Shown here one piece after another: positions 1-64,000 of a stretch of DNA of 64,000 nucleotides. Position 1 is the first letter of the stretch. Each line of letters starts with the position of its first letter. The DNA comes from Chloroflexi bacterium OHK40 (GTDB lineage Bacteria > Chloroflexota > Chloroflexia > Chloroflexales > Chloroflexaceae): assembly GCA_004367505.1 (NCBI GenBank), contig SFCB01000179.1, positions 19,526 to 83,525 on the forward strand, given 5' to 3'. The translations under genes and the position numbers were made by a program. Below the pieces are notes generated by a model. It ran no database searches, was not told the origin of the DNA, and worked only from the letters and a program-made list of their open reading frames with translations.

Positions 1-2
1 GT

Positions 3-1181
3 GAGGCTCTGGACGCGCTAGGCAGGCGGGGCGAGTTGACCCCGCGCCTCGCAGGGCTGCGCGGGGTTGCGCTGGTCGCCCTCGGGGAGCCGGTACAGGG
101 CCGGCCGCTTCTTGAGCGCGCCTGGGACGCGGGCGAGCGCAGGGCTGAGATCGCGCTGGCCTATGCGCGGGTGCTCGCGGCGGCGCAAGATCTGGAGCGG
201 GCGGCGGAGCCATACCAACTGGCTTTCGAGGCGATCCCCAACGCGCTGACCGCAGAAGATTGCCGGGTGATGGCAGAGATCGCTGCCGGAGCGGGGTACG
301 GCCTGCTAAGCGGCGAGGAGGAGGCCGAGTATCTGGACCGCTACGTCGAGCGGGCGGGACGCCGGCTCCGCGAGCGCCCCGACGCCGAGGAGGTGCTCAG
401 GAAGCGCGTCGAGTTGCGGCGGGCCGCCGAGCGGCCTGAGCTCCTGCGCGAGTCGCTCGCCGACTGGCTGGAGTACCTCGGGGAGACCGGCGACCTGTCG
501 GGCCTTGACGCGGCGTTCAAGCTGCTGCGCAATCTCCGTCGCGAAGGTGCCATTAGCCGCGAGGAGCAGTTTGATCTCCTAGAGAGCCTCGAACGCCTCA
601 CCCCCGATGTGCCGGGCCTGGCTGACCTGCTAGCCCTGGAGTACCAGTCTATCGCAGCGGACGAACTGAACGAGTCGCTTCGCCAGGGCCGGCCGATGTC
701 GGCCTACGTCGCCGATCTGCGGCGCGCGCTGCATTTCCTCAGCCGCGACGTGGCTGATGAGCTAGCGCAGACGATCGAGGCGGAGCGCCAGGCCCTCGCG
801 GGGCGCAGCCTCGCTGTGCCAGTTCAGGTGGTCGAGGAGAGCGCAGCGGTCAGCCTCGCCGGAGTGAGCCTGACGATCGTGGGCGGGCATGTCGCGACGC
901 GCCGCGAGGTCGAGCGCGAGCTGCGCGAGCACCACGGGCTGACGGACTTCCTCGAGGTTGCACCATCCAGCGAGGACCACATGGACCGGACGAAGGTGCG
1001 CGAGCGCGTGGTCGACCGCGACCTGGTGGCCGTCATCACTGGCTATACGGGCCACGACCTGACAAACATCGTCCGCGACCTGCAGCGGGCCGGGGATGTC
1101 AGCGGACGGATCATCTGGCCGAAGTGCCGCGGCAAGAGCGGCGTGGTAAGGGAGATTTTGGCTGCGAGAGAGGGGCAATGA
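3..1181 (+). CDS. 5'-truncated TPR-like protein with a C-terminal DUF2325-like domain
   Basis: Frame is open to the left window edge (EALDALGRRGELTPRLAGLRG...); C-terminus LTIVGGHVATRREVERELREH...DLVAVITGYTGHDLTNIVRDL...WPKCRGKSGVVREIL. Confidence 0.6.
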   Translation, partial: EALDALGRRGELTPRLAGLRGVALVALGEPVQGRPLLERAWDAGERRAEIALAYARVLAAAQDLERAAEPYQLAFEAIPNALTAEDCRVMAEIAAGAGYGLLSGEEEAEYLDRYVERAGRRLRERPDAEEVLRKRVELRRAAERPELLRESLADWLEYLGETGDLSGLDAAFKLLRNLRREGAISREEQFDLLESLERLTPDVPGLADLLALEYQSIAADELNESLRQGRPMSAYVADLRRALHFLSRDVADELAQTIEAERQALAGRSLAVPVQVVEESAAVSLAGVSLTIVGGHVATRREVERELREHHGLTDFLEVAPSSEDHMDRTKVRERVVDRDLVAVITGYTGHDLTNIVRDLQRAGDVSGRIIWPKCRGKSGVVREILAAREGQ

Positions 1182-1241
1182 TCCCCACAGTATCGCCCAG
1201 TAGAATTCGCACGGACTAATTCACCTCGTAGTTCCATTCAT

Positions 1242-2894
1242 ATGCCAAAGCTACATAAATACAATAGTCAGGATGGCTACTACATCAGGGGTGCCATGTC
1301 CGGAAGTGGTCGGATCAGCACGCTACAGGTCACCCCAGAGGCTCTCCGGCGAATACGGGCTGAAATCGGCCAAGAAAAGGTAGAATTTTCACCAGCCCTG
1401 CTGAAAGAGTTGATCAAGGAAAAACTCGTCTATACAAAGGGGTTATTCCCACTGGGTAAATTACCGAGAGTTATAGTTGAGCGAGACACGCCTCATACCG
1501 CACCACGATCTGGGGCAAAGCTGATCTTCCTTGAGAATGAGCATGCCTGGGCACTTGCTGTGCATTTATCCGAACTCCCGTCTTCTTGGGTGGAGGCAAG
1601 TAATAACTTGGTAAGGGAACTTGCTAGTTGGCGGATCACGGTCAATGGGACGTCTTCGGTCTCAGCTATGCAGCTCTATCCTGGCCGTGGTGGAGCGACG
1701 ATCACAGTGTCCCCACAGCGGGAGCCCTACGCCATTAGTGCAGAGGGAACCTGGCCCAAAGCGTGGTCCGTAATGTCATGGCTTGTGCCTCCTCTGGGCC
1801 TTGGGGACGGGGTCACTATTTTCGGGGGCGATACCAGCGAGCGAATACCGACGAGCAATCTGTTGGAGCCTGGAAACGCCTACATAGTGATCGTACATGA
1901 GCATCTTACAACCAGTTCGAAGCGGCTCCTCCCACCACCGCAACTGTCCCCCGACTACCTGGGCCGGGTAGACCAGTGGCATGCCTGGTCGATAGAAGTA
2001 CCTGGGCGGCCTGACGAACAGATGCGCTCGTGGTTTGCCCGGGCAGGTCTACAGCTAGCTGAGGCGCGCTTCCGGCTCAGCCTTGTGACACCTCCACGCG
2101 GATTCTCAGCGGAGGGACAAGCGATTATCGCTGCAGGTGAGGAGGTTGTGCTCGCGCTGGCGCCGCTGCAGCCGCAAGAAGGCCTCGAGACCAGTTTCTA
2201 CACCACTCGGATCGAGCAGACAGGCGCGCTCACGCTTAGCATAAAAGAAGTAGCCGTCACACCGCTCCGGCTTCTGGTTAAGCCCGGCGCAGAGAGTGTC
2301 AGGCAGACGGCGCCGGCAGCCCTCACGCTGGAGGTGACCTGGGGTGGTAACAGCGCTTCCTTCAAGGGGCTGGGCGGGGCTCAGTACGAGCTACCACGGC
2401 CAGCCAATGCGTCGACGGATGCGCCATACGCCGAGGTGCTCTGCCCCGCGCCGGTGACTCTGATGCTCCGGCTTGGGGACTGCTCGGTGCGACAGCGGGA
2501 ACTTCCCGCCGATGAGGCGGGCCCGCAGATCGCCGAGACCCTGCGCGAAGCGAGCCATCGCAATCTCGCCCTTGCCATCGAGATCGACGCTGGCCCGTTT
2601 GGGCGGCTCTCCCTGATAGCGCCGGCCCGCGCTGAGGCGCTCACGATCTCCTCTCCTCTATCGCCTACGACCCTCCGCCGTGTCCGCTGGCTGGCAGCAG
2701 CGCTGCCCGTACGCAGCCGCATTGAGGCCTCCATTCTCCTCCCCGCTTCTTTGCAGCAAGCCCTCAGTCATATTGCCCGCCAGGTTGGCTGTGAGTCACT
2801 GCGCGGCGTACGGACTCTCCCCGTCACGTTGCTGCCGACCCTGCGAGCCGTGGCCCGCGACATCTTGAAGATGAACGGAACGCGCCATGGATAG
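1242..2894 (+). CDS. hypothetical protein, beta-rich, operon member
   Basis: 550-aa ORF; overlaps next start by 8 nt (ATGGATAG). Confidence 0.75.
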   Translation: MPKLHKYNSQDGYYIRGAMSGSGRISTLQVTPEALRRIRAEIGQEKVEFSPALLKELIKEKLVYTKGLFPLGKLPRVIVERDTPHTAPRSGAKLIFLENEHAWALAVHLSELPSSWVEASNNLVRELASWRITVNGTSSVSAMQLYPGRGGATITVSPQREPYAISAEGTWPKAWSVMSWLVPPLGLGDGVTIFGGDTSERIPTSNLLEPGNAYIVIVHEHLTTSSKRLLPPPQLSPDYLGRVDQWHAWSIEVPGRPDEQMRSWFARAGLQLAEARFRLSLVTPPRGFSAEGQAIIAAGEEVVLALAPLQPQEGLETSFYTTRIEQTGALTLSIKEVAVTPLRLLVKPGAESVRQTAPAALTLEVTWGGNSASFKGLGGAQYELPRPANASTDAPYAEVLCPAPVTLMLRLGDCSVRQRELPADEAGPQIAETLREASHRNLALAIEIDAGPFGRLSLIAPARAEALTISSPLSPTTLRRVRWLAAALPVRSRIEASILLPASLQQALSHIARQVGCESLRGVRTLPVTLLPTLRAVARDILKMNGTRHG

Positions 2895-5190
2895 GGACTT
2901 TCTTCTCGGGTATGTGTTTGAGCGGTTCATCACAAACGGGCGAAAAGTCGCCTTGCTCCGTCCAACCCATCGGCTCGACGAGGATAGTCAGCGCTGGGTG
3001 GCCATCGAGCAGCCGACTCGGGAATTCCCGAATCGAGGTTGTGTAACCTGGATCAATGCGCCTGATGAGGCTCCAGAGCGCTCTATATGGATGTTTGAGT
3101 ATGGCTTCCACGACAGCTTTGACCTCTCTAGCCCTCGCGGAGACCGCTATCGAATCGACTTCAACCGGCAACCAGAGTCTCCTGTTGAGGTGATTAAGCT
3201 GCAAGTAAGTGGCATAGAAAGGGTGCAGCGAGCCCTCGCTAAGGGCCTATTGCTCGCATTTGTCCCGACAAGGCACGTCTACATCGTAGTCGATGGCGAT
3301 TCCTGGGTGGGGCCTGTGCGCCTCGTCTCGAGGGGTGAGCGCTGGTTCATCGACCCTCACATTCAGGCCCTTCCAATACCGTGTGTAGCGCCTGTCGCAA
3401 GCGCAGACCTGTTCACCCTTAAGATTGGCGATCGCCACCGAGCTTTGCTGCGTCATAAGATCCGACCTGAGATCAAGTTAGGCGAGGTCGACTGGGCAGA
3501 CGACGCGCTCAACCTCAAGCGCGTTCTGGAGTGGGCGCGCGAGCAGCCCGCGATCGCGCAGCCTCTGGAATTGACGAAGCGGGTTATCAAGCAAGTTGTA
3601 GAGGCGCTTCCCTCTGATGACAATGAGCTTCTCGCACAGCGGGTTCGACGAGCCCGTAGCTTCGTGGAAGAGCTCGGCGAGTTGGCCAAGGACACTGCCG
3701 CCTTTGAGCAGGAGATTCTCACTCTTCCCCAGGTCAGGCAGCGCCTTGAAGCTGCCGAGCGAGAGGGCCGCGCCGCAGCGAAGATGCAGGCTGAGGCCGA
3801 GGCGATCGCGCGGGCCAGGGCGGAGCTCGAGGCCACGAAGGCGGAGCAGGAGCGGCTCACCGAGACGCTAGCTGGCCTTCGGCAAGCCCTAGAGGCGGCA
3901 GAGAAACGAATGCACGAAGCAGACCAACACGCACGGGCAGCAGTAGATGCAGAGCTCGCGCGTCGGCGCCAAGAGCTCGAGGCACTCGACAACGCGCTCA
4001 CAGAACGAAGGCAGCAGCTTGAGACTGATCTGGGGCTTATGGACGCCGCTATGAGTGAGCGCCTCGCAGAGCTTAGTCGGCGCCCGGCCGAGACGCTCGC
4101 GCAGATCGCCATCTTCCGCGCGGTGCTCGCGGCTCAGGGAGTTGCTGGTGCGACACACTCGGCCGGAGCCTCACAGCTTAGGCCGCCCTCCACTGCTCTC
4201 TTGAGCGGTGAGGCACAAGCCGAGGATCAGAAGGACTTGGTGAACGCCGCCAAGCAGGCATCAGTAGCAGCAGGCGATGCCCCATCTGTCGGCGCTGCTC
4301 TCCACAGCGCGCTCGTCGGCGGCACGGTACCGTTGCTCGCAGGGCCTGGCGCCCTTGATATCCTGGAGGGCTACGCGAGTGTTGCGGCTGGTGGGCGTTT
4401 CCTATCTGTCACAGTTTCGCCCGCAGCCCTCGAGCCCGCAGACTTGCTCGCCAAGTTCGATGTCAACTCGCAGCGCCTGGTACTGCATCCCAGCGGCCTG
4501 CTTGACCTGCTGCTCTACGCCGGCCAGCCCGAACAGCGCGAAAAGCTCTTCCTCGCAGTGCTCGACGGCGTCAATCGGTCAGCCGCTGAGGCCTATCTCT
4601 TGCCAATCCTGGCGTGCTACAGCGCCGCCTGGGACAAGCATCGCCAGCGTGCGCTGCACCTCTTCCACCCGTCGGCGCTAGCTCCGGCAGACCCCTACGC
4701 CGTTACCGCCCGGCTGGTCTGGCCGCGGAACGTCTTGCTCGCGGGGACGCTCGTTGAAGGAGGGGCAACGGTGCCACTGCCGCCGGCACTGTGGTCGCAC
4801 GCGATCCTTATCAGCACAGGGGAAGCCCCGGCGTCCACGAAGCTTAAGGGGCGGGTCTCTCCTCCGCTAACAAGCGCATCATCGCTGAAGTGGGCCTCAT
4901 GGCGCTCACTCGCCATGAGCGATCTCGAATCCGGTCTTGAGGCTCTGGACGAGATCAAATCCGATGGCCTCCGCCTTCCCGCACCTATTGCCCACGCCTT
5001 TGCGCGCGCATACGTCTCAAGCAGCCACTGGCTCAAGTCGTCAGAGGCGAGGCGCCTGGCAGTACGCGGAGTGCTCCTACCCTATGCACTCGCCACAGGC
5101 CAGATCGAAGCACTGACGGAGGCTCTTGAGCTTGCAGAGGTGCGTCTCAGCGAGGCGGATCTTGATGGTGTGCGACAGGTGATTGCATGA
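2887..5190 (+). CDS. hypothetical protein with central coiled coil
   Basis: 767-aa ORF; long Glu/Ala/Arg heptad-like region around residues 260-400; ATGA overlap with next gene. Confidence 0.75.
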   Translation: MDRDFLLGYVFERFITNGRKVALLRPTHRLDEDSQRWVAIEQPTREFPNRGCVTWINAPDEAPERSIWMFEYGFHDSFDLSSPRGDRYRIDFNRQPESPVEVIKLQVSGIERVQRALAKGLLLAFVPTRHVYIVVDGDSWVGPVRLVSRGERWFIDPHIQALPIPCVAPVASADLFTLKIGDRHRALLRHKIRPEIKLGEVDWADDALNLKRVLEWAREQPAIAQPLELTKRVIKQVVEALPSDDNELLAQRVRRARSFVEELGELAKDTAAFEQEILTLPQVRQRLEAAEREGRAAAKMQAEAEAIARARAELEATKAEQERLTETLAGLRQALEAAEKRMHEADQHARAAVDAELARRRQELEALDNALTERRQQLETDLGLMDAAMSERLAELSRRPAETLAQIAIFRAVLAAQGVAGATHSAGASQLRPPSTALLSGEAQAEDQKDLVNAAKQASVAAGDAPSVGAALHSALVGGTVPLLAGPGALDILEGYASVAAGGRFLSVTVSPAALEPADLLAKFDVNSQRLVLHPSGLLDLLLYAGQPEQREKLFLAVLDGVNRSAAEAYLLPILACYSAAWDKHRQRALHLFHPSALAPADPYAVTARLVWPRNVLLAGTLVEGGATVPLPPALWSHAILISTGEAPASTKLKGRVSPPLTSASSLKWASWRSLAMSDLESGLEALDEIKSDGLRLPAPIAHAFARAYVSSSHWLKSSEARRLAVRGVLLPYALATGQIEALTEALELAEVRLSEADLDGVRQVIA

Positions 5191-6263
5191 GTGTGGCGAC
5201 GCAGCAACTTTCTGGTGATGACGCGCGTATGGCAGTCCTGCGGGCCCTTGGCCTCGCTGGCCTCTCTACTTCAGTCCCGCCCTGCCCTGCTCTCTGCGCA
5301 GAGGCCCTACGCGCGGCGCTCTGGTCGTACTGGGGCGCAACTGCCAAACCTGTCTACATCACGCGGCTCATCAATGCCGCTGCACGAACCTTGCTTCCCT
5401 GGCAGGAGAAACTTGGCGAAGACGACGAGAGGCTGAGCCAGCAGTTGCGAAATATGCTCCAGGAGATGGAGGTTATCGGCGATGTGGCTGCGCTGCCCAA
5501 TGGTCGCTGGAGCCCCACGCCGCCGCGGATCGTCCATGTCCCCGCGATCAGCCGGTGGCTGCTACTCGGTGGTCCCCCTTCGCGAGATCTGCCGACGCAG
5601 GTAGGCGCAGCTGTCGAGCGGATCGGGGTAGCCCGGCTGCTCCGCCTCCCACCCGGCGAGATCGATCTGGCCGTTGATGAGGTGCCGGAGCGCGAGTGGC
5701 TTCGGGCTCCGACGGAAAGCCTGGATGTCTGGGGCAGCGCCGTCCTCGATCGCTCGGCACTTACACCTGCGGGAGAGATTGACATCGAGGTCTACGCTCC
5801 AGCGGCCGCGCATCCGGCGGCAACACAGTTTGATCGTTGGAAGCTGCCAACGGCCAAGCTTGCGGATGGGTGCTATCTTGCCCGGATGCGCACCCGTCGC
5901 GGCGTAAGGGCGCACTACATCGTGCAGTTGGTGGGAGGTCGGGCCATCGCTGCGGGGCCGCCGCTTCTCGGTGACGGCGATGTGCGACGTCTTCAGTACG
6001 CTCTCGATCTGCTTGCTCACAACCCCGTCAGGGTCACTGGCACTCGCCAGCGTGACTGCTGGACGTTCAAGCTCCAGAGTGCGCTCCCACGCGCCGAGCA
6101 CCGGCTGCTCCTGGCGCTCGGTCGGGAACAGACTCCCGTTGATGGGAAGTATTACCCGCGTTGTTGGGTTATCCCCTCCAGCTATGCGCCGAGGGCGGAG
6201 AAGGCGCTGCGGGATCTCGGCATCTCGATAGAAGTCCATGAGCTACCAGAGGGAACCGTATGA
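5187..6263 (+). CDS. hypothetical protein, operon member
   Basis: 358-aa ORF; ATGA overlaps at both ends. Confidence 0.75.
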   Translation: MSVATQQLSGDDARMAVLRALGLAGLSTSVPPCPALCAEALRAALWSYWGATAKPVYITRLINAAARTLLPWQEKLGEDDERLSQQLRNMLQEMEVIGDVAALPNGRWSPTPPRIVHVPAISRWLLLGGPPSRDLPTQVGAAVERIGVARLLRLPPGEIDLAVDEVPEREWLRAPTESLDVWGSAVLDRSALTPAGEIDIEVYAPAAAHPAATQFDRWKLPTAKLADGCYLARMRTRRGVRAHYIVQLVGGRAIAAGPPLLGDGDVRRLQYALDLLAHNPVRVTGTRQRDCWTFKLQSALPRAEHRLLLALGREQTPVDGKYYPRCWVIPSSYAPRAEKALRDLGISIEVHELPEGTV

Positions 6264-9200
6264 CTACTGAGCCAACAACCAGTGTTCGGGCAGGGGTTCA
6301 GCAGATCGCCGACTCTCTACGCTCGCGCCTACAGCGCTACATCGAGGCCGCCTACCACCTCCGCGACCAGGGAGTGGTGGAGGAGCGGCGTGCACTCCTT
6401 GCTGAGCGAGGGTCGATAGCGCGTGAGCCCTTCCTCGAAACCACCCCCTCCTACGAGCTTGGTGCGCCCTATGGCCAGCTGCATCTCCCCAGTGAGGTTA
6501 GCGCCATACTTGCAGAGCTCTCGGCCTGGGAGCCAGGAGTCGGGATTTTCCCCCGTCCGTATCGACACCAGGCAGAGGCGCTCGAGGCATTTTTCAGCGA
6601 TCGGCGAGATCTTATCGTTTCGACGGGCACCGGCTCAGGCAAAACCGAGACATTCCTCCTCCCAATCCTCGGGAGCTTAGTAGAGGAGGCGTCGTCTCGG
6701 CCAGCTTCATTCCGGCAGCCAGGTTTCCGCGCGCTGCTGCTCTATCCGATGAACGCTCTGGTCAGCGACCAGATCGCACGCCTGCGGCGGCTGTTCGGCG
6801 ACGAGCGGCTCAGTGGCCTCTTCCGCAGTCGTTACGGGCGGCACCCCCGCTTCGGGATGTACACAAGTCGCACCCCGTATCCCGGCCCTCGCGACTCGAA
6901 GAAGGACAGTCTGCACCTCAAGCAACTCCTCAGCTATTACCTTGATCTGGAGGATGCCGCCCAGCGTGAGGGGCCGGGCTCGGACAGCAGCCGCCTTATG
7001 GTCGAGCTCAAGTCACGGGGGCGCTGGCCGGCCAAGGATCTGCGCGGGTTTTTCGGCGCACCGGGCGGCGTATGGGAGAAGCGGCTGCACACCCAGGCTG
7101 GCGACCGCGAGCTCCTGACGCGCCACGAGATGCAGCTCTCCTGCCCCGATATCCTCGTCACTAACTACTCGATGCTCGAGTACATGCTCGTGCGGCCGAT
7201 CGAGCGGGGCATCTTCGAGCAGACGCGGAGATGGCTGGCGAGCGATCCGGCCAACAGCCTCATCCTCGTGGTCGACGAGGCGCATCTTTATCGGGGGACG
7301 GCCGGCGCCGAAGTGTCTTATCTCGTCAGGCGGCTCCAAGCGCGCCTGGAGATCCCACGCGAGCGGTTGCGCTGCATCCTCACCAGTGCGAGTCTCGGGC
7401 CGGACACGACGGTCGAGAGGGATGCAGTCGCCTTCGCCGAGGCGTTGACCGGTTCCCCTGCGAGCGGTGGGCGGTCGTTCCATCTGGTGTGTGGCTACCG
7501 AGAGCCGCGACCAGCAGGGGCTCCCGGCAGCATGGATCAGGCGATGGCGCTCGCCGGTTTCGATCTGGCTGCTCTGGCGCGACACGCCCTTGCGCCTGAC
7601 GAGGCCGCTGCCGCGGTGGAGGCTCTTGGGCGTAATCTGGGCTGGCCCGCCCACCCTGCCTGCCAAAGCGACGATGCCGGACAAGCGCTCCAGGGATACG
7701 TCTATGATCAACTCTACGGGTTTGGGCCGCTGGAGTTGTTGATCGCCGAGACAACGGGCCGCGCCATCGGACTCCCAGAGCTAGCCGGTAGGCTCTTCCC
7801 GGGTGTGACGCCCGACACTGCCGGTCGGGCGACCGAGGCGCTCCTGACGCTTGGCACCTACGCCCACAACGGCCAGCGGTCGCTGCTCCAGACTCGCGTC
7901 CACATGCTCTTCCGCGGCCTGCCCTCCCTCTGGGCCTGCGTCAACCAGTGCTGTTCGGCCCGGCTTAGCCCCACCTCGGGCCCAGCGCTACTCGGCAGGC
8001 TCTACACTGAGCCCCGCACCCACTGTGAGTGCGGCGCTCGTGTCTACGAGTTGCTGGCGCACCGCGATTGCGGCGCCGTCTTCCTACGGGTGTTCGGCGA
8101 AGGCGACCGGCCGAACTTCTACTGGCACGAGGCGGGAGGGCGCGTTGAACGTACGGCCCGTCCACTTGAGGAGAGTTGGCTGATCGTAGAACGCCCGCAC
8201 CGCAAGCAGGAACAAGATGGCCTGGTTGAGCCAATCTGGATTGATGTAACAACGGGCCGGGTTGAGCTCGTTCCGCCTACGGAGCCGGAGCGCTACCGCC
8301 AGCTATGGCGGCCGATGCCGAAGGCACGTGCAGCCGAAGACGATGAGGCGCCATGGATAGGCGCAGTGTACCCTTTCACGCAATGCCCGGTGTGCCTGCG
8401 GAAGACGCCCGAGAAGTTGCTGGATCTGGCCACCCGCGGCGAGCGCCCGTTCGCCAATCTCGTCCACGAGCAGTTCATCTCTCAGCCGCCCAGCCGGCCG
8501 TTCAGCGAGAAGTTCCCAAATGGTGGCAGGAAAGTGTTGCTCTTTGCGGACGGGCGCCAGAAGGCGGCAAGGCTTGCCCGTGATCTGCCACGCGAGGTTG
8601 AGTTCGATACCTTCCGCCAGGCACTCGCGCTCGCTGTACAGCGACTCAGGGATCTCAATGAGGAGCCAACGCTCGGCCCCCGACTCTATGCCGCTTTCGT
8701 CTCCGTCTGCCACGATCTGCGGTTGCACTTCTTTGACCGGGAGTTCGACTCGCAGCGACAGCTCCTGCAACACATAGACGAGTTCGAGCGCTACCACGAT
8801 GCGGATCTGGAGACAGCGCTCAGCGAAGGGGATGCGCCGTTCTCTGATCCGCCTATGCACTACCGCCAGCATCTGCTAGATCAGCTCGCAAACCCGTTCT
8901 ATGCAGTCTACAGACTCGGCGCTATGGTTGCCCGTCCCTCCCGCGCTATGATCCGACGGATGCTGCGCGAGCTCGAAGCTTTCCCCGAGACTGTGCGCAA
9001 TCAGATCGAAGTGATTACTACGTTCTGGGCGGAGACCTTGCTGGAGCGGGGGGCGTTTGATAAGGGTATACCGCCCCGCGTGCGTGAGCGAGTGTTGGCC
9101 TTTGCTAGGCCGCCGAAAGATGGGGCTACGCTCAGAGATCTCGAGAAGGTGCTGAAGGACGGGGCGAGTCTGAGCGACGATCAGCTGAAGCGGCTACGGG

Positions 9201-11728
9201 TTGTGCTCTACGATGTGATGACTGAGCGGGATGACAGCGGTTTGGCGTATCTGCGACCCACCGCTCTTGTGCTGGAACTCAAGTTCGACGACACGTGGCT
9301 GCGCTGCGCCGCGTGTGGCAACCTCCAGCGCGTCCCGCTCCTTGGGCGCTGCGCCGTCTGTGGAGGGCAGCAGCTTGATCCCTGCCCGCCGGACGAGCCG
9401 ACCACCGCCGCGCGCTACGATTACTACCGCGCGCCGCTGCGGGATGTTCTGCGCGGCGGACGCCCAGCCCACCTTACCGCGGAGGAGCATACGGCGCAGC
9501 TCTCACATCGTGACGCAGGTCGCGTCTACGCGACTACTGAGGAGTACGAGCTCCGTTTTCAAGATATCGCGATCGGCAAAGACAAGCCCCCTGTTGATGT
9601 ACTGAGCTGCACAACGACCATGGAGGTGGGCATCGATATTGGCTCACTCGTCGCAATCGGGATGCGGAATGTGCCGCCACAGCGTGAGAACTACCAGCAG
9701 CGCGCGGGCCGGGCGGGCCGGCGCGGCTCGGCGATCTCAACCGTGGTGACATATGCGGACGGCGGGCCTCACGACCACTATTACTATCATCACCCAGAGG
9801 GTATGATCGCGGGTGACCCGCGCCGGCCGATGCTCAGCATTGACCGGCAGGCCCTTGCCCGGCGGCATATCTGCGCCTACTTGCTCCAGACGTTCTTTCA
9901 CGAGCAGATCGAGCGGCTTGATCCGGGGGAGCGCGAGCGGCTTGAGCGAGAGCGTCGTAGCCTGTTCACCGCACTTGGTACCAGGGAGGAATTTTTCAAG
10001 GGAGATGGGTCACTCTCCTTCAGGGCCTTCCAAAACTGGATCGGCACTCGCGTCCAGAACCCCGAGGGCAGTATTGCTCAGGCAACTGCTGCCTGGCTGC
10101 CAGATGAAGTCGTTTCCGGGGGGGCAGACGCCAAGCGCGCCTTTGTGGCGTCCACCGCAATAGCGCTGATCGAGGATCTACAGCGTCTTAGCTCATCCGG
10201 TTCTCCAAGAATCACCGGTAACACAGGGGCAGGAGTCAATACCGAAGCGGCAGAGAGTGGGCTGCTCGACGCAATGTTCGACGCCGGGATGCTGCCGAGC
10301 TATGCCTTCCCCACCGATCTCGCGACGTTCTATATCTTCGAGCGCGACGGCGAGAATGTGCGAGTCAAGGAGCGCCCCCAGCAGAGCAAGTCCCAGGCCC
10401 TGAGCGAGTACGCTCCCGGGCGGCTCCTGGTAGTGAACAAGGAGACCTACCGGGTCGGCGGCATCTTCGTTGAGGGACAAGGCTACGATGCCCCTGCGCG
10501 GGGGTTGTTCGCGAGTTCGCTGCCTGCGTACGTCTACTGTCCAGAGTGTACGTACGTCCGGCTGGAGCCGCTGAATAGCGCCGAGTGCTGCCCGGTATGT
10601 CGTGCCGAGTTGCAATCGAGCGAGTTGCTTAACCCACCCGGTTTCTCACCGGAGGGCGGCCGACCCGTAGGTGACCGCGACCGTGACCAGGAGATCAGCT
10701 ATGCCACGGGCGCCCAGTTGCCCCTCCCGGTGGCGCAGGACGAGTTGGAGTGGCGTCTGGGCGCGTGGCCGAACATACGCTACGCGTACGCGGAAAACCG
10801 GCGCTTCGTCACTGTCAACAGGGGGCCAGGCAGTGAGGGGTTCGTGGTCTGTGAGTCCTGCGGGGCCGCGTGGCCCACGGCCAACGCCCCACGAGTTGGC
10901 GCGCACGATCGCCCCTACCTCACACCTGCACACCACGGTCGAGCGCAGTGTCGCGGGCCGCTTCACCCTGGGCCGCTCTACCTCGGCACAGACTTCCGTA
11001 GTGACCTACTGCTCCTGCGCGCAACACTGCGGCAGCCATTCGGCTACAGTCCGGGCGACCCATGGCTGCACGACGCGCTGCGCACGACGTCAGAGGCGCT
11101 TGCCTTAGCCGCGAGCAGAGTGCTCGACGTTGATCCCGCTGAACTGAGCGGAGGCCACCGTCTGCTGCCGGTGACGAATGGAAGCGATGGAGTAGCGAGT
11201 TTCGACCTTTACCTCTTCGACACAGCATCAGGCGGGGCGGGGTATGCAGCCGAGGCGGGCGCCGATGTAGGTACCATCCTGCAGGCAGCCCTAGAGCTCG
11301 TGGAGGGTTGTCCGCGCCAGTGTGAGCGCTCCTGCACACGCTGTCTGCGACATTACGGCAATCGCTTTTGGCATGGCTCCTTGGACCGGCGCCTTGCTAC
11401 CCAGGTTCTGCGCCACCTGATGTTCGGAGAGGTTCCAATGGTCCCGCCGTTCGAGGTTCAGCGCCGCATCCTAGCCCCGCTACAGCGCTTCCTCGAACTG
11501 GAGGGATGGGAGGTCGAGCGAAATCAGGACGAGGCGCCCCTGTCTGTTCAGTGGAGTGGTCAGCAGATCTTGATCGGTGTTTACCCTGCTCTGCTTGACC
11601 TTCATGCCTCGGGGTTCAGCCATCCACTTGCCGGAGGTGGAGTGCTGCTCCGCGATTATGTGGTGGTGCGCGATCTCCCAGCCGCCTATGCGGAGTTGCG
11701 CCGATCGGCCCGTGCTGCGCGGCGCTAG
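6260..11728 (+). CDS. large DEAD/DEAH-box helicase with DUF1998-type C-terminus (DpdJ/DruE/MrfA-like superfamily)
   Basis: Walker A STGTGSGKTETFLLPI; VVDEAHLYRGTAGAE; CTTTMEVGIDIGSL; QRAGRAGRRG; several CxxC pairs; C-terminal CERSCTRCLRHYGNRFWHGSLDR. Confidence 0.9.
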   Translation: MTTEPTTSVRAGVQQIADSLRSRLQRYIEAAYHLRDQGVVEERRALLAERGSIAREPFLETTPSYELGAPYGQLHLPSEVSAILAELSAWEPGVGIFPRPYRHQAEALEAFFSDRRDLIVSTGTGSGKTETFLLPILGSLVEEASSRPASFRQPGFRALLLYPMNALVSDQIARLRRLFGDERLSGLFRSRYGRHPRFGMYTSRTPYPGPRDSKKDSLHLKQLLSYYLDLEDAAQREGPGSDSSRLMVELKSRGRWPAKDLRGFFGAPGGVWEKRLHTQAGDRELLTRHEMQLSCPDILVTNYSMLEYMLVRPIERGIFEQTRRWLASDPANSLILVVDEAHLYRGTAGAEVSYLVRRLQARLEIPRERLRCILTSASLGPDTTVERDAVAFAEALTGSPASGGRSFHLVCGYREPRPAGAPGSMDQAMALAGFDLAALARHALAPDEAAAAVEALGRNLGWPAHPACQSDDAGQALQGYVYDQLYGFGPLELLIAETTGRAIGLPELAGRLFPGVTPDTAGRATEALLTLGTYAHNGQRSLLQTRVHMLFRGLPSLWACVNQCCSARLSPTSGPALLGRLYTEPRTHCECGARVYELLAHRDCGAVFLRVFGEGDRPNFYWHEAGGRVERTARPLEESWLIVERPHRKQEQDGLVEPIWIDVTTGRVELVPPTEPERYRQLWRPMPKARAAEDDEAPWIGAVYPFTQCPVCLRKTPEKLLDLATRGERPFANLVHEQFISQPPSRPFSEKFPNGGRKVLLFADGRQKAARLARDLPREVEFDTFRQALALAVQRLRDLNEEPTLGPRLYAAFVSVCHDLRLHFFDREFDSQRQLLQHIDEFERYHDADLETALSEGDAPFSDPPMHYRQHLLDQLANPFYAVYRLGAMVARPSRAMIRRMLRELEAFPETVRNQIEVITTFWAETLLERGAFDKGIPPRVRERVLAFARPPKDGATLRDLEKVLKDGASLSDDQLKRLRVVLYDVMTERDDSGLAYLRPTALVLELKFDDTWLRCAACGNLQRVPLLGRCAVCGGQQLDPCPPDEPTTAARYDYYRAPLRDVLRGGRPAHLTAEEHTAQLSHRDAGRVYATTEEYELRFQDIAIGKDKPPVDVLSCTTTMEVGIDIGSLVAIGMRNVPPQRENYQQRAGRAGRRGSAISTVVTYADGGPHDHYYYHHPEGMIAGDPRRPMLSIDRQALARRHICAYLLQTFFHEQIERLDPGERERLERERRSLFTALGTREEFFKGDGSLSFRAFQNWIGTRVQNPEGSIAQATAAWLPDEVVSGGADAKRAFVASTAIALIEDLQRLSSSGSPRITGNTGAGVNTEAAESGLLDAMFDAGMLPSYAFPTDLATFYIFERDGENVRVKERPQQSKSQALSEYAPGRLLVVNKETYRVGGIFVEGQGYDAPARGLFASSLPAYVYCPECTYVRLEPLNSAECCPVCRAELQSSELLNPPGFSPEGGRPVGDRDRDQEISYATGAQLPLPVAQDELEWRLGAWPNIRYAYAENRRFVTVNRGPGSEGFVVCESCGAAWPTANAPRVGAHDRPYLTPAHHGRAQCRGPLHPGPLYLGTDFRSDLLLLRATLRQPFGYSPGDPWLHDALRTTSEALALAASRVLDVDPAELSGGHRLLPVTNGSDGVASFDLYLFDTASGGAGYAAEAGADVGTILQAALELVEGCPRQCERSCTRCLRHYGNRFWHGSLDRRLATQVLRHLMFGEVPMVPPFEVQRRILAPLQRFLELEGWEVERNQDEAPLSVQWSGQQILIGVYPALLDLHASGFSHPLAGGGVLLRDYVVVRDLPAAYAELRRSARAARR

Positions 11729-11761
11729 GCTGTGGTGTGCCACTGTAGTCTGTCGAGGGCT

Positions 11762-11818
11762 GCCCGGCACTCGGGCCCTGATCTCGCCGACACTCTTTAT
11801 CGGCGAGATCAAGCCGGG
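11762..11818. terminator. strong composite hairpin after the helicase operon
   Basis: TGATCTCGCCGA-N9-TCGGCGAGATCA (12-bp perfect stem) flanked by CCCGGC/GCCGGG; no clear T tract. Confidence 0.5.
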
Positions 11819-11962
11819 ACTGAGTCGTGCCTGCGGCCAGTAGTCCACGCCGGATGTTTGTTTCCAGATGTTGCTATCCCACAGCGCACTGCCTGTGCCG
11901 CGCGCTGGCGCGGTTGCGCTTACCCAAGGTTCTCGGGGGCAGAGCACACAGGAAGCGTGCTG

Positions 11963-12415
11963 ATGTCGAGCGAGCAGCCTGTATCCCAGAGCGAGTTTAT
12001 CGCCTCGTTCAAGGGCTTCATGGACCATGTGGTGCGCCAGGCACCAGCGCCTGATGCGCTAATCTTCCTCCAGCGGCTCTGCACCCACTTCGGCCAGACC
12101 TCCACCCAACTGCCCCTGCCTGACCGCGAGTGTAGGCAGCGGCTGATAGAGCTGTACGCCTAGGGGCTCGCGCTGCAGCTTGCCGACACCGATCGCCTGC
12201 TCGACCAGACGGAGGGCGTGCGTGCGGCCTTCATCAGCGAGTTGCTGCGCAAGGCGGCGCTGTTCGCCGCGGATAGGCGGGCGGATCTCGTCGTGGAGGA
12301 CTAGCACCTGCATGAGGCGTTGCACGAGTTGGTTGTGGAGGGCGGGGCGCTCACCCGCCAGTTGATCGGGGCGGGTGGCGTAGCGGAGCCCAGCAACCGC
12401 GGGGATGGCTGTTAG
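11963..12415 (+). pseudogene. decayed ORF with two in-frame TAG codons
   Basis: Single frame MSSEQPVSQSEFIASFKGFMDHVV...RLIELYA*GLALQLADTDRLLDQTEG...DLVVED*HLHEALHELVVEGG... ; stops at 12161 and ~12302. Confidence 0.55.
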
Positions 12416-12451
12416 CCGAGGCAGCGCATTGTTTCGGCGGCTCTCTGGCTA

Positions 12452-12460
12452 TGCTATACT
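12452..12460 (+). promoter_or_regulatory. extended -10 (TGCTATACT) upstream of dpdG-like gene
   Basis: TGnTATACT 28 nt before the ATG at 12488, followed by AGGAG. Confidence 0.5.
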
Positions 12461-12487
12461 GTTCTCTATCCGTGAACAGGAGCGTAG

Positions 12488-13291
12488 ATGAGTGCCACGC
12501 CCTCCGGTCGGCTGCTGATCAGCCACATCACCCTGCGCGGCCCCGAGCTCGCCCAGGTATATGCGCACATCGCGGCGCGCCCGGAGTTGAGCGCCGAGGA
12601 TCTCCGCCTACACTTCTGCCCCAGCGCCGCAGGCTCGTCGCCGTTCGAGCTCGCGGACGCGCCGCTGCGCGAGGCGCTCAGCTTCCTCAGCCTCGCCGGG
12701 CTGGTCGAGGCGCGCGGCCGGCAGCGGCGCTACACCGCCTCGCCGCTGCTCCCCGGCGCCCCCTTCCCGCTCCTGCTCCTCCATCATCTCCGCGCCCACC
12801 CCGAGGAGCGCCAGCGCGCGATCAGCCTCGTCCACCAGTCGCTTGTCGCCAACGACGCCCTCACGACAACCGTGGCGACGCTCCGCGACCAACTCGAGCG
12901 CGGGCCGTACCGTGACCTCTTCGCCTGGACCGGCGAGAAGGTGACGCTCTGGGCGCACCTTGCGAGCTACCTCGGCCTCATCCGGTGCATCGAGCGTTCA
13001 GCCGAACTGCTCGTCGTCCCATCGCTCGAGCTCACGCTTGCCGCACTCACCTGGGCGACGCTGAAGCTCGGGAGCGACAGTTCGCTCGATGCTGCCCTAC
13101 GCCGCATCGACGCGGACCTCTTCGCCTGCTTCACCGCCCGCAGGCGCGTCCACCGCGGCCTCGCGCAGACGCTCCTGGCCCTGGAACGCGTGGAGAGGCT
13201 CCGCCTCTCCCACAGCGCGGACGCCGCCCGCTCCCTGCTGCTCGGCGAGCGCCGCGTGAGCGACCTGGCGCTGCTCGTGGAAGTGAGCTAA
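12488..13291 (+). CDS. DpdG-like protein
   Basis: 267 aa, winged-helix-like N-terminal half; directly upstream of a DpdH-like ATPase and near TGT/DpdA-like genes; assignment leans on context. Confidence 0.5.
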   Translation: MSATPSGRLLISHITLRGPELAQVYAHIAARPELSAEDLRLHFCPSAAGSSPFELADAPLREALSFLSLAGLVEARGRQRRYTASPLLPGAPFPLLLLHHLRAHPEERQRAISLVHQSLVANDALTTTVATLRDQLERGPYRDLFAWTGEKVTLWAHLASYLGLIRCIERSAELLVVPSLELTLAALTWATLKLGSDSSLDAALRRIDADLFACFTARRRVHRGLAQTLLALERVERLRLSHSADAARSLLLGERRVSDLALLVEVS

Positions 13292-13304
13292 AGGGGCCTA
13301 ACAA

Positions 13305-16124
13305 ATGCCGTACCCTGTCGCCTGGGACGTCGAGGCCGTCCGCTCGGTGCTCACGACGGAGAGCCGCCAGAAGGCCCGCGAGCTCTTCATGCGGACGCAC
13401 CGCCCGTTCCGGCGGATCCGCGTGGACTTCTGCAAGGAGGCCGAGCTGGGAGGCGGCTTCATCGGCGAGGAGGATGTCTACGCGCTGATCGCCGGTGGGC
13501 CGCTGGAGGCTGACAACCGGCTCTTCCTCGTCATCGGCGAGGCCGGCGCGGGCAAGAGCGAGCTGTGCCAGTGGCTCGAATACCGGGCCGACCCCGCCCG
13601 GCGCCTCGCCATCTACGTGCCCCGCAGCATGACCAGCGCCGCCCACGTGGCCGCCCTCCTGCGCCGCGCCCTCGGCGTTGCCGGCACGCCTGTGCTGCGC
13701 CGCACGCCGGTGGCGACCCAGGCCCGGCATATCGCCCTGACGGCGACCGTGCTGCTCTACGAGCAGGGCGACCCCGCCCTGTCGCCGACAGGGGCATGGG
13801 AGGCGCTCCTCGACAGTCAAGCCACGCGCGCCGCCATCGCGGAGCACCTCGCCGCGGCGGCGAGAGGGGACACGCGCCACGAGTTGCTCGCGGGCTTCGA
13901 AATCCTCGGGCCGAAGCCGTCGCTGGATTCCTACGCCCTCGCTGTGGGCTGGCCCGCCCTGCGGCGCCTCGTCGCCCAGGCGATGGAACAGGCACTCTGG
14001 CTCGGCGACCTGCGCGAGACCCTGCGCCAGATCTCCGAGGCGGCCTTGGCCAGCGGCGTTCGTCCGCTGCTGCTGCTAGAGGACATCACCGCCTTCCGCA
14101 TCCTCGGCGACCGGCTCCTCGACTACCTCCTGGACCTGACGAGCGGGCACTTCGACGCGGTGATCGGCGCGACGACCGGCTTCGAGCGGACGCAGATGGC
14201 GGGCGTCACCCTCGCCGGCGACCTGACCCACATCCACCACCGCCTGCGCGCCCGCCTCGTGCTCACCGACGACCAGGGTCGCGCCTACGGCCTCGACGAC
14301 GATCTGATCGACCTGACCCGCGGCTATCTCTCCGCCATCCGGGGTGATCGCTCCCTGCCACCGGAGGTCTCCGCCTGCGACGGCGCCTTCGGCGACGGCC
14401 TCTACCCCTTCACTGAGACCGCGCTCCACCGCGCCCTGACCGCGCTCCACGAGGAGGGCAGCCCGCGCCAGACCCCGCGCCTCTTCCTCGAGCACGTGCT
14501 CGGCGCCGCGCTGCTCTCGGCCGAGTTGCCGCCCGTAGCCCTCGATCGCTCCGCCTACCTGGTTTCTCCCCCGGCTCTCTTCAGGCCGGACGATGTTCCC
14601 GAACCGTCGCTGCGCAGCCTGCTCCGCTGGTACGGCCATATCAGTGATGACTCGGTGACGCTTGACCGGCGAATCGCAGAGGTATGGGGCGTCCCCGTGC
14701 CACCCGAACTGCAAAGCGACGGGGTGATCCGTGTGGCCCGGGCCTACGTTGCCCCCTCGGTCGGCGCGTCCGTTCCCTCCGCACCAGACTGGCAGCAGGA
14801 ACTGCGGGAGCTCCAGGGCTGGCTCGACCGCGGGGGCCTCTACCCGAGCCGCGAGACGCTCAAGCGGGGGGTCGAGCGCGCGCTCTTCGCGCTGGGCGAC
14901 CCGCGGGTGCTGGCGAGCCCCGACTCGCTCTCGGTGAGCCGGGCCGAGCTGATCTACGCCCGAGGCGACGAGCGGATCCCGGTCGCTCTGGCCAGGGGCA
15001 GCGGCGACCAGCCGGTGAGCCATGCGTCGCCCAAGGTGGTGGTGCGCGGCTACCCTGAGGAGCGGGGCATCCTCGAGGAGCTCGCCTACCTGGCGCTCAG
15101 CGGCGCGGAGCTCGGGCAGATCTGCCAGAATCTCGCGCTCACGCTTGAGTGGGCGGGCCGCCACTTCGACGCCTACCAGGCTCATATCCGCGGGCTCCTC
15201 GCCGAGCAGCTTGGAGGCCTCACAGCGGAGCACCTGATCCTCGCCGCCTGGCGTCTGCTCTCGGCGCTGCGGGGCGAGCCGGTATCCGGCCCGCCCGACC
15301 TGCGGGCCGACCCCGACGCCGTAGCTTCCTACGCCGCACGCTCGCCCTGGTCAGAGACAGACCACTGGTCCTGTCACACAGCCGGCGCCGAGTTGATGGC
15401 CTGCCGCGAGACCTTCCGGCGGCTCTATATCGGCTCGTTCACGTTGCGCGACACCCTCCTCGACCGGGCGCGGCTGGACCGCGCGCTCGCAGACTTCGAC
15501 CCGGACCGGGCGGTGGCCACCCTTTCTGAGCTACCCCTCGCGTCGCTCCGCTCGGCGCCGTTCCGCGTGCGCCCGACCGGGGAGCGCCTCTACGGCCTGC
15601 TCGTCCCGCTCCAGCGCTACGCTATCGCCCTTCGCCGGGCCGACGTGGCTACCTGGCTGCGGCGCGACGTCAGCGATCTCACGGCCCGGGCCCGCCACCT
15701 CGACGCCCAGCTAGGCCTGGACCTCGCCGAGCTCCGCCGGCAGCTTGGCGCCCTACGCTGGCGCTGCGGCGAGGTGGGGGCCGTCTGGCGCGAGGGCTGG
15801 GACGCGGCCGTTGAGCTCCTGGCGGGGATTACGCCTGAGGAGTTGCACGCGCTCCGCGATACTGTCGCGGCGGCGCTCGGCGCGGCCCGCGAGGCCGGCG
15901 AGCGCGATGTGTGGGCCTATCAGCGCTTCCGGCACGCCGCTCGGCCGGCGCTGGAGAGCCCGTACTGGGCCGCCGTCGGCGCTGTAGGTGCGATCCAAGC
16001 CGAGTTGTTGCGCGCCGCCAGGGCTCGCTACAGGGCGGTAGGCAAATCGATCACAGGGACGGCCGCCTACCGGGCGCTGCTGCGGAGCGTCCGCGCGATC
16101 TACGGGGAGCTGGGCGATGGATGA
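13305..16124 (+). CDS. P-loop ATPase, DpdH-like
   Basis: Walker A LVIGEAGAGKSELCQWLEYR; Walker B-like RPLLLLEDITAFR; 939 aa; gene order with dpdG-like and dpdA-like genes. Confidence 0.6.
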   Translation: MPYPVAWDVEAVRSVLTTESRQKARELFMRTHRPFRRIRVDFCKEAELGGGFIGEEDVYALIAGGPLEADNRLFLVIGEAGAGKSELCQWLEYRADPARRLAIYVPRSMTSAAHVAALLRRALGVAGTPVLRRTPVATQARHIALTATVLLYEQGDPALSPTGAWEALLDSQATRAAIAEHLAAAARGDTRHELLAGFEILGPKPSLDSYALAVGWPALRRLVAQAMEQALWLGDLRETLRQISEAALASGVRPLLLLEDITAFRILGDRLLDYLLDLTSGHFDAVIGATTGFERTQMAGVTLAGDLTHIHHRLRARLVLTDDQGRAYGLDDDLIDLTRGYLSAIRGDRSLPPEVSACDGAFGDGLYPFTETALHRALTALHEEGSPRQTPRLFLEHVLGAALLSAELPPVALDRSAYLVSPPALFRPDDVPEPSLRSLLRWYGHISDDSVTLDRRIAEVWGVPVPPELQSDGVIRVARAYVAPSVGASVPSAPDWQQELRELQGWLDRGGLYPSRETLKRGVERALFALGDPRVLASPDSLSVSRAELIYARGDERIPVALARGSGDQPVSHASPKVVVRGYPEERGILEELAYLALSGAELGQICQNLALTLEWAGRHFDAYQAHIRGLLAEQLGGLTAEHLILAAWRLLSALRGEPVSGPPDLRADPDAVASYAARSPWSETDHWSCHTAGAELMACRETFRRLYIGSFTLRDTLLDRARLDRALADFDPDRAVATLSELPLASLRSAPFRVRPTGERLYGLLVPLQRYAIALRRADVATWLRRDVSDLTARARHLDAQLGLDLAELRRQLGALRWRCGEVGAVWREGWDAAVELLAGITPEELHALRDTVAAALGAAREAGERDVWAYQRFRHAARPALESPYWAAVGAVGAIQAELLRAARARYRAVGKSITGTAAYRALLRSVRAIYGELGDG

Positions 16125-16518
16125 ACGCGCGTTGACGGAGGCCATTACCGGCACGCTGAGGGATGTCGCGGCGCTGGAGGAGTTGGACCGAGTGGGGCGG
16201 GCCTATGCCGAGGTGCAGGGGCGCCTCGCCTTCCTGAACGACCTCGCGCGGCGCCTGGAGGCCGAGCTCGGCGCGCTGAGGGCGGAGGCTGTCGGCGACG
16301 AGGCCGCCGAGGAGGTGTGGCGGCTGACGCAGCAGGAATTGCGCATCAGGGCGCCTTCCGGCCTCCGCGCTCCGGCGACGGCGCTGGTCGCCGGTGGCGT
16401 TGACCTGCTCAGGCTGGTGGAGTATACTGGCGCGGCCATCGCCCTTGTCCAGGAGCGTCGCGCCCAGCTTCGCGCCTCGCCGCACGGCTTGGCCGGGGCT
16501 CAGCGGGGGCAGAGCTAG
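16117..16518 (+). CDS. small helical/coiled-coil protein coupled to the ATPase
   Basis: 8-nt overlap (ATGGATGA) with upstream ATPase. Confidence 0.6.
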   Translation: MDERALTEAITGTLRDVAALEELDRVGRAYAEVQGRLAFLNDLARRLEAELGALRAEAVGDEAAEEVWRLTQQELRIRAPSGLRAPATALVAGGVDLLRLVEYTGAAIALVQERRAQLRASPHGLAGAQRGQS

Positions 16519-16550
16519 CGACCGTACCAGTCGACGTCGCACACTCGGGA

Positions 16551-17453
16551 CTATGGGGCCCGGGCCTCGTGGAGGCAACGTCGGAGGTGATAGTAGTTGT
16601 GAACGGCTCGCAGGTTCACGGCCGCCTTGCCCTGCTGCTCCATCATCGCCCCCGGGCTCTCGCGGCAGACGGGGCAGTTGCAGGGGAGCGGCTCCTCGAG
16701 GATCTCGGCGAGCCCATAGCTCCGCCGCCACTCGCGGAAGTGCGGGCTTGGCAGCTTGTAGCGCCTGAAGGGGTCACTGTAGATCAGGCCGCCGCTCGCC
16801 GCCTCCTTGATCGGCGTGCCTGAGTCGGCGGAGTCGACGCCGAGGCGGGCCAGCGAGGCGAGCACGGCCACCGAGCTGACGCCCAGGATGTGGAGTCGAG
16901 GGCCGACCGCCTCGAGGGCTGCCTCCACGCGGCGCAGCACCTCGTCGCGGGCCCCCGCCACCTTGGCGGCCAGGGAGCCCAGGGCGAATCGTTCATATCC
17001 CATATCGGCGAGCGCCTGCGCGACGTAGAAGACCTGCTCAACAGTGTGGCCCTGAATGACGCCAATAGGCTCGACATGATCCCTCAGACCGCCAGACTCC
17101 AGGTAGGTGATGAGCCAGTGCGCGTGGGCGAGGCTCTGCGCGGAGCGGCGCGCCGCCTCCTCGGGGCTGCGCACGCCGATCATCAGGACGTCCAGGTGGC
17201 AGATCGCCGCCGGTGCCCCCAGGCCCTCCAAGATCCGCAGCTGCTGCCGGAGCGCCTCTTCGGGAGAGGAGCCGCGCCCGGCCCGGTGGTGCTGGAACGC
17301 CCCGCTGTCGACGATCAGCTCCTCCGGCGGGCAGGGCCAGTCGCCGGCATGCCAGGTCTGGCTGACGTTCGGCGGGCTGACCAGGGCTCGAACCTCCGGC
17401 AGATACTGCTGGTAGACCGGGTCGCTGTGGGTCCACGAGACGAAGTACTTCAT
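16551..17453 (-). CDS. TGT-fold protein, DpdA-like (paralogue 1)
   Basis: IVDSGAFQHH; IGVIQGHTVEQVFYVAQALADMGYERFALGSL; GVDSADSGTPIKEAASGG; zinc signature CNCPVC...H. Confidence 0.8.
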   Translation of the reverse strand: MKYFVSWTHSDPVYQQYLPEVRALVSPPNVSQTWHAGDWPCPPEELIVDSGAFQHHRAGRGSSPEEALRQQLRILEGLGAPAAICHLDVLMIGVRSPEEAARRSAQSLAHAHWLITYLESGGLRDHVEPIGVIQGHTVEQVFYVAQALADMGYERFALGSLAAKVAGARDEVLRRVEAALEAVGPRLHILGVSSVAVLASLARLGVDSADSGTPIKEAASGGLIYSDPFRRYKLPSPHFREWRRSYGLAEILEEPLPCNCPVCRESPGAMMEQQGKAAVNLRAVHNYYHLRRCLHEARAP

Positions 17454-17560
17454 GCCGGCACGTCAACCGCATGAGCGATTGCCGCAGAGACAGCTGGGCC
17501 ACAGCAGCCCAGCCGCAGGCCGATGAGTGCAAGCTCGGCAGCCTGTTGGTTCGTTCTCAC

Positions 17561-17574
17561 ATAAAGAACTTTAT
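17561..17574. promoter_or_regulatory. candidate XRE operator in the divergent intergenic region
   Basis: ATAAAG-AA-CTTTAT perfect inverted repeat; overlapping GTTCT-N7-AGAAC. Confidence 0.5.
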
Positions 17575-17607
17575 ACCCGCTTGGGGCGCCGCCCGCAAGG
17601 GGGGGCT

Positions 17608-17847
17608 GTGATCAGCCGGCTAGGCAAGAAGGTGCGCTACCTGCGCGAGCGAGACGGCCTCAGCCAGAGCGAGTTGGCGCAGGCCCTCGGGCTCAGCGAG
17701 AGCTCGAAGGGGTTCATCAGTGAGATCGAGAGCGGCAAGAAGCTACCGCGTGCCGAGCTCCTGCTGCGGCTGGCCGACCTGTTCGGCGTGACCACCGACT
17801 ACCTCCTGCGCGACGACCAAGGCGCTGATCAGGACGAGGCCAGTTGA
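17608..17847 (+). CDS. XRE-family HTH transcriptional regulator
   Basis: ISRLGKKVRYLRERDGLSQSELAQALGLSESSKGFISEIESGKKLPRAELLLRLADLFGVTTDYLL; GTG start preferred over the upstream ATG at 17527 in the ORF track. Confidence 0.85.
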   Translation: MISRLGKKVRYLRERDGLSQSELAQALGLSESSKGFISEIESGKKLPRAELLLRLADLFGVTTDYLLRDDQGADQDEAS

Positions 17848-17850
17848 GCT

Positions 17851-19068
17851 ATGACGATCCGCTACTTTATCCCCGACTGGGACGACCGTGTAGACCCCGG
17901 CTACAATTTTCTCACCGATGAGCACTCGCACGGCCGCAACCCATACCGGGACGATCGCTACGCCCACGAGCTCTACCCCGAGCCGCCCTACGACGGGGTG
18001 CTGCTCTCGCGCGCCGTGATCGACGACAGCCCGGCGAAGGGCGACGCGATCCTCGATGCCGGGTCGGTGCACCGTTACCTGAGGCTGCCGGCCGACCACC
18101 CGGTGATCGGCGACTGCGGTGCTTTCAGCTACTGGCAGGCCGAGGAGCCACCCTACCGGACCGACGAGATCCTCGAGTACTACCAGCGACTCGGCTTCGA
18201 CATTGGCGTCTCGATCGACCACCTGATCTTTGCCGAGCTGGAGGACGAGAGACAGCGCCGGTGGGACATCACTCTCCAGAACGCCGAGGATTTCCTCGTG
18301 CAGCACCGCGCCGGCGGCTATACCTTCACCCCGATGGGCGTCGCCCAGGGATGGAACCCAGCCTCTTACGCTCGGGCCGCCAGGGCGCTCATACAGATGG
18401 GCTACACCCACATCGCCGCCGGGGGGCTGGTGCGGAGCCAGACTGCGGACGTGGTCGCGGTGCTTGCCGCGATCCAGGCGGAGCTGCGGCCGGGCACGCA
18501 GCTGCACCTCTTCGGCGTCAACCGCCCGGAGCAGATCGGCACCTTCGCGCAGCTTGGCGTGACCAGCTTCGACAGCGCATCGAGGCTGCGGCGGGCCTGG
18601 ATGGATGGCCGGCGCAACTACTTCCTCGGCAACAGCGCCTATACGGCCATCCGCGTCCCGGAGGCGCGAGCCCTCGCCAAGAAGAAGGGTGTCGATGAGG
18701 CGACGGCTCTGCGTCTTGAGCGGGCGGCCCTGGGCGCCCTGCGCGCCTACGACGCCGAGGAGATTGGCCTAGACGAGACGCTGGGCGCGGTGCTCGCCTA
18801 CGCCGCGCTCTTTGGCGAGATCAGCAAGAGCATTCGTCGCGACTACTACAGGACACTCGCCCAGCGGCCCTGGACCTACTGCCCCTGTGAGATCTGCATC
18901 CGCATTGGCGTCGAGGTGGTGATCTTCCGCGGCAACAACCGCAACAGGCGGCGTGGCTTCCACAACACCTGGCAGCTCTACCGCCAGCTGCGCGGCGAGG
19001 CGCAGGAGCTCCCGCCCCCGCTCCCGGACGACGGGCAGGGCGCCGCGCAGTTCACCCTCAGTCTATGA
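17851..19068 (+). CDS. TGT-fold protein, DpdA-like (paralogue 2)
   Basis: GDCGAFSYW; FDIGVSIDHLIF; GVAQGWNPASYARAARALIQMGYTHIAAGGLV; FGVNRPEQIGTFAQLGVTSFDSASRLRRAWMDG; zinc signature CPCEIC...H. Confidence 0.85.
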   Translation: MTIRYFIPDWDDRVDPGYNFLTDEHSHGRNPYRDDRYAHELYPEPPYDGVLLSRAVIDDSPAKGDAILDAGSVHRYLRLPADHPVIGDCGAFSYWQAEEPPYRTDEILEYYQRLGFDIGVSIDHLIFAELEDERQRRWDITLQNAEDFLVQHRAGGYTFTPMGVAQGWNPASYARAARALIQMGYTHIAAGGLVRSQTADVVAVLAAIQAELRPGTQLHLFGVNRPEQIGTFAQLGVTSFDSASRLRRAWMDGRRNYFLGNSAYTAIRVPEARALAKKKGVDEATALRLERAALGALRAYDAEEIGLDETLGAVLAYAALFGEISKSIRRDYYRTLAQRPWTYCPCEICIRIGVEVVIFRGNNRNRRRGFHNTWQLYRQLRGEAQELPPPLPDDGQGAAQFTLSL

Positions 19069-19071
19069 GCG

Positions 19072-19832
19072 GTGCTACCGCTCATTCTCGCCGCGGCGAT
19101 CTGCCGTGCCCTGGATGAGGCCTACGGTCAGCCAGACCTCGGCAACCACGCCGACCCGGCGGATGAGCTGATCTACATCCTGCTCTCGACGATGACGACC
19201 GAGACCAACTGCCAGCGTAGCTACGCCGCCCTGCGCACGGCGCTGCGCACCTGGGACGCGGTGCTGGTGCCGCCGGTTGAGCAGGTCGAGGCGGCGATCG
19301 CCGGCGGCGGGCTGGCGCCGCCGAAGACGTGGCTGATCCAGGAGTTCCTGTGCCGGCTGCGGTGCGACTGGGGCAGATTCGACCTCGACTTCATGCGGGC
19401 GTGGGCCGCGGGGGACCTGCGCCGTTACCTCACCACACTGCCGGCATCGGCTACAAGGCGGCCACGTGCATCATCGCCACCACGCTGCCGGGCATCGGCT
19501 ACAAGGCGGCCACGTGCGTCATCGCCTACAGCTTCGGGCGGAACATCTGCCCCGTGGCCACTCACACCTACCGGGTGGCTGTGCGCCTCGGCCTTATCCT
19601 GCTCGAGACGCCGGCGCTTGGGCGCAAGGTTCACCTGGCCATCGAGATGGCGCTGACCCAGGGCGAGCGGCTGGGCTTCCACATCAACGCGATGGCCCAT
19701 GGGCGCTGCTTGTGCTCCGTCGAGCGGCCCGTGTGTGATGGCTGCCCGGTGGCCGAGCACTGCGTCGCGCCCGAGCGGGGGCGGTACAGCCGGCAAGGTG
19801 GCGAGGGCGCGGACCTCGGCGGGGTTGGGTAG
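19072..19832 (+). pseudogene. endonuclease III-like HhH-GPD protein with Fe-S cluster motif, frame-disrupted by 47-bp tandem duplication
   Basis: N-part in frame 1 (19072-19656 ORF), C-part in frame 0 (19329-19832 ORF); LPGIGYKAATCVIAYSFG...THTYRV; C-X6-C-X2-C-X5-C. Confidence 0.85.
19438..19531 (+). repeat. 47-bp tandem duplication inside the HhH motif
   Basis: CTGCCGGCATCGGCTACAAGGCGGCCACGTGCATCATCGCC... followed by CTGCCGGGCATCGGCTACAAGGCGGCCACGTGCGTCATCGCC... Confidence 0.9.
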
Positions 19833-19948
19833 CGCCGCGTGGCGTACGCCGCCATGCCGTGCGCAAGGCAATTGGCGCCTACCGAGCGATCGTCGCAGTG
19901 CGTGCTATGGCTACAATGAGGGCGCACGCTCGTGGGCCGGTTTCGGGA

Positions 19949-20002
19949 TTGACAACCCTTTGGGTAGAGGGTACTATAGTGAATGAATCGTTCATTCACT
20001 AT
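19949..20002 (+). promoter_or_regulatory. promoter plus 27-bp palindromic operator of the TetR gene
   Basis: TTGACA-N17-TACTAT; ATAGTGAATGAA-TCG-TTCATTCACTAT (19976-20002). Confidence 0.85.
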
Positions 20003-20014
20003 GAGGATGCCGCC

Positions 20015-20614
20015 ATGCAGCGTACAGCTGGCGAGGCGCAGCGCTCGCCCGAAGCAGCTCGCGCCACCATTCTTGAGGGCGCGAGGCAGGCCTTTGCTCG
20101 CAAGGGGCGGGCGGCAACCATGGCCGATGTCGCCCAAGCCGCGGGTGTCAGCCAGGGGTTGGCCTACCGTTACTTCACAAGCAAGGAGCAGATCTACCGC
20201 CAGCTGGTGGAGCAGGCGCTGGAGCAGGCGGTGCTCGCGACCGCACTGCCCTCGGCTGAGCTTCCCCTGACGCCGGGAGCGCGCCTTAGGCTGCTGCTCA
20301 CACGGCTGGTGGAGCACCGGCGTGATCACCTGGAGCTCTTCCAACTGCTCGACCAGCTCCTCGGCTCCGATAAGGCGCCCTACGATCTCGCCGAGCTGAT
20401 CCGCCAGCACCGCGAGCGCTTCCTCCACGAGCTTCGACAACTGATTGTCCTGGGGCAAGCGAGCGGAGAGGTGGCCATGGACGATCCCGATCAGCTGGTT
20501 ATCGCGATTGTGGCAACCCTTGAGGGCCTGACCAGATTTGGCCTGCACCACCCCGAGCAGTTTCAGCGGCTCTGCCCTGAGCCGGGCATCCTGCTGCGCA
20601 TGCTCGAGCCATAG
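20015..20614 (+). CDS. TetR/AcrR family regulator
   Basis: ILEGARQAFARKGRAATMADVAQAAGVSQGLAYRYFTSKEQIYRQLVEQA; start corrected to ATG downstream of the operator. Confidence 0.9.
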   Translation: MQRTAGEAQRSPEAARATILEGARQAFARKGRAATMADVAQAAGVSQGLAYRYFTSKEQIYRQLVEQALEQAVLATALPSAELPLTPGARLRLLLTRLVEHRRDHLELFQLLDQLLGSDKAPYDLAELIRQHRERFLHELRQLIVLGQASGEVAMDDPDQLVIAIVATLEGLTRFGLHHPEQFQRLCPEPGILLRMLEP

Positions 20615-20652
20615 TGCGCAGCCGCAGTATAGTAGCGTGAAGGACACGACCA

Positions 20653-21780
20653 ATGCGAGGCAAAGGCATCAACTACGACACGGGCTTCATCAACAAAGGT
20701 GTAAGCAGCCGCGAGCCGTTCGACCTCGCGGTCGTCAGGCGCGAGCTGCAGATCATCCGAGACGACCTGCACTGCAACGCGGTGCGTATCACCGGCGGCG
20801 ACCCAGAGCGACTCGACATTGCCGCCCGCATTGCCGCTGAGGCCGGGCTGGAGGTCTGGCTCTCGCCCTTCACCTGCAATCTGACGGAGGCGGAGATGCT
20901 TGCGCTCCTGGCCGACTGCGCCGAACGCGCCGAGCGGCTGCGCCGGCAGGGAGCCGAGGTTGTGCTGCTCACCGGCGCCGAGCTCAGCCTGTTGAACAAG
21001 GGCTTTCTGCCCGGCGATACCATCGGCGAGCGCTTAGAGCTGCTGGCGGAATCGCAGCGCCTGCGCGCGCTGATCGCAGATGTTCCGGCCCGGATCAACA
21101 GCTTTCTTGGCAAGGCGGTGGCGGTTGTCCGCGAGCGGTTCGGCGGGAGGCTCACCTACGCGGCGATCCCGTTCGAGGGTGTTGACTGGGCGCCCTTCGA
21201 CATCATCTCGGTGGATATGTACCGCTCAGCCGAGGTCGCCGAGCGCTACGCCGCCGCCTTGCACTCGCTCGTCGCGCAGGGCAAGCCGGTGGCGATCACC
21301 GAGTTTGGCTCGGCCACCTACCGCGGCGCGGCGGATAAAGGCGCCCGAGGCGGGGAGGTCATTGAGTGGGACCATGAGGCGATCAGGCCGCTGCGGTTGA
21401 ACGGCGACTACACCCGCGATGAGGACGAGCAGGCGGACTACATTCGCGCGTTGCTCATGATCTTCGCCACGGAAGGGGTGGACAGCGCCTTCGTCTTCAC
21501 CTTCGTCCAGTACCAGCTGTCCCACCGCCCCAGCCCGCACGAGGACCTGGACATGGGCTCGTACAGTATCGTGAAGGCGTACGAGGATCGGCTTGGCGAG
21601 ACTTACCCGGACATGGCCTGGGAGCCCAAGGTTGCCTTCACCACCCTCGCGCGCTGCTACGGCAGTGGGCCGCCCACCGTTCAGGCCAGCAGCAACGCGT
21701 CGAGTACGCCCACGGCGAGGGGCCGGCCCGGCAGACCTCGCCGAAGAGCTTGCCATAACGCTCGCGGGGCGCCGGCGTGA
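20653..21780 (+). CDS. TIM-barrel glycoside-hydrolase-like protein (sometimes annotated abortive infection protein); C-terminal tail probably not native
   Basis: GINYDTGF...ITEFGSATYRGAADKGARGG...; last ~35 aa are low-complexity and overlap an antisense remnant. Confidence 0.65.
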   Translation: MRGKGINYDTGFINKGVSSREPFDLAVVRRELQIIRDDLHCNAVRITGGDPERLDIAARIAAEAGLEVWLSPFTCNLTEAEMLALLADCAERAERLRRQGAEVVLLTGAELSLLNKGFLPGDTIGERLELLAESQRLRALIADVPARINSFLGKAVAVVRERFGGRLTYAAIPFEGVDWAPFDIISVDMYRSAEVAERYAAALHSLVAQGKPVAITEFGSATYRGAADKGARGGEVIEWDHEAIRPLRLNGDYTRDEDEQADYIRALLMIFATEGVDSAFVFTFVQYQLSHRPSPHEDLDMGSYSIVKAYEDRLGETYPDMAWEPKVAFTTLARCYGSGPPTVQASSNASSTPTARGRPGRPRRRACHNARGAPA

Positions 21781-22140
21781 TGTGGGCCGCTTGGTTGCGG
21801 TCGGACACAACCGGCTGCGGCAGTTGCACGAAGGCGTCGAACGGGAGCACGAAAGATGGGTCAGTGTTGTCCACGCGCCCGCGAGATGGCCCTCGATCCT
21901 CACCCAGACCTCCGGCCGCCTGCGGCGCGTGCCCGCCAGCGCGCCCAGCGTCGGCTTGCCGTGAGGGAAGTCGGCGGGCCTGATGCCGGGGATCGCCATC
22001 ACGCGCCGCTGACTCTCTCGCTCCGGCACTCGGGCGATGTGGATCGTCGGCGCCGAGAAGTCGCTCGCCCGCACGCGGTCGAGCTTGTAGACAAGGTAGA
22101 CGACCAGCGCCAGCGACTCGCGCTCGACCGGCCCGAGTAG
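21640..22140 (-). pseudogene. frameshifted remnant of unknown family
   Basis: Minus-strand TLHLLGPVERESLALVVYLVYKLDRVRASDFSAPTIHIARVPERESQRRVMAIPGIRPADFPHGKPTLGA then, in another frame, RVDNTDPSFVLPFDAFVQLPQPVVSDRNQAAHITPAPRERYGKLFGEVC. Confidence 0.5.
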
Positions 22141-22202
22141 GTGCAGCGTCCGTCAGGGGTGCGTGGCCAGGCGGCGTCCGGCCTCTCCAGCGGTCAAACG
22201 TG

Positions 22203-22982
22203 TCAGCGGCGCGAGATCGCAGCGGGGAGCCCCTCCACGGCGCGCTCCACATCCACGCCCAGCGCGAGCAGCGCGCGGCGGGCGTTGGCGGCGTCAAACT
22301 TCGTGGTCGGCAGACCGCTAATCACGCCCGCTAGCCACTTGGCGGAGACCGGGCGGCCGTCGACCACCACGTACCAGTCGCGGTAGCGGCCGGCGCCTGC
22401 GCCGTCGGAGACGAGCGCCGCCCGCGCCCGCTCCAGCACCTCCTCGCGGGAGAGCCGCAGCTGGACGCCCGAGAGTACGACCTCGCCACGTGGCGTCTCC
22501 GGCGCGACGATGCGCTCGGGGCGCGATGCTGAGGGTGGCACCCAGGCCCGCCCCTCCAGCCAGGCCCTGAGCTGGCCGAGCTTCTCGCCCATCATGCCAT
22601 CGGTGAGCGTCACACCCACTCCCTCCGGCACGTACGCCTCCCAGCCCGCCATCGCGCGCAGGTAGCGGTCGCTCACCCCGAGGCAGAGTTGCTCGTAGCC
22701 GCGACCCATCAGCCCCTGGAATGCCGCGAGTATCTGGGGGCGCAGCTCGTCGGCGCGCTCGGGGGCCATCGTGCGCTCGTAGTCGGGGATGGGCGTGGCG
22801 CCAGGGATGAGGCCGTACTCGGCGGAGAGGCCGTAGACGTCGAGGTCGGCGGCGAAGATCGGCTGCTCGTGCTGGTAGCTGCGCAGCACGCGCCAGAGCG
22901 GGCCGTCGTAGCGCTCCACAGCGGGGAGCGGCTCGGCGTCGCCGCGTTTGCGGGCGGAGCACTTGAGGATCAGGAGGCGCAT
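22203..22982 (-). CDS. DUF6884/YaaA-like protein with extra C-terminal domain
   Basis: MRLLILKCSARKR...YDGPLWRVLRSYQ...YGLSAEYGLIPGATPIPDYERTM. Confidence 0.6.
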   Translation of the reverse strand: MRLLILKCSARKRGDAEPLPAVERYDGPLWRVLRSYQHEQPIFAADLDVYGLSAEYGLIPGATPIPDYERTMAPERADELRPQILAAFQGLMGRGYEQLCLGVSDRYLRAMAGWEAYVPEGVGVTLTDGMMGEKLGQLRAWLEGRAWVPPSASRPERIVAPETPRGEVVLSGVQLRLSREEVLERARAALVSDGAGAGRYRDWYVVVDGRPVSAKWLAGVISGLPTTKFDAANARRALLALGVDVERAVEGLPAAISRR

Positions 22983-23066
22983 GGTTAAGGGCGGAGGGCT
23001 GAAGGGAACTGTGCATTAGCCTCGTGTCGGCGTGTCAAGCGCCACGGCCTGTTCACGCCTGCGGCC

Positions 23067-23092
23067 ACTATAGCACACTTCCGTGCTATACT
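23067..23092. promoter_or_regulatory. back-to-back extended -10 elements between divergent genes
   Basis: TATAGCAC-N6-GTGCTATA; plus strand TGCTATACT, minus strand TGCTATAGT. Confidence 0.5.
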
Positions 23093-23160
23093 CTCCGGAC
23101 TGGTGCCGGGCGCCAGGGCTTCAACCCTCAGCCCTTCCTTCGATCGTGCCAGGAGGAGCC

Positions 23161-23658
23161 ATGCCCCGGGTCTACGTCGCCGGGCCGCTGTTCAACACCC
23201 ACGAGCGCTGGTACCTCGAGCGCATCGCCGAGTCCTTGGAGAGCGCGGGCTACGCCACCTTTCTGCCGCACCGCGACGCCGGCCTGATCGATCTGCAGAG
23301 CCCGGCGTCGCAGGCGAAGGTCTTCCGCGACGATATCACGGCGCTCGATAGCTGCGACCTGTGCGTGGCGCTACTCACTGGGCCGGACCAGGACTCCGGC
23401 ACCAGCGCCGAGTTGGGCTATATGTTCGCCTATGGCAAGCCCTGCTTCGGCATCAGCGACGACTTCCGCTACCTCAACAACATGCTCTGGGGCATCTGCG
23501 GCGAGGGGCGACGCATGGCGAAAGATATCCCGGGGTTGATGGCCCTGCTGGCGGACTGGCGCGCCGCAGGCGTGCCGGGGCACAGTGGCGCCCGGCTCGG
23601 CCCACAGCGGGCGGAGCTTGCTCGCCAAGACCGAGACGATCATACGCCGGCGCAGTGA
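23161..23658 (+). CDS. nucleoside 2-deoxyribosyltransferase family protein
   Basis: VYVAGPLFNTHERWYLERIAESLESAGYATFLPHRDAG...LDSCDLCVALLTGPDQDSGTSAELGYMFAYGKP. Confidence 0.85.
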   Translation: MPRVYVAGPLFNTHERWYLERIAESLESAGYATFLPHRDAGLIDLQSPASQAKVFRDDITALDSCDLCVALLTGPDQDSGTSAELGYMFAYGKPCFGISDDFRYLNNMLWGICGEGRRMAKDIPGLMALLADWRAAGVPGHSGARLGPQRAELARQDRDDHTPAQ

Positions 23659-23974
23659 GGAGTTCGCCGCAAAGAGCGGGTCCCCTGCTGCCACATTGGA
23701 GACCGTCCGCTGGACCATGGACGAGTTGTTCGAGGAGGCTGAGGATCCGGATTACGCCACGCACGACAAGCGCCGTGTGCGTGACAGGAGAGTCCTTCGC
23801 GATCTGGTTGCCCTCTTGCAGTCAGGGTGCCCGACAGACCCTCGCGAGACAACCTGATCTATATGGGCGGACCTATTCGCACCGAGGGCAAACCCCGCCA
23901 GTTCGGCTAGTCGTCCCGTGAGTGACCATCCAGGTCTCTGGGGCCGCTTCTCCTCATAGCACAGGAGCACATCG

Positions 23975-24331
23975 ATGGTCAACCTGCTGCTCACCTGATT
24001 TGTCACCACGCTCAGCCTACTGCTGATCACCCGGCTCGACCTGGGCATCACGGTGCAGAGCTTCGGCATTGCCCTTGTGGCCGCCCTCGTGATCGGTCTG
24101 GTCAACGCCGTTCTGGGGCCGATCCTGCGCTTCCTGACCTTCCCGCTCACCTTCCTCACCCTGGGCCTCTTCACGCTCGTCGTCAACGCCCTGCTCTTCT
24201 GGCTCTCTGCGGCGCTCGTGAGGGGCTTTCGGCTCCGCAACGGTTTCTGGAGCGCACCGCTCGGCTCAATCCTCCTGTCGATTATCAATGCGCTCATCTT
24301 CTGGCTGCTGGGCATCATCGGGATCGGCTGA
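23975..24331 (+). pseudogene. phage-holin_4_2/YvlD-like membrane protein with internal TGA
   Basis: MVNLLLT*FVTTLSLLLITRLDLGITVQSFGIALVAALVIGLVNAVLGPILRFLTFPLTFLTLGLFTLVVNALLFWL...; TGA at 23996-23998. Confidence 0.75.
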
Positions 24332-24374
24332 CGACTCGCTGAGGCCCGCTCGAGTCCCAACGGCAGCCTCAGCG

Positions 24375-25500
24375 CTACTGTATCTTCCCGCGAGCTGAGA
24401 TGGGCCAGGCCGCCACAGCCACGCCGCCCCGGTGGACGTGGTAGAGCTCATGGAGATTGACGGTGGTGTCGATGTGTCCGGGGATGAGCGCGACCAGGGC
24501 GCCCAAGGCGAGCGCGGGCTGCGCCCTTCCCTCCCACTCCAGGATGCCGTGCTCGTCGCCGCCCGGCCGGTAGCGCACTCCCGGCAGGCCGACCGGCTTG
24601 GCGTTGCCCATGTCGGTCGAGAGCGCCTTGAGCCCAGCGTCGATCACGGCGCGCCCCTGCGCCCATCGGCTGATTACCGTTGCGAGGACGGTGAGCGCGT
24701 TGGCGTAGCCGCCCCTATCGCCCAGCGCGTCGCGGTAGGCTCGGTCAAGGAAGACGAACGAGCCGGGCTGCACCTCGTTGATACCGGGGTGCGTGGCGCA
24801 GCGCTTGCAGGTGCCCGTGCCGCCCGTCGTCACGGTCTCGATGGTGTGGCCGTCGGCCCGTAGCAACTGGCTGTGCTCGTAAGTAAGAACATCGCCTCGT
24901 GTACCCAGTGCGCCTGCTCATCGGGGTCAGCGATATGCTAGAGATGGCCCTCGTAGCCCTACAGGCCCAACAGGCGCAGCCGCAGCAGGTGTGCCACTTT
25001 CCAGGTCAGCGCGTGGGCCGGCTCGCCAGGCGCAACCCCGCAGCAGCGCTGCGCCACGTCCAACTCGATCAGCACCTCTAGCGGCGTGCTCGCGCCGGCG
25101 AGGCCGTTGCTGAACATCCTGGCGCCCTCCAAGGCTATCAACCACGACCCGCACGCGCGGGTGGGTCGCGTGCAGCGCCGCGAGCCTGCCCAGCTTCGGT
25201 GCGCCGGCGAGCTCGCTGGTAATCAGCAGGTCGTCGATACCCGCCGCGGCCATCACCTCGGCCTTGCCCAGTTCGGCCACGCAGAAGACACACGCCCCGC
25301 CGCTGTGAGGATGCGGGCGATCTCGGGGCTCGTGGCGATCTTGAGGTGCGGGCGAACGTGCACGCCGCTCGGGCGCAGCCGGGCCATCAGCGCGGCGATG
25401 TTCGCCGCCCTGCCTGCCTCGGTTGAGGCACCAGTGTAGCAGCTTTGCCACGGCGCGGGGCGTGGACAGGAGGCGGGACTCCGCTGGGCGCTCCAGCCAA
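24375..25500 (-). pseudogene. D-threonine aldolase / D-serine dehydratase-like PLP enzyme, multiply frameshifted
   Basis: Fragments VFCVAELGKAEVMAAAGIDDLLITSELAGAPKLGRLAAL; MFSNGLAGASTPLEVLIELDVAQRCCGVAPGE; HTIETVTTGGTGTCKRCATHPGINEVQPGSFVFLDRAYRD in different frames. Confidence 0.75.
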
Positions 25501-25511
25501 ACGTCCGGCAC

Positions 25512-26084
25512 TCAGTTCACCGCGCGCACCTTGCAGCGGGCTAGCCAGATATCCTCGACCTCCTCGGCGTAGCGCCGCAGCAGCTCCTCGCCGAAGGCGG
25601 CAGGCTCGACTCCGAGCTCGGCGAGGCCGATCGTCGGGACAGGCGTGCCCTCGGTCTCGACGTTGAAGCCGGTGTGGATCAGGGTCGAGGTGGCGCTCGC
25701 CGTAGCGATGGAGACCGAGAGCTTGCCGGGCGAGCCATCGGCCCGTGGGAGGTAGAGGTCGTCGCCCTTGCGCGTGATGGGGCGCTCCGTCATCCGCTCC
25801 AGCAGTTCCTTGGCAGTGACGATCAGCAGCCGCTGGCAGTAGACCGTGGTGTGCAGTTCGTTGGCGAAGAACTCCGCGATAACGTGGAGCATCCGTGGAC
25901 TGTAAATCGGTGATTGGGCCTTGACGTCCTCGATGTCCACCATCTCGCTCAAATCGACATTGCACGGCCCGATGAATCCTACGGCAGCATCGCCCAGCAG
26001 GTCGAACTGGCGATAGATCCAGTGGGGGGAAAGCTGGCGTCCGTCGTAGGTGATCTCCCGGTCAGTAATCAGCTTCGTCTGCAT
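25512..26084 (-). CDS. DUF366 family protein
   Basis: MQTKLITDREITYDGRQLSPHWIYRQFDLLGDAAVGFIGPCNVDLSEMVDIEDVKAQSPIYSPRMLHVIAEFF. Confidence 0.75.
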   Translation of the reverse strand: MQTKLITDREITYDGRQLSPHWIYRQFDLLGDAAVGFIGPCNVDLSEMVDIEDVKAQSPIYSPRMLHVIAEFFANELHTTVYCQRLLIVTAKELLERMTERPITRKGDDLYLPRADGSPGKLSVSIATASATSTLIHTGFNVETEGTPVPTIGLAELGVEPAAFGEELLRRYAEEVEDIWLARCKVRAVN

Positions 26085-26088
26085 CGGC

Positions 26089-26604
26089 TCACCCTTGGGC
26101 CGGTCGGGCCACAAGCCGGCGCCAGGTGAGGATGAGCCCGACGGCCAGCGCCGTCATCCAGAGCTTGCCGACGATCTGGCCAGGAAGGAAGCTCAGTGAA
26201 CCAAAGGCCAGCCAGAGGAAGAGGGCGCTATCTACCACGATGCCCACGGTGTTCGAGGCAACCACGGCGCCGAGCCAACTCTTCCGGCGCAGCGGCGTGT
26301 AGACTGCGAAGTCGGCCAGTTCGCTAAAGAGGAAGGCAAGGCCGCTCGCCAGCGCCAGCTGCGCGCTCAGCCCGGCCGACACTGCGGCGCCGGTGATGAT
26401 GGCGGCGATCACCCAGCGGCGCCCGATGGCCTCCTGCAGGGCGTCGCGGAGTGAGAAGGCGAGGCCGGCAAAGTAGACCCCCGCGGGGGCCACCAGGCCG
26501 AAGCCAACCGGCACGATGCCAAACATCGTGATCGCCAGGTTGGCGGCGAAGATCGTCAGGATGTAGCCGACGAGCGTGATGATGCCGACGGTGCGCTGGG
26601 ACAT
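26089..26604 (-). CDS. VUT/YhhQ family (COG1738) preQ0 transporter
   Basis: Multiple TM segments; MSQRTVGIITLVGYILTIFAANLAITMFGIVPVGFGLVAPAGVYFAGLAFSLRDALQEAIGRRWV. Confidence 0.8.
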   Translation of the reverse strand: MSQRTVGIITLVGYILTIFAANLAITMFGIVPVGFGLVAPAGVYFAGLAFSLRDALQEAIGRRWVIAAIITGAAVSAGLSAQLALASGLAFLFSELADFAVYTPLRRKSWLGAVVASNTVGIVVDSALFLWLAFGSLSFLPGQIVGKLWMTALAVGLILTWRRLVARPAQG

Positions 26605-26615
26605 GGGGCTCCTCA

Positions 26616-27320
26616 CTAAAGGTCTTCTGGCTGGCGGTATGGCGCGCATCCCGACCAGTCGATCGCAACAGCGTAAGGGATCGGGTCGATGACGCCCACC
26701 GCGCGGAAGGCGCCGACGCGCAGTTGGCAGGCGTCGCATGTGCCGCAGGCGCGCTCTCCGCCGAGGTAGCAGGTCCAGGTAAGATGGATGGGTGCGCCGA
26801 GTGCGATGGCCCGGCGCACGATGGCGGCCTTGTCATCGGCGATGAGCGGGCGGGCGATGGTGAACTCGCGCTCGGTGGCGAGGCGCAAGGTCTGCTCGGC
26901 GGCGGCGAGGAAGGGCTCGCGGCAGTCCGGGTAGTTCAGCGCGTCGGCTCCGTTCCAGCCGCCGACCAGATGCGTGGCCGGGCCAAGCAGCGCATGGGCC
27001 ACGGCGTAGGAGATCAGGATCAGGTTGCGGTTCGGGACGTAGGTTGGCGCCACTGTCTCGTCAAGCGCGCTGAGGTCGCGCCCCTGGGGGATGTCGCCCT
27101 GGCCGGTGAGACGCGAGCCGCGGATCGGCGCGAGGGTGAGAGTCTGGTGGGGTACGCGGTAGTAGGCGGCGACAGCCTCGGCCGCCGCGATCTCGCGGGC
27201 GTGGCGCTGTCCGTACTCGAAGGATAGGGCGCCGAGCACGGTGATGCGCTCGCTCAGCGCCCAGGCGAGAGCGGTGACGGAGTCGAGTCCGCCACTCAGC
27301 AGTATCAGTGCATCGGGCAC
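26616..27320 (-). CDS. queC: 7-cyano-7-deazaguanine synthase
   Basis: LILLSGGLDSVTALAWAL; PNRNLILISYAVAHAL; Zn motif CGTCDACQLR; GTG start with AGGAG upstream. Confidence 0.92.
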   Translation of the reverse strand: MPDALILLSGGLDSVTALAWALSERITVLGALSFEYGQRHAREIAAAEAVAAYYRVPHQTLTLAPIRGSRLTGQGDIPQGRDLSALDETVAPTYVPNRNLILISYAVAHALLGPATHLVGGWNGADALNYPDCREPFLAAAEQTLRLATEREFTIARPLIADDKAAIVRRAIALGAPIHLTWTCYLGGERACGTCDACQLRVGAFRAVGVIDPIPYAVAIDWSGCAPYRQPEDL

Positions 27321-27375
27321 GGGCTTGCTCCTGGGCGCCGGGTGGGCGCGCAGCACGAGGGTCGAGTGCGGCGGG

Positions 27376-27384
27376 ATTATAGCA
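27376..27384 (-). promoter_or_regulatory. extended -10 of the queC operon (TGCTATAAT on minus strand)
   Basis: Reverse complement of ATTATAGCA. Confidence 0.5.
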
Positions 27385-27417
27385 CACTCATGCCGGTCTG
27401 CCTCTCGATTTCCTGCT

Positions 27418-28010
27418 GATAGACTGGCGGCTGCGCGGCGTCTCCTTCTGGCTGGGCCTGCCGCTGGCCTTCTGGATATTCGACCGCGTTCCGGCCATCG
27501 TCAGCCTTGCCCGCCAGCAGGCATTGGCACGGCTAGAGCCCTCGCACCTGAGCGTTCGGGAAGTCCAAGGGATTTCGTGGATGGAAGCGCTACCCCCCCG
27601 TTCGGACGACCCGTTGCTTGCCCACGCGCTGGCTGCGGGCGCTGAGGCCCGGCGCGGCGGCAAACGCGCCGCCACCTGGATGCTACTCGGCCAGGCTCTG
27701 GCCCGCGCCAAGGCCGGCGGCAACGCGACGGGCTTGTTCGGCGCCCACCAATTGCTCGGCCAAATCGCCTATGAGTTGGGCAACCTCGACACTGCCCAGA
27801 AGCATCATGAGGTGCTGCTGGGCCAGAGTCAGACGCTCGGCTTCCTGTTCGGCGAGCCTCCTTGATGCACAATCCCGGGCTAATCGCCGCGCTCCGAGGC
27901 GACGCGGCTCGGGCGCGTTATCTCATCAGCACGGCGGCTGCACACTACGAGACCATCGGACGCATGACTGCGGCCACGGCCGCAGGCGAACCTGGCGCGG
28001 CTCATCGAGC
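27418..28010 (+). pseudogene. decayed TPR-type protein fragments
   Basis: RQQALARLEPSHLSVREVQGISWMEALPP...LLGQIAYELGNLDTAQKHHEVLLGQS / HNPGLIAALRGDAARARYLISTAAAHYETIGRMTAAT in shifted frames. Confidence 0.45.
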
Positions 28011-28202
28011 AATGGGCTCGGCAGACCAGCGGGGCTGCCGCGCTGGGCCTCAGCTGATTGTTGCCCTTCGCTGTCGGTACGACCGCCAAAGCACCTGTCC
28101 AATAATGGCAGGTATAGGCTATCTATAATAATTACCGTTTCTAGTACCCACTCGCGCCCAGACGCGTCGGCATCACAGCGCCCCACGGGCCGATCGGCCG
28201 GC

Positions 28203-29660
28203 TCACACCCAGCGTGGCGCACGCTGATCGCGCACCTGCCCGGCCCGGGTATCGGCCAGCGCCAGGCGCGCGGCGTGGGCCCCGCACATGCCGTGAACCC
28301 CGGGGCCGGGTGGGGTGGCAGACGAGCAAAGATAGATGCCGGGCGCTGGTGTTCGGTGGGGGCGTAGGCTCAGTACTGGCCGGGCGAGCAGTTGGCGCCA
28401 GTCGGGCAGGCCACCGCTAATATCCCCGCCGATCAGGTTGGTGTTCCAGGCCTCCATGGCCGCGCAGTCCATGGCGTGGCGGGCGAGCACACGCTCGCGG
28501 AAGCCAGGCGCGAATCGTTCGATCTGCGCCTCAACCAGGGCCGTCATGTCGGCTGTTGAGCCGTTTGGCACGTGGCAGTAAGCCCAGAGCGTATGCCGGC
28601 CCTCTGGCGCGCGGGTCGGATCAAAGAGGGTTGGCTGAGCCAGGAGCACGTAGGGGCGCGTGGGATGCTGTCCCTGGGCCGGTGCCCGCTCCGAGGCGGC
28701 GATCTCCGCCAGCGTACCGCCGAGGTGGACCGTAGCAGCGCGGGCGCAGGCGGGGTTGGCCCAGGGCACCGGGCCAGCGAGCGCGTAGTCGAGCTTGAAG
28801 ACCCCGGGCCCGAGCCGGAAGCGGGACAGCCGCCTGCGGTAGCCCGGGGGCAGGCGCTCCCCGGCGATGGCGAGCAGTTGCCTGGGGGTCAGGTCGAAGA
28901 GGTAGGCCGCCGCAGGGGGGAGCTCGTCGATATGGGCAACGGGCCAGCCGGTGCGGATCTCGCCGCCGTGGTGCCGCAGGCACGCTGCCAGGGCATCGGC
29001 GATCGCCTGGGCGCCGCCCTGGGGGATGGGCCAGCCGACCACGTGGCCGAGGGCGCCGAGCACGATGGTTGGGGCGGCACTCAGGGGCGCTTCCAGCGGC
29101 AGGAAGGAGTGAGCGCCGATGCCGGCGAGCAGCGCGGGGGCGGCCTCTTCGCGGAAGAGCGCCCGGGCGAGCAGCGTGACCGGCCAGATCGCCCGGAGCC
29201 CGAAGCGGACCGCGGCGATGGGGTAGGGCGGGGGGCGCAGCGGGTCGAGCACGAAGGGCTGGATGCGGCCCCACCAGCGCACGAGGGGCGCCATGAGCCG
29301 CCAGTAGGCGGGGCCATCACGGCCCAGCCCGGCCGCTGTTGCCCCCACCGAGCGCTCCAGCGTTGTGGCGCGACCGCCATCGAGCGGGTGGGCGACCGGT
29401 GTGGGTGGCTGCACCCAGCGTAGGCCGTAGCGCTCTAGCCCGAGCGAGCGGAGGATCGGCGAAGCAACGCCAAATGGATGCACCGCCGAGCCGAGATCAT
29501 GGGTGAAGCCGGGCAGGCTGAGCGGCGCCGAGGAGACTCCGCCGCCAACTGTGTCGCGGGCCTCTACGAGCAGCACCCGCCGGCCAGCCCTGGCAAGCAC
29601 ACACGCAGCGACCAGGCCGTTGGGCCCGGCGCCAACCACGACTGCATCATAGCCACTCAT
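28203..29660 (-). CDS. FAD-dependent oxidoreductase, phytoene desaturase (CrtI)-like
   Basis: YDAVVVGAGPNGLVAACVLARAGRRVLLVEARDTVGGGVSSAPLSLPGFTHDLGSAVHPF. Confidence 0.9.
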   Translation of the reverse strand: MSGYDAVVVGAGPNGLVAACVLARAGRRVLLVEARDTVGGGVSSAPLSLPGFTHDLGSAVHPFGVASPILRSLGLERYGLRWVQPPTPVAHPLDGGRATTLERSVGATAAGLGRDGPAYWRLMAPLVRWWGRIQPFVLDPLRPPPYPIAAVRFGLRAIWPVTLLARALFREEAAPALLAGIGAHSFLPLEAPLSAAPTIVLGALGHVVGWPIPQGGAQAIADALAACLRHHGGEIRTGWPVAHIDELPPAAAYLFDLTPRQLLAIAGERLPPGYRRRLSRFRLGPGVFKLDYALAGPVPWANPACARAATVHLGGTLAEIAASERAPAQGQHPTRPYVLLAQPTLFDPTRAPEGRHTLWAYCHVPNGSTADMTALVEAQIERFAPGFRERVLARHAMDCAAMEAWNTNLIGGDISGGLPDWRQLLARPVLSLRPHRTPAPGIYLCSSATPPGPGVHGMCGAHAARLALADTRAGQVRDQRAPRWV

Positions 29661-30000
29661 ACGAGAAGCCTAGCAGTTTTTCTATGGCCTGGCAAGGCGC
29701 TGCCGGGTGCCGATGGTGTCCGGCGCCTGGCGTACACAACACCAGGCGCCGGGTGCTAGTGCAACGATTGTGCCATCAGCGCCCGTGATGGGTGGACACC
29801 TGCCCGTGGTGCGCGCAGCCCCACCTCTTCTCCCGCGTGTGGGAGAGGGGGCAGGCCCCTGCCCCCGCGCAAGCGCCTGCCCCCGCGCAAGTGGGGGTGA
29901 GGGCCAGCAGCTTGCTCCGCCAGGGGACTTCCAAGAGCACTCCCATTCGGGGGAAGGTCGCGATGTGCTACCATCCAGCGCGCAGCCTGAAGCTATGGCT

Positions 30001-30101
30001 CGAAGGCAAGGTTTCAGGCCGCTTGACAGTCTGGGTGCATCCAGGGCTTGCGGCTGCTGCGGCCCTGTCTCTTGTACCCGGTTCCCTGTACCCTTGCCTG
30101 A
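30001..30101 (-). repeat. dispersed ~100-bp repeat, copy A (inverted relative to copy B)
   Basis: Reverse complement matches 52318-52414: GGTACAGGGA..GGGTACA.GAGACAGGGC..CAAGCCCTGGATG...TCAAGCGGCC.GAAACCTTGCCTT. Confidence 0.8.
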
Positions 30102-30111
30102 GGAGGACCCG

Positions 30112-30987
30112 ATGACTGGCACCCCGTTGGCTGGCTACCTGACCCGTCACCAGACGCCCGCCGGGCCACGCTGGGCGCTCGACGGGCGCTATCTGCCCGT
30201 CTCGCTCACGCTCGCCGAGTTGCTCGCCGCGCCGCTTGCCGAGATGGTCCGGCAGCTTCACCAGGCGCCGGTTGGCGAGGTCGCCACCGAGCCGCTGCTG
30301 GCCCCGGTGGAGCCAGACCAGGAGGTGTGGGCCAGCGGGGTTACCTACCTGCGGAGCCGCGATGCGCGCGAGGCCGAGTCGTCGGCGCGGGACGTGTACG
30401 CCCGCGTCTACAATGCCGAGCGTCCCGAGCTGTTCTTCAAAGCGATCGGCCGCCGGGTCGTCGGGCCGGGGGGCGTGGTTGGCATCCGGTACGACAGCAG
30501 TTGGGATGTGCCGGAGCCCGAGATCGTGCTAGTGGTGAACAGCGCGCTGGAGATCGTGGGCTACTGTGCCGGTAACGACATGTCGTCGCGCTCGATTGAG
30601 GGCGAGAACCCGCTCTACTTGCCCCAGGCCAAGACCTACGATCGCTCGTGCGCTCTGGGCCCCGGCATCCGGCTCGCGCCGGCCGAGGAGCTCGCCGCGC
30701 TGCAGGTGCGGCTCTCGATCTGGCGTGCCGGCGCTGTTGTGTTTGCCGGCGAGACTCGTGCGGCGCAGATGCGCCGCCGCTTCACCGAGTTGGTCCACTA
30801 TCTCGGCCGGGCGCTCTCCTTCCCCTACGGCGCCCTACTCATGACCGGCACCGGGATCGTTCCCCCCGAGTCGTTTACGCTCCAGCCCGGCGACCGGGTC
30901 GAGATCCGTGTGGGCGACCTGGCGCTCGTGAACGATGTGGCGATGACGCCGGATCGCCGCCCTGAGCGTGAAGCGCGGCGTGCGTGA
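30112..30987 (+). CDS. fumarylacetoacetate hydrolase family protein
   Basis: VWASGVTYLRSRDAR...GRRVVGPGGVVGIRYDSSWDVPEPEIVLVVN...IVGYCAGNDMSSRSIEGENPLYLPQAKTYDRSCALGP; start downstream of track ORF start. Confidence 0.9.
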   Translation: MTGTPLAGYLTRHQTPAGPRWALDGRYLPVSLTLAELLAAPLAEMVRQLHQAPVGEVATEPLLAPVEPDQEVWASGVTYLRSRDAREAESSARDVYARVYNAERPELFFKAIGRRVVGPGGVVGIRYDSSWDVPEPEIVLVVNSALEIVGYCAGNDMSSRSIEGENPLYLPQAKTYDRSCALGPGIRLAPAEELAALQVRLSIWRAGAVVFAGETRAAQMRRRFTELVHYLGRALSFPYGALLMTGTGIVPPESFTLQPGDRVEIRVGDLALVNDVAMTPDRRPEREARRA

Positions 30988-33408
<2,421 letters not shown>

Positions 33409-33600
33409 CGCGAGAACCGGGGACCAGGAGCCAGGAACTGCAAGCGGATGGCTCTCTGAGGCGCGGCAGCCCCTGGCAGATGGCTCTGCCGTTCCGGGAA
33501 GTGCTCCCGGACGCTAGCCGGGGAGCGCTCGGTCTTCTCGTTGTACCTTGCGCTCCCACGGCCTGCCTGGCGGCACACGCCACGAACGACAGCCGGAGGC

Positions 33601-35454
33601 CTAGTCGTCGTCGTCGCGGGTCACCAGTTCGACACCGAGCAGGCGTAGCTGGATGGCGCTGGGTGTGCCGCTGAACTCGGGGAAGAGCTGCATGCAGGCG
33701 CGCTCGAAGCACTGCATCTGCCGGCCGCCCTCGTCGCTCGTTAGTCCGGCGATCGGTAGACCGAAGATCGCCAGCCCGCCGCGCTCGGTCCAGTAGAGCC
33801 GGAAGGGAACCGCGATCACGTGGCCAGTCTCGCTGAAGTACCAGCGCCGGTCGTCGTCGTCGAGGTCATCGTCGTCGATGCCGGGACGCCCGTAGCCTAG
33901 CTCGGCCGCCAGCCGGCCAAGCAGGATCACTCCGCCGGGGCCGTACTCCATGCGGGCCCGCTCGAAGAGCTGGATCACCGTCCCGTCGTCGGTCGTCTGC
34001 GGTTCACCGATCGGCAGGCCGAAGATCGGCAGGCCACCGCGCTCCCAGGCGGCGCGGAAGCGGGGATCGATGCGCTCCAGGGGCAGGCGGGCAACTTCAG
34101 CCGGGGTGGGCTGAGGGGTAGGCTGGGGCGTGGTGGGGGTGTCCAGCGGCAGCTGGATGGGGGGCAGGGCCACCTGGCGCGAGCCGGAGGTGTCGCTGAA
34201 GGTGAGCCGGCTCGTGGCCGCAAAGCTGGACGAGCCACGGTCATCGTCGTCGTCGTCATCGTCGCCCCCGCCGAGCAGGCGGAAGGAGATGGTGATGACC
34301 AGGACATCGTTGCGGTGGACGACGTTGTTGCTCCCGACGCCGATCACGACCTGGCGGCCATCCCAGGAGCGAACGTAGCCGGTGCCCTGGTCGAAGCGCA
34401 CGTCGGAGAGGTCGTAGCGCCCACCGCCACCGTCATCGTCGTCATCGTCGCCGCTGCTCCCACCGCCGCAATCGAGCCAGAGGAAGGTACCGTTGGAGCG
34501 ACCGCCGGTATTCTTGATCGTGATCTGGATGATCACGAAGGTGATGTTGTTGATGATCTCGATGCGCGGGCGAACGGCGCCATCATCGATGATGAAGTCG
34601 GCGGGCGGGCCGGTGCGCGGCGGCTCCTCCCCGGCGGGCGGGGCCGCATCGGGGCAGTGGGCACTATCGAAGCTGATCCGCAGATCGGAGCCGTTGAGCT
34701 TGAGCGCATCGCCGACGATCAGGCCACTGATGGTGCTATCGCTGCCCGAGAGCTCGACGGTACCGCCGGGGCCGTAGATCACGCCGGCGAGCGAGCTATT
34801 GCTGCCACCGAGCTTGATCACCGAGGCGCCCACCTCGCGCTTACCCGAGAAGAGCAGCAGGCCATCGGCGTAGGGCGTGGCCTGGATCGTCGAGCCGCTC
34901 ACATCGATCGCGCCTGCGGCCACAATGGTGAAGGTGCCGGTGATATTGCTCGCGCTGAGCTTGGCATCCCCGGTCACGTAGTAGAGGCCGCTGAGGGTGC
35001 GGGGCTCGGAGACATCGAGATCGCCATCGACGCGGGTGTAGCGGCCCTCGCTCAGGGCCTCCTCGGCCAGCCTGCCGCCAGGCTGGTAATCGGCGAGGGT
35101 GTAGCGCACGGGCGCGCTGGTGGCGGAGACCCGGGAGGGGGACGGGTAGGTATTGGCATCGCCGCCGTCGTCGAAGAGCGTCACATACTCCACAGCGCCG
35201 CTGATCGTGTTGTTCGAGCCGCTGATGCGGAAGTCGGCGTTGGAGCGGGCCTTGCCGGTGATCGTACTGGTGCTGCCGGAGATCGTCAGGGTCTCATCGC
35301 GGCCCTGGCCGTTGGCCCAGAGGGCGTAGCCATCGCTACAGGAGGCCTGGTCCGCCTGAGCGGCGGCAGGGCGGGGTGAGGTGACGCTAAGCAGCAGCAG
35401 AACCACTGCCAGCGCGAGTCGCCAGAGAGGCGACTGTCGGTTCGGGTTGCTCAT
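33601..35454 (-). CDS. secreted protein with poly-Asp linkers
   Basis: Signal peptide LALAVVLLLLSVTSPRPAAAQA; GDDDDDDGGGG, GGGDDDDDDDDRG, DDDDLDDDDRR, terminal RDDDD; two FGLPI repeats. Confidence 0.8.
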   Translation of the reverse strand: MSNPNRQSPLWRLALAVVLLLLSVTSPRPAAAQADQASCSDGYALWANGQGRDETLTISGSTSTITGKARSNADFRISGSNNTISGAVEYVTLFDDGGDANTYPSPSRVSATSAPVRYTLADYQPGGRLAEEALSEGRYTRVDGDLDVSEPRTLSGLYYVTGDAKLSASNITGTFTIVAAGAIDVSGSTIQATPYADGLLLFSGKREVGASVIKLGGSNSSLAGVIYGPGGTVELSGSDSTISGLIVGDALKLNGSDLRISFDSAHCPDAAPPAGEEPPRTGPPADFIIDDGAVRPRIEIINNITFVIIQITIKNTGGRSNGTFLWLDCGGGSSGDDDDDDGGGGRYDLSDVRFDQGTGYVRSWDGRQVVIGVGSNNVVHRNDVLVITISFRLLGGGDDDDDDDDRGSSSFAATSRLTFSDTSGSRQVALPPIQLPLDTPTTPQPTPQPTPAEVARLPLERIDPRFRAAWERGGLPIFGLPIGEPQTTDDGTVIQLFERARMEYGPGGVILLGRLAAELGYGRPGIDDDDLDDDDRRWYFSETGHVIAVPFRLYWTERGGLAIFGLPIAGLTSDEGGRQMQCFERACMQLFPEFSGTPSAIQLRLLGVELVTRDDDD

Positions 35455-35528
35455 GGGGCTCCTTTCGCTACTCGGTGGCGTGTTGACCGGCCGGTGCACG
35501 TGCCACTGGTGAGCAGATCCGCAAGGGT

Positions 35529-35570
35529 CCCCAAAAATACAACCGATCTTCTACTGGCCCCAAAAATACA
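35529..35570. repeat. direct repeat CCCCAAAAATACA x2, 29-bp period, upstream of poly-Asp protein gene
   Basis: 35529-35541 and 35558-35570. Confidence 0.6.
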
Positions 35571-35837
35571 CGCAATCAAAGGCCTGTGTGCGCGAGGCGT
35601 TGTGCTACAAAGGGGCTGGCGGGCCATCTGGGCCTCGCCGCCGATGCGCGCGTGAGCCGGAGCTGCCATGAGCTCGCCCCTTCGACACGGGACAGCCGCC
35701 CCGGCAGGGCGGCTGTACGTAGACGAACGTGGGGTGTGGTGTAAGGTCTTGCGGTACACGCGGGGGTGTCGCCCCCTGCGCAGGGGGCGTGCGTCGCCGC
35801 GAGCCGCGACCGAAGTGCCAGGGCGCAGGCGACGGGG

Positions 35838-37020
35838 CTAGCTGGCGCGGTCCATGCGGGCGATCCAGCGCTGGGGATCGCGAATCTCCTCCAGGGAGGG
35901 GAGGTGCTCGGCGCGCTCCCAGACGCGAGCGGCAAACGCGGAGCCCCGGGCGGCGGTGACGGCATTGACGAAGGCCTCGCCCTGCTGGTACTGGGCGAGC
36001 TTAAGGTCCATGCCGGTGATGCGGTTGAAGAGCTGCTCGACGAGGGTGCGGCTCGATTGGCGCTGGGCCACGCGCTGCTCGATCTGGTCGAAGCTGGGGA
36101 GGAGGCGCCGGCCGACGACGTTCATCACGTGGTTGCCGTAGCCCTCAACGAGCGACATGAGCGCCTGGAGCTGGTCGAAGATCCGGCGCTGCTCAGGGGT
36201 CAGCACCAGCTCGATCCAGTGGCGGCCGCTGCCCCAGCCCTGGGCGAGGCGAAGGAGCATCTGAGGGAGACTGCTGCCGAGGCTTTCGAGCTGGGTGTTG
36301 AGCTGGTCGAAGTACTGCTGGAGCAGACCACGGAAGTGCTGGCGAACCCAGGGGTAGGCCTCGAACTCAAAGGCGTGGGTGGCCTCGTGGAGCGCGATCC
36401 AGAGGCGGAAGTCCTCATCATTGAGGCCGAGCTGGCCCTGAACGCGGGCGATATTGGGCTCAACGAAGTAGAGCGCGCCACGGGTGGCCGGGTCGGGCGA
36501 GAGCAGGCTCAGGTCGTACTGGCCGAGCACGCGGCGGGCGAGGTAGCCAAGCAGCACCCCGAGCTGAGCGCCGAGGAACCTGCCATTGAGCTCACCGAGC
36601 AGGAGCGCGGCCGCGCCGCGACCGCCGCCATTGCGCTCATAGAGCTCCTCGATCGGGCGAAAGAGCTGCTCGAACGAGGTGAAGTTGGCCTCAAGCCACT
36701 CGCGCCGATCGTGCACATAGACGCGGCTGATAGGCTGGGGGAGCTGGACGCCGAGGTACTCGGCGATGAGCGGCTCACTCTGCTTGACGAGGCGCAGATA
36801 CTGCTCGTGGCGGTAGGCGCGCTCGCCGACCGGGGCCTGCTCCCACTGAGAGACGCGCATCGCCACGGCGCGGGCCTGAGCCCAGTCGATCAGGCGGGTA
36901 GGGGTGCGCGCCTCGCTGCGGGCGCGGCTCTCGATATAGTAGCGCGCCGCGGCGCCCGCCACGACCCCGACGAGCAGGATCGTCCCGAGCCGGCGCAGGT
37001 CATCACCTGGTTTTGCCACT
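35838..37020 (-). CDS. zinc-dependent metalloprotease-like protein (DUF2342 / F420-biosynthesis-associated type), membrane anchored
   Basis: N-terminal TM; LWIALHEATHAFEFEAYPWVRQHFRGLL; YFVEPNI. Confidence 0.75.
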
Positions 37021-37256
37021 GGCGTGTTCCTTTCTGCGGGTGGCAGGGTAATAGAGGGAGTGTAGCACGGGGGGGGATCGTTTGTCCAACGGGGCGAGAG
37101 GCCCGAGTGCGGCGTGGGCAAGTCGGGTGGGGGAGGTTTGGGGCAGGCGGCGCGTCGCCCATCGGGATAGCTGCGGTGCAAGCGCGACGGCGGCAACAGC
37201 GAGTGCTGCGCCGCCGTCGTCATGGGCATTGGGGCCAGTCTGGCCAGTGCTAACGA

Positions 37257-37781
37257 CTAGAAGGCCACCAGCACAGGGCGCGGGTCGTCCACACGTAGCA
37301 CCGACTCCTGGTCGAACTGGTTGGTGTACAGTTGGCGAATCTCCTCAACCAGTGCGCTGGCCTCTGCCCGGTCCTCATACGGGTAGAAGAGGACGAGCAC
37401 GTAGCTGGTCTCCTCGACAATCGTACCGTCGGCCTCGCGAAACTGGCCACGGCCGGTGAGCAACGTCAGCCCGTCGGGGAAGCGGGGGGTGATCTCCGCA
37501 TCGAGGAAGCGCGCGAACTCACGCCGCGAAACGTCAGGGCCAGGGCGCTCGCTACCGAAGTAGAGCTCGGTGCGGGCGAACAGCTGTGCGTCCACTCCGG
37601 GGATGGTGGACTGCGCTTCGGGGAAAGCTGGTACAGCCGTGGCAACAGCGGTTGGCGCGGCCTGGGCTTCGGCGCGCTCAGCTCCGCCGAGGGTCAGGCC
37701 GCTGAAAAGCAACGTCAGGACGGCGCCAATACTGACGACAGTGGCGGCTACGAAGGTGAGCGTCGTACGTGTGCCCTGCAT
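37257..37781 (-). CDS. secreted DUF3574-like protein
   Basis: Signal peptide; RTELYFGSERPGPDVSRREFARFLDAEITPRFPDGLTLLTGRGQF. Confidence 0.75.
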   Translation of the reverse strand: MQGTRTTLTFVAATVVSIGAVLTLLFSGLTLGGAERAEAQAAPTAVATAVPAFPEAQSTIPGVDAQLFARTELYFGSERPGPDVSRREFARFLDAEITPRFPDGLTLLTGRGQFREADGTIVEETSYVLVLFYPYEDRAEASALVEEIRQLYTNQFDQESVLRVDDPRPVLVAF

Positions 37782-38085
37782 AGTGGTCGGTCTCCTTTAG
37801 CTCTGGTGAATAGCGCTGTAGGCCGGTTAGCAGCGCGAAGCGCTGCCCGAGTGGTCCCTCGCTCCAGGCGATGAACCAGCGCAAGCCTACTCGGGGGAGC
37901 CTGACAAATGATCGACACACAGACCAGCCGTTGGCCGCCGGCTGTCGATTGTTTGTCGACCAGGCCCGGCCTCCGGGAGCTGGCCGCCAATGATCCCTCT
38001 GGCCATCGGTCGCCGGCCCGATCTTTCATGCGCAAAGGTGTGCTAGAATCGAGGCTCACTCCCTCATGAGAAGGAACACGCCCCT

Positions 38086-39087
38086 ATGCAGCGCAACGGA
38101 TCGCTCGGTGCCGACGCGATCATCGTGGCGGGCCTGAGCAAGACCTACCAGGTGCCGGAGCGCGAGGGCGGGCTGGGCGCCGCGCTGCGCAGCATTGTGC
38201 GGCGCCAGTACCGCGCGGTGCAGGCGGTGAAGCAGATCGACTTCACCATCGCCAGTGGCGAGGTGGTCGGCTTTCTCGGCCCTAACGGCGCCGGCAAGAC
38301 CACCACGCTCAAGATGCTCGCCGGCCTGCTGCACCCCTCGGGCGGCAGCGCCAGTGTGCTCGGCTTCACCCCCTGGGAGCGACGCCCCGACTACCTGCGC
38401 CGGATGACGCTGGTGATGGGCCAGCGCAACCGGCTCTCGTGGGACATTCCCGCCGCCGACTCGTTTCTGCTCAACCAGGCGATCTACCGCATCCCGGACG
38501 ACGAGTACAGGGCCACGCTCGCCGAGTTGGACGAGTTGCTGGAGCTGGCGCCGATCATCCGGAAGCCGGTGCGCAACCTATCGCTCGGCGAGCGCATGAA
38601 ATGCGAACTGGCCGCCGCGCTGCTGCACCGCCCACGGGTACTCTTCCTCGACGAGCCGACGATCGGCCTCGACATCACCGCGCAGGCTCGCATCCGCGGC
38701 TTTCTGCAGGAGTACAACCGCCGCACCGGGGCCACCATCCTGCTCACCAGCCACTACATGGCCGACGTGACGGCCCTGTGCGAGCGGATCATCATGATCC
38801 ATCACGGAGTGCTCAAATACGACGGCGGCCTCGCCGAGCTGTCGCGGCGCATCGCGCCCTTCAAGCTGATCGGCGTAGCGCTACGCGACGGAGCCAGTGT
38901 CGATTTGCTGCGCTACGGTACACCGGTGGCCGGCGAGAACGGCGATGGCAAGCGCCTGGTGCAGGTACCTGCCAACGAGGTTGCGGCGATCACCGCCCGC
39001 ATGCTCTCCGAGCTGCCCGTGCAGGACCTGACGATCGAAGATCCGCCGATCGAGGACGTGATCGAGCGGGACTTTCACGAGGAGTAG
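38086..39087 (+). CDS. ABC transporter ATP-binding protein (ABC-2 type)
   Basis: GFLGPNGAGKTTTLKMLAGLLHPSGG; NLSLGERMKCELAAALLHRPRVLFLDEPTIGLD. Confidence 0.95.
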   Translation: MQRNGSLGADAIIVAGLSKTYQVPEREGGLGAALRSIVRRQYRAVQAVKQIDFTIASGEVVGFLGPNGAGKTTTLKMLAGLLHPSGGSASVLGFTPWERRPDYLRRMTLVMGQRNRLSWDIPAADSFLLNQAIYRIPDDEYRATLAELDELLELAPIIRKPVRNLSLGERMKCELAAALLHRPRVLFLDEPTIGLDITAQARIRGFLQEYNRRTGATILLTSHYMADVTALCERIIMIHHGVLKYDGGLAELSRRIAPFKLIGVALRDGASVDLLRYGTPVAGENGDGKRLVQVPANEVAAITARMLSELPVQDLTIEDPPIEDVIERDFHEE

Positions 39088-39090
39088 CGC

Positions 39091-39888
39091 ATGCTGCGGA
39101 TCTACCGGCGCTTCTGGCAGGTGAACTGGGCGGAGCAGTGGCAATACCGCGCCAACATGATCATGTACCTGCTGTACTGGCTGGTCTCGCCCGTGGTGTA
39201 CCTCGCGGTCTGGAGCGCCGTTGCCAGCGAGCGGGGCAGCGTGGGCGGCCTGACGGCCAACGACTTCATCACCTACTACCTGGTGCTGCTCCTGGTGGAC
39301 ACGCTGACAAGCGATATTACTATTTACCTGCTGGCGTTTCGCATCCAGGATGGGACGCTCTCGGGCGAGCTGTTGCGGCCGGTGCATCCCATCCTGACTA
39401 ACATTCTCATGAACAACCTGGCCTTCAAGGCCCTCACCTTCGCGGTGCTCGTGCCGATCTGGATCGGCCTGTGCCTCGCGTTTCGGCCCGACTTCAGCGG
39501 CGTGACGGCCGGCACACTGCTGCTGGCGGTGCCAGCGATCGCGCTGGGCTTCGCGATCGCCTTTCTGCTAGGCGCGACGATCACCTGCATCGCGTTCTGG
39601 ACCACACGCGTCTACGCGCTGAACGAGTTCTACTCCGGGCTGATCCTGCTCTTCTCGGGGCAGTTCGTGCCGCTGGAACTCATGCCGGGACCGATCCAGC
39701 AGGTGGTACTCTACCTACCGTTCCAGCTCATGAAATACGGACCCGTGCAGCTCATCCTCGGCCGGCTCACCCCCGAGGAGATCGCGCGCAATACTGCGCT
39801 GAGCCTCTTCTGGCTGGCCGTAGCGGCGCTGCTGTTCCGCTGGGTGTGGCGCAATGGCACGAGGCGGTTTTCCGCCGTGGGGGCGTAA
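39091..39888 (+). CDS. ABC-2 type permease
   Basis: Polytopic membrane protein adjacent to ATPase. Confidence 0.9.
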   Translation: MLRIYRRFWQVNWAEQWQYRANMIMYLLYWLVSPVVYLAVWSAVASERGSVGGLTANDFITYYLVLLLVDTLTSDITIYLLAFRIQDGTLSGELLRPVHPILTNILMNNLAFKALTFAVLVPIWIGLCLAFRPDFSGVTAGTLLLAVPAIALGFAIAFLLGATITCIAFWTTRVYALNEFYSGLILLFSGQFVPLELMPGPIQQVVLYLPFQLMKYGPVQLILGRLTPEEIARNTALSLFWLAVAALLFRWVWRNGTRRFSAVGA

Positions 39889-39916
39889 GGCACGGCGGGC
39901 TAAGGGTGGGGAGCCG

Positions 39917-40701
39917 ATGGGGATCTTCAAACTGCTCACGACCCTGCTGAAGCTCAACATCCAGCAGGAACTGGCGTACCGGGCGGACACGCTCATCAAC
40001 ATCGCGCTGAGCCTGATGTGGCTTGGCTGGGAGCTGCTGAGCCTGACGATTATCTTCAGCAACACCGACCGGCTGGGCGGGTGGGGGCCAGGCGAACTGC
40101 TGGCGCTGCTGGGGGTCTGGCGGCTCGTGAACACGCTACTGGCGGCGATCATCTGGCCGAACACCGAGCGCTTCAACGCCAGTGTACGCGACGGCTCACT
40201 GGACTACACGCTGCTGATGCCGGTGAACAGCCTGATCCTGGTAAGCCTGACGCGGATCGTCATCTGGCGCGCCTGGGATATCGTTCTCGCGGTGGGCCTG
40301 ATCGTCTGGGGCCTCGGGCTGAGCGGCGCGGGTGTTGCGCCGCTGAACCTGCTGAGCTTTCTTGCGCTGGTCGTCACCGGAGTGTTCGTGATCTACAGCC
40401 TGTGGATTGTGCTGATCGCCTGCACCTTCTGGTTCGTAAAGTTCGACAACAACGTGATATTCTGCAGGCCTTGATGGACGCCGGCCGCTACCCGGCGACG
40501 GTCTACCCACTTTGGCTACGGCTGCTGATCACCTTCGTGATCCCGATCGCGGTAGCCACCACCGTGCCGCTCCAGGCGCTGCGCGGCGACCTGGCCTGGT
40601 GGCAGATCCTGCTGTTCCTCGGCGTGGGACTGGCCAGCCTGTGGGTGGCGCTGCTGGTGTGGCGCGCGGGTGTGAAGCGCTACAGTGGGGCGAGCAGCTG
40701 A
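39917..40701 (+). pseudogene. ABC-2 type permease with apparent 1-nt frameshift
   Basis: Frame breaks at ...FVKFDNNVIFCRP*; continues in +1 frame ...LQALMDAGRYPATVYPLWLRLLITFVIPIAVATTVPLQAL. Confidence 0.8.
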
Positions 40702-40768
40702 GGGGCGTACTGGTGGATTTCTGGTCTGGCCTGCACGACGAGACGCCCACCCCGTGCTGGCGGATTTC

Positions 40769-40797
40769 TTGACACCCCCAGGGCGCTATGGTATACT
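40769..40797 (+). promoter_or_regulatory. promoter of tRNA pair
   Basis: TTGACA-N17-TATACT. Confidence 0.8.
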
Positions 40798-40811
40798 CCA
40801 CCGCGTTGTGA

Positions 40812-40888
<77 letters not shown>

Positions 40889-40893
40889 GGAAG

Positions 40894-40928
40894 TGCAGAA
40901 TGCAGAATATAACATTCTGCGTTCTGCA
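40894..40928 (+). repeat. 15-bp hairpin between the tRNAs
   Basis: TGCAGAATGCAGAAT-ATAAC-ATTCTGCGTTCTGCA. Confidence 0.75.
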
Positions 40929-40942
40929 TTGTTCATTCGTAC

Positions 40943-41018
40943 GGGGCGATAGCTTAGCTGGGAGAGCGCCTGCTTTGCAAGCAGGAGGTCCGGGGTTCGA
41001 ATCCCCGTCGCTCCACCA
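40943..41018 (+). tRNA. tRNA-Ala (TGC), CCA encoded
   Basis: GGGGCGATAGCTTAGCTGGGAGAGCGCCTGCTTTGCAAGCAGGAGGTCCGGGGTTCGAATCCCCGTCGCTCCACCA. Confidence 0.97.
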
Positions 41019-41023
41019 CACTG

Positions 41024-41060
41024 GGACGCGGAATCTCGCAAGAGGTTCCGCGTCCTTTTT
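41024..41060 (+). terminator. Rho-independent terminator of tRNA operon
   Basis: GGACGCGGAA...TTCCGCGTCCTTTTT. Confidence 0.9.
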
Positions 41061-41190
41061 GCTCGTTTTTGGGGGTGAGTACCATTCTGAGTACCATTTG
41101 CGTACCAGGCGCTCCAGACCATCACTGTCCCCTCCGGTCTCGCTCTGCCTCCACGCACTCATGTACATCGTACGTATGACGCCTACCGCG

Positions 41191-43179
<1,989 letters not shown>

Positions 43180-43209
43180 GGGCCGACGCGGGCCAGAAAG
43201 GAGCAAGCC

Positions 43210-43320
43210 GTGGCAGGACAGCGCGATGGGACGAGCGGCAGGCTGCCGCAGGTGGCCTTGGTGACGGGCGCAAACCGCGGGATTGGGCGGGCGATCGCAG
43301 CGGGGCTGGCCGAGCGGGGG
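43210..43320 (+). pseudogene. N-terminal stub of SDR oxidoreductase
   Basis: VALVTGANRGIGRAIAAGLAERG then abrupt switch to transposase sequence. Confidence 0.8.
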
Positions 43321-44011
43321 CGTGACGGCCGAACTGCACCGCCAGAAGTGGGCGGTCAACCACAAGCGCGGGCTGCGCGTGATGCGGGTCGAGGCCCTGC
43401 GCTGCCACCTCCAGTGGAGCTGGGTGACGACAACCGACTCGGGGCACGGGCTGCGGACCTATCCCAACCTGCTCGGTGGGGTAGAGCTGAGCCGACCAAA
43501 CCAGGCCTGGGTCGGCGACATCACGTACGTGCGCCTGCCAACCTGCTTCATCTACCTGGCCTGCGTGCTGGACGCCTGGTCCCGCCGCTGGGGAGGCTGG
43601 CAGCTCTCGCGCACCATCGATACCCAGCTCACCCTGGCGGCGCTCAACCATGCCATCAGCCTGCGCCGGCCGGAGCCCGGGCTGATCCACCACTCGGACC
43701 GTGGCGTCCAGTACGCCTCGACCGCCTACGTCGAGCGCCTGAGCGAGATCGGCGCCCCAATCAGCATGTCGGCCAGGGGCCATCCTTACGACAACGCAAA
43801 AGCCGAGAGCTTCTTCCAGACACTCAAGCGCGAGGAGGTCTACCTCAACCAGTACGAGACGTTTGCTGAGGCCGAGGCCCAGATTGGCCGCTTCATCGAC
43901 GACGTGTACCATCTCAAGCGGCTCCACTCCAGCCTCGGCTATCTGCCGCCAGTGGAGTACGAAAGCCTTTACAACGCGGCCGAGGAGCACCCGTCATCCG
44001 TGATCCGGTAG
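43320..44011 (+). mobile_element. 5'-truncated IS3-family transposase (OrfB, integrase core)
   Basis: VTAELHRQKWAVNHKRGLRVMR...PNQAWVGDITYVRLP...HHSDRGVQYAS...SMSARGHPYDNAKAESFFQTLKREEVYLNQYETFAEA. Confidence 0.92.
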
Positions 44012-44218
44012 ATTGGGTGCAGTCCAGGCGCGTTCGGCGCGAGCTTGTCAAGACGCTGCGGAAGCAGCAGGTCAGCCTGACGAGCCAGGAGCGGCAAGCA
44101 GGGAGAGCAGCAGCCAAGCCCGGCGTGTGTGCAAAGAGCCGGGCCGAACGAGCGCATCATCGGCGGTGGGCTGCTGCTCCTGTTGCTGGTGCGACTCTTT
44201 GGCGGTTGAGTGTGCCGA

Positions 44219-45748
44219 TCAGCCGGCGGGCAACAGCCAGGTGAGCGCCAATGCCAGCACACCGCCGAGGGCCGCGTACAGCAGGCAGGCGAGCAGTGTG
44301 CGCCGCAGCACTGGCCCAACCTCGCCGCTCAGCCCCACCGTCGCCCCGCCGGCGATGATGTTGTGCGGGCAAATGATGTTGCCCACCGCCGCCCCAAAGC
44401 CCTGCGCGGCGACGATTATCAGCACGGGCAAGCCTATATCTTCCGTCGTCACGCGCTGAAAGTCGGTGAACAGAATATTTGAGGCTGTGGCCGAGCCGGT
44501 CACAAAAGTGCCGAGCACGCCGATGAAGGGCGCCACCAGCGGCCACGCCCCGCCCACGCCCACGGCGGTCGCCTGCGCCAGGGTGTCGATCATGCCGGCC
44601 TGCACCAATACCCGCGACAGGCCGAGCATTGCAATCAGCGCCATGGCGACCCCGCCGAGCTGCCGTGCCGCGGCGCCCAAGGCAGCCCAAACCGCGTTCG
44701 CTGGCGGTTGCTGCCAGAGGGCGCCAAGGGCGAAGCTGAGCAGCAGCATCGTCCCAGGGTGGTAGAGCGGCTGGAACGAGCCCTGGAACGTATCATGCCA
44801 GCTCCAGGCAAGCTCCACGGCCACCAGGGCGTTGCGCAGCGGCCCGATCAGGCGCGTGGCGAGCACCAGGCCAATCAGTGCCAGGTAGGGTGCCGCGGCG
44901 CGGGCCAGCGCTTTGCCGTCGATTGTACCGCCACTTGAGGCGCCCCGCAGCCGCAACAGGGCCACGAAGCCCAACCCGCCAGTAAGTGCCCCGCCGAGGG
45001 TCGGCAGCTCCGGCCCGACAAACCAGGCGATGGCGAGCATCGGCGCCAGGAACAGCACCGCCGCCGCGAGCATGGTGCCCCCGATCGGTCGTTCGTTTTT
45101 GACACTCGTCAGCTCGCCCCTGATCACGCCGACGGTGAAGAGCAGCATGATCCAGCCGAGCAGGGCGTGGAACAGGCCGGTGGTGCGGGCGAGCTCCAGC
45201 GGGGCCAGGCCCGTAGCGGCTACTTGTGGTAGCACCGGGGTACCCACCGCCCCGAACGAGACGCCCACGGCGTGGCCGAGTAGCGCCGCCGACAGCGCTG
45301 CGACCGGGGAGAGGCCGAGGCCGGTCAGCAGTGGTGCAGCCAGGGCGATGGTAGTACCGAAGCCCGCCGCGCCCTCGATAAACAGGGCGAAGAACCAGGC
45401 CACGATCGCCGCCGCCAGCCGCGGGTCGGGCGTGAGCTGGCCGAGCACGCCGCGTAGCACCTCGATGCCGCCGGTGCGTGTCTGGAGTTGGTGAATGGCC
45501 AGGGCGGGAAAGATGATCCAGAGGATGGTCGCAGCGGTGAATAGCGCCTCGGCCAGGGCACCCGCCGTGGCGGTGGGCGGCCCAAGCTCGCCGTATGCGG
45601 TGCCAGTCCTGGCAAAGACGAGCCAGGCCTGGGCCAGGGCGACGACGAGGCCGGCGGCGCCTGCGCGCGCCGCCGGCCAGCCAAGTCCGAGCATCAGGCC
45701 CAGGATCAGCACGATCGGCAGCGCGGCCAGGATCGGATCAAGCATCAA
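44219..45748 (-). CDS. L-lactate permease family transporter
   Basis: FALFIEGAAGFGTTIALAAPLLTGLGLSPVAAL; FIGVLGTFVTGSATASNILFTDFQ; VGNIICPHNIIAG. Confidence 0.92.
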   Translation of the reverse strand: MMLDPILAALPIVLILGLMLGLGWPAARAGAAGLVVALAQAWLVFARTGTAYGELGPPTATAGALAEALFTAATILWIIFPALAIHQLQTRTGGIEVLRGVLGQLTPDPRLAAAIVAWFFALFIEGAAGFGTTIALAAPLLTGLGLSPVAALSAALLGHAVGVSFGAVGTPVLPQVAATGLAPLELARTTGLFHALLGWIMLLFTVGVIRGELTSVKNERPIGGTMLAAAVLFLAPMLAIAWFVGPELPTLGGALTGGLGFVALLRLRGASSGGTIDGKALARAAAPYLALIGLVLATRLIGPLRNALVAVELAWSWHDTFQGSFQPLYHPGTMLLLSFALGALWQQPPANAVWAALGAAARQLGGVAMALIAMLGLSRVLVQAGMIDTLAQATAVGVGGAWPLVAPFIGVLGTFVTGSATASNILFTDFQRVTTEDIGLPVLIIVAAQGFGAAVGNIICPHNIIAGGATVGLSGEVGPVLRRTLLACLLYAALGGVLALALTWLLPAG

Positions 45749-45760
45749 GCGTCCTCATGC

Positions 45761-46180
45761 TCACACGGGCGTGCGCGGCGCCGGGCGTTGGGCGCTTCGC
45801 CCGCGCGTCAGCAGCGTATACAGCTCCATCACCATTAGCACGTTCGCTGCGAGCAGGAGCAGCCCGCCGGACTGGGCCGGCGTCACCGGGGCGACGCCCA
45901 GGAGCGACTGCATGAACGGCAGCTGCATCGCCAGCAGGTACAGGCCGAGTGCCGCCACCACACCCATGGTGAGCACGCGGTTGCTGCGCAGCGACACGCA
46001 GAAGGCCGACCGATCATCGGAGTGGCAGTTGAAGACGTGGTAGTTCTGGAACAGCACCATCAGCGGCAGTACCAGGTTGCGCGCCGCGTTCTCCGCCCAG
46101 CCGGCGCCGAGCAGATAGTACCACAGCCCGAAGCCGAGCAGCTCCATCGTCGCACCCGCCAGCGCCGCCTGCTCCAGCAT
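45761..46180 (-). pseudogene. C-terminal remnant of cation-transporting P-type ATPase
   Basis: FQNYHVFNCHSDDRSAFCVSLRSNRVLTMGVVAALGLYLLAMQLPFMQSLLGVAPVT. Confidence 0.7.
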
Positions 46181-46545
46181 ATTGAGGTTACGATGGCGCC
46201 AAATCAGCAGGGCCTGGAGCGTTTCGAGGAAGGTGACGACAAGCCGACCGTCGAGCTGCTGGTCAAGCGAGCGGAGCCGGGGGGCAACTGATCACCAGTG
46301 ATGCCCATACACGTCCGCCGCTGTCTGCCCACGTCCGTATCAGTCCATAAAGCGTTTACTCTTCTTTGTTACGTAGGTGAGAGGGTGGGATGCTGTGGAT
46401 GATGGTAAATACCCCTTCGCCCCCCGCAGGCGTTCAGCGAGCCGCTGGCCGACCTGCAAAGCTTCCTGGCGCCGCTCCCGGTGCATTTTCAGCGTAGCGA
46501 AAGCCGCCACGCTGAGGATAGTGTCCGTGAGCGGATTGACCGAAC

Positions 46546-48924
46546 TCACGCCAGTGTCAGAGCCTCAAGGGTCTCAGCCACGGCTTGCGCCGGGTTCAGG
46601 GCGTGCCCGGCAGCCTCGCTAGCCGCCCAGTCTTCGGCCGTGCATATCGCTTTTGCCAGCGCAAGGGTGCGCCCGTAGACTCGCTGGTCGAGCTGACCAC
46701 GGTGCGCGCTGGTCGCCTCGCGGAGGGCCTCGGCAGCGCCCAGGAGCCGAGCCGCCGGTAGGGCCTGCCCACGGCCAACCAGCACCGCCGCTAGCCCTTC
46801 AAGCCCCGTCGCCAGCAGTGTCAGCGGTGGCGCCTCGCGCATCAGCGCGAGCCCTTCTTTATAGCGGGCTGCGGCGCTACCGAGATCGCCCTGCTCGAGG
46901 TGGGCCATCCCCATGTTGAACAGCGCCCGCACCACGCCGAAGTGCATGCCCTGCTGCCGCAGGAGGATGAGCGCCTCTTCGAGGGCGGCCAGCGCGCGGG
47001 ACGTGTCACCCTGCACGAGCCGCAGGTCGCCGAGAGCATAGAGCGACCAGGCCAGCCCCATCGCATCGTTGCTCGCCTGGCAGAGGGCGAGGCTCGCTTC
47101 GATCAGCTGCTCGGCGAGGGCTCCCTCGTTGCGCAGCCGGTGGACTAAGGCGCGGCTGCGCAGCGACCACGCCAGGCCGTGGTTGTCGCCGACGGCGCGA
47201 TAGGCCGCCTCACCGCGCTCGAAGTACGCCAAAGCCCGGTCGTACGCTCCCATGCTTAACGCCACGTAGCCCGCCGTGACCAGCACTTTCGCCTCCACGG
47301 CATCGAGCCCTGGAACCTGTTGTGGGCGCGGCAGCGCGAGTGCCCTCTCAAGCCAGCTTTGGGCCTCGTGTAGCTCCGAGCAGGAGGTCCAGAAGGAGAA
47401 TAGCGCGCCGTTCAGCCGCAGGGCCAGGGCGGCGTCACCGCTATCAAGCGCCCAGCGCAGCGCGGCGCGGATGTTTGCCCGCGCTGCCACCAGCCGGCGC
47501 AGCAGCGGCCACTCCTCAGCGCGGTCCCAGACGCGCTCGGCGGCCTCAGCCATTGCCAGGTAGTACGCCGCGTGCCGCGCCTGCATCATCTCGGCCTCGC
47601 CGCTCGCCGCAAGCTGCTCACGCGCATAGGTCTGCACGCTCTCGAGCATGACGAAGCGTGAGCGCCCGTCGTCGCCCTCGACGCGCTGCAGCAGGCTACT
47701 CGCCACAAGCGCCGCGACCCCATCGACGGCGTGCTGGCCGGTGGGGCCATCGCTCCAGCACACCGCCTGGATGGCCTCGAGGGTGCAGCCGCCGGCGAAG
47801 ACGCTGAGGCGCCGCAGGAGTTGCTGCTCCGCCGGGGCCAGCAGCCTGTAGCTCCAGCCGATAGCGTGGCGCAGCGAAAGGTGACGCTCGGGCACATCGC
47901 GCGCCCGGCTGGTCAGCAAGGTGAAGCGGTCATCAAGCTGGGCGAGCAGTTCGGTCGGTGTGAACAGGTTCGTGCGGGCGGCCGTTAGCTCGAGGGCCAG
48001 CGGAAGGCCATCGAGGCGCCGACAGATCTCGCCGACCACGGTCGCGGTCGTATCGGAGAGCGCGAAGGTGGGGCTCACCGCGCGGGCCCGGCGTACAAAG
48101 AGGTCGATCGCCGGGAAGCGCGCCTGGAGGTTGGCGGCCGACTGCGCCGGGTGGCCGAGATCGGCGCTTCCGGGGGCCAGTAGCGGCAGCACGGTGAAGC
48201 GGTACTCGCCGGAGATTTCCAGGGCGACCCGGCTGGTCACCAGCAGCTTCAGCCGCTGCGCCACCCCCAGAAGCTGGACTAGCTGCGGCGCCGCCGGCAG
48301 CAGATGCTCGACGTCGTTGAGCACGAGCAGGAGCTGCCGCGGCCCCAGGTAGCGCTCGATCTGCTCGCCCTGTACGAGCCCCTGGCCGGCCACCGTGGGC
48401 AGGGCCTGGGCGATCGTGGTCAGGACCAGGTCGGGGTCGCTGATGGCCCCGAGATCGACCAGGGCCGCCCCATCGGCGAAGTGCTCCTGTAGCCGGACGG
48501 CCAACTCGCGGGCGAGACGCGACTTGCCAACCCCCGGTGCGCCTGTGAGGGTCAGGAGGCGCACCTCGGGGCGCGCGAGGATGGCCGCGAGCTCGTCGAG
48601 CTCCTGGGTGCGGCCCACAAGCTCGGTCGTGGCCGGTTTGAGCCTGGCCAGCCTGGCCGTGACTGGACCAGGGGGGGACAAGCGCGCGACGGGCAGTTCG
48701 CCCCGGGCAGCGCGTACAAAGGTCTCGCGCTCCTCGGCGGGAATGGCCAGTTGATTGGCAAGCAGTTCAGCGACCTGGCGCGAGGGCCGGCGCTCATCCT
48801 CCTCGATCTTGCGCAGGGTGATCACAGCGCAGCCGATGCGCGCGGCCAGTTCGGTGCGCTGCAGGTGGAGACTCTGCCGCCGGCGTATCAGCCACCGACC
48901 GAATGAGGCATCGTCGTGCTCCAT
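46546..48924 (-). CDS. XRE-HTH / NB-ARC-like ATPase / TPR regulator
   Basis: RRQSLHLQRTELAARIGCAVITLRKIEEDERRPSRQVAELLA; LTLTGAPGVGKSRLARELAVRLQ; TPR-rich C-terminus. Confidence 0.88.
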   Translation of the reverse strand: MEHDDASFGRWLIRRRQSLHLQRTELAARIGCAVITLRKIEEDERRPSRQVAELLANQLAIPAEERETFVRAARGELPVARLSPPGPVTARLARLKPATTELVGRTQELDELAAILARPEVRLLTLTGAPGVGKSRLARELAVRLQEHFADGAALVDLGAISDPDLVLTTIAQALPTVAGQGLVQGEQIERYLGPRQLLLVLNDVEHLLPAAPQLVQLLGVAQRLKLLVTSRVALEISGEYRFTVLPLLAPGSADLGHPAQSAANLQARFPAIDLFVRRARAVSPTFALSDTTATVVGEICRRLDGLPLALELTAARTNLFTPTELLAQLDDRFTLLTSRARDVPERHLSLRHAIGWSYRLLAPAEQQLLRRLSVFAGGCTLEAIQAVCWSDGPTGQHAVDGVAALVASSLLQRVEGDDGRSRFVMLESVQTYAREQLAASGEAEMMQARHAAYYLAMAEAAERVWDRAEEWPLLRRLVAARANIRAALRWALDSGDAALALRLNGALFSFWTSCSELHEAQSWLERALALPRPQQVPGLDAVEAKVLVTAGYVALSMGAYDRALAYFERGEAAYRAVGDNHGLAWSLRSRALVHRLRNEGALAEQLIEASLALCQASNDAMGLAWSLYALGDLRLVQGDTSRALAALEEALILLRQQGMHFGVVRALFNMGMAHLEQGDLGSAAARYKEGLALMREAPPLTLLATGLEGLAAVLVGRGQALPAARLLGAAEALREATSAHRGQLDQRVYGRTLALAKAICTAEDWAASEAAGHALNPAQAVAETLEALTLA

Positions 48925-49213
48925 AACGTGCCCCCTTGCACGCTCGTGACCGACCCGTCACAAGCAAGCGCCAATCTGTGCTCAAGGATGTGGTGATTGT
49001 ACCACGGGCTCTTTGCAGCAGGCCGCTCCGACCTTCGCCCTGCTCTTAGCCCGAGCGGTATCCCTTTCTGTATCCCTCGTTCGGCGAGGGTGATACCACG
49101 GTGCAGGGTGCTCATGGTTTGATAGACCCACATCAGTGAGGCGAACCGAAGGTGTAAGGAAGCGCAAGAGCCCAGGTCTTCAGCGACATGGGGCAGCCAG
49201 AAGGAGGACCGCG

Positions 49214-50515
49214 ATGAGCGAAGCAGCATCCATCTCCGGAGCGATGGCGCAAGAAGCTGGCGAGGCGAGCCGCAAGGGGCGCTGGCGCTCGCTGTCGGCG
49301 ATGGCCGTGGCCTTTGTGAGCGACAACACCGAGAGCGGGCTGGTCAACACCCTGTTCCCGGTGATCCGTCAGGCCCTCGGCCTCGGCCTCGACGCCCTCG
49401 GCTTGCTCACTAGCATCAGCCGCTTTGCCCGTATGATCTTCGGCCCCCTCTGGTCGATGGCCGCCGACAAGTACGGCCGCAAGCGTGTGCTCTTCATCGT
49501 CACCGGTCTGTGGGGGGTGTGGACCGCCGCCGCCGGCTTCGCCCAGGACTTCACCCAACTGCTCATCCTCTACTCGATCGGCGTGATCGGCACGGTCGCG
49601 GGCGAACCGATCTCCAACGGCCTGCTGGCCGACCTCTTCGAGGAGGAGGAGCGCGGCAAGGCCTACGGCGCCATCCGCTCGATCGGCTCTGCGGGTGGCC
49701 TCATTCTGACTCCGCTGATCGGCCAGCTCGCCCGCGTCGAGGACGGCTGGCGCTACGGCATGTACATCATGGGCGCCCTGAGCCTGATCTCGGGCATCCT
49801 CATCCTGCTCTTCGTCAAAGAGCCCAAGCAGCGCACCATGAGCGAGGGCGCCGAGTTGGCCCGGTTCCGGCTGCGCGACGTGGTCACGCTGTTCAAGACG
49901 CCCTCCTTCCTGCTGCTGGCCGGCATGCTGCCCTTTGTCACCAGCCTGGTCCTGTTCGCCTTCTTCGTCACCTACTTCGTCGACGTGCGCGGCTGGGAGA
50001 CGGCCAATGCGGCGATCCTCTTCACGGTCTTCATGGCCGGCTTCACCGTCAGTTCGTTCCTGGGCGGCTTCCTGGGCGACCGCTTCGACAAGCGCTTCGG
50101 CTCCAACGGCCGCGTGATGCTGATGCAGCTCTACCTGGTGGCCTTCGCCGCGATGTCCTACCTGACGCTCCAGATCGACTGGGGTCGAGGGGGCGTGGTC
50201 TACGTGATCGTGTTCCTCTTCGGCCTGATCGGCTCGATCGGCTTCTCGGGCGTGGTGCTGCCGATGGTCTCGGCGATCGTACCACCCGAACTCTCGGCGA
50301 CGGCCTTCGCCCTGCTCTTCTCGCTCATCCAGGGCCTGATCTCCGCGCTGCTCTCGCTGGCGCTGGGGAACCTGGCCCAGACCTTCGGCCTGTCCACAGT
50401 GATGTTCTGGATGGTGACCGTGCCTTATCTGATCAACGCCGTCTACTGGTTCCTGTTCTACCGCTTCTACCCGCGCGATGTGGCCGCCCAGCAGGCCCGC
50501 GCCGTGGCACAGTGA
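49214..50515 (+). CDS. MFS transporter
   Basis: 12-TM-like; FGPLWSMAADKYGRKRVLFIVTGLWGVWT. Confidence 0.92.
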   Translation: MSEAASISGAMAQEAGEASRKGRWRSLSAMAVAFVSDNTESGLVNTLFPVIRQALGLGLDALGLLTSISRFARMIFGPLWSMAADKYGRKRVLFIVTGLWGVWTAAAGFAQDFTQLLILYSIGVIGTVAGEPISNGLLADLFEEEERGKAYGAIRSIGSAGGLILTPLIGQLARVEDGWRYGMYIMGALSLISGILILLFVKEPKQRTMSEGAELARFRLRDVVTLFKTPSFLLLAGMLPFVTSLVLFAFFVTYFVDVRGWETANAAILFTVFMAGFTVSSFLGGFLGDRFDKRFGSNGRVMLMQLYLVAFAAMSYLTLQIDWGRGGVVYVIVFLFGLIGSIGFSGVVLPMVSAIVPPELSATAFALLFSLIQGLISALLSLALGNLAQTFGLSTVMFWMVTVPYLINAVYWFLFYRFYPRDVAAQQARAVAQ

Positions 50516-50544
50516 GCCGGGAGACCTGAGACAAGGAGCATAGG

Positions 50545-52311
50545 ATGCTTTACCCGATACAGAACGAGGTACGAAATCGGCTCGACCTCTCGGGAATCTG
50601 GGACTTCCGGCCCGACCCCGATGGGTTTGGCGAACAGGACGGGTGGTTCAACGGCCTCGAGGCGGCGCGACCGATCGCGATGCCGGGCAGCTGGAACGAG
50701 CAGTACGAGGACCTGTTCAACTACCTCGGTCTGGCCTGGTACGTGCGCAAGACCTTTGTCCCGGCGAGCTGGCAGGGCGAGCGCGTGTTCCTCCGCGTCG
50801 GCTCGGCCAACTACCAGGCCACGGTCTACGTCAACGGCGAGCGAGCCGGCAGCCACGAGGGCGGCCACCTGCCCTTCGCCTTCGATATCACTGGCCTGCT
50901 CCGCTGGGACGCCGAGAACACGATCGCCATCAGCGTCGAGAACGAGCTCAAGCCTACCCGCGTCCCTTCCGGCAATATAAAGTCGGCGATCGGCGCCTTT
51001 GCCAGCTACCCGCGCACCACCTTCGACTTCTTCCCCTTCGCCGGTCTGCACCGCCCGGTAGTGCTCTACAGCGTGCCGCAGGTCGCCATCGACGACCTCA
51101 CGGTGGTCACGACCGTCGACGGTGCGGACGGCGTGGTGCGCGTGACCGCCCGGCTGAGCGAGCCGGCAACAACGGGCGGCAGCCTCACGCTCAGCGGCGG
51201 GGCCACGGCGCTCCGGGCTGAGCTGGCGTTCGAGGACGGCGTGGCCACTGCCGAGGTGCGCGTGCCTGGCGCTCGCCTCTGGTCGGATAAGGACCCCTAC
51301 CTCTACGACCTGACCGTGCAGACGGCGGACGACCGCTACACGCTCAAGGTCGGCATCCGGACGATCGCCGTGGAGGGCGGCCGAATTCTACTCAACGGCA
51401 AGCCGGTGCAGCTGAATGGCTTCGGCCGCCACGAGGACTTCATCGCCAGCGGCAAGGGGCTGAACTTGCCCTTGATGGTTAAGGACTACGCCCTGATGCG
51501 CTGGACGGGCGCCAACAGCTACCGCACCTCGCACTACCCCTACAGCGAGGAGGAGATGCAACTGGCCGACCGCGAGGGCTTCCTGATCATTGACGAGATC
51601 CCCGCCGTCAGCCTGCAGTTCGACACCGCAGAGAACATCGCCGAGCGGCTGCGCGTCTGCCTCCAGCAGATCGATGAGCTGATCGCCCGCGACAAGAACC
51701 ACCCCAGCGTGGTGATGTGGTGCGTCGCCAACGAGCCAATGCCGAGGACGCTCGACCTGGCGGGGGCGGGGGATTCGGGCGGCGAGGACACGGGCGAGGC
51801 GGAGGGCAAGGCCATGCTCGAGACGCTGCTGGCCCGCGCTCGCGAGCTCGACCCAACCCGGCTCGTGACCATCGTCACCCTGATGGGTGGCCCCCAGTCG
51901 TGGATGGAGCAGTGCGACGTGATCTGCATGAACCGCTACTGGGGCTGGTATGTCCTGGGCGGCGAGCTGGACAAGGCCAGGGCGGCGCTGGAGGGCGAGC
52001 TCGACCAGGTCTGGGCGAAGTTCGGCCGGCCGATCATCATGACCGAGTTCGGCGCCGACACCATGGCGGGGATGCACGGCCATCCTAGCGTGATGTGGAC
52101 CGAGGAGTACCAGGCCGACTACATCCGAATGCACCTGGAGACGGCGGCCGCCCGCGACTTCGTCGCCGGCATGCAGGTCTGGAACTTCGCCGACTTCGCG
52201 GCGGTGCAGAGCATCATGCGCGTGGGCGGGCTGAACATGAAGGGTGTCTTCACCCGCACGCGCCAGCCCAAGATGGCCGCCCACGTCCTGCGCGAGTTCT
52301 GGGTGCGCTAG
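50545..52311 (+). CDS. uidA: beta-glucuronidase (GH2)
   Basis: NEPMPRTLD; IIMTEFGADTMAGMHGHPSVMWTEEYQADYIRMHLE. Confidence 0.9.
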   Translation: MLYPIQNEVRNRLDLSGIWDFRPDPDGFGEQDGWFNGLEAARPIAMPGSWNEQYEDLFNYLGLAWYVRKTFVPASWQGERVFLRVGSANYQATVYVNGERAGSHEGGHLPFAFDITGLLRWDAENTIAISVENELKPTRVPSGNIKSAIGAFASYPRTTFDFFPFAGLHRPVVLYSVPQVAIDDLTVVTTVDGADGVVRVTARLSEPATTGGSLTLSGGATALRAELAFEDGVATAEVRVPGARLWSDKDPYLYDLTVQTADDRYTLKVGIRTIAVEGGRILLNGKPVQLNGFGRHEDFIASGKGLNLPLMVKDYALMRWTGANSYRTSHYPYSEEEMQLADREGFLIIDEIPAVSLQFDTAENIAERLRVCLQQIDELIARDKNHPSVVMWCVANEPMPRTLDLAGAGDSGGEDTGEAEGKAMLETLLARARELDPTRLVTIVTLMGGPQSWMEQCDVICMNRYWGWYVLGGELDKARAALEGELDQVWAKFGRPIIMTEFGADTMAGMHGHPSVMWTEEYQADYIRMHLETAAARDFVAGMQVWNFADFAAVQSIMRVGGLNMKGVFTRTRQPKMAAHVLREFWVR

Positions 52312-52317
52312 GAGTGT

Positions 52318-52414
52318 AGGCAAAGGTACAGGGACTTGGGTACAGGAGACAGGGCGGCGGCAGCAGCAAGCCCTGGATGTGCCAAAACGGTCAAGCGGCC
52401 CGAAACCTTGCCTT
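52318..52414 (+). repeat. dispersed ~100-bp repeat, copy B
   Basis: See 30001-30101. Confidence 0.8.
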
Positions 52415-52474
52415 AGCACGAAGGACGATGGGGGAACTCAACCAGGTTCCCCCTCGCTGAAGGGGAAAACGACA

Positions 52475-53125
52475 ATGGCTGCGATCACGATCTCACGGCA
52501 GTACGGGAGCGGTGGGCGCGAGGTGGCCGGGTTGCTGTGCGAGCGGCTGGGCTACCGCTACTTCGACAAGGAGCTGATGGCCCAACTTGGCGACGAGCTC
52601 GGCCTCACACCCGCGCAGCTCGTCGACCTGCCCGACCACCGCCACCGGACCCAGAGCCTGATCGAACGGCTATTCGCCTCGGCGATCAACCCGCTCGGCG
52701 ACCCCAGCGGCTGGACCCTGCCGGCCCGGCTCGAGGCCCAGCAGCGGATCACGGTGCAGACCTTCCAGAGCCTGATCCAGGCAGCCCACGAGCGCGGCAA
52801 CGTGGTGGTGATGGGCCGCGGCGGGCAGATGGTGCTGCGCGATGCCCCTGACGTGCTCCATGTCCGGCTGGTGGCCCCAGTCGAGCAGCGCGTCGCACGA
52901 GTGCAACGCCGCGAGGAGCTAAGCGAGGACGAGGCCCGCACCCGCATCGTCGAGCGCGACGAAGCATCACTGGACTATCTGAAGCGCTATTATGACTGCG
53001 ATCCCGACGAGCCCCTGCTCTACCACCTCGTCATCAATCTGGGAAAGCTCACCACGGTCGACGCGTGCGATCTGATCATCAAGGCCCTGGACGCTCTCGC
53101 GGCTCCCGCCACGCCATCCACGTAG
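52475..53125 (+). CDS. cytidylate kinase-like family protein
   Basis: ITISRQYGSGGREVAGLLCERLGYRYFDKELM; MGRGGQMVLRDAPDVLHVRLVAP. Confidence 0.88.
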   Translation: MAAITISRQYGSGGREVAGLLCERLGYRYFDKELMAQLGDELGLTPAQLVDLPDHRHRTQSLIERLFASAINPLGDPSGWTLPARLEAQQRITVQTFQSLIQAAHERGNVVVMGRGGQMVLRDAPDVLHVRLVAPVEQRVARVQRREELSEDEARTRIVERDEASLDYLKRYYDCDPDEPLLYHLVINLGKLTTVDACDLIIKALDALAAPATPST

Positions 53126-53210
53126 CGCGCGACGGCGTAAGCCCGCCAGCTCCGGAGCGCCTGCCAGACGAGAGCCGCGCTGGCCATACGCTCACGAGGA
53201 GAGACGGACC

Positions 53211-54647
53211 ATGCCAACCACACCCTGGGTACTCTCGCCCGACCGCTGCTTTAGTGGCGAGCCGGGCCGCCGGGCGCTGGCGCGCGAGCTGTACGGCCGG
53301 GTCAAGGAGCTGCCGGTGTTCAGCCCTCACGGCCACGTCCCGCCCGCCCTCCTGGCCGACCCATCGGCGCGCCTGGGCACCCCCGCCGAGCTATTCATCA
53401 TCCCCGACCACTACATCCTGCGCATGCTGGTCAGCCAGGGTGTATCGCTCGATCAGCTCGGCGTGCCTGCCCGCGACGGGGCCGTGGTCGAGAGCGACCA
53501 CCGGGCGATCTGGCAGCGCTTCGCCGAGCACTTCCATCTGTTCCGCGGCACGCCTACTGGCCTCTGGCTCGCGGCCGAGCTGGTGGAGCTGTTCGGGGTC
53601 GAGGAGCGGCTGACCGCCGAGAGCGCCCGGCGCATCTACGACCACCTCGAGGCCCGCCTGGCCGAGCCGGACTTCACGCCGCGGGCGTTGCTCGACCGCA
53701 TGCGGATCGAGCTGCTGGCGACGACCGACGCCGCGACCGACAGCCTCGACGAGCACAGGCGCCTCCACACTGACGGGCTGACCAGGGTGCGGCCAACCTT
53801 CCGCCCCGACGCGCTCCTCGCTCTCGACGCCCCCGATTGGCTAGGTCAGGTCGCCCGGCTGAGTGCCGTCGCAGGTGTGGAAGTGGTAGACTACCGCAGC
53901 TTCATCGTGGCGCTGGAGCAGCGGCGAGCTGCGTTCAAGGCCCTGGGCGCCCTGGCGACCGACCACGGTGTGGTGTCGCCCTACACGGCGCCCATGAGCG
54001 ATGGTGAGGCCGAGGCGCTCGTCGCCCGTGCGTTGCGCGGCGAGGCGAGCGCGGACGACGCGGCGCGCTTCACCGCCCACATGCTGATCGAGTTCGCCCG
54101 CATGAGTTGCGAGGATGGCCTGGTAATGCAGCTCCATGCCGGCAGCCTGCGCAACCACCACCATGCCCTGCTCAGCCGCTTCGGCCCCGACAAGGGCGCC
54201 GACATCCCGTTGGCGACGGAGTGGACGCGCAACCTGCGCCCGCTGCTCAACGCCTACGGCGCCGATCCGCGCTTCCGGATCATCCTGTTCACGCTGGACG
54301 AGAGCAGCTACAGCCGCGAACTGGCGCCTCTGGCCGGCTACTACCCCGCCGTGCTGCTCGGCCCGCCCTGGTGGTTCCACGACAGCGTGAACGGCATGCG
54401 CCGCTACTTCGACCAGGTGGTCGAGACGGCGGGGCTGTACAACACGGCAGGCTTCAACGACGACACCCGCGCCTTCGCCTCGATCCCGGCCCGCCACGAC
54501 GTGTGGCGGCGCGTGAGCTGCGACTGGCTGGCCGGGCAGGTGGTCGAGGGGCTGCTGGCCGAGGACGAGGCCCATGAACTGGCTGGTGAGCTGGCGGTGG
54601 GGCTGGCGAAACGGGCCTACCGTGTGATGGAGGGAGGAGCGCCATGA
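53211..54647 (+). CDS. uxaC: glucuronate isomerase
   Basis: VFSPHGHVPPALLADP; MQLHAGSLRNHH; LGPPWWFHDSVNGMRRYFDQV. Confidence 0.9.
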   Translation: MPTTPWVLSPDRCFSGEPGRRALARELYGRVKELPVFSPHGHVPPALLADPSARLGTPAELFIIPDHYILRMLVSQGVSLDQLGVPARDGAVVESDHRAIWQRFAEHFHLFRGTPTGLWLAAELVELFGVEERLTAESARRIYDHLEARLAEPDFTPRALLDRMRIELLATTDAATDSLDEHRRLHTDGLTRVRPTFRPDALLALDAPDWLGQVARLSAVAGVEVVDYRSFIVALEQRRAAFKALGALATDHGVVSPYTAPMSDGEAEALVARALRGEASADDAARFTAHMLIEFARMSCEDGLVMQLHAGSLRNHHHALLSRFGPDKGADIPLATEWTRNLRPLLNAYGADPRFRIILFTLDESSYSRELAPLAGYYPAVLLGPPWWFHDSVNGMRRYFDQVVETAGLYNTAGFNDDTRAFASIPARHDVWRRVSCDWLAGQVVEGLLAEDEAHELAGELAVGLAKRAYRVMEGGAP

Positions 54648-55468
54648 GCATTCTTGGAGAGCTGTTCAGCCTGGAGGGCCAGGTGGCGATCGTCACTGGC
54701 GGCACCGGGGTTCTCGGCGGAGCGATGGCCCAGGGACTGGCGCGGGCGGGGGCGAAGGTGGGCGTGCTCGGGCGGCGGCGCGAGCAGGCCGCGGCGACGG
54801 TGCGCTCCATCCGCGCGGCAGGCGGCGAGGCCCTGGCCCTGGTGGCCGACGTGCTCAACCGCCAGCAGCTCGAGGCGGCCCGCGACGCCGTGATCGACCA
54901 GTGGGGCCGCCTCGACATTCTGGTCAACGCCGCCGGCGGCAACCTGCCCGCCGCAACCCTGACGCCGGGCCACTCCTTCTTCGACCTGCCGGTCGAGGGG
55001 ATGGAGCCGGTGATTGCGCTCAACCTCCATGGCACCCTGCTCCCCTCCCAGGTCTTTGGCGAGACCATGGCGCGGGGGGGGCAGGGCTCGATCGTGAACA
55101 TCTCGTCGATGGCGGCCCAGCGCGCGCTCACACGGGTGGTCGGCTACGGGATCGCCAAGGCGGGCGTGGACAACGCGACCCGCTGGTTGGCCGTCGAGCT
55201 GGCCCGCGCCTTCGGCGGGCGGCTGCGGGTCAACGCGATCGCCCCCGGCTTCTTCGTCGGCGATCAGAACCGCGCCCTGCTGTTCAACGACGATGGCACG
55301 CTCACCCCCCGCGGGCAGAGGATCATCGACCATACCCCGGTGGGGCGCTTCGGCACGCCCGAGGAGCTGCTCAGCACCCTGCTCTGGCTCTGCGGGCCTG
55401 GCGCCTCCTTCGTCAACGGCGTGGTGGTGGCGGTGGACGGCGGCTTCAGCGCCTTCAGCGGCGTATAA
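54644..55468 (+). CDS. SDR oxidoreductase, probable fructuronate reductase (D-mannonate oxidoreductase)
   Basis: VAIVTGGTGVLGGAMAQGLARAGAKVGVLGRR; YGIAKAGVDNATRWLAVELA; operon context. Confidence 0.82.
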   Translation: MSILGELFSLEGQVAIVTGGTGVLGGAMAQGLARAGAKVGVLGRRREQAAATVRSIRAAGGEALALVADVLNRQQLEAARDAVIDQWGRLDILVNAAGGNLPAATLTPGHSFFDLPVEGMEPVIALNLHGTLLPSQVFGETMARGGQGSIVNISSMAAQRALTRVVGYGIAKAGVDNATRWLAVELARAFGGRLRVNAIAPGFFVGDQNRALLFNDDGTLTPRGQRIIDHTPVGRFGTPEELLSTLLWLCGPGASFVNGVVVAVDGGFSAFSGV

Positions 55469-55480
55469 GTGAGGGGTGCC

Positions 55481-56740
55481 ATGGTAACAGGACAGGGCTC
55501 GACAACCGCTACCCTGGACGCCGCCGCTGTCGCCGACATCATCGCGCAGGCGCTCGGCGCGCTCGCGCTGGACGGCAAGCGCGTGCTGGTGATCATTCCG
55601 GACGGGACGCGCACCGCGCCGATCCCCCTGATCTACCGCCTGCTCCAGGAGCAGCTCGGCCCACGCGCCGCCCGGCTCGACTTTTTGATCGCCCTGGGTA
55701 CCCACAAGCCGATGAGCGACGGTGCGATCGACCGCCTGGTCGGCTTGCCTGCGGCCGAACGCGCGGTGCGCTTTCCCAACAGCGCCGTGCTGAACCACCG
55801 CTGGGATCTGCCCGAGACCTTCGTCACGATCGGGACGATCCCCGAGGCCGAGGTCGCCCAGCTGACCGGCGGGTTGCTGGCGGCCGAGGTGCCTGTGGCT
55901 CTCAACCGGCAGATCTTCGACTACGACCAGCTGATCGTCTGCGGGCCGGTCTTCCCCCACGAGGTGGCCGGCTTCTCGGGTGGGGCCAAGTACTTCTTCC
56001 CCGGTATCGCCGGTGCTCAGATCATCAACTTCACCCACTGGCTCGGCGCCCTGGTGACGAGCATGGACACGATCGGCGTGAAGGACACCCCGGTGCGACG
56101 GGTGATTCACCGGGCCGCCCGCTTCATCGACCGGCCGATACTCCTTATTGCCATGGTCCTGAAGGGCCACGCCCTCCATGGTCTGTACGCGGGGTCGCAC
56201 GAGGAGACCTGGAGCACCGCGGCTGATCTATCGGCCCAACTGAACATCGCCTACCGGCCACAACCCTTTCGCCAGGTGCTCTCGATGGCCTCGCCGATCT
56301 ACGAGGACCTGTGGACGGCGGCCAAGGCCATGTACAAGACGGAGCCAGTGGTCGCCGACGGCGGCGAGGTGATCATCTACGCGCCGCATATCAGTGAGGT
56401 CTCCTTCACCCACGGCGCGCTGATCGACCGGGTCGGCTACCACGTGCGCGACTACTTTACCAAACAGTGGGGGCGCTTCAAGGAGCTGCCAGGCGGCATT
56501 CTGGCCCACAGCACCCACGTCAAGGGCCACGGCTGGTACGACGAGGCGACCGGTATTGAGACGCCGCGCATCCAGGTGACCCTGGCCACCGGCATCCCCG
56601 AGGAGCGCTGCCGGCGGATCAACCTCGGCTATATGGACTACCGCACGATCGACCCGGAGGCGTGGCGGGGCCGCGAGGACGAGGGCCTGCTGCTGGTCGA
56701 GCGCGCTGGCGAGATGTTGTACCGCATCAGAGAGCGATAG
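55481..56740 (+). CDS. LarA-family nickel-dependent racemase/epimerase (DUF2088)
   Basis: VLVIIPDGTRTAPIPLIYRLL; IALGTHKPMSDGAIDRLVG; FDYDQLIVCGPVFPHEVAGFSGGAKYFFPGIAGAQII. Confidence 0.88.
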   Translation: MVTGQGSTTATLDAAAVADIIAQALGALALDGKRVLVIIPDGTRTAPIPLIYRLLQEQLGPRAARLDFLIALGTHKPMSDGAIDRLVGLPAAERAVRFPNSAVLNHRWDLPETFVTIGTIPEAEVAQLTGGLLAAEVPVALNRQIFDYDQLIVCGPVFPHEVAGFSGGAKYFFPGIAGAQIINFTHWLGALVTSMDTIGVKDTPVRRVIHRAARFIDRPILLIAMVLKGHALHGLYAGSHEETWSTAADLSAQLNIAYRPQPFRQVLSMASPIYEDLWTAAKAMYKTEPVVADGGEVIIYAPHISEVSFTHGALIDRVGYHVRDYFTKQWGRFKELPGGILAHSTHVKGHGWYDEATGIETPRIQVTLATGIPEERCRRINLGYMDYRTIDPEAWRGREDEGLLLVERAGEMLYRIRER

Positions 56741-56752
56741 AGGAGGAGCGAG

Positions 56753-57655
56753 ATGGATATCGGCATCATCGGGCTGGGACGAATGGGCGCGGGCATGGCC
56801 GAGCGCTGGCTGCGCGGCGGGCATCGGGTGGTGGGCCATAACCGCTCGCGCGGGCCTGTCGACGAGCTGGCCGCGAAGGGCATGGAGCCAGCGGGCAGCG
56901 TCGAGGAGCTGGTGGGCAAGCTGTCCTCACCCCGAGCGATCTGGGTCATGCTGCCCGCCGGCCAGGTGACCGAGCAAACCATCACCGCGCTGATCCCGCT
57001 GCTTGCCCCGGGCGACACCATCGTCGATGGCGGGAATACCAACTTCCACGACGACCAGCGCCGCGCCGCGATGCTCAAGGAGCATGGCCTGAACTATGTG
57101 GACCAGGGCACCTCGGGCGGGATCTGGGGGCTGGAGAATGGCTACTGCCTGATGGTCGGCGGTGAGAAGGAGCTCGTGCAACGCCTGGAGCCGGCCTTTC
57201 TGACCCTGGCGCCCGAGGGCGGCTACGTCCACTGCGGCCCCGTGGGCAGCGGCCACTTTGTCAAGATGGTCCACAACGGGATTGAGTACGGCATGATGCA
57301 GGCCTATGCCGAGGGCTTCGAGATCATGCGCGCGAAGCAAGCGTTCAACCTGGACCTGCACGCGATTGCCTCGGCCTGGCGCTACGGCAGCGTGGTGCGC
57401 TCGTGGCTCCTCGACCTCACCGAGGCCGCCCTGCGCGAGGACCCCGACCTGTCCGGGCTGAAGGGCTATGTGGAGGATAGCGGCGAGGGGCGCTGGACGA
57501 TCCAGGCCGCGATCGACCTTGACGTGCCGGCGCCAGTGATCACCCTCTCGCTCTTCGAGCGCTTCCACTCGCGCCAGCCTGAGTCTTTCGCCGCGAAGAT
57601 CCTCGCCGCCATGCGCAAGGGTTTCGGCGGCCACGCCGTCAAGTCCGCCACGTAG
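56753..57655 (+). CDS. 6-phosphogluconate dehydrogenase, short NAD-type
   Basis: IGIIGLGRMGAGMAERWLRGGHRVVGHNRS; YVDQGTSGGIWGLENGYCLMVGG; GSGHFVKMVHNGIEYGMMQAYAEG. Confidence 0.92.
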   Translation: MDIGIIGLGRMGAGMAERWLRGGHRVVGHNRSRGPVDELAAKGMEPAGSVEELVGKLSSPRAIWVMLPAGQVTEQTITALIPLLAPGDTIVDGGNTNFHDDQRRAAMLKEHGLNYVDQGTSGGIWGLENGYCLMVGGEKELVQRLEPAFLTLAPEGGYVHCGPVGSGHFVKMVHNGIEYGMMQAYAEGFEIMRAKQAFNLDLHAIASAWRYGSVVRSWLLDLTEAALREDPDLSGLKGYVEDSGEGRWTIQAAIDLDVPAPVITLSLFERFHSRQPESFAAKILAAMRKGFGGHAVKSAT

Positions 57656-57670
57656 CATACAGGTGATCAG

Positions 57671-59188
57671 ATGGTGCCCAACACCACAACCAGCGCGGCG
57701 ACCGAGGCTGCCTCACCGCTGATCCTGGCTCTCGACATCGGCTCATCCTCGACGCGCGCGCTGCTCTACGACCGGCGCGGCCGCGCGCTGGCCGGGTATG
57801 GCGTGCAGGAGCAATACGTCCTGCACACCACCGCCGACGGTGTGAGCGAGGACGACCCTGACGCCGCCGTCGAGCGGGCGGCCCGCTGCGTCGACGGGCT
57901 GCTGGCCCAGGCCGGGCCCCTGGCGGCGCACATTGTGGGGGTGGCGGTCGACACCATGGTCTCGACCTTCCTCGCCCTTGATGGCGCCGGCCAGCCACTC
58001 ACGCCGCTGATCACCTACGCCGACACGCGCAACGCCCCCGACAGCGAGGCGCTGCGCCGCGAGCTCGACGAGACCGCCGTCCACGATCGCACTGGCTGCC
58101 TGCTGCGAACCAGCTACTGGCCCGCGCGGCTGGCCTGGCTGCGGCGCAGCCGCCCCGACCTCTGGCGCGCGACGGCCCGCTTCGTCACCCTCGGCGAGTA
58201 CCTTGAGCTGCGGCTGTTCGGACGCTGCCGGGCCAGCTTTTCTGCCGCCTCCTGGAGCGGCCTGCTGGAGCGGCGCCGGCTCCAGTGGGACGCGCCGTTG
58301 CTCGCGCACCTCGGCGTCGAGGCGGGCCAGCTCTCCTCGCTGGTGGATGTGGACGAGCCCCTGGCAGGGCTGAGCGCGCCCTACGCCGCGCGCTGGCCGG
58401 CGTTGCGGGCCGTGCCCTGGTTCCCCGCCATCGGCGACGGGGCAGCGGCCAACATCGGCAGCGGCTGCACCGACCACAGCCGGATCGCCCTGACCATGGG
58501 CACGACCGGGGCGATGCGGGCCGTGCAGCGCGAGACCGCCGCGCTGCCGCCCGGCCTCTGGTGCTACCGCGTCGACCGCGACCACGCCCTGGTCGGCGGG
58601 GCCACCAGCGAGGGCGGCAACCTCTACGCCTGGCTCCGGCAGACCATGCGTCTGGCCTCTCCCGACGAGGTCGAGGCGGCCCTGGCGGCCTTCCCGCCCG
58701 ATGGGCACGGCCTGACGGTGCTGCCGTTCGTGGCCGGTGAGCGCAGCCCTGGCTGGGCCGGCGACGTGCAGGCCACGATCCACGGGCTGACGCTGGCGAG
58801 CACGCCGCTTGCCATCCTGCGGGCGAGCCTGGAGGCGGTGGCCTACCGCTTCGCCGTGATCGAGCAGCGCCTGTGCGGGCGGGTCGACTGCGACCACCGC
58901 CTGGTGGCCAGCGGCAGCGGGCTGCTGCGCTCGCCGGCCTGGGCGCAGATCTTCGCCGACGTGCTGGGGCGGCCGGTGGTGGTTTCGGCCGAGCCCGAGG
59001 CGACCAGCCGGGGCGCGGCACTGCTCGCCCTTCGCTCGCTGGGAGCCCTGGGGTCGCTGGACGAGGCGCCGGCCGCCGATGGGCCGCTCTATACGCCCGA
59101 CCCCGAGCGCCACGCGATCTACCAGGCGGCGATCGCGCGTCAGCAGTGGCTATACGACCGCCTGTTGACGCGCAGCGTCGGCGCGTAG
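57671..59188 (+). CDS. FGGY-family carbohydrate kinase, probable gluconokinase
   Basis: ILALDIGSSSTRALLYDRRG; TMGTTGAMRAV; GLTVLPFVAGERSPGWAGD. Confidence 0.88.
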   Translation: MVPNTTTSAATEAASPLILALDIGSSSTRALLYDRRGRALAGYGVQEQYVLHTTADGVSEDDPDAAVERAARCVDGLLAQAGPLAAHIVGVAVDTMVSTFLALDGAGQPLTPLITYADTRNAPDSEALRRELDETAVHDRTGCLLRTSYWPARLAWLRRSRPDLWRATARFVTLGEYLELRLFGRCRASFSAASWSGLLERRRLQWDAPLLAHLGVEAGQLSSLVDVDEPLAGLSAPYAARWPALRAVPWFPAIGDGAAANIGSGCTDHSRIALTMGTTGAMRAVQRETAALPPGLWCYRVDRDHALVGGATSEGGNLYAWLRQTMRLASPDEVEAALAAFPPDGHGLTVLPFVAGERSPGWAGDVQATIHGLTLASTPLAILRASLEAVAYRFAVIEQRLCGRVDCDHRLVASGSGLLRSPAWAQIFADVLGRPVVVSAEPEATSRGAALLALRSLGALGSLDEAPAADGPLYTPDPERHAIYQAAIARQQWLYDRLLTRSVGA

Positions 59189-59257
59189 CGCTGTCGGCCA
59201 GCCGAACAATCAGGCGGGTGTTACTGCGGCCCCAACGCAGAAGGAGCACATGAGCCG

Positions 59258-61318
59258 ATGAGCACCTCCGAGCAGCTCGACCAGCTGAGCATCAATACCA
59301 TCCGCACCCTCGCGATGGATGCCGTGCAGGCAGCGAACTCGGGCCACCCCGGCACGCCGATGGCCATGGCGCCGGTGGCCTACACCCTCTGGCAGCAGTT
59401 CCTGCGCTTCGACCCCGAGGACCCGATCTGGCCCAACCGCGACCGCTTCGTCCTCTCGATGGGCCACGCCTCGATGCTACTCTACGCCCTGCTCCACCTC
59501 ACCGGGGTCAAGTCGGTTAACCCGAAGTATGAGGTTCTCGGCGAGCTGTCCGTGACCCTCGACGACATCAAGCGCTTCCGCCAGCTCGACAGCAAATGCC
59601 CGGGCCACCCCGAGTACCGCTGGACCAGCGGGGTCGAGACGACGACCGGCCCCCTCGGCCAGGGCGTCGCCACCAGCGTCGGCATGGCCATGGCCCAGCG
59701 CTGGCTGGCCTCCTACTTCAACCGGCCAGGCTTCGCCCTCTTCGACTACAACGTCTACGCCCTTTGCGGCGACGGCGACCTGATGGAGGGTATCGCCGGC
59801 GAGGCCGCCTCGCTCGCCGGCCATCTCAAGCTCACCAACCTCTGCTGGATCTACGACAACAACCGCATCACCATCGAGGGCTCCACCGACCTGGCCTTCA
59901 GCGAAGACGTCGCCACCCGCTTCATCGCCTACGGCTGGAACGTCACCCGCGTCGGCGACGCCAACGACCTCCAGATGCTCGCCCGCGCCCTCGGCCGCTT
60001 CGCCCAGACCACAACCGGGCCAACCCTGATCATCGTCGATAGCCACATTGGCTACGGGGCACCAACCAAGCAGGGCTCCCACGCTGCCCACGGCGAACCC
60101 CTCGGCGCCGAGGAGATTCGCCTGACGAAGCGCTTCTACGGCTGGCCCGAGGAGGCCCAGTTCCTCGTCCCCGACGGCGTGCGCGAGCACTTCGCCGCCG
60201 GCATCGGCGCCCGCGGTCAGGCGTTACGCGCCGCCTGGCACGAGCAACTCGCGGCCTACAGGCAGCAGTACCCGGAGCTCGCCGACCAACTCGATCGCAT
60301 GCAGCGCCGCCTGCCGGCCGAAGGCTGGGAGGATGCCCTGCCGACCTTCGTGCCCGACCCCAAGGGGTTGGCCGGTCGCGACGCCTCCGGCCAGGTGCTC
60401 AACGCCATCGCCCAGCACGTGCCCTGGCTGATCGGGGGCTCGGCTGACCTTGCTCCCTCGACCAAGACCCGCCTGACCTTCGCGGGTGCGGGCGACTTCA
60501 GTGCCGAGCAGCCCGGCGGTCGTAATCTCCACTTCGGCGTGCGCGAGCACGCGATGGGCGCGATTCTGAACGGGCTGTCGCTGAGCAAGTTGCGAGCCTA
60601 CGGCTCGGGCTTCCTGATCTTCAGCGACTACGCCCGCCCGGCCATCAGGCTCTCCGCGCTGATGGAGCTGCCGACCATCCACATCTTCACCCACGACAGC
60701 ATCGGCGTTGGCGAGGACGGGCCGACCCACCAGCCGGTCGAGCAGCTGGCCTCGCTGCGAGCCATCCCCGGCCTGATCGTGCTGCGGCCGGCGGACGCCA
60801 ACGAGGTAGCCGAGGCCTGGCGGGTGATCATGGGCCTGCGCCACGAGCCGGCGGTGCTCGTTCTGAGCCGGCAGGCACTGCCCACCCTCGATCGCAGCGT
60901 CTACGCGCCAGCGAGCGGCGTGGCCAGGGGGGCCTACATCCTGGCCGATGCACCGGGCGGGGCACCCGAAGTGATCCTCCTGGCCAGCGGCAGCGAGGTG
61001 GCGCTCTGCGTCCAGGCCTACGAGCAGCTCGCGTCCGAGGGAATCCGCGCTCGGGTCGTGAGCGTGCCGTCGTGGGAGCTGTTTGAGCAGCAGGAACAGG
61101 CCTACCGCGACCAGGTCCTGCCGCCAACCGTGACGGCACGCATCTCAGTGGAGCAGGCATCGACCTTCGGCTGGGCGCGCTTCACCGGATTGGACGGCAT
61201 ACGGGTCGGCATGCGCACCTTCGGCGCCTCGGCCCCATTGAAGGAGCTGCAGCGCAAGTTCGGCTTCACCCCCGAGCAGGTGGTGGCGAGCGCCAGGGAG
61301 CTGGCGCGCAAGGGCTAA
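59258..61318 (+). CDS. tkt: transketolase
   Basis: AANSGHPGTPMAMAPVAYTLW; FVLSMGHASMLLYALLHLTG; HDSIGVGEDGPTHQPVEQLASLRAIPGL. Confidence 0.96.
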   Translation: MSTSEQLDQLSINTIRTLAMDAVQAANSGHPGTPMAMAPVAYTLWQQFLRFDPEDPIWPNRDRFVLSMGHASMLLYALLHLTGVKSVNPKYEVLGELSVTLDDIKRFRQLDSKCPGHPEYRWTSGVETTTGPLGQGVATSVGMAMAQRWLASYFNRPGFALFDYNVYALCGDGDLMEGIAGEAASLAGHLKLTNLCWIYDNNRITIEGSTDLAFSEDVATRFIAYGWNVTRVGDANDLQMLARALGRFAQTTTGPTLIIVDSHIGYGAPTKQGSHAAHGEPLGAEEIRLTKRFYGWPEEAQFLVPDGVREHFAAGIGARGQALRAAWHEQLAAYRQQYPELADQLDRMQRRLPAEGWEDALPTFVPDPKGLAGRDASGQVLNAIAQHVPWLIGGSADLAPSTKTRLTFAGAGDFSAEQPGGRNLHFGVREHAMGAILNGLSLSKLRAYGSGFLIFSDYARPAIRLSALMELPTIHIFTHDSIGVGEDGPTHQPVEQLASLRAIPGLIVLRPADANEVAEAWRVIMGLRHEPAVLVLSRQALPTLDRSVYAPASGVARGAYILADAPGGAPEVILLASGSEVALCVQAYEQLASEGIRARVVSVPSWELFEQQEQAYRDQVLPPTVTARISVEQASTFGWARFTGLDGIRVGMRTFGASAPLKELQRKFGFTPEQVVASARELARKG

Positions 61319-61336
61319 AACAAGATAAGGAGCGCG

Positions 61337-62485
61337 ATGATGAGGAGCACCCCCCTCTATGACGTCAGCCGGGAGGGCCAGAGCATCTGGTTCGACACGA
61401 TCAGCCGCCAGCTGGTCCGCGACGGCGGCCTTCAGCGGCTGCTCGACGAGTTCGCCGTGGTTGGCGTCACCTCGAACCCGACCATCTTCGAGAAGGCTAT
61501 TGCCGGAAGCGGCGACTATGACGCCGAGATCCGCACCCTCGCCGAGGAAGGGCTCGACGCTTCGGCGATCTACGAGCGCCTGGCGACCGACGACATCCGC
61601 ACGGCGTGCAACGTGCTGCTGCCGCTCTACGAGCGGAGCGGCCACGTCGACGGGCGGGTGAGCATCGAGGTCAGCCCGTACCTCGCCCGCGACGCCGAGG
61701 CGACGATCGCCGAAGCGCGTCGGCTCTGGCAGACCGTGGATCGGCCCAACTTGATGGTCAAGATCCCCGGCACGCCCGAGGGCATCCCCGCGATCGAGCA
61801 GGCGATCGCCGAGGGTCTGAGCGTCAACGTGACCCTACTCTTCGCGGTGTCGCTCTACGAGCAGGTGATGGAGGCCTATCTGCGGGGCCTGGAGCGCCGC
61901 GTGGTCGCAGGCCAGCCGATCGACCAGATCCATTCAGTGGCCAGCTTCTTCGTCAGCCGGGTCGACACCATGGTCGACAAGGAGCTGGAGGCGAAGATCG
62001 CCGCAGCGGGCGATCCGGCCGAGCAGGCGCGGCTGCGGGCTCTGCTGGGTAAGACGGCGATCGCGAATGCGAAGGTAGCCTACCAGGCCTTCCTGCGGGT
62101 GTTCAGCGGGCCGCGCTGGGCGGCGCTCAGGGCCAGGGGTGGCAACCTGCAGCGCCCGCTCTGGGCCAGCACCAGCACCAAGAACCCGGCCTACCCCGAC
62201 ACGCTCTACATCGCCGAGCTGGTAGGGCCGGACACGGTCAACACCGTGCCCGAGAACGCGCTACTGGCCTTCGCCGACCACGGCGCGGTACGCGGCGCCA
62301 CTATCCTGGAGGACATCGATGGAGCACAGGCGGTGCTCGCCGAGCTTGCCGCCGCCGGCATCGATATGCGTGACATCACCGAACGCCGGCTGGTGGACGA
62401 GGGCGTGCGCTCCTTCGCCGCGTCGTTCGACAGCCTGATCGGCACGATCGCGGAGCGCCGCACGGCGGGCATGGGGGTTGTGTGA
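61337..62485 (+). CDS. tal: transaldolase
   Basis: GQSIWFDTISRQLV; GVTSNPTIFEKAI; PNLMVKIPGTPEGIPAIEQAIAEGLSVNVTLLF; PLWASTSTKNPAYPDTLYIAELVGPDTVNTVP. Confidence 0.96.
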   Translation: MMRSTPLYDVSREGQSIWFDTISRQLVRDGGLQRLLDEFAVVGVTSNPTIFEKAIAGSGDYDAEIRTLAEEGLDASAIYERLATDDIRTACNVLLPLYERSGHVDGRVSIEVSPYLARDAEATIAEARRLWQTVDRPNLMVKIPGTPEGIPAIEQAIAEGLSVNVTLLFAVSLYEQVMEAYLRGLERRVVAGQPIDQIHSVASFFVSRVDTMVDKELEAKIAAAGDPAEQARLRALLGKTAIANAKVAYQAFLRVFSGPRWAALRARGGNLQRPLWASTSTKNPAYPDTLYIAELVGPDTVNTVPENALLAFADHGAVRGATILEDIDGAQAVLAELAAAGIDMRDITERRLVDEGVRSFAASFDSLIGTIAERRTAGMGVV

Positions 62486-62518
62486 ATATGGTGTCAGGGA
62501 GGGTGCTGATAGGCGTCT

Positions 62519-63118
62519 ATGCTGCAACTAATTGAAATCCTCGGGATCATCAGCTTCGCCCTGTCGGGAATCATCGAGGCGCGGCGCAAGCACATGGATC
62601 TCGTGGGGGTATACACGGTCGCGCTGATCGCTGCCTTTGGTGGCGGCACCCTGCGCGATCTTTTCCTTGACCGTACACCGCTCTTCTGGGTGGCCAACCC
62701 GGCCTATGCGATTGTCATCCTCATGATGGCCGTGGGAGCCTTCCTTTTTCCCAGCCTGGCCCGCGTGCCGGACCGCGTGTTGCTGCTGCCCGACGCCCTT
62801 GGCCTCGGTCTCTTCAGCATTGCCGGCACTGGCTTCGCCCTCGATGCCGGGGTTGCTCCGTTCATTGCGGCGCTGCTGGGTACAACGACGGGGGTCTTCG
62901 GGGGTGTGATCCGCGATGTGATCGCCAACGAGGTGCCCTTCATCTTTCGGAACAAGTATCTGTACGCAACCGCTGCATTCGCCGGCTGCTGGCTCTACAT
63001 GCTGCTCATGATCATCGGCGTCGAGAAGGGGTTGGCAGTGATCTACGGCATCACGGCGGTGGTGGTGCTTCGTCTCGCAGCCCTTCGCTTTGGTCTGCGG
63101 CTTCCGGGCGGTCATTGA
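62519..63118 (+). CDS. TRIC/UPF0126 (YadS-like) membrane protein
   Basis: GIISFALSGIIEARRKHMDLVGVYTVALIAAFGGGTLRDLFLDRTPLFWV; TTGVFGGVIRDVIANEVPFIF. Confidence 0.9.
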   Translation: MLQLIEILGIISFALSGIIEARRKHMDLVGVYTVALIAAFGGGTLRDLFLDRTPLFWVANPAYAIVILMMAVGAFLFPSLARVPDRVLLLPDALGLGLFSIAGTGFALDAGVAPFIAALLGTTTGVFGGVIRDVIANEVPFIFRNKYLYATAAFAGCWLYMLLMIIGVEKGLAVIYGITAVVVLRLAALRFGLRLPGGH

Positions 63119-63149
63119 GTGAGCAGCGCGAGGGCTAGCTGCCCCGGTT

Positions 63150-63800
63150 GAAGCGCCCGCCCTGGTTGTTGATCTCGAATGGGGCTTGGCCGTCAGCCGG
63201 CGCCCAGACCGTCTTCACCCGCCCGATCGGGTCGCCAAACGGTCCGCGCAGCAGGAAGCCGCTGCCGTCCAGGCGCTGCCACAAGCCAGCCGCTGGCCGT
63301 CGGGTGTGGGCAGCACGCGGATGAGGCGCCGGCCCACCACCAGCACCCGCGGGAAGCAGCCCGAGGTCTGCCGGCCCACGGTCGGCACCAGGATGAAGTC
63401 GCCCGACGGCGATCAGGACTCGGGCAGGAAGGTGATGGCCGGCGCGCTGGAGCGATCGTCGGAGGCCAGGGGCTCGCCCGGCCCGCCCGCGCGCGGCACG
63501 GTGTAGATGCCGCCGGACGCCTGGCCCGCAAGCGTGCCCGGTAGAAGGCCAGACGCGCGCCGTCGGGCGACCAGCTCAGGTTCATGAGCTGCTGCGACGA
63601 GCGATGCAGCTCGCACCGGTTCGCGCCCGTCCTGTCGGCGACACGTAGGTGGTAGCCGTCCGGCATCTGGAGCACGCAGGCCAGCGCGTGGCTGCCGGGG
63701 GCCGTGCTGAAGGCGGTGATTGTACCGCTGCCGCGCTCGTCCACCAGCGGCACCTGGCTCAGCTCGTTGACCTGCTGGAGTGCTGGCGCCAGTTCGACTA
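63150..63800 (-). pseudogene. frameshifted PD40/TolB-like beta-propeller remnant
   Basis: MNLSWSPDGARLAFYRA / GGIYTVPRAGGPGEPLASDDRSSAPAITFLPES / SPSGDFILVPTVGRQ in different frames. Confidence 0.55.
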
Positions 63801-64000
63801 CATGTCAATGCGCGTCAACCGCGCCGTCAACGATGAAGCCGGACATCCCGGTCGAAGCCACCGCCAAACGGGCCGATTGGACAAGGCTCAAGCGTTGGAT
63901 ACCGAGCTGAGGCTTGTCCTGCGCGTCATCGATAAAGAGCCTCAGCGCCTGGCTAGCGATGATCCGGCTCGCGGTCGGCAGCGATTCGACAGGCAAGCTA

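What the first reader, a model, noticed from the sequence alone, without database searches (positions are those of the whole stretch)
16551..19068. Two different DpdA-like (TGT-fold) proteins flank an XRE regulator: a Dpd-like DNA 7-deazaguanine modification locus with unusual architecture
Both proteins keep TGT landmarks (DSGAF / DCGAF substrate motif, GxxQG loop, SADSG / SFDSAS loop, CxCxxC...H zinc site) but are clearly different in sequence and lie on opposite strands. Established: DpdA is the TGT-family enzyme that inserts preQ0 into DNA in dpd clusters. The presence of DpdG/DpdH-like genes, a DUF1998 helicase and QueC/YhhQ nearby fits a modification-restriction island. Not seen in this window: recognisable DpdB (ParB-like) or classical DpdC. 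Two TGTs could mean a heterodimer, two target motifs, or a DNA/RNA split.
Basis: partly seen in the sequence, partly recalled or inferred. Interest (0 to 1): 0.92.

Follow-up and report, generated by a model that had tools for sequence, protein, structure and literature searches.

The report
Two-transglycosylase variant of Dpd DNA-modification defence
This bacterial defence locus carries two different base-swapping (transglycosylase) enzymes side by side, a pairing found in related loci across several phyla and in archaea, and wherever the second enzyme is present a partner protein (DpdB) of the known system is missing, so the second enzyme may do its job.

Summary
Window 17851-19068 (+) is a true DpdA (NCBIfam DpdA 464.7 bits, cut-off 200). 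Window 16551-17453 (-) is a separate compact TGT-fold protein ("TGT2", 300 aa) that fails the DpdA, tRNA-Tgt and ArcTGT cut-offs but keeps the catalytic aspartates and the zinc site. An XRE gene lies between them. They sit in a Dpd-type island: DpdJ and DpdK just upstream of the window, a Druantia type I-like DruB-E block, DpdG, DpdH, and downstream a divergent DpdC-like DUF6884 protein, YhhQ and the genome's only QueC.

The pairing is conserved. In 399 genomes of the phylum, all three with a full-length DpdA carry TGT2 in the same locus. Two-TGT islands also occur in Paenibacillus, Deinococcus, cyanobacteria and haloarchaea, with three distinct TGT2 clades. None of these loci has the partner protein DpdB, whereas 12 of 14 other DpdA plasmids do.

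Best explanation: TGT2 (with an ATPase such as DpdG/H) takes DpdB's place as DpdA's partner in putting preQ0 into DNA. Locus identity is well supported; the partner role is inferred. The papers I could read do not describe the two-TGT arrangement; one large census required dpdAB and so excluded it. Verdict: new variant of a known kind.

The parts
17851..19068 (+). DpdA: DNA-guanine transglycosylase, 405 aa
   Evidence: NF041059 464.7 bits (cut-off 200), PADLOC DpdA 431 bits; best solved relative 7ui4 DNA-guanine transglycosylase E 3.6e-95; nucleophile and Zn motifs intact, DpdA-type D-H-L motif present
16551..17453 (-). TGT2: compact second TGT-family protein, 300 aa
   Evidence: Pfam TGT 48.4 bits; NF041059 61.4 (<200), TIGR00449 39.1 (<47.6), TIGR00432 32.8 (<350); profile best PDB match 7ui4, then ArcTGT 1iq8; own starred clade; D49, D88, D210, C258/C260/C263, H285 invariant
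17527..17847 (+). XRE-type regulator between the two TGT genes
   Evidence: HTH_3 51.8 bits; conserved in L014, L063, L064, L065, L066
16117..16518 (+). p133: conserved small protein between DpdH and TGT2, no family
   Evidence: no Pfam/PADLOC/NCBIfam match; conserved in L016, L061-L065
13305..16124 (+). DpdH-like ATPase
   Evidence: NF041065 62.1 bits over the N-terminus, below cut-off 450; AAA_22; hhalign to DpdH profile 99.5%, E 1.3e-22
12488..13291 (+). DpdG-like protein
   Evidence: no direct family hit, but hhalign to a profile holding Enterobacter DpdG 96.7%, E 4.7e-10; sits directly before DpdH
6260..11728 (+). DruE-type YprA-family helicase with MZB zinc domain, 1822 aa
   Evidence: PADLOC DruE1 1915.6 bits; DEAD, Helicase_C, MZB; relative in L089 2818 bits next to DpdG
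5187..6263 (+). DruD-like
   Evidence: PADLOC DruD1 92.8 bits
2887..5190 (+). DruC-like, coiled coil
   Evidence: PADLOC DruC1 30.6 bits
1242..2894 (+). DruB-like
   Evidence: PADLOC DruB1 16.8 bits, weak; position in the operon
22203..22982 (-). DpdC-like DUF6884 protein
   Evidence: DUF6884 22.5 bits and PADLOC DpdC 15.8 bits, both weak; hhalign 96.6% to the DUF6884 domain that is fused to DpdA elsewhere, and that domain 97.2% to classical DpdC; conserved in L015, L063, L066
26616..27356 (-). QueC, preQ0 synthase, only copy in the genome
   Evidence: TIGR00364 164.9 bits (cut-off 150.3); single PF06508 hit in the assembly
26089..26739 (-). YhhQ/VUT-type queuosine-precursor transporter
   Evidence: Vut_1 34 bits; TIGR00697 29.6, below cut-off
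19072..19832 (+). Nth-like HhH-GPD DNA glycosylase directly behind dpdA, out of frame here
   Evidence: readable in two frames with a 36-nt repeat at 48-nt spacing, 19443-19526; intact homologue in L063 scores HhH-GPD 30.6 bits

Best explanation
This is a Dpd-type DNA 7-deazaguanine modification-restriction island of a recurrent two-transglycosylase kind. QueC (and YhhQ import) supplies preQ0. DpdA swaps guanine for preQ0 in host DNA. TGT2, together with a P-loop ATPase module (here DpdG/DpdH), takes the place of DpdB as DpdA's partner, most likely as a second, catalytically competent subunit of a heteromeric TGT that positions or opens the DNA; TGTs work as dimers and eukaryotic TGT is a heterodimer. 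The DpdC-like DUF6884 protein then converts preQ0 in DNA to a derivative such as ADG. DpdJ, DpdK and the Druantia-like DruB-E block attack DNA that lacks the mark. Shown by sequence: gene identities, conservation of the pair, lack of DpdB, intact active sites in both. Inferred: DNA as substrate, partnership, order of steps, effector role. My odds: Dpd-type locus about 0.88; TGT2 substituting functionally for DpdB about 0.45; physical heterodimer about 0.3.
For: DpdA is an equivalog-level match. All three phylum genomes with full-length DpdA carry TGT2 in the same locus (hypergeometric p 9.5e-7). In the order, TGT2 occurs in 9 of 84 genomes, adjacent to DpdA or its remnant in all. In G246, G061 and G402 both genes are damaged or lost together. 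Two-TGT islands in Paenibacillus, Deinococcus, Nostoc, Picosynechococcus and nine haloarchaeal plasmids. DpdB (PF14072): 0 of 13 two-TGT plasmids, 12 of 14 other DpdA plasmids; also none in G000, G322, G327, G011, G401, G432. Cyanobacterial plasmids show both states, each exclusive. D102/D156/D280-equivalents conserved in every TGT2 of the DpdA-linked loci. TGT2 stands next to a P-loop ATPase or helicase gene or gene pair in nearly every two-TGT locus. TGT dimers: PMC6884629. DpdB ATPase drives insertion: as cited in PMC12839542.
Against: Only about three independent TGT2/DpdB contrasts exist on the DpdA tree, so the complementarity is not significant after correction for relatedness. [quoted passage not shown] Acetobacter has DpdA with neither DpdB nor a second TGT; Methylorubrum lacks DpdB too (TGT count not done). 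TGT2 is divergent from DpdA and its position ties it to DpdG/H as much as to DpdA. Haloarchaeal TGT2 lies with a different ATPase and a protein that is not DpdG. Structure models were too poor to look at interfaces (pLDDT 45 and 50).
Confidence: 0.5

Rival explanations
1. Two independent transglycosylases: DpdA marks DNA with preQ0, while TGT2 marks a second DNA motif or inserts a different 7-deazaguanine; they do not form one enzyme.
For: TGT2 keeps all catalytic aspartates and, except in cyanobacteria, the zinc site. The families are strongly diverged and form separate clades. TGT2 has GS where DpdA has GG in the base-binding loop in Chloroflexota and haloarchaea.
Against: Does not explain why DpdB is missing whenever TGT2 is present nor the shared loss of both genes. 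Only one QueC/preQ0 supply is encoded.
Confidence: 0.22
2. TGT2 is a reader or checkpoint of the restriction side: it works with DpdG/DpdH to sense whether DNA carries the mark, without lasting base exchange (as CBASS Cap10 is a TGT fold remodelled to bind a deazaguanylated protein).
For: TGT2 is next to DpdG/H in Chloroflexota, Paenibacillus and Deinococcus, and to another ATPase in haloarchaea. In Deinococcus a second G/H pair goes with TGT2. Cap10 precedent: PMC11996544.
Against: Complete conservation of the nucleophile and general-acid positions is not expected of a pure reader. No PADLOC family other than DpdA is hit.
Confidence: 0.15
3. TGT2 is an RNA enzyme: a tRNA transglycosylase that travels with the island.
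For: TGT fold; haloarchaeal TGT2 resembles ArcTGT (129.9 bits, TIGR00432).
Against: The window TGT2 fails all tRNA-TGT cut-offs, lies closer to DpdA than to tRNA TGTs in PDB searches, and the genome has two other TGTs of the canonical kind. It is linked to dpd genes.
Confidence: 0.08
4. Decaying or chance neighbourhood: the pair is a relic with no joint function.
For: The neighbouring Nth-like and threonine-aldolase-like genes are out of frame; several relatives carry truncated copies.
Against: Open frames of 63-68% identical proteins in the same order in other genomes of the family, and conservation across phyla.
Confidence: 0.05

Closest known systems
Dpd (7-deazapurine in DNA) systems, e.g. 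S. Montevideo dpdABC + dpdD-K
   Same: DpdA, DpdG-, DpdH-, DpdJ- and DpdK-like genes, QueC, YhhQ, DpdC-like protein
   Different: No DpdB; an extra TGT; DpdE and DpdF not found near; a Druantia-like DruB-E block instead; DpdC-like protein highly diverged
BRIGADE (Bell et al. 2025 preprint, PMC12458937)
   Same: Dpd-branch YprA helicase (DpdJ) plus an ARMADA/Druantia-clade YprA helicase (DruE) with a 7-deazaguanine gene set. Haloarchaeal loci with this gene content read here also carry two TGTs; the plasmid of one (Halomicrobium salinisoli) has protein accessions in the same series as BRIGADE's representative helicase
   Different: BRIGADE was reported only in haloarchaea and its main text never mentions a transglycosylase; here the host is a Chloroflexota bacterium and the second helicase is Druantia type I-like
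BREX-related capture (BRC) systems, PMC12839542
   Same: A TGT in a DpdB-less, DpdC-less defence locus, with an NTPase proposed to replace DpdB
   Different: TGT in only a subset of loci, with PglZ, HerA/FtsK and BrxC-like parts not seen here
Druantia type I
   Same: DruE1-type helicase (1915.6 bits) with DruB-, DruC- and DruD-like genes in order
   Different: No DruA recognised; embedded between DpdJ/K and DpdG/H
Eukaryotic QTRT1/QTRT2 TGT (own knowledge)
   Same: Two diverged TGT paralogues working together
   Different: tRNA enzyme; one subunit has lost catalytic residues, whereas both are intact here
CBASS Cap10 (PMC11996544)
   Same: TGT-family protein in antiviral defence with 7-deazaguanine chemistry
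   Different: Acts on a protein N-terminus; no PADLOC hit of TGT2 to anything but DpdA

Membership tests
DpdA (for 17851-19068) | NF041059 equivalog score at or above 200 bits | tested here: met
   464.7 bits over 3-381
DpdA (for 16551-17453) | NF041059 equivalog score at or above 200 bits | tested here: not met
   61.4 bits over 96-218 only; own clade
tRNA guanine transglycosylase Tgt/TgtA | TIGR00430, TIGR00432 or TIGR00449 score above cut-off | tested here: not met
   TGT2: 27.0/306.75, 32.8/350, 39.1/47.6; DpdA: 18.4, 45.3, 28.0
TGT superfamily | Pfam TGT above gathering score, catalytic Asp residues and CxCxxC...H zinc site | tested here: met
   48.4 and 43.5 bits; motifs
Dpd system | DpdB (DGQHR/DndB-family partner) | tested here: not met
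   PF14072 0 hits in the assembly
Dpd system | DpdC | tested here: inconclusive
   DUF6884 protein at 22203-22982 linked to DpdC by profiles; PF03883 0 hits
Dpd system | DpdG and DpdH | tested here: met
   hhalign 96.7% and 99.5%; DpdH below its NCBIfam equivalog cut-off, DpdG without direct family hit
Dpd system | DpdJ helicase and DpdK nuclease | tested here: inconclusive
   upstream of the window, contig C129:12991-17910 (504.9 bits, cut-off 800) and 17918-18430 (81.1, cut-off 100)
Dpd system | 7-deazaguanine present in host DNA | not testable with these tools
   needs LC-MS
BRIGADE | Two YprA helicases, one Dpd-branch and one ARMADA/Druantia-clade, with 7-deazaguanine genes | tested here: inconclusive
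   DpdJ and DruE present; no YprA tree was built to place DruE in the BRIGADE branch, and it matches Druantia type I best
BRIGADE | Haloarchaeal host (as reported) | tested here: not met
   host kin to Oscillochloris, Chloroflexota
Druantia type I | DruE1 with DruA-D | tested here: inconclusive
   DruE1 1915.6, DruD 92.8, DruC 30.6, DruB 16.8 bits; no DruA seen
Heterodimeric TGT | Physical DpdA-TGT2 complex | not testable with these tools
   no complex prediction offered; single-chain models pLDDT 45-50

The most novel reading that the evidence does not exclude
A second transglycosylase, recruited perhaps more than once (a compact form near DpdA in bacteria, an ArcTGT-like form in haloarchaea, a zinc-less form in cyanobacteria), has replaced the DpdB ATPase as DpdA's partner. 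This would make a heteromeric DNA-guanine transglycosylase and a second, DpdB-independent route of inserting 7-deazaguanine into DNA, spread over bacteria and archaea.
Probability: 0.35. Interest if true: 0.82.

Novelty: new variant of a known kind. Interest (0 to 1): 0.7.

Why it matters
How DpdA gets at guanines in double-stranded DNA is an open question, and DpdB is the only known helper. A natural class without DpdB but with a second TGT gives a direct genetic and biochemical test. It also shows that surveys requiring dpdA plus dpdB (as in PMC11888242) miss a class found in five phylum-level groups, and that the haloarchaeal BRIGADE gene content has bacterial counterparts. The DUF6884-DpdA fusions in several of these islands tie the DpdC step physically to DpdA.

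Tried and rejected
Both proteins as tRNA TGTs: rejected by cut-offs, tree and PDB ranking. TGT2 in phages or viral contigs: none found. One common origin of all TGT2s: AU test p 0.081, not rejected, so I do not claim three independent recruitments; TGT300 plus haloarchaeal TGT2 as one clade p 0.012. Haloarchaeal 'hypothetical + BREX ATPase' as DpdG/DpdH: not supported. AlphaFold2 models of both TGTs with two-row alignments: pLDDT 44.6 and 49.7, so no fold search was run. A naive Fisher test of TGT2 versus DpdB (p 2.7e-6) is not used as evidence on its own because relatedness leaves about three contrasts. QueC-family paper PMC13329287: no mention of Dpd or TGT. The founding Dpd papers (PMC4801273, PMC10164549) and a 2024 review (PMC10966956) are not held, so a mention of a second TGT there cannot be excluded.

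Full report
OBSERVATION. Pfam TGT is above its gathering score in both. The 17851-19068 protein is an equivalog-level DpdA: NF041059 464.7 bits against a cut-off of 200, with the DNA-guanine transglycosylase 7ui4 as its closest solved relative. The 16551-17453 protein, called TGT2 here, reaches only 61.4 bits for DpdA and fails all tRNA-TGT cut-offs. A five-sequence TGT2 profile ranks 7ui4 first (E 7.7e-12), then archaeal ArcTGT, then bacterial Tgt. TGT2 and DpdA are about 30% identical.

ACTIVE SITES. An alignment of 59 TGT-family proteins shows that every TGT2 of the DpdA-linked loci keeps the equivalents of the substrate Asp (DSG), the second Asp and the nucleophile Asp. Zinc ligands are kept in the Chloroflexota, Paenibacillus, Deinococcus and haloarchaeal forms and missing in the cyanobacterial one. 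The His that follows the second Asp in DpdA (D-H-L/I) is absent from the window TGT2 and most TGT2s; a conserved DpdA histidine is discussed in PMC6884629. TGT2 has Gly-Ser where DpdA has Gly-Gly in the base-binding loop in Chloroflexota and haloarchaea.

SURROUNDINGS. Reading from the upstream contig into the window: DpdJ-like helicase (contig C129:12991-17910, 504.9 bits) and DpdK-like PLD protein (17918-18430, 81.1 bits, just under the cut-off of 100); a TPR protein; DruB-, DruC-, DruD- and DruE-like genes (PADLOC DruE1 1915.6 bits); DpdG-like (hhalign 96.7%); DpdH-like (99.5%); p133; TGT2; XRE; DpdA; an Nth-like glycosylase; then a DUF6884 protein, a nucleoside deoxyribosyltransferase-like gene, DUF366, YhhQ and QueC. 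QueC is the only copy in the genome and passes its equivalog cut-off. QueD-family proteins are encoded elsewhere. The Dru block has third-position GC of 0.64-0.73 against 0.79-0.91 in the genes around it, so it probably arrived separately.

THE MISSING DpdC. The DUF6884 protein (22203-22982) matches PADLOC DpdC only weakly (15.8 bits), but the DUF6884 domain fused to the N-terminus of DpdA in Paenibacillus scores 47.7 bits for DpdC. Profile comparison links window protein to fused domain (96.6%) and fused domain to classical DpdC (97.2%), the direct comparison being weak (50.8%). PMC11888242 also lists DUF6884 as a DpdC domain. So a DpdC-like step is likely present, in divergent form.

CONSERVATION OF THE PAIR. 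In 399 genomes of the phylum TGT2 occurs in five and full-length DpdA in three, all among the five (p 9.5e-7). In all 84 genomes of the order TGT2 occurs in nine, and DpdA or its remnant is adjacent in all. In G061 one deletion has taken parts of both genes, and in G246 TGT2 is gone while DpdA is a fragment, although DpdG, DpdH and the Nth-like gene remain. An Oscillochloris contig shows the full order; it has the same length as that of G400 and is probably the same record.

BEYOND THE PHYLUM. TGT2 plus DpdA islands were found on plasmids of Paenibacillus (with DpdJ and DpdK), Deinococcus (with DpdE, F, H and a second G/H pair behind TGT2; its DpdA is highly diverged), Nostoc and Picosynechococcus, and nine haloarchaea. 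In the last, TGT2 is followed by a protein of unknown family and a BrxC/D-like ATPase that are not DpdG/DpdH. The tree puts TGT2s into three starred clades apart from DpdA and canonical TGT. Haloarchaeal TGT2 is ArcTGT-like (129.9 bits). One origin of all TGT2s is not excluded (AU p 0.081).

DpdB. PF14072 finds no DpdB in any of 13 two-TGT plasmids nor in G000, G322, G327, G011, G401 or G432 (G061 has a strong DndB on another contig), and finds it in 12 of the other 14 DpdA plasmids, often as dpdB-dpdA-dpdB. PF01702 gives one TGT in the latter and two or more in the former; W27's DpdA and W18's DpdA fell short at that threshold, and Methylorubrum was not searched. The two states are mutually exclusive in all 27 plasmids, and cyanobacteria show each. 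After correction for relatedness there are only about three contrasts, so this is a strong lead, not proof.

MECHANISM. PMC12839542 summarises that DpdA inserts preQ0 with the help of DpdB ATPase and that DpdB may be dispensable in some clusters; PMC6884629 recalls that TGTs act as dimers. The simplest model is that TGT2, next to an ATPase module, replaces DpdB as DpdA's partner. Whether as heterodimer, second specificity or reader is not settled, and DNA chemistry is untested.

WHAT IS KNOWN. BRIGADE (PMC12458937) joins Dpd genes with ARMADA/Druantia-clade helicases, in haloarchaea only; its text does not contain the words TGT, DpdA or transglycosylase. The census in PMC11888242 required dpdAB, which by design leaves out two-TGT islands. 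I found no description of a two-TGT Dpd system, but the founding Dpd papers were not readable here.

VERDICT. Real, conserved, and a new variant of a known kind with a testable link to an open mechanistic question.

Noticed in passing
window 19072-19832 (+): Nth-like HhH-GPD glycosylase gene directly behind dpdA is out of frame and holds a 36-nt repeat at 48-nt spacing (19443-19526); intact homologues follow dpdA in L063 and L065. A base-excision role in this defence locus is an open idea.
   Followed up: partly
window 24375-25511 (-): D-threonine aldolase/alanine racemase-like gene split over two frames; a single intact frame in L015 3651-4751.
   Followed up: no
L016 4210-5331: An open frame that joins a DruB-like N-terminus to a DruE-like C-terminus next to DpdG: a remnant of a deleted Druantia block beside an intact DpdG-DpdH-TGT2-DpdA set.
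   Followed up: partly
window 1242-11728 versus 12488-19068: Third-position GC of the Dru block (0.64-0.73) differs from the Dpd block (0.79-0.90), suggesting separate acquisition.
   Followed up: partly
L036, L067, L068, L071, L072, L073: Alphaproteobacterial plasmids have dpdA flanked by two different dpdB genes (dpdB-dpdA-dpdB) with queE, queD, queC.
   Followed up: no
L027, L030, L031, L033, L018: DpdA fused to an N-terminal DUF6884 (DpdC-like) domain, about 690-715 aa.
   Followed up: partly
window 23083-23658 (+) and 25512-26114 (-): Nucleoside deoxyribosyltransferase-like and DUF366 proteins sit between the DpdC-like gene and YhhQ/QueC and keep this neighbourhood in L015; possible deazaguanine salvage roles.
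   Followed up: no
G000 contig C159:232-1305 (L007): A second canonical-like Tgt paralogue (303.5 bits) besides the main Tgt on C77; similar second copies in G322 and G327.
   Followed up: no
L029, L038-L040, L044, L075-L078: Haloarchaeal TGT2 is always followed by a roughly 300-aa protein without family and a BrxC/D-like ATPase.
   Followed up: partly

Follow-up and report, generated by a model that had tools for sequence, protein, structure and literature searches.

A probable recent pseudogene of an endonuclease III-like DNA glycosylase beside dpdA in Chloroflexi bacterium OHK40

In the genome of Chloroflexi bacterium OHK40, a gene resembling endonuclease III changes its reading frame within its own HhH motif, where a short segment occurs twice in tandem. 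This raises the question of whether the arrangement works as an off/on switch or marks a recent inactivation, both of which had been proposed in a preliminary description of the locus. We studied the gene in a window of 64,000 nucleotides (the whole stretch of DNA that was analysed), which is part of contig C129 in a draft genome of 6.93 Mb with 301 contigs and 3.5% contamination. The gene upstream, earlier described as the second of two TGT genes, proved to be a true dpdA, encoding a Dpd-type TGT-like DNA transglycosylase. It occupies 17851–19068 on the forward strand, scores 464.7 bits with the DpdA model NF041059 (cut-off 200), and is intact and full length against its orthologues. The other TGT-like gene (16551–17453, reverse strand, 300 aa) is weakly DpdA-like, at 61 bits for the same cut-off of 200. 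The two are divergently arranged, and the pair is kept in several relatives of the order.

The endonuclease III-like (EndoIII-like) gene lies in two pieces on the forward strand. Its 5′ part is in frame 1 at 19072–19443, with a possible GTG start at 19072, and aligns by tblastn with full orthologues at 68–79% identity; its 3′ part is in frame 3 at 19479–19832, runs to the stop codon and aligns with the orthologues at 72–77% identity. The frame change between the halves agrees with the preliminary description, as does the C-X6-C-X2-C-X5-C iron-sulphur motif, which is retained at 19713–19763 (forward strand) in sequence and translation. Neither half matches any family in Pfam, and the nth and DR2438-type glycosylase models match the 3′ part below cut-off. 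An intact orthologue (L033) matches the HhH-GPD family PF00730 above cut-off, and the intact orthologue matches D. radiodurans Endonuclease III-1 (PDB 4UNF), the nearest named solved relative, with an E value of 3e-35. As it reaches 122 bits with the DR2438-type model (cut-off 400) and 68 bits with the nth model (cut-off 212), it represents a divergent EndoIII-like subfamily. The window gene shares with Endonuclease III/Nth an HhH carrying the equivalent of Lys120 and a C-terminal four-cysteine Fe-S motif, yet it differs in its doubled HhH, its broken frame and the replacement of its catalytic Asp by Ala. The catalytic Lys (K120 of E. coli) is kept as GYKAA in both copies, with its AAG codon in the HhH of repeat copy 2 at 19503–19505; a single continuous HhH-GPD domain is no longer present, as the frame is broken. 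Pattern searching of viral contigs found no relative, and the phage and plasmid matches all fall below 60% identity, several of them being annotated as endonuclease III.

Orthologues were searched for at the levels of phylum, genus, family and order. Six were found (G246, G061, G400a, G400b, G402 and G418), all in other genera of the same order, Chloroflexales; G246 is the Oscillochloris orthologue, G418 belongs to another family of the order, and the G400b orthologue has its 5′ end cut off by a contig end. The close relatives are Chloroflexales, including Oscillochloris sp. ZM17-4. All six orthologues have a single HhH copy, an open frame and the motif VDTHTYR, and the duplication is therefore known from the OHK40 genome alone. 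Relatives carrying two HhH copies in frame had been named beforehand as the observation that would overturn the interpretation of the repeat; none of the six does so, and the relatives instead retain the intact single-copy genes expected if the window gene is a pseudogene.

The tandem repeat itself is slightly different from what was first supposed. The heptamer CTGCCGG does occur at 19438 and again at 19485, with a start-to-start distance of 47 bp in the OHK40 window sequence. Copy 1 (19431–19477, forward strand) is 47 nt long, lacks one G and carries a derived ATC (Ile) codon, while copy 2 (19478–19525, forward strand) is 48 nt long and ancestral-like, with GGG and a Val codon. The copies are separated by two substitutions and by the G missing from copy 1 (CCGG versus CCGGG), so that corresponding bases of the two copies lie 47 apart before the site of this G and 48 apart after it, and the frame switch falls inside copy 1. 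TRF analysis of the 64 kb returned no other tandem array whose unit exceeds 15 bp; with a score of 169, far above the next best (53), this one is not a chance match. From the sequence, the event is best read as an in-frame duplication of 16 codons (TTLPGIGYKAATCVIA) plus a 1-bp deletion, rather than as a clean 47-bp unit. The proposal of a 47-bp duplication was therefore right in its effect, since copy 1 lacks one G, 47 bp have been added and the frame is broken, but the unit is 48 bp. It was also right that the duplication is not simply fresh, given that the copies differ by two substitutions and one indel and that copy 2 shows the ancestral form of both the indel site and the Val codon. The junction sequence was absent from the viral contigs searched.

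The gene carries further lesions outside the repeat. At 19557–19559 (forward strand) the codon of the catalytic Asp is replaced by GCC (Ala), changing VDTHTYR to VATHTYR. Among 27 distinct HhH-GPD motif sequences the Asp is present in 26, and Ala is found in the window gene only, as read from one assembly. This residue corresponds to D138 of E. coli endonuclease III, within VDTH. The D138A mutant of that enzyme loses N-glycosylase and AP-lyase activity as well as DNA distortion, and probably tight DNA binding too (PMC5924532). The start of the gene is displaced as well. Comparison with G400a and G402, where the EndoIII-like gene begins at an ATGA overlapping the dpdA stop, places the orthologue start at the ATG at 19065–19067 (forward strand), within the same overlap. 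In the window, again in one assembly, this ATG is one base off the frame of the EndoIII-like body, a second frame break, and only the GTG at 19072 could therefore serve as a start. The gene thus bears more than one independent disabling change: the 47-bp frameshift, Asp to Ala and the shifted start frame.

Two degraded genes were found within 6 kb of the EndoIII-like gene. At 21716–22152 (reverse strand), tblastn detected, in two frames, a frameshifted remnant corresponding to residues 584–733 of a gene of 752 aa in G400; in G400 itself, the gene beside the 752-aa gene encodes an AAA protein with a HARE-HTH domain. At 24378–25405 (reverse strand), comparison of orthologous proteins with the window revealed a pseudogene of an alanine-racemase-type/D-serine-dehydratase-like gene; its reading frame changes and two TAG stops interrupt it, while in G061 and G400 the gene is intact (362 aa). 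The same orthologue-protein search found the genes for the DpdH-like protein (939 aa), DpdA (405 aa), the TGT-like protein (300 aa) and QueC to be intact. In G061 (L053) and G246 (L052), dpdA is reduced to a remnant beside an intact EndoIII-like gene. Decay of the island's flank is not confined to a single lineage.

These observations make a pseudogene very probable: an endonuclease III-like DNA glycosylase gene, associated with a dpd-like island and situated on its decaying flank, which was inactivated recently and bears several lesions. Of the two earlier proposals, that of a recent inactivation is borne out. Its ancestor would have been an intact gene directly 3′ of dpdA, as in the relatives. 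In the OHK40 lineage, 48 bp of the HhH hairpin may then have been duplicated in tandem and in frame, with replication slippage or template switching as the simplest mechanism. Two substitutions would since have come to separate the copies, and copy 1 would have lost one G, breaking the frame; the catalytic Asp presumably became Ala, and the start region moved by one base. What is seen directly are the lesions in OHK40 and the intact genes with one HhH copy in the relatives; from these we infer in which order the lesions arose, how the duplication came about and that function was lost in the cell. Some points speak against the pseudogene reading. The GTG at 19072 could still initiate translation, the Sis-HhH-GPD protein, an HhH-GPD enzyme that is active without the Asp (PMC11754123), is a caveat, and dN/dS on the branch of the gene equals the background.

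In a two-ratio codon model, omega was estimated at 0.093 for the branch of the window gene and at 0.088 for the background, and omega = 1 on the window branch was rejected (p about 8e-7). A recent pseudogene need not show a raised dN/dS. Since dN/dS on the branch is not raised and omega = 1 is rejected, inactivation must be recent relative to the branch. Nor was the window branch accelerated in the island genes tested beside the EndoIII-like gene, and in pairwise dN/dS the EndoIII-like gene is no different from its neighbours. Near-neutral evolution was considered on account of the unique changes, which number 23 nonsynonymous and 10 synonymous in the window gene against 8 and 7 in its sister G400b. 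The codon-model branch test disagreed, and these counts were therefore not used as evidence of a long decay. Loss of the gene should be tolerable, as the same genome retains housekeeping genes assigned from their own sequences as Nth-like (contig C73) and MutY-like (contig C252).

We also considered an error of assembly or sequencing, affecting either the duplication or the G absent from the GGG run, in which case the strain would have one in-frame copy. The draft and partly contaminated state of the assembly, the position of the indel within a short G run and the ability of an assembler to join two strain variants of one sequence all speak for such an error. However, the copies differ at three places and the array, at about 95 bp, can be spanned by ordinary reads; moreover, the Asp-to-Ala change, the start shift and the two degraded neighbours are independent of the duplication. 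As the long neighbouring genes (939, 405 and 300 aa) are free of frame errors, a generally error-prone assembly is also unlikely. An artefact is accordingly improbable, and inactivation remains the better account of the gene.

A phase-variable switch, in which contraction and expansion of the repeat in the population would turn the glycosylase on and off, fares worse. Two close direct repeats can recombine, and when all 49 crossover points were enumerated, the 15 upstream of the missing G removed 47 bp and joined the two frames. To this extent the claim that removal of 47 bp restores the frame holds, although the ATG at 19065 stays out of frame, so that the ancestral start is missing from the restored frame. 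At the other 34 crossover points 48 bp are lost and the frame stays broken; the longest tract of identity between the copies, 25 bp, falls in this non-restoring part. The catalytic Asp is missing in either state, and a restored protein would still be without it. Two copies are found in no relative, and frequent exchange would have kept the copies from diverging as they have done. Phase-variable genes with coding repeats have in common with the window gene a frameshift from a tandem repeat, but the latter differs in its two long, diverged copies with an internal indel, in a contraction that is mostly non-restoring and in its independent inactivating changes. Had a switch been present, it would have meant a new regulated component of a DNA-modification island; we consider it highly unlikely, and the tandem duplication, as one lesion among several, points to ordinary gene decay.

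It is equally doubtful that the product is still used in the dpd-like island, either as the frame-3 part or as a catalytically dead, DNA-binding EndoIII-like protein: the Fe-S motif and the Lys are kept, the gene was, to judge from its dN/dS, constrained along most of the branch and an Asp-less HhH-GPD enzyme can be active, but the loss of DNA distortion and probable loss of tight binding in D138A, a break inside the HhH that splits the protein into halves, and the occurrence of such a form in no relative all argue against it.

With the gene read as a pseudogene, its genomic setting is of more interest than the repeat. Besides dpdA and the TGT-like gene, the locus contains genes for a DpdH-like ATPase, an HTH regulator, a DUF6884 protein, QueC, a DUF366 protein and a Vut_1 transporter. 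Among the genes scanned, DpdA alone reached its model cut-off, and none did so for dpdB or the restriction genes dpdD–K; the DpdH-like protein is below it (62 versus 450 bits), and a DpdC-like match is weak. Reported dpd islands contain DUF6884 (as dpdC), a YhhQ transporter and preQ0 genes (PMC11888242). The window shares with the Dpd islands (dpdA–dpdK) a true DpdA, a DpdH-like ATPase, preQ0-related genes (QueC and a Vut_1-type transporter) and a DUF6884 gene, whereas two of its genes, the EndoIII-like one and the second of TGT type, are additional.

The EndoIII-like gene lies directly 3′ of dpdA in G402, G400 and G418 (L055, L056 and L080), and wherever an orthologous locus includes the upstream side, its neighbour is dpdA or a remnant of that gene. 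This dpdA/EndoIII-like neighbourhood of the Chloroflexales is absent from the descriptions in the papers found: the literature search returned no paper joining DpdA, 7-deazaguanine and endonuclease III, and a paper on YprA, Dpd and Druantia and another on base-excision restriction mention neither endonuclease III nor HhH proteins. The intact gene could conceivably be a conserved DpdA partner in the Chloroflexales, perhaps a glycosylase policing or exploiting 7-deazaguanine DNA, which has been lost here while dpdA is kept; we hold this to be a speculative and rather unlikely reading. In addition to the remnants in G061 and G246, dpdA is split across two frames in G403 (L076), and its decay is thus repeated within the family. 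The independent losses, of dpdA in G061 and G246 and of the EndoIII-like gene in OHK40, suggest that the two are not strictly interdependent, and it is their coupling in the relatives, together with the loss of either gene on its own, that keeps the locus of interest. The genes upstream also differ from those of Dpd islands, as a four-gene block beside the dpd-like island (1242–11728, forward strand) encodes Druantia DruB/DruC/DruD-like proteins followed by a DEAD-MZB helicase of 1822 aa.
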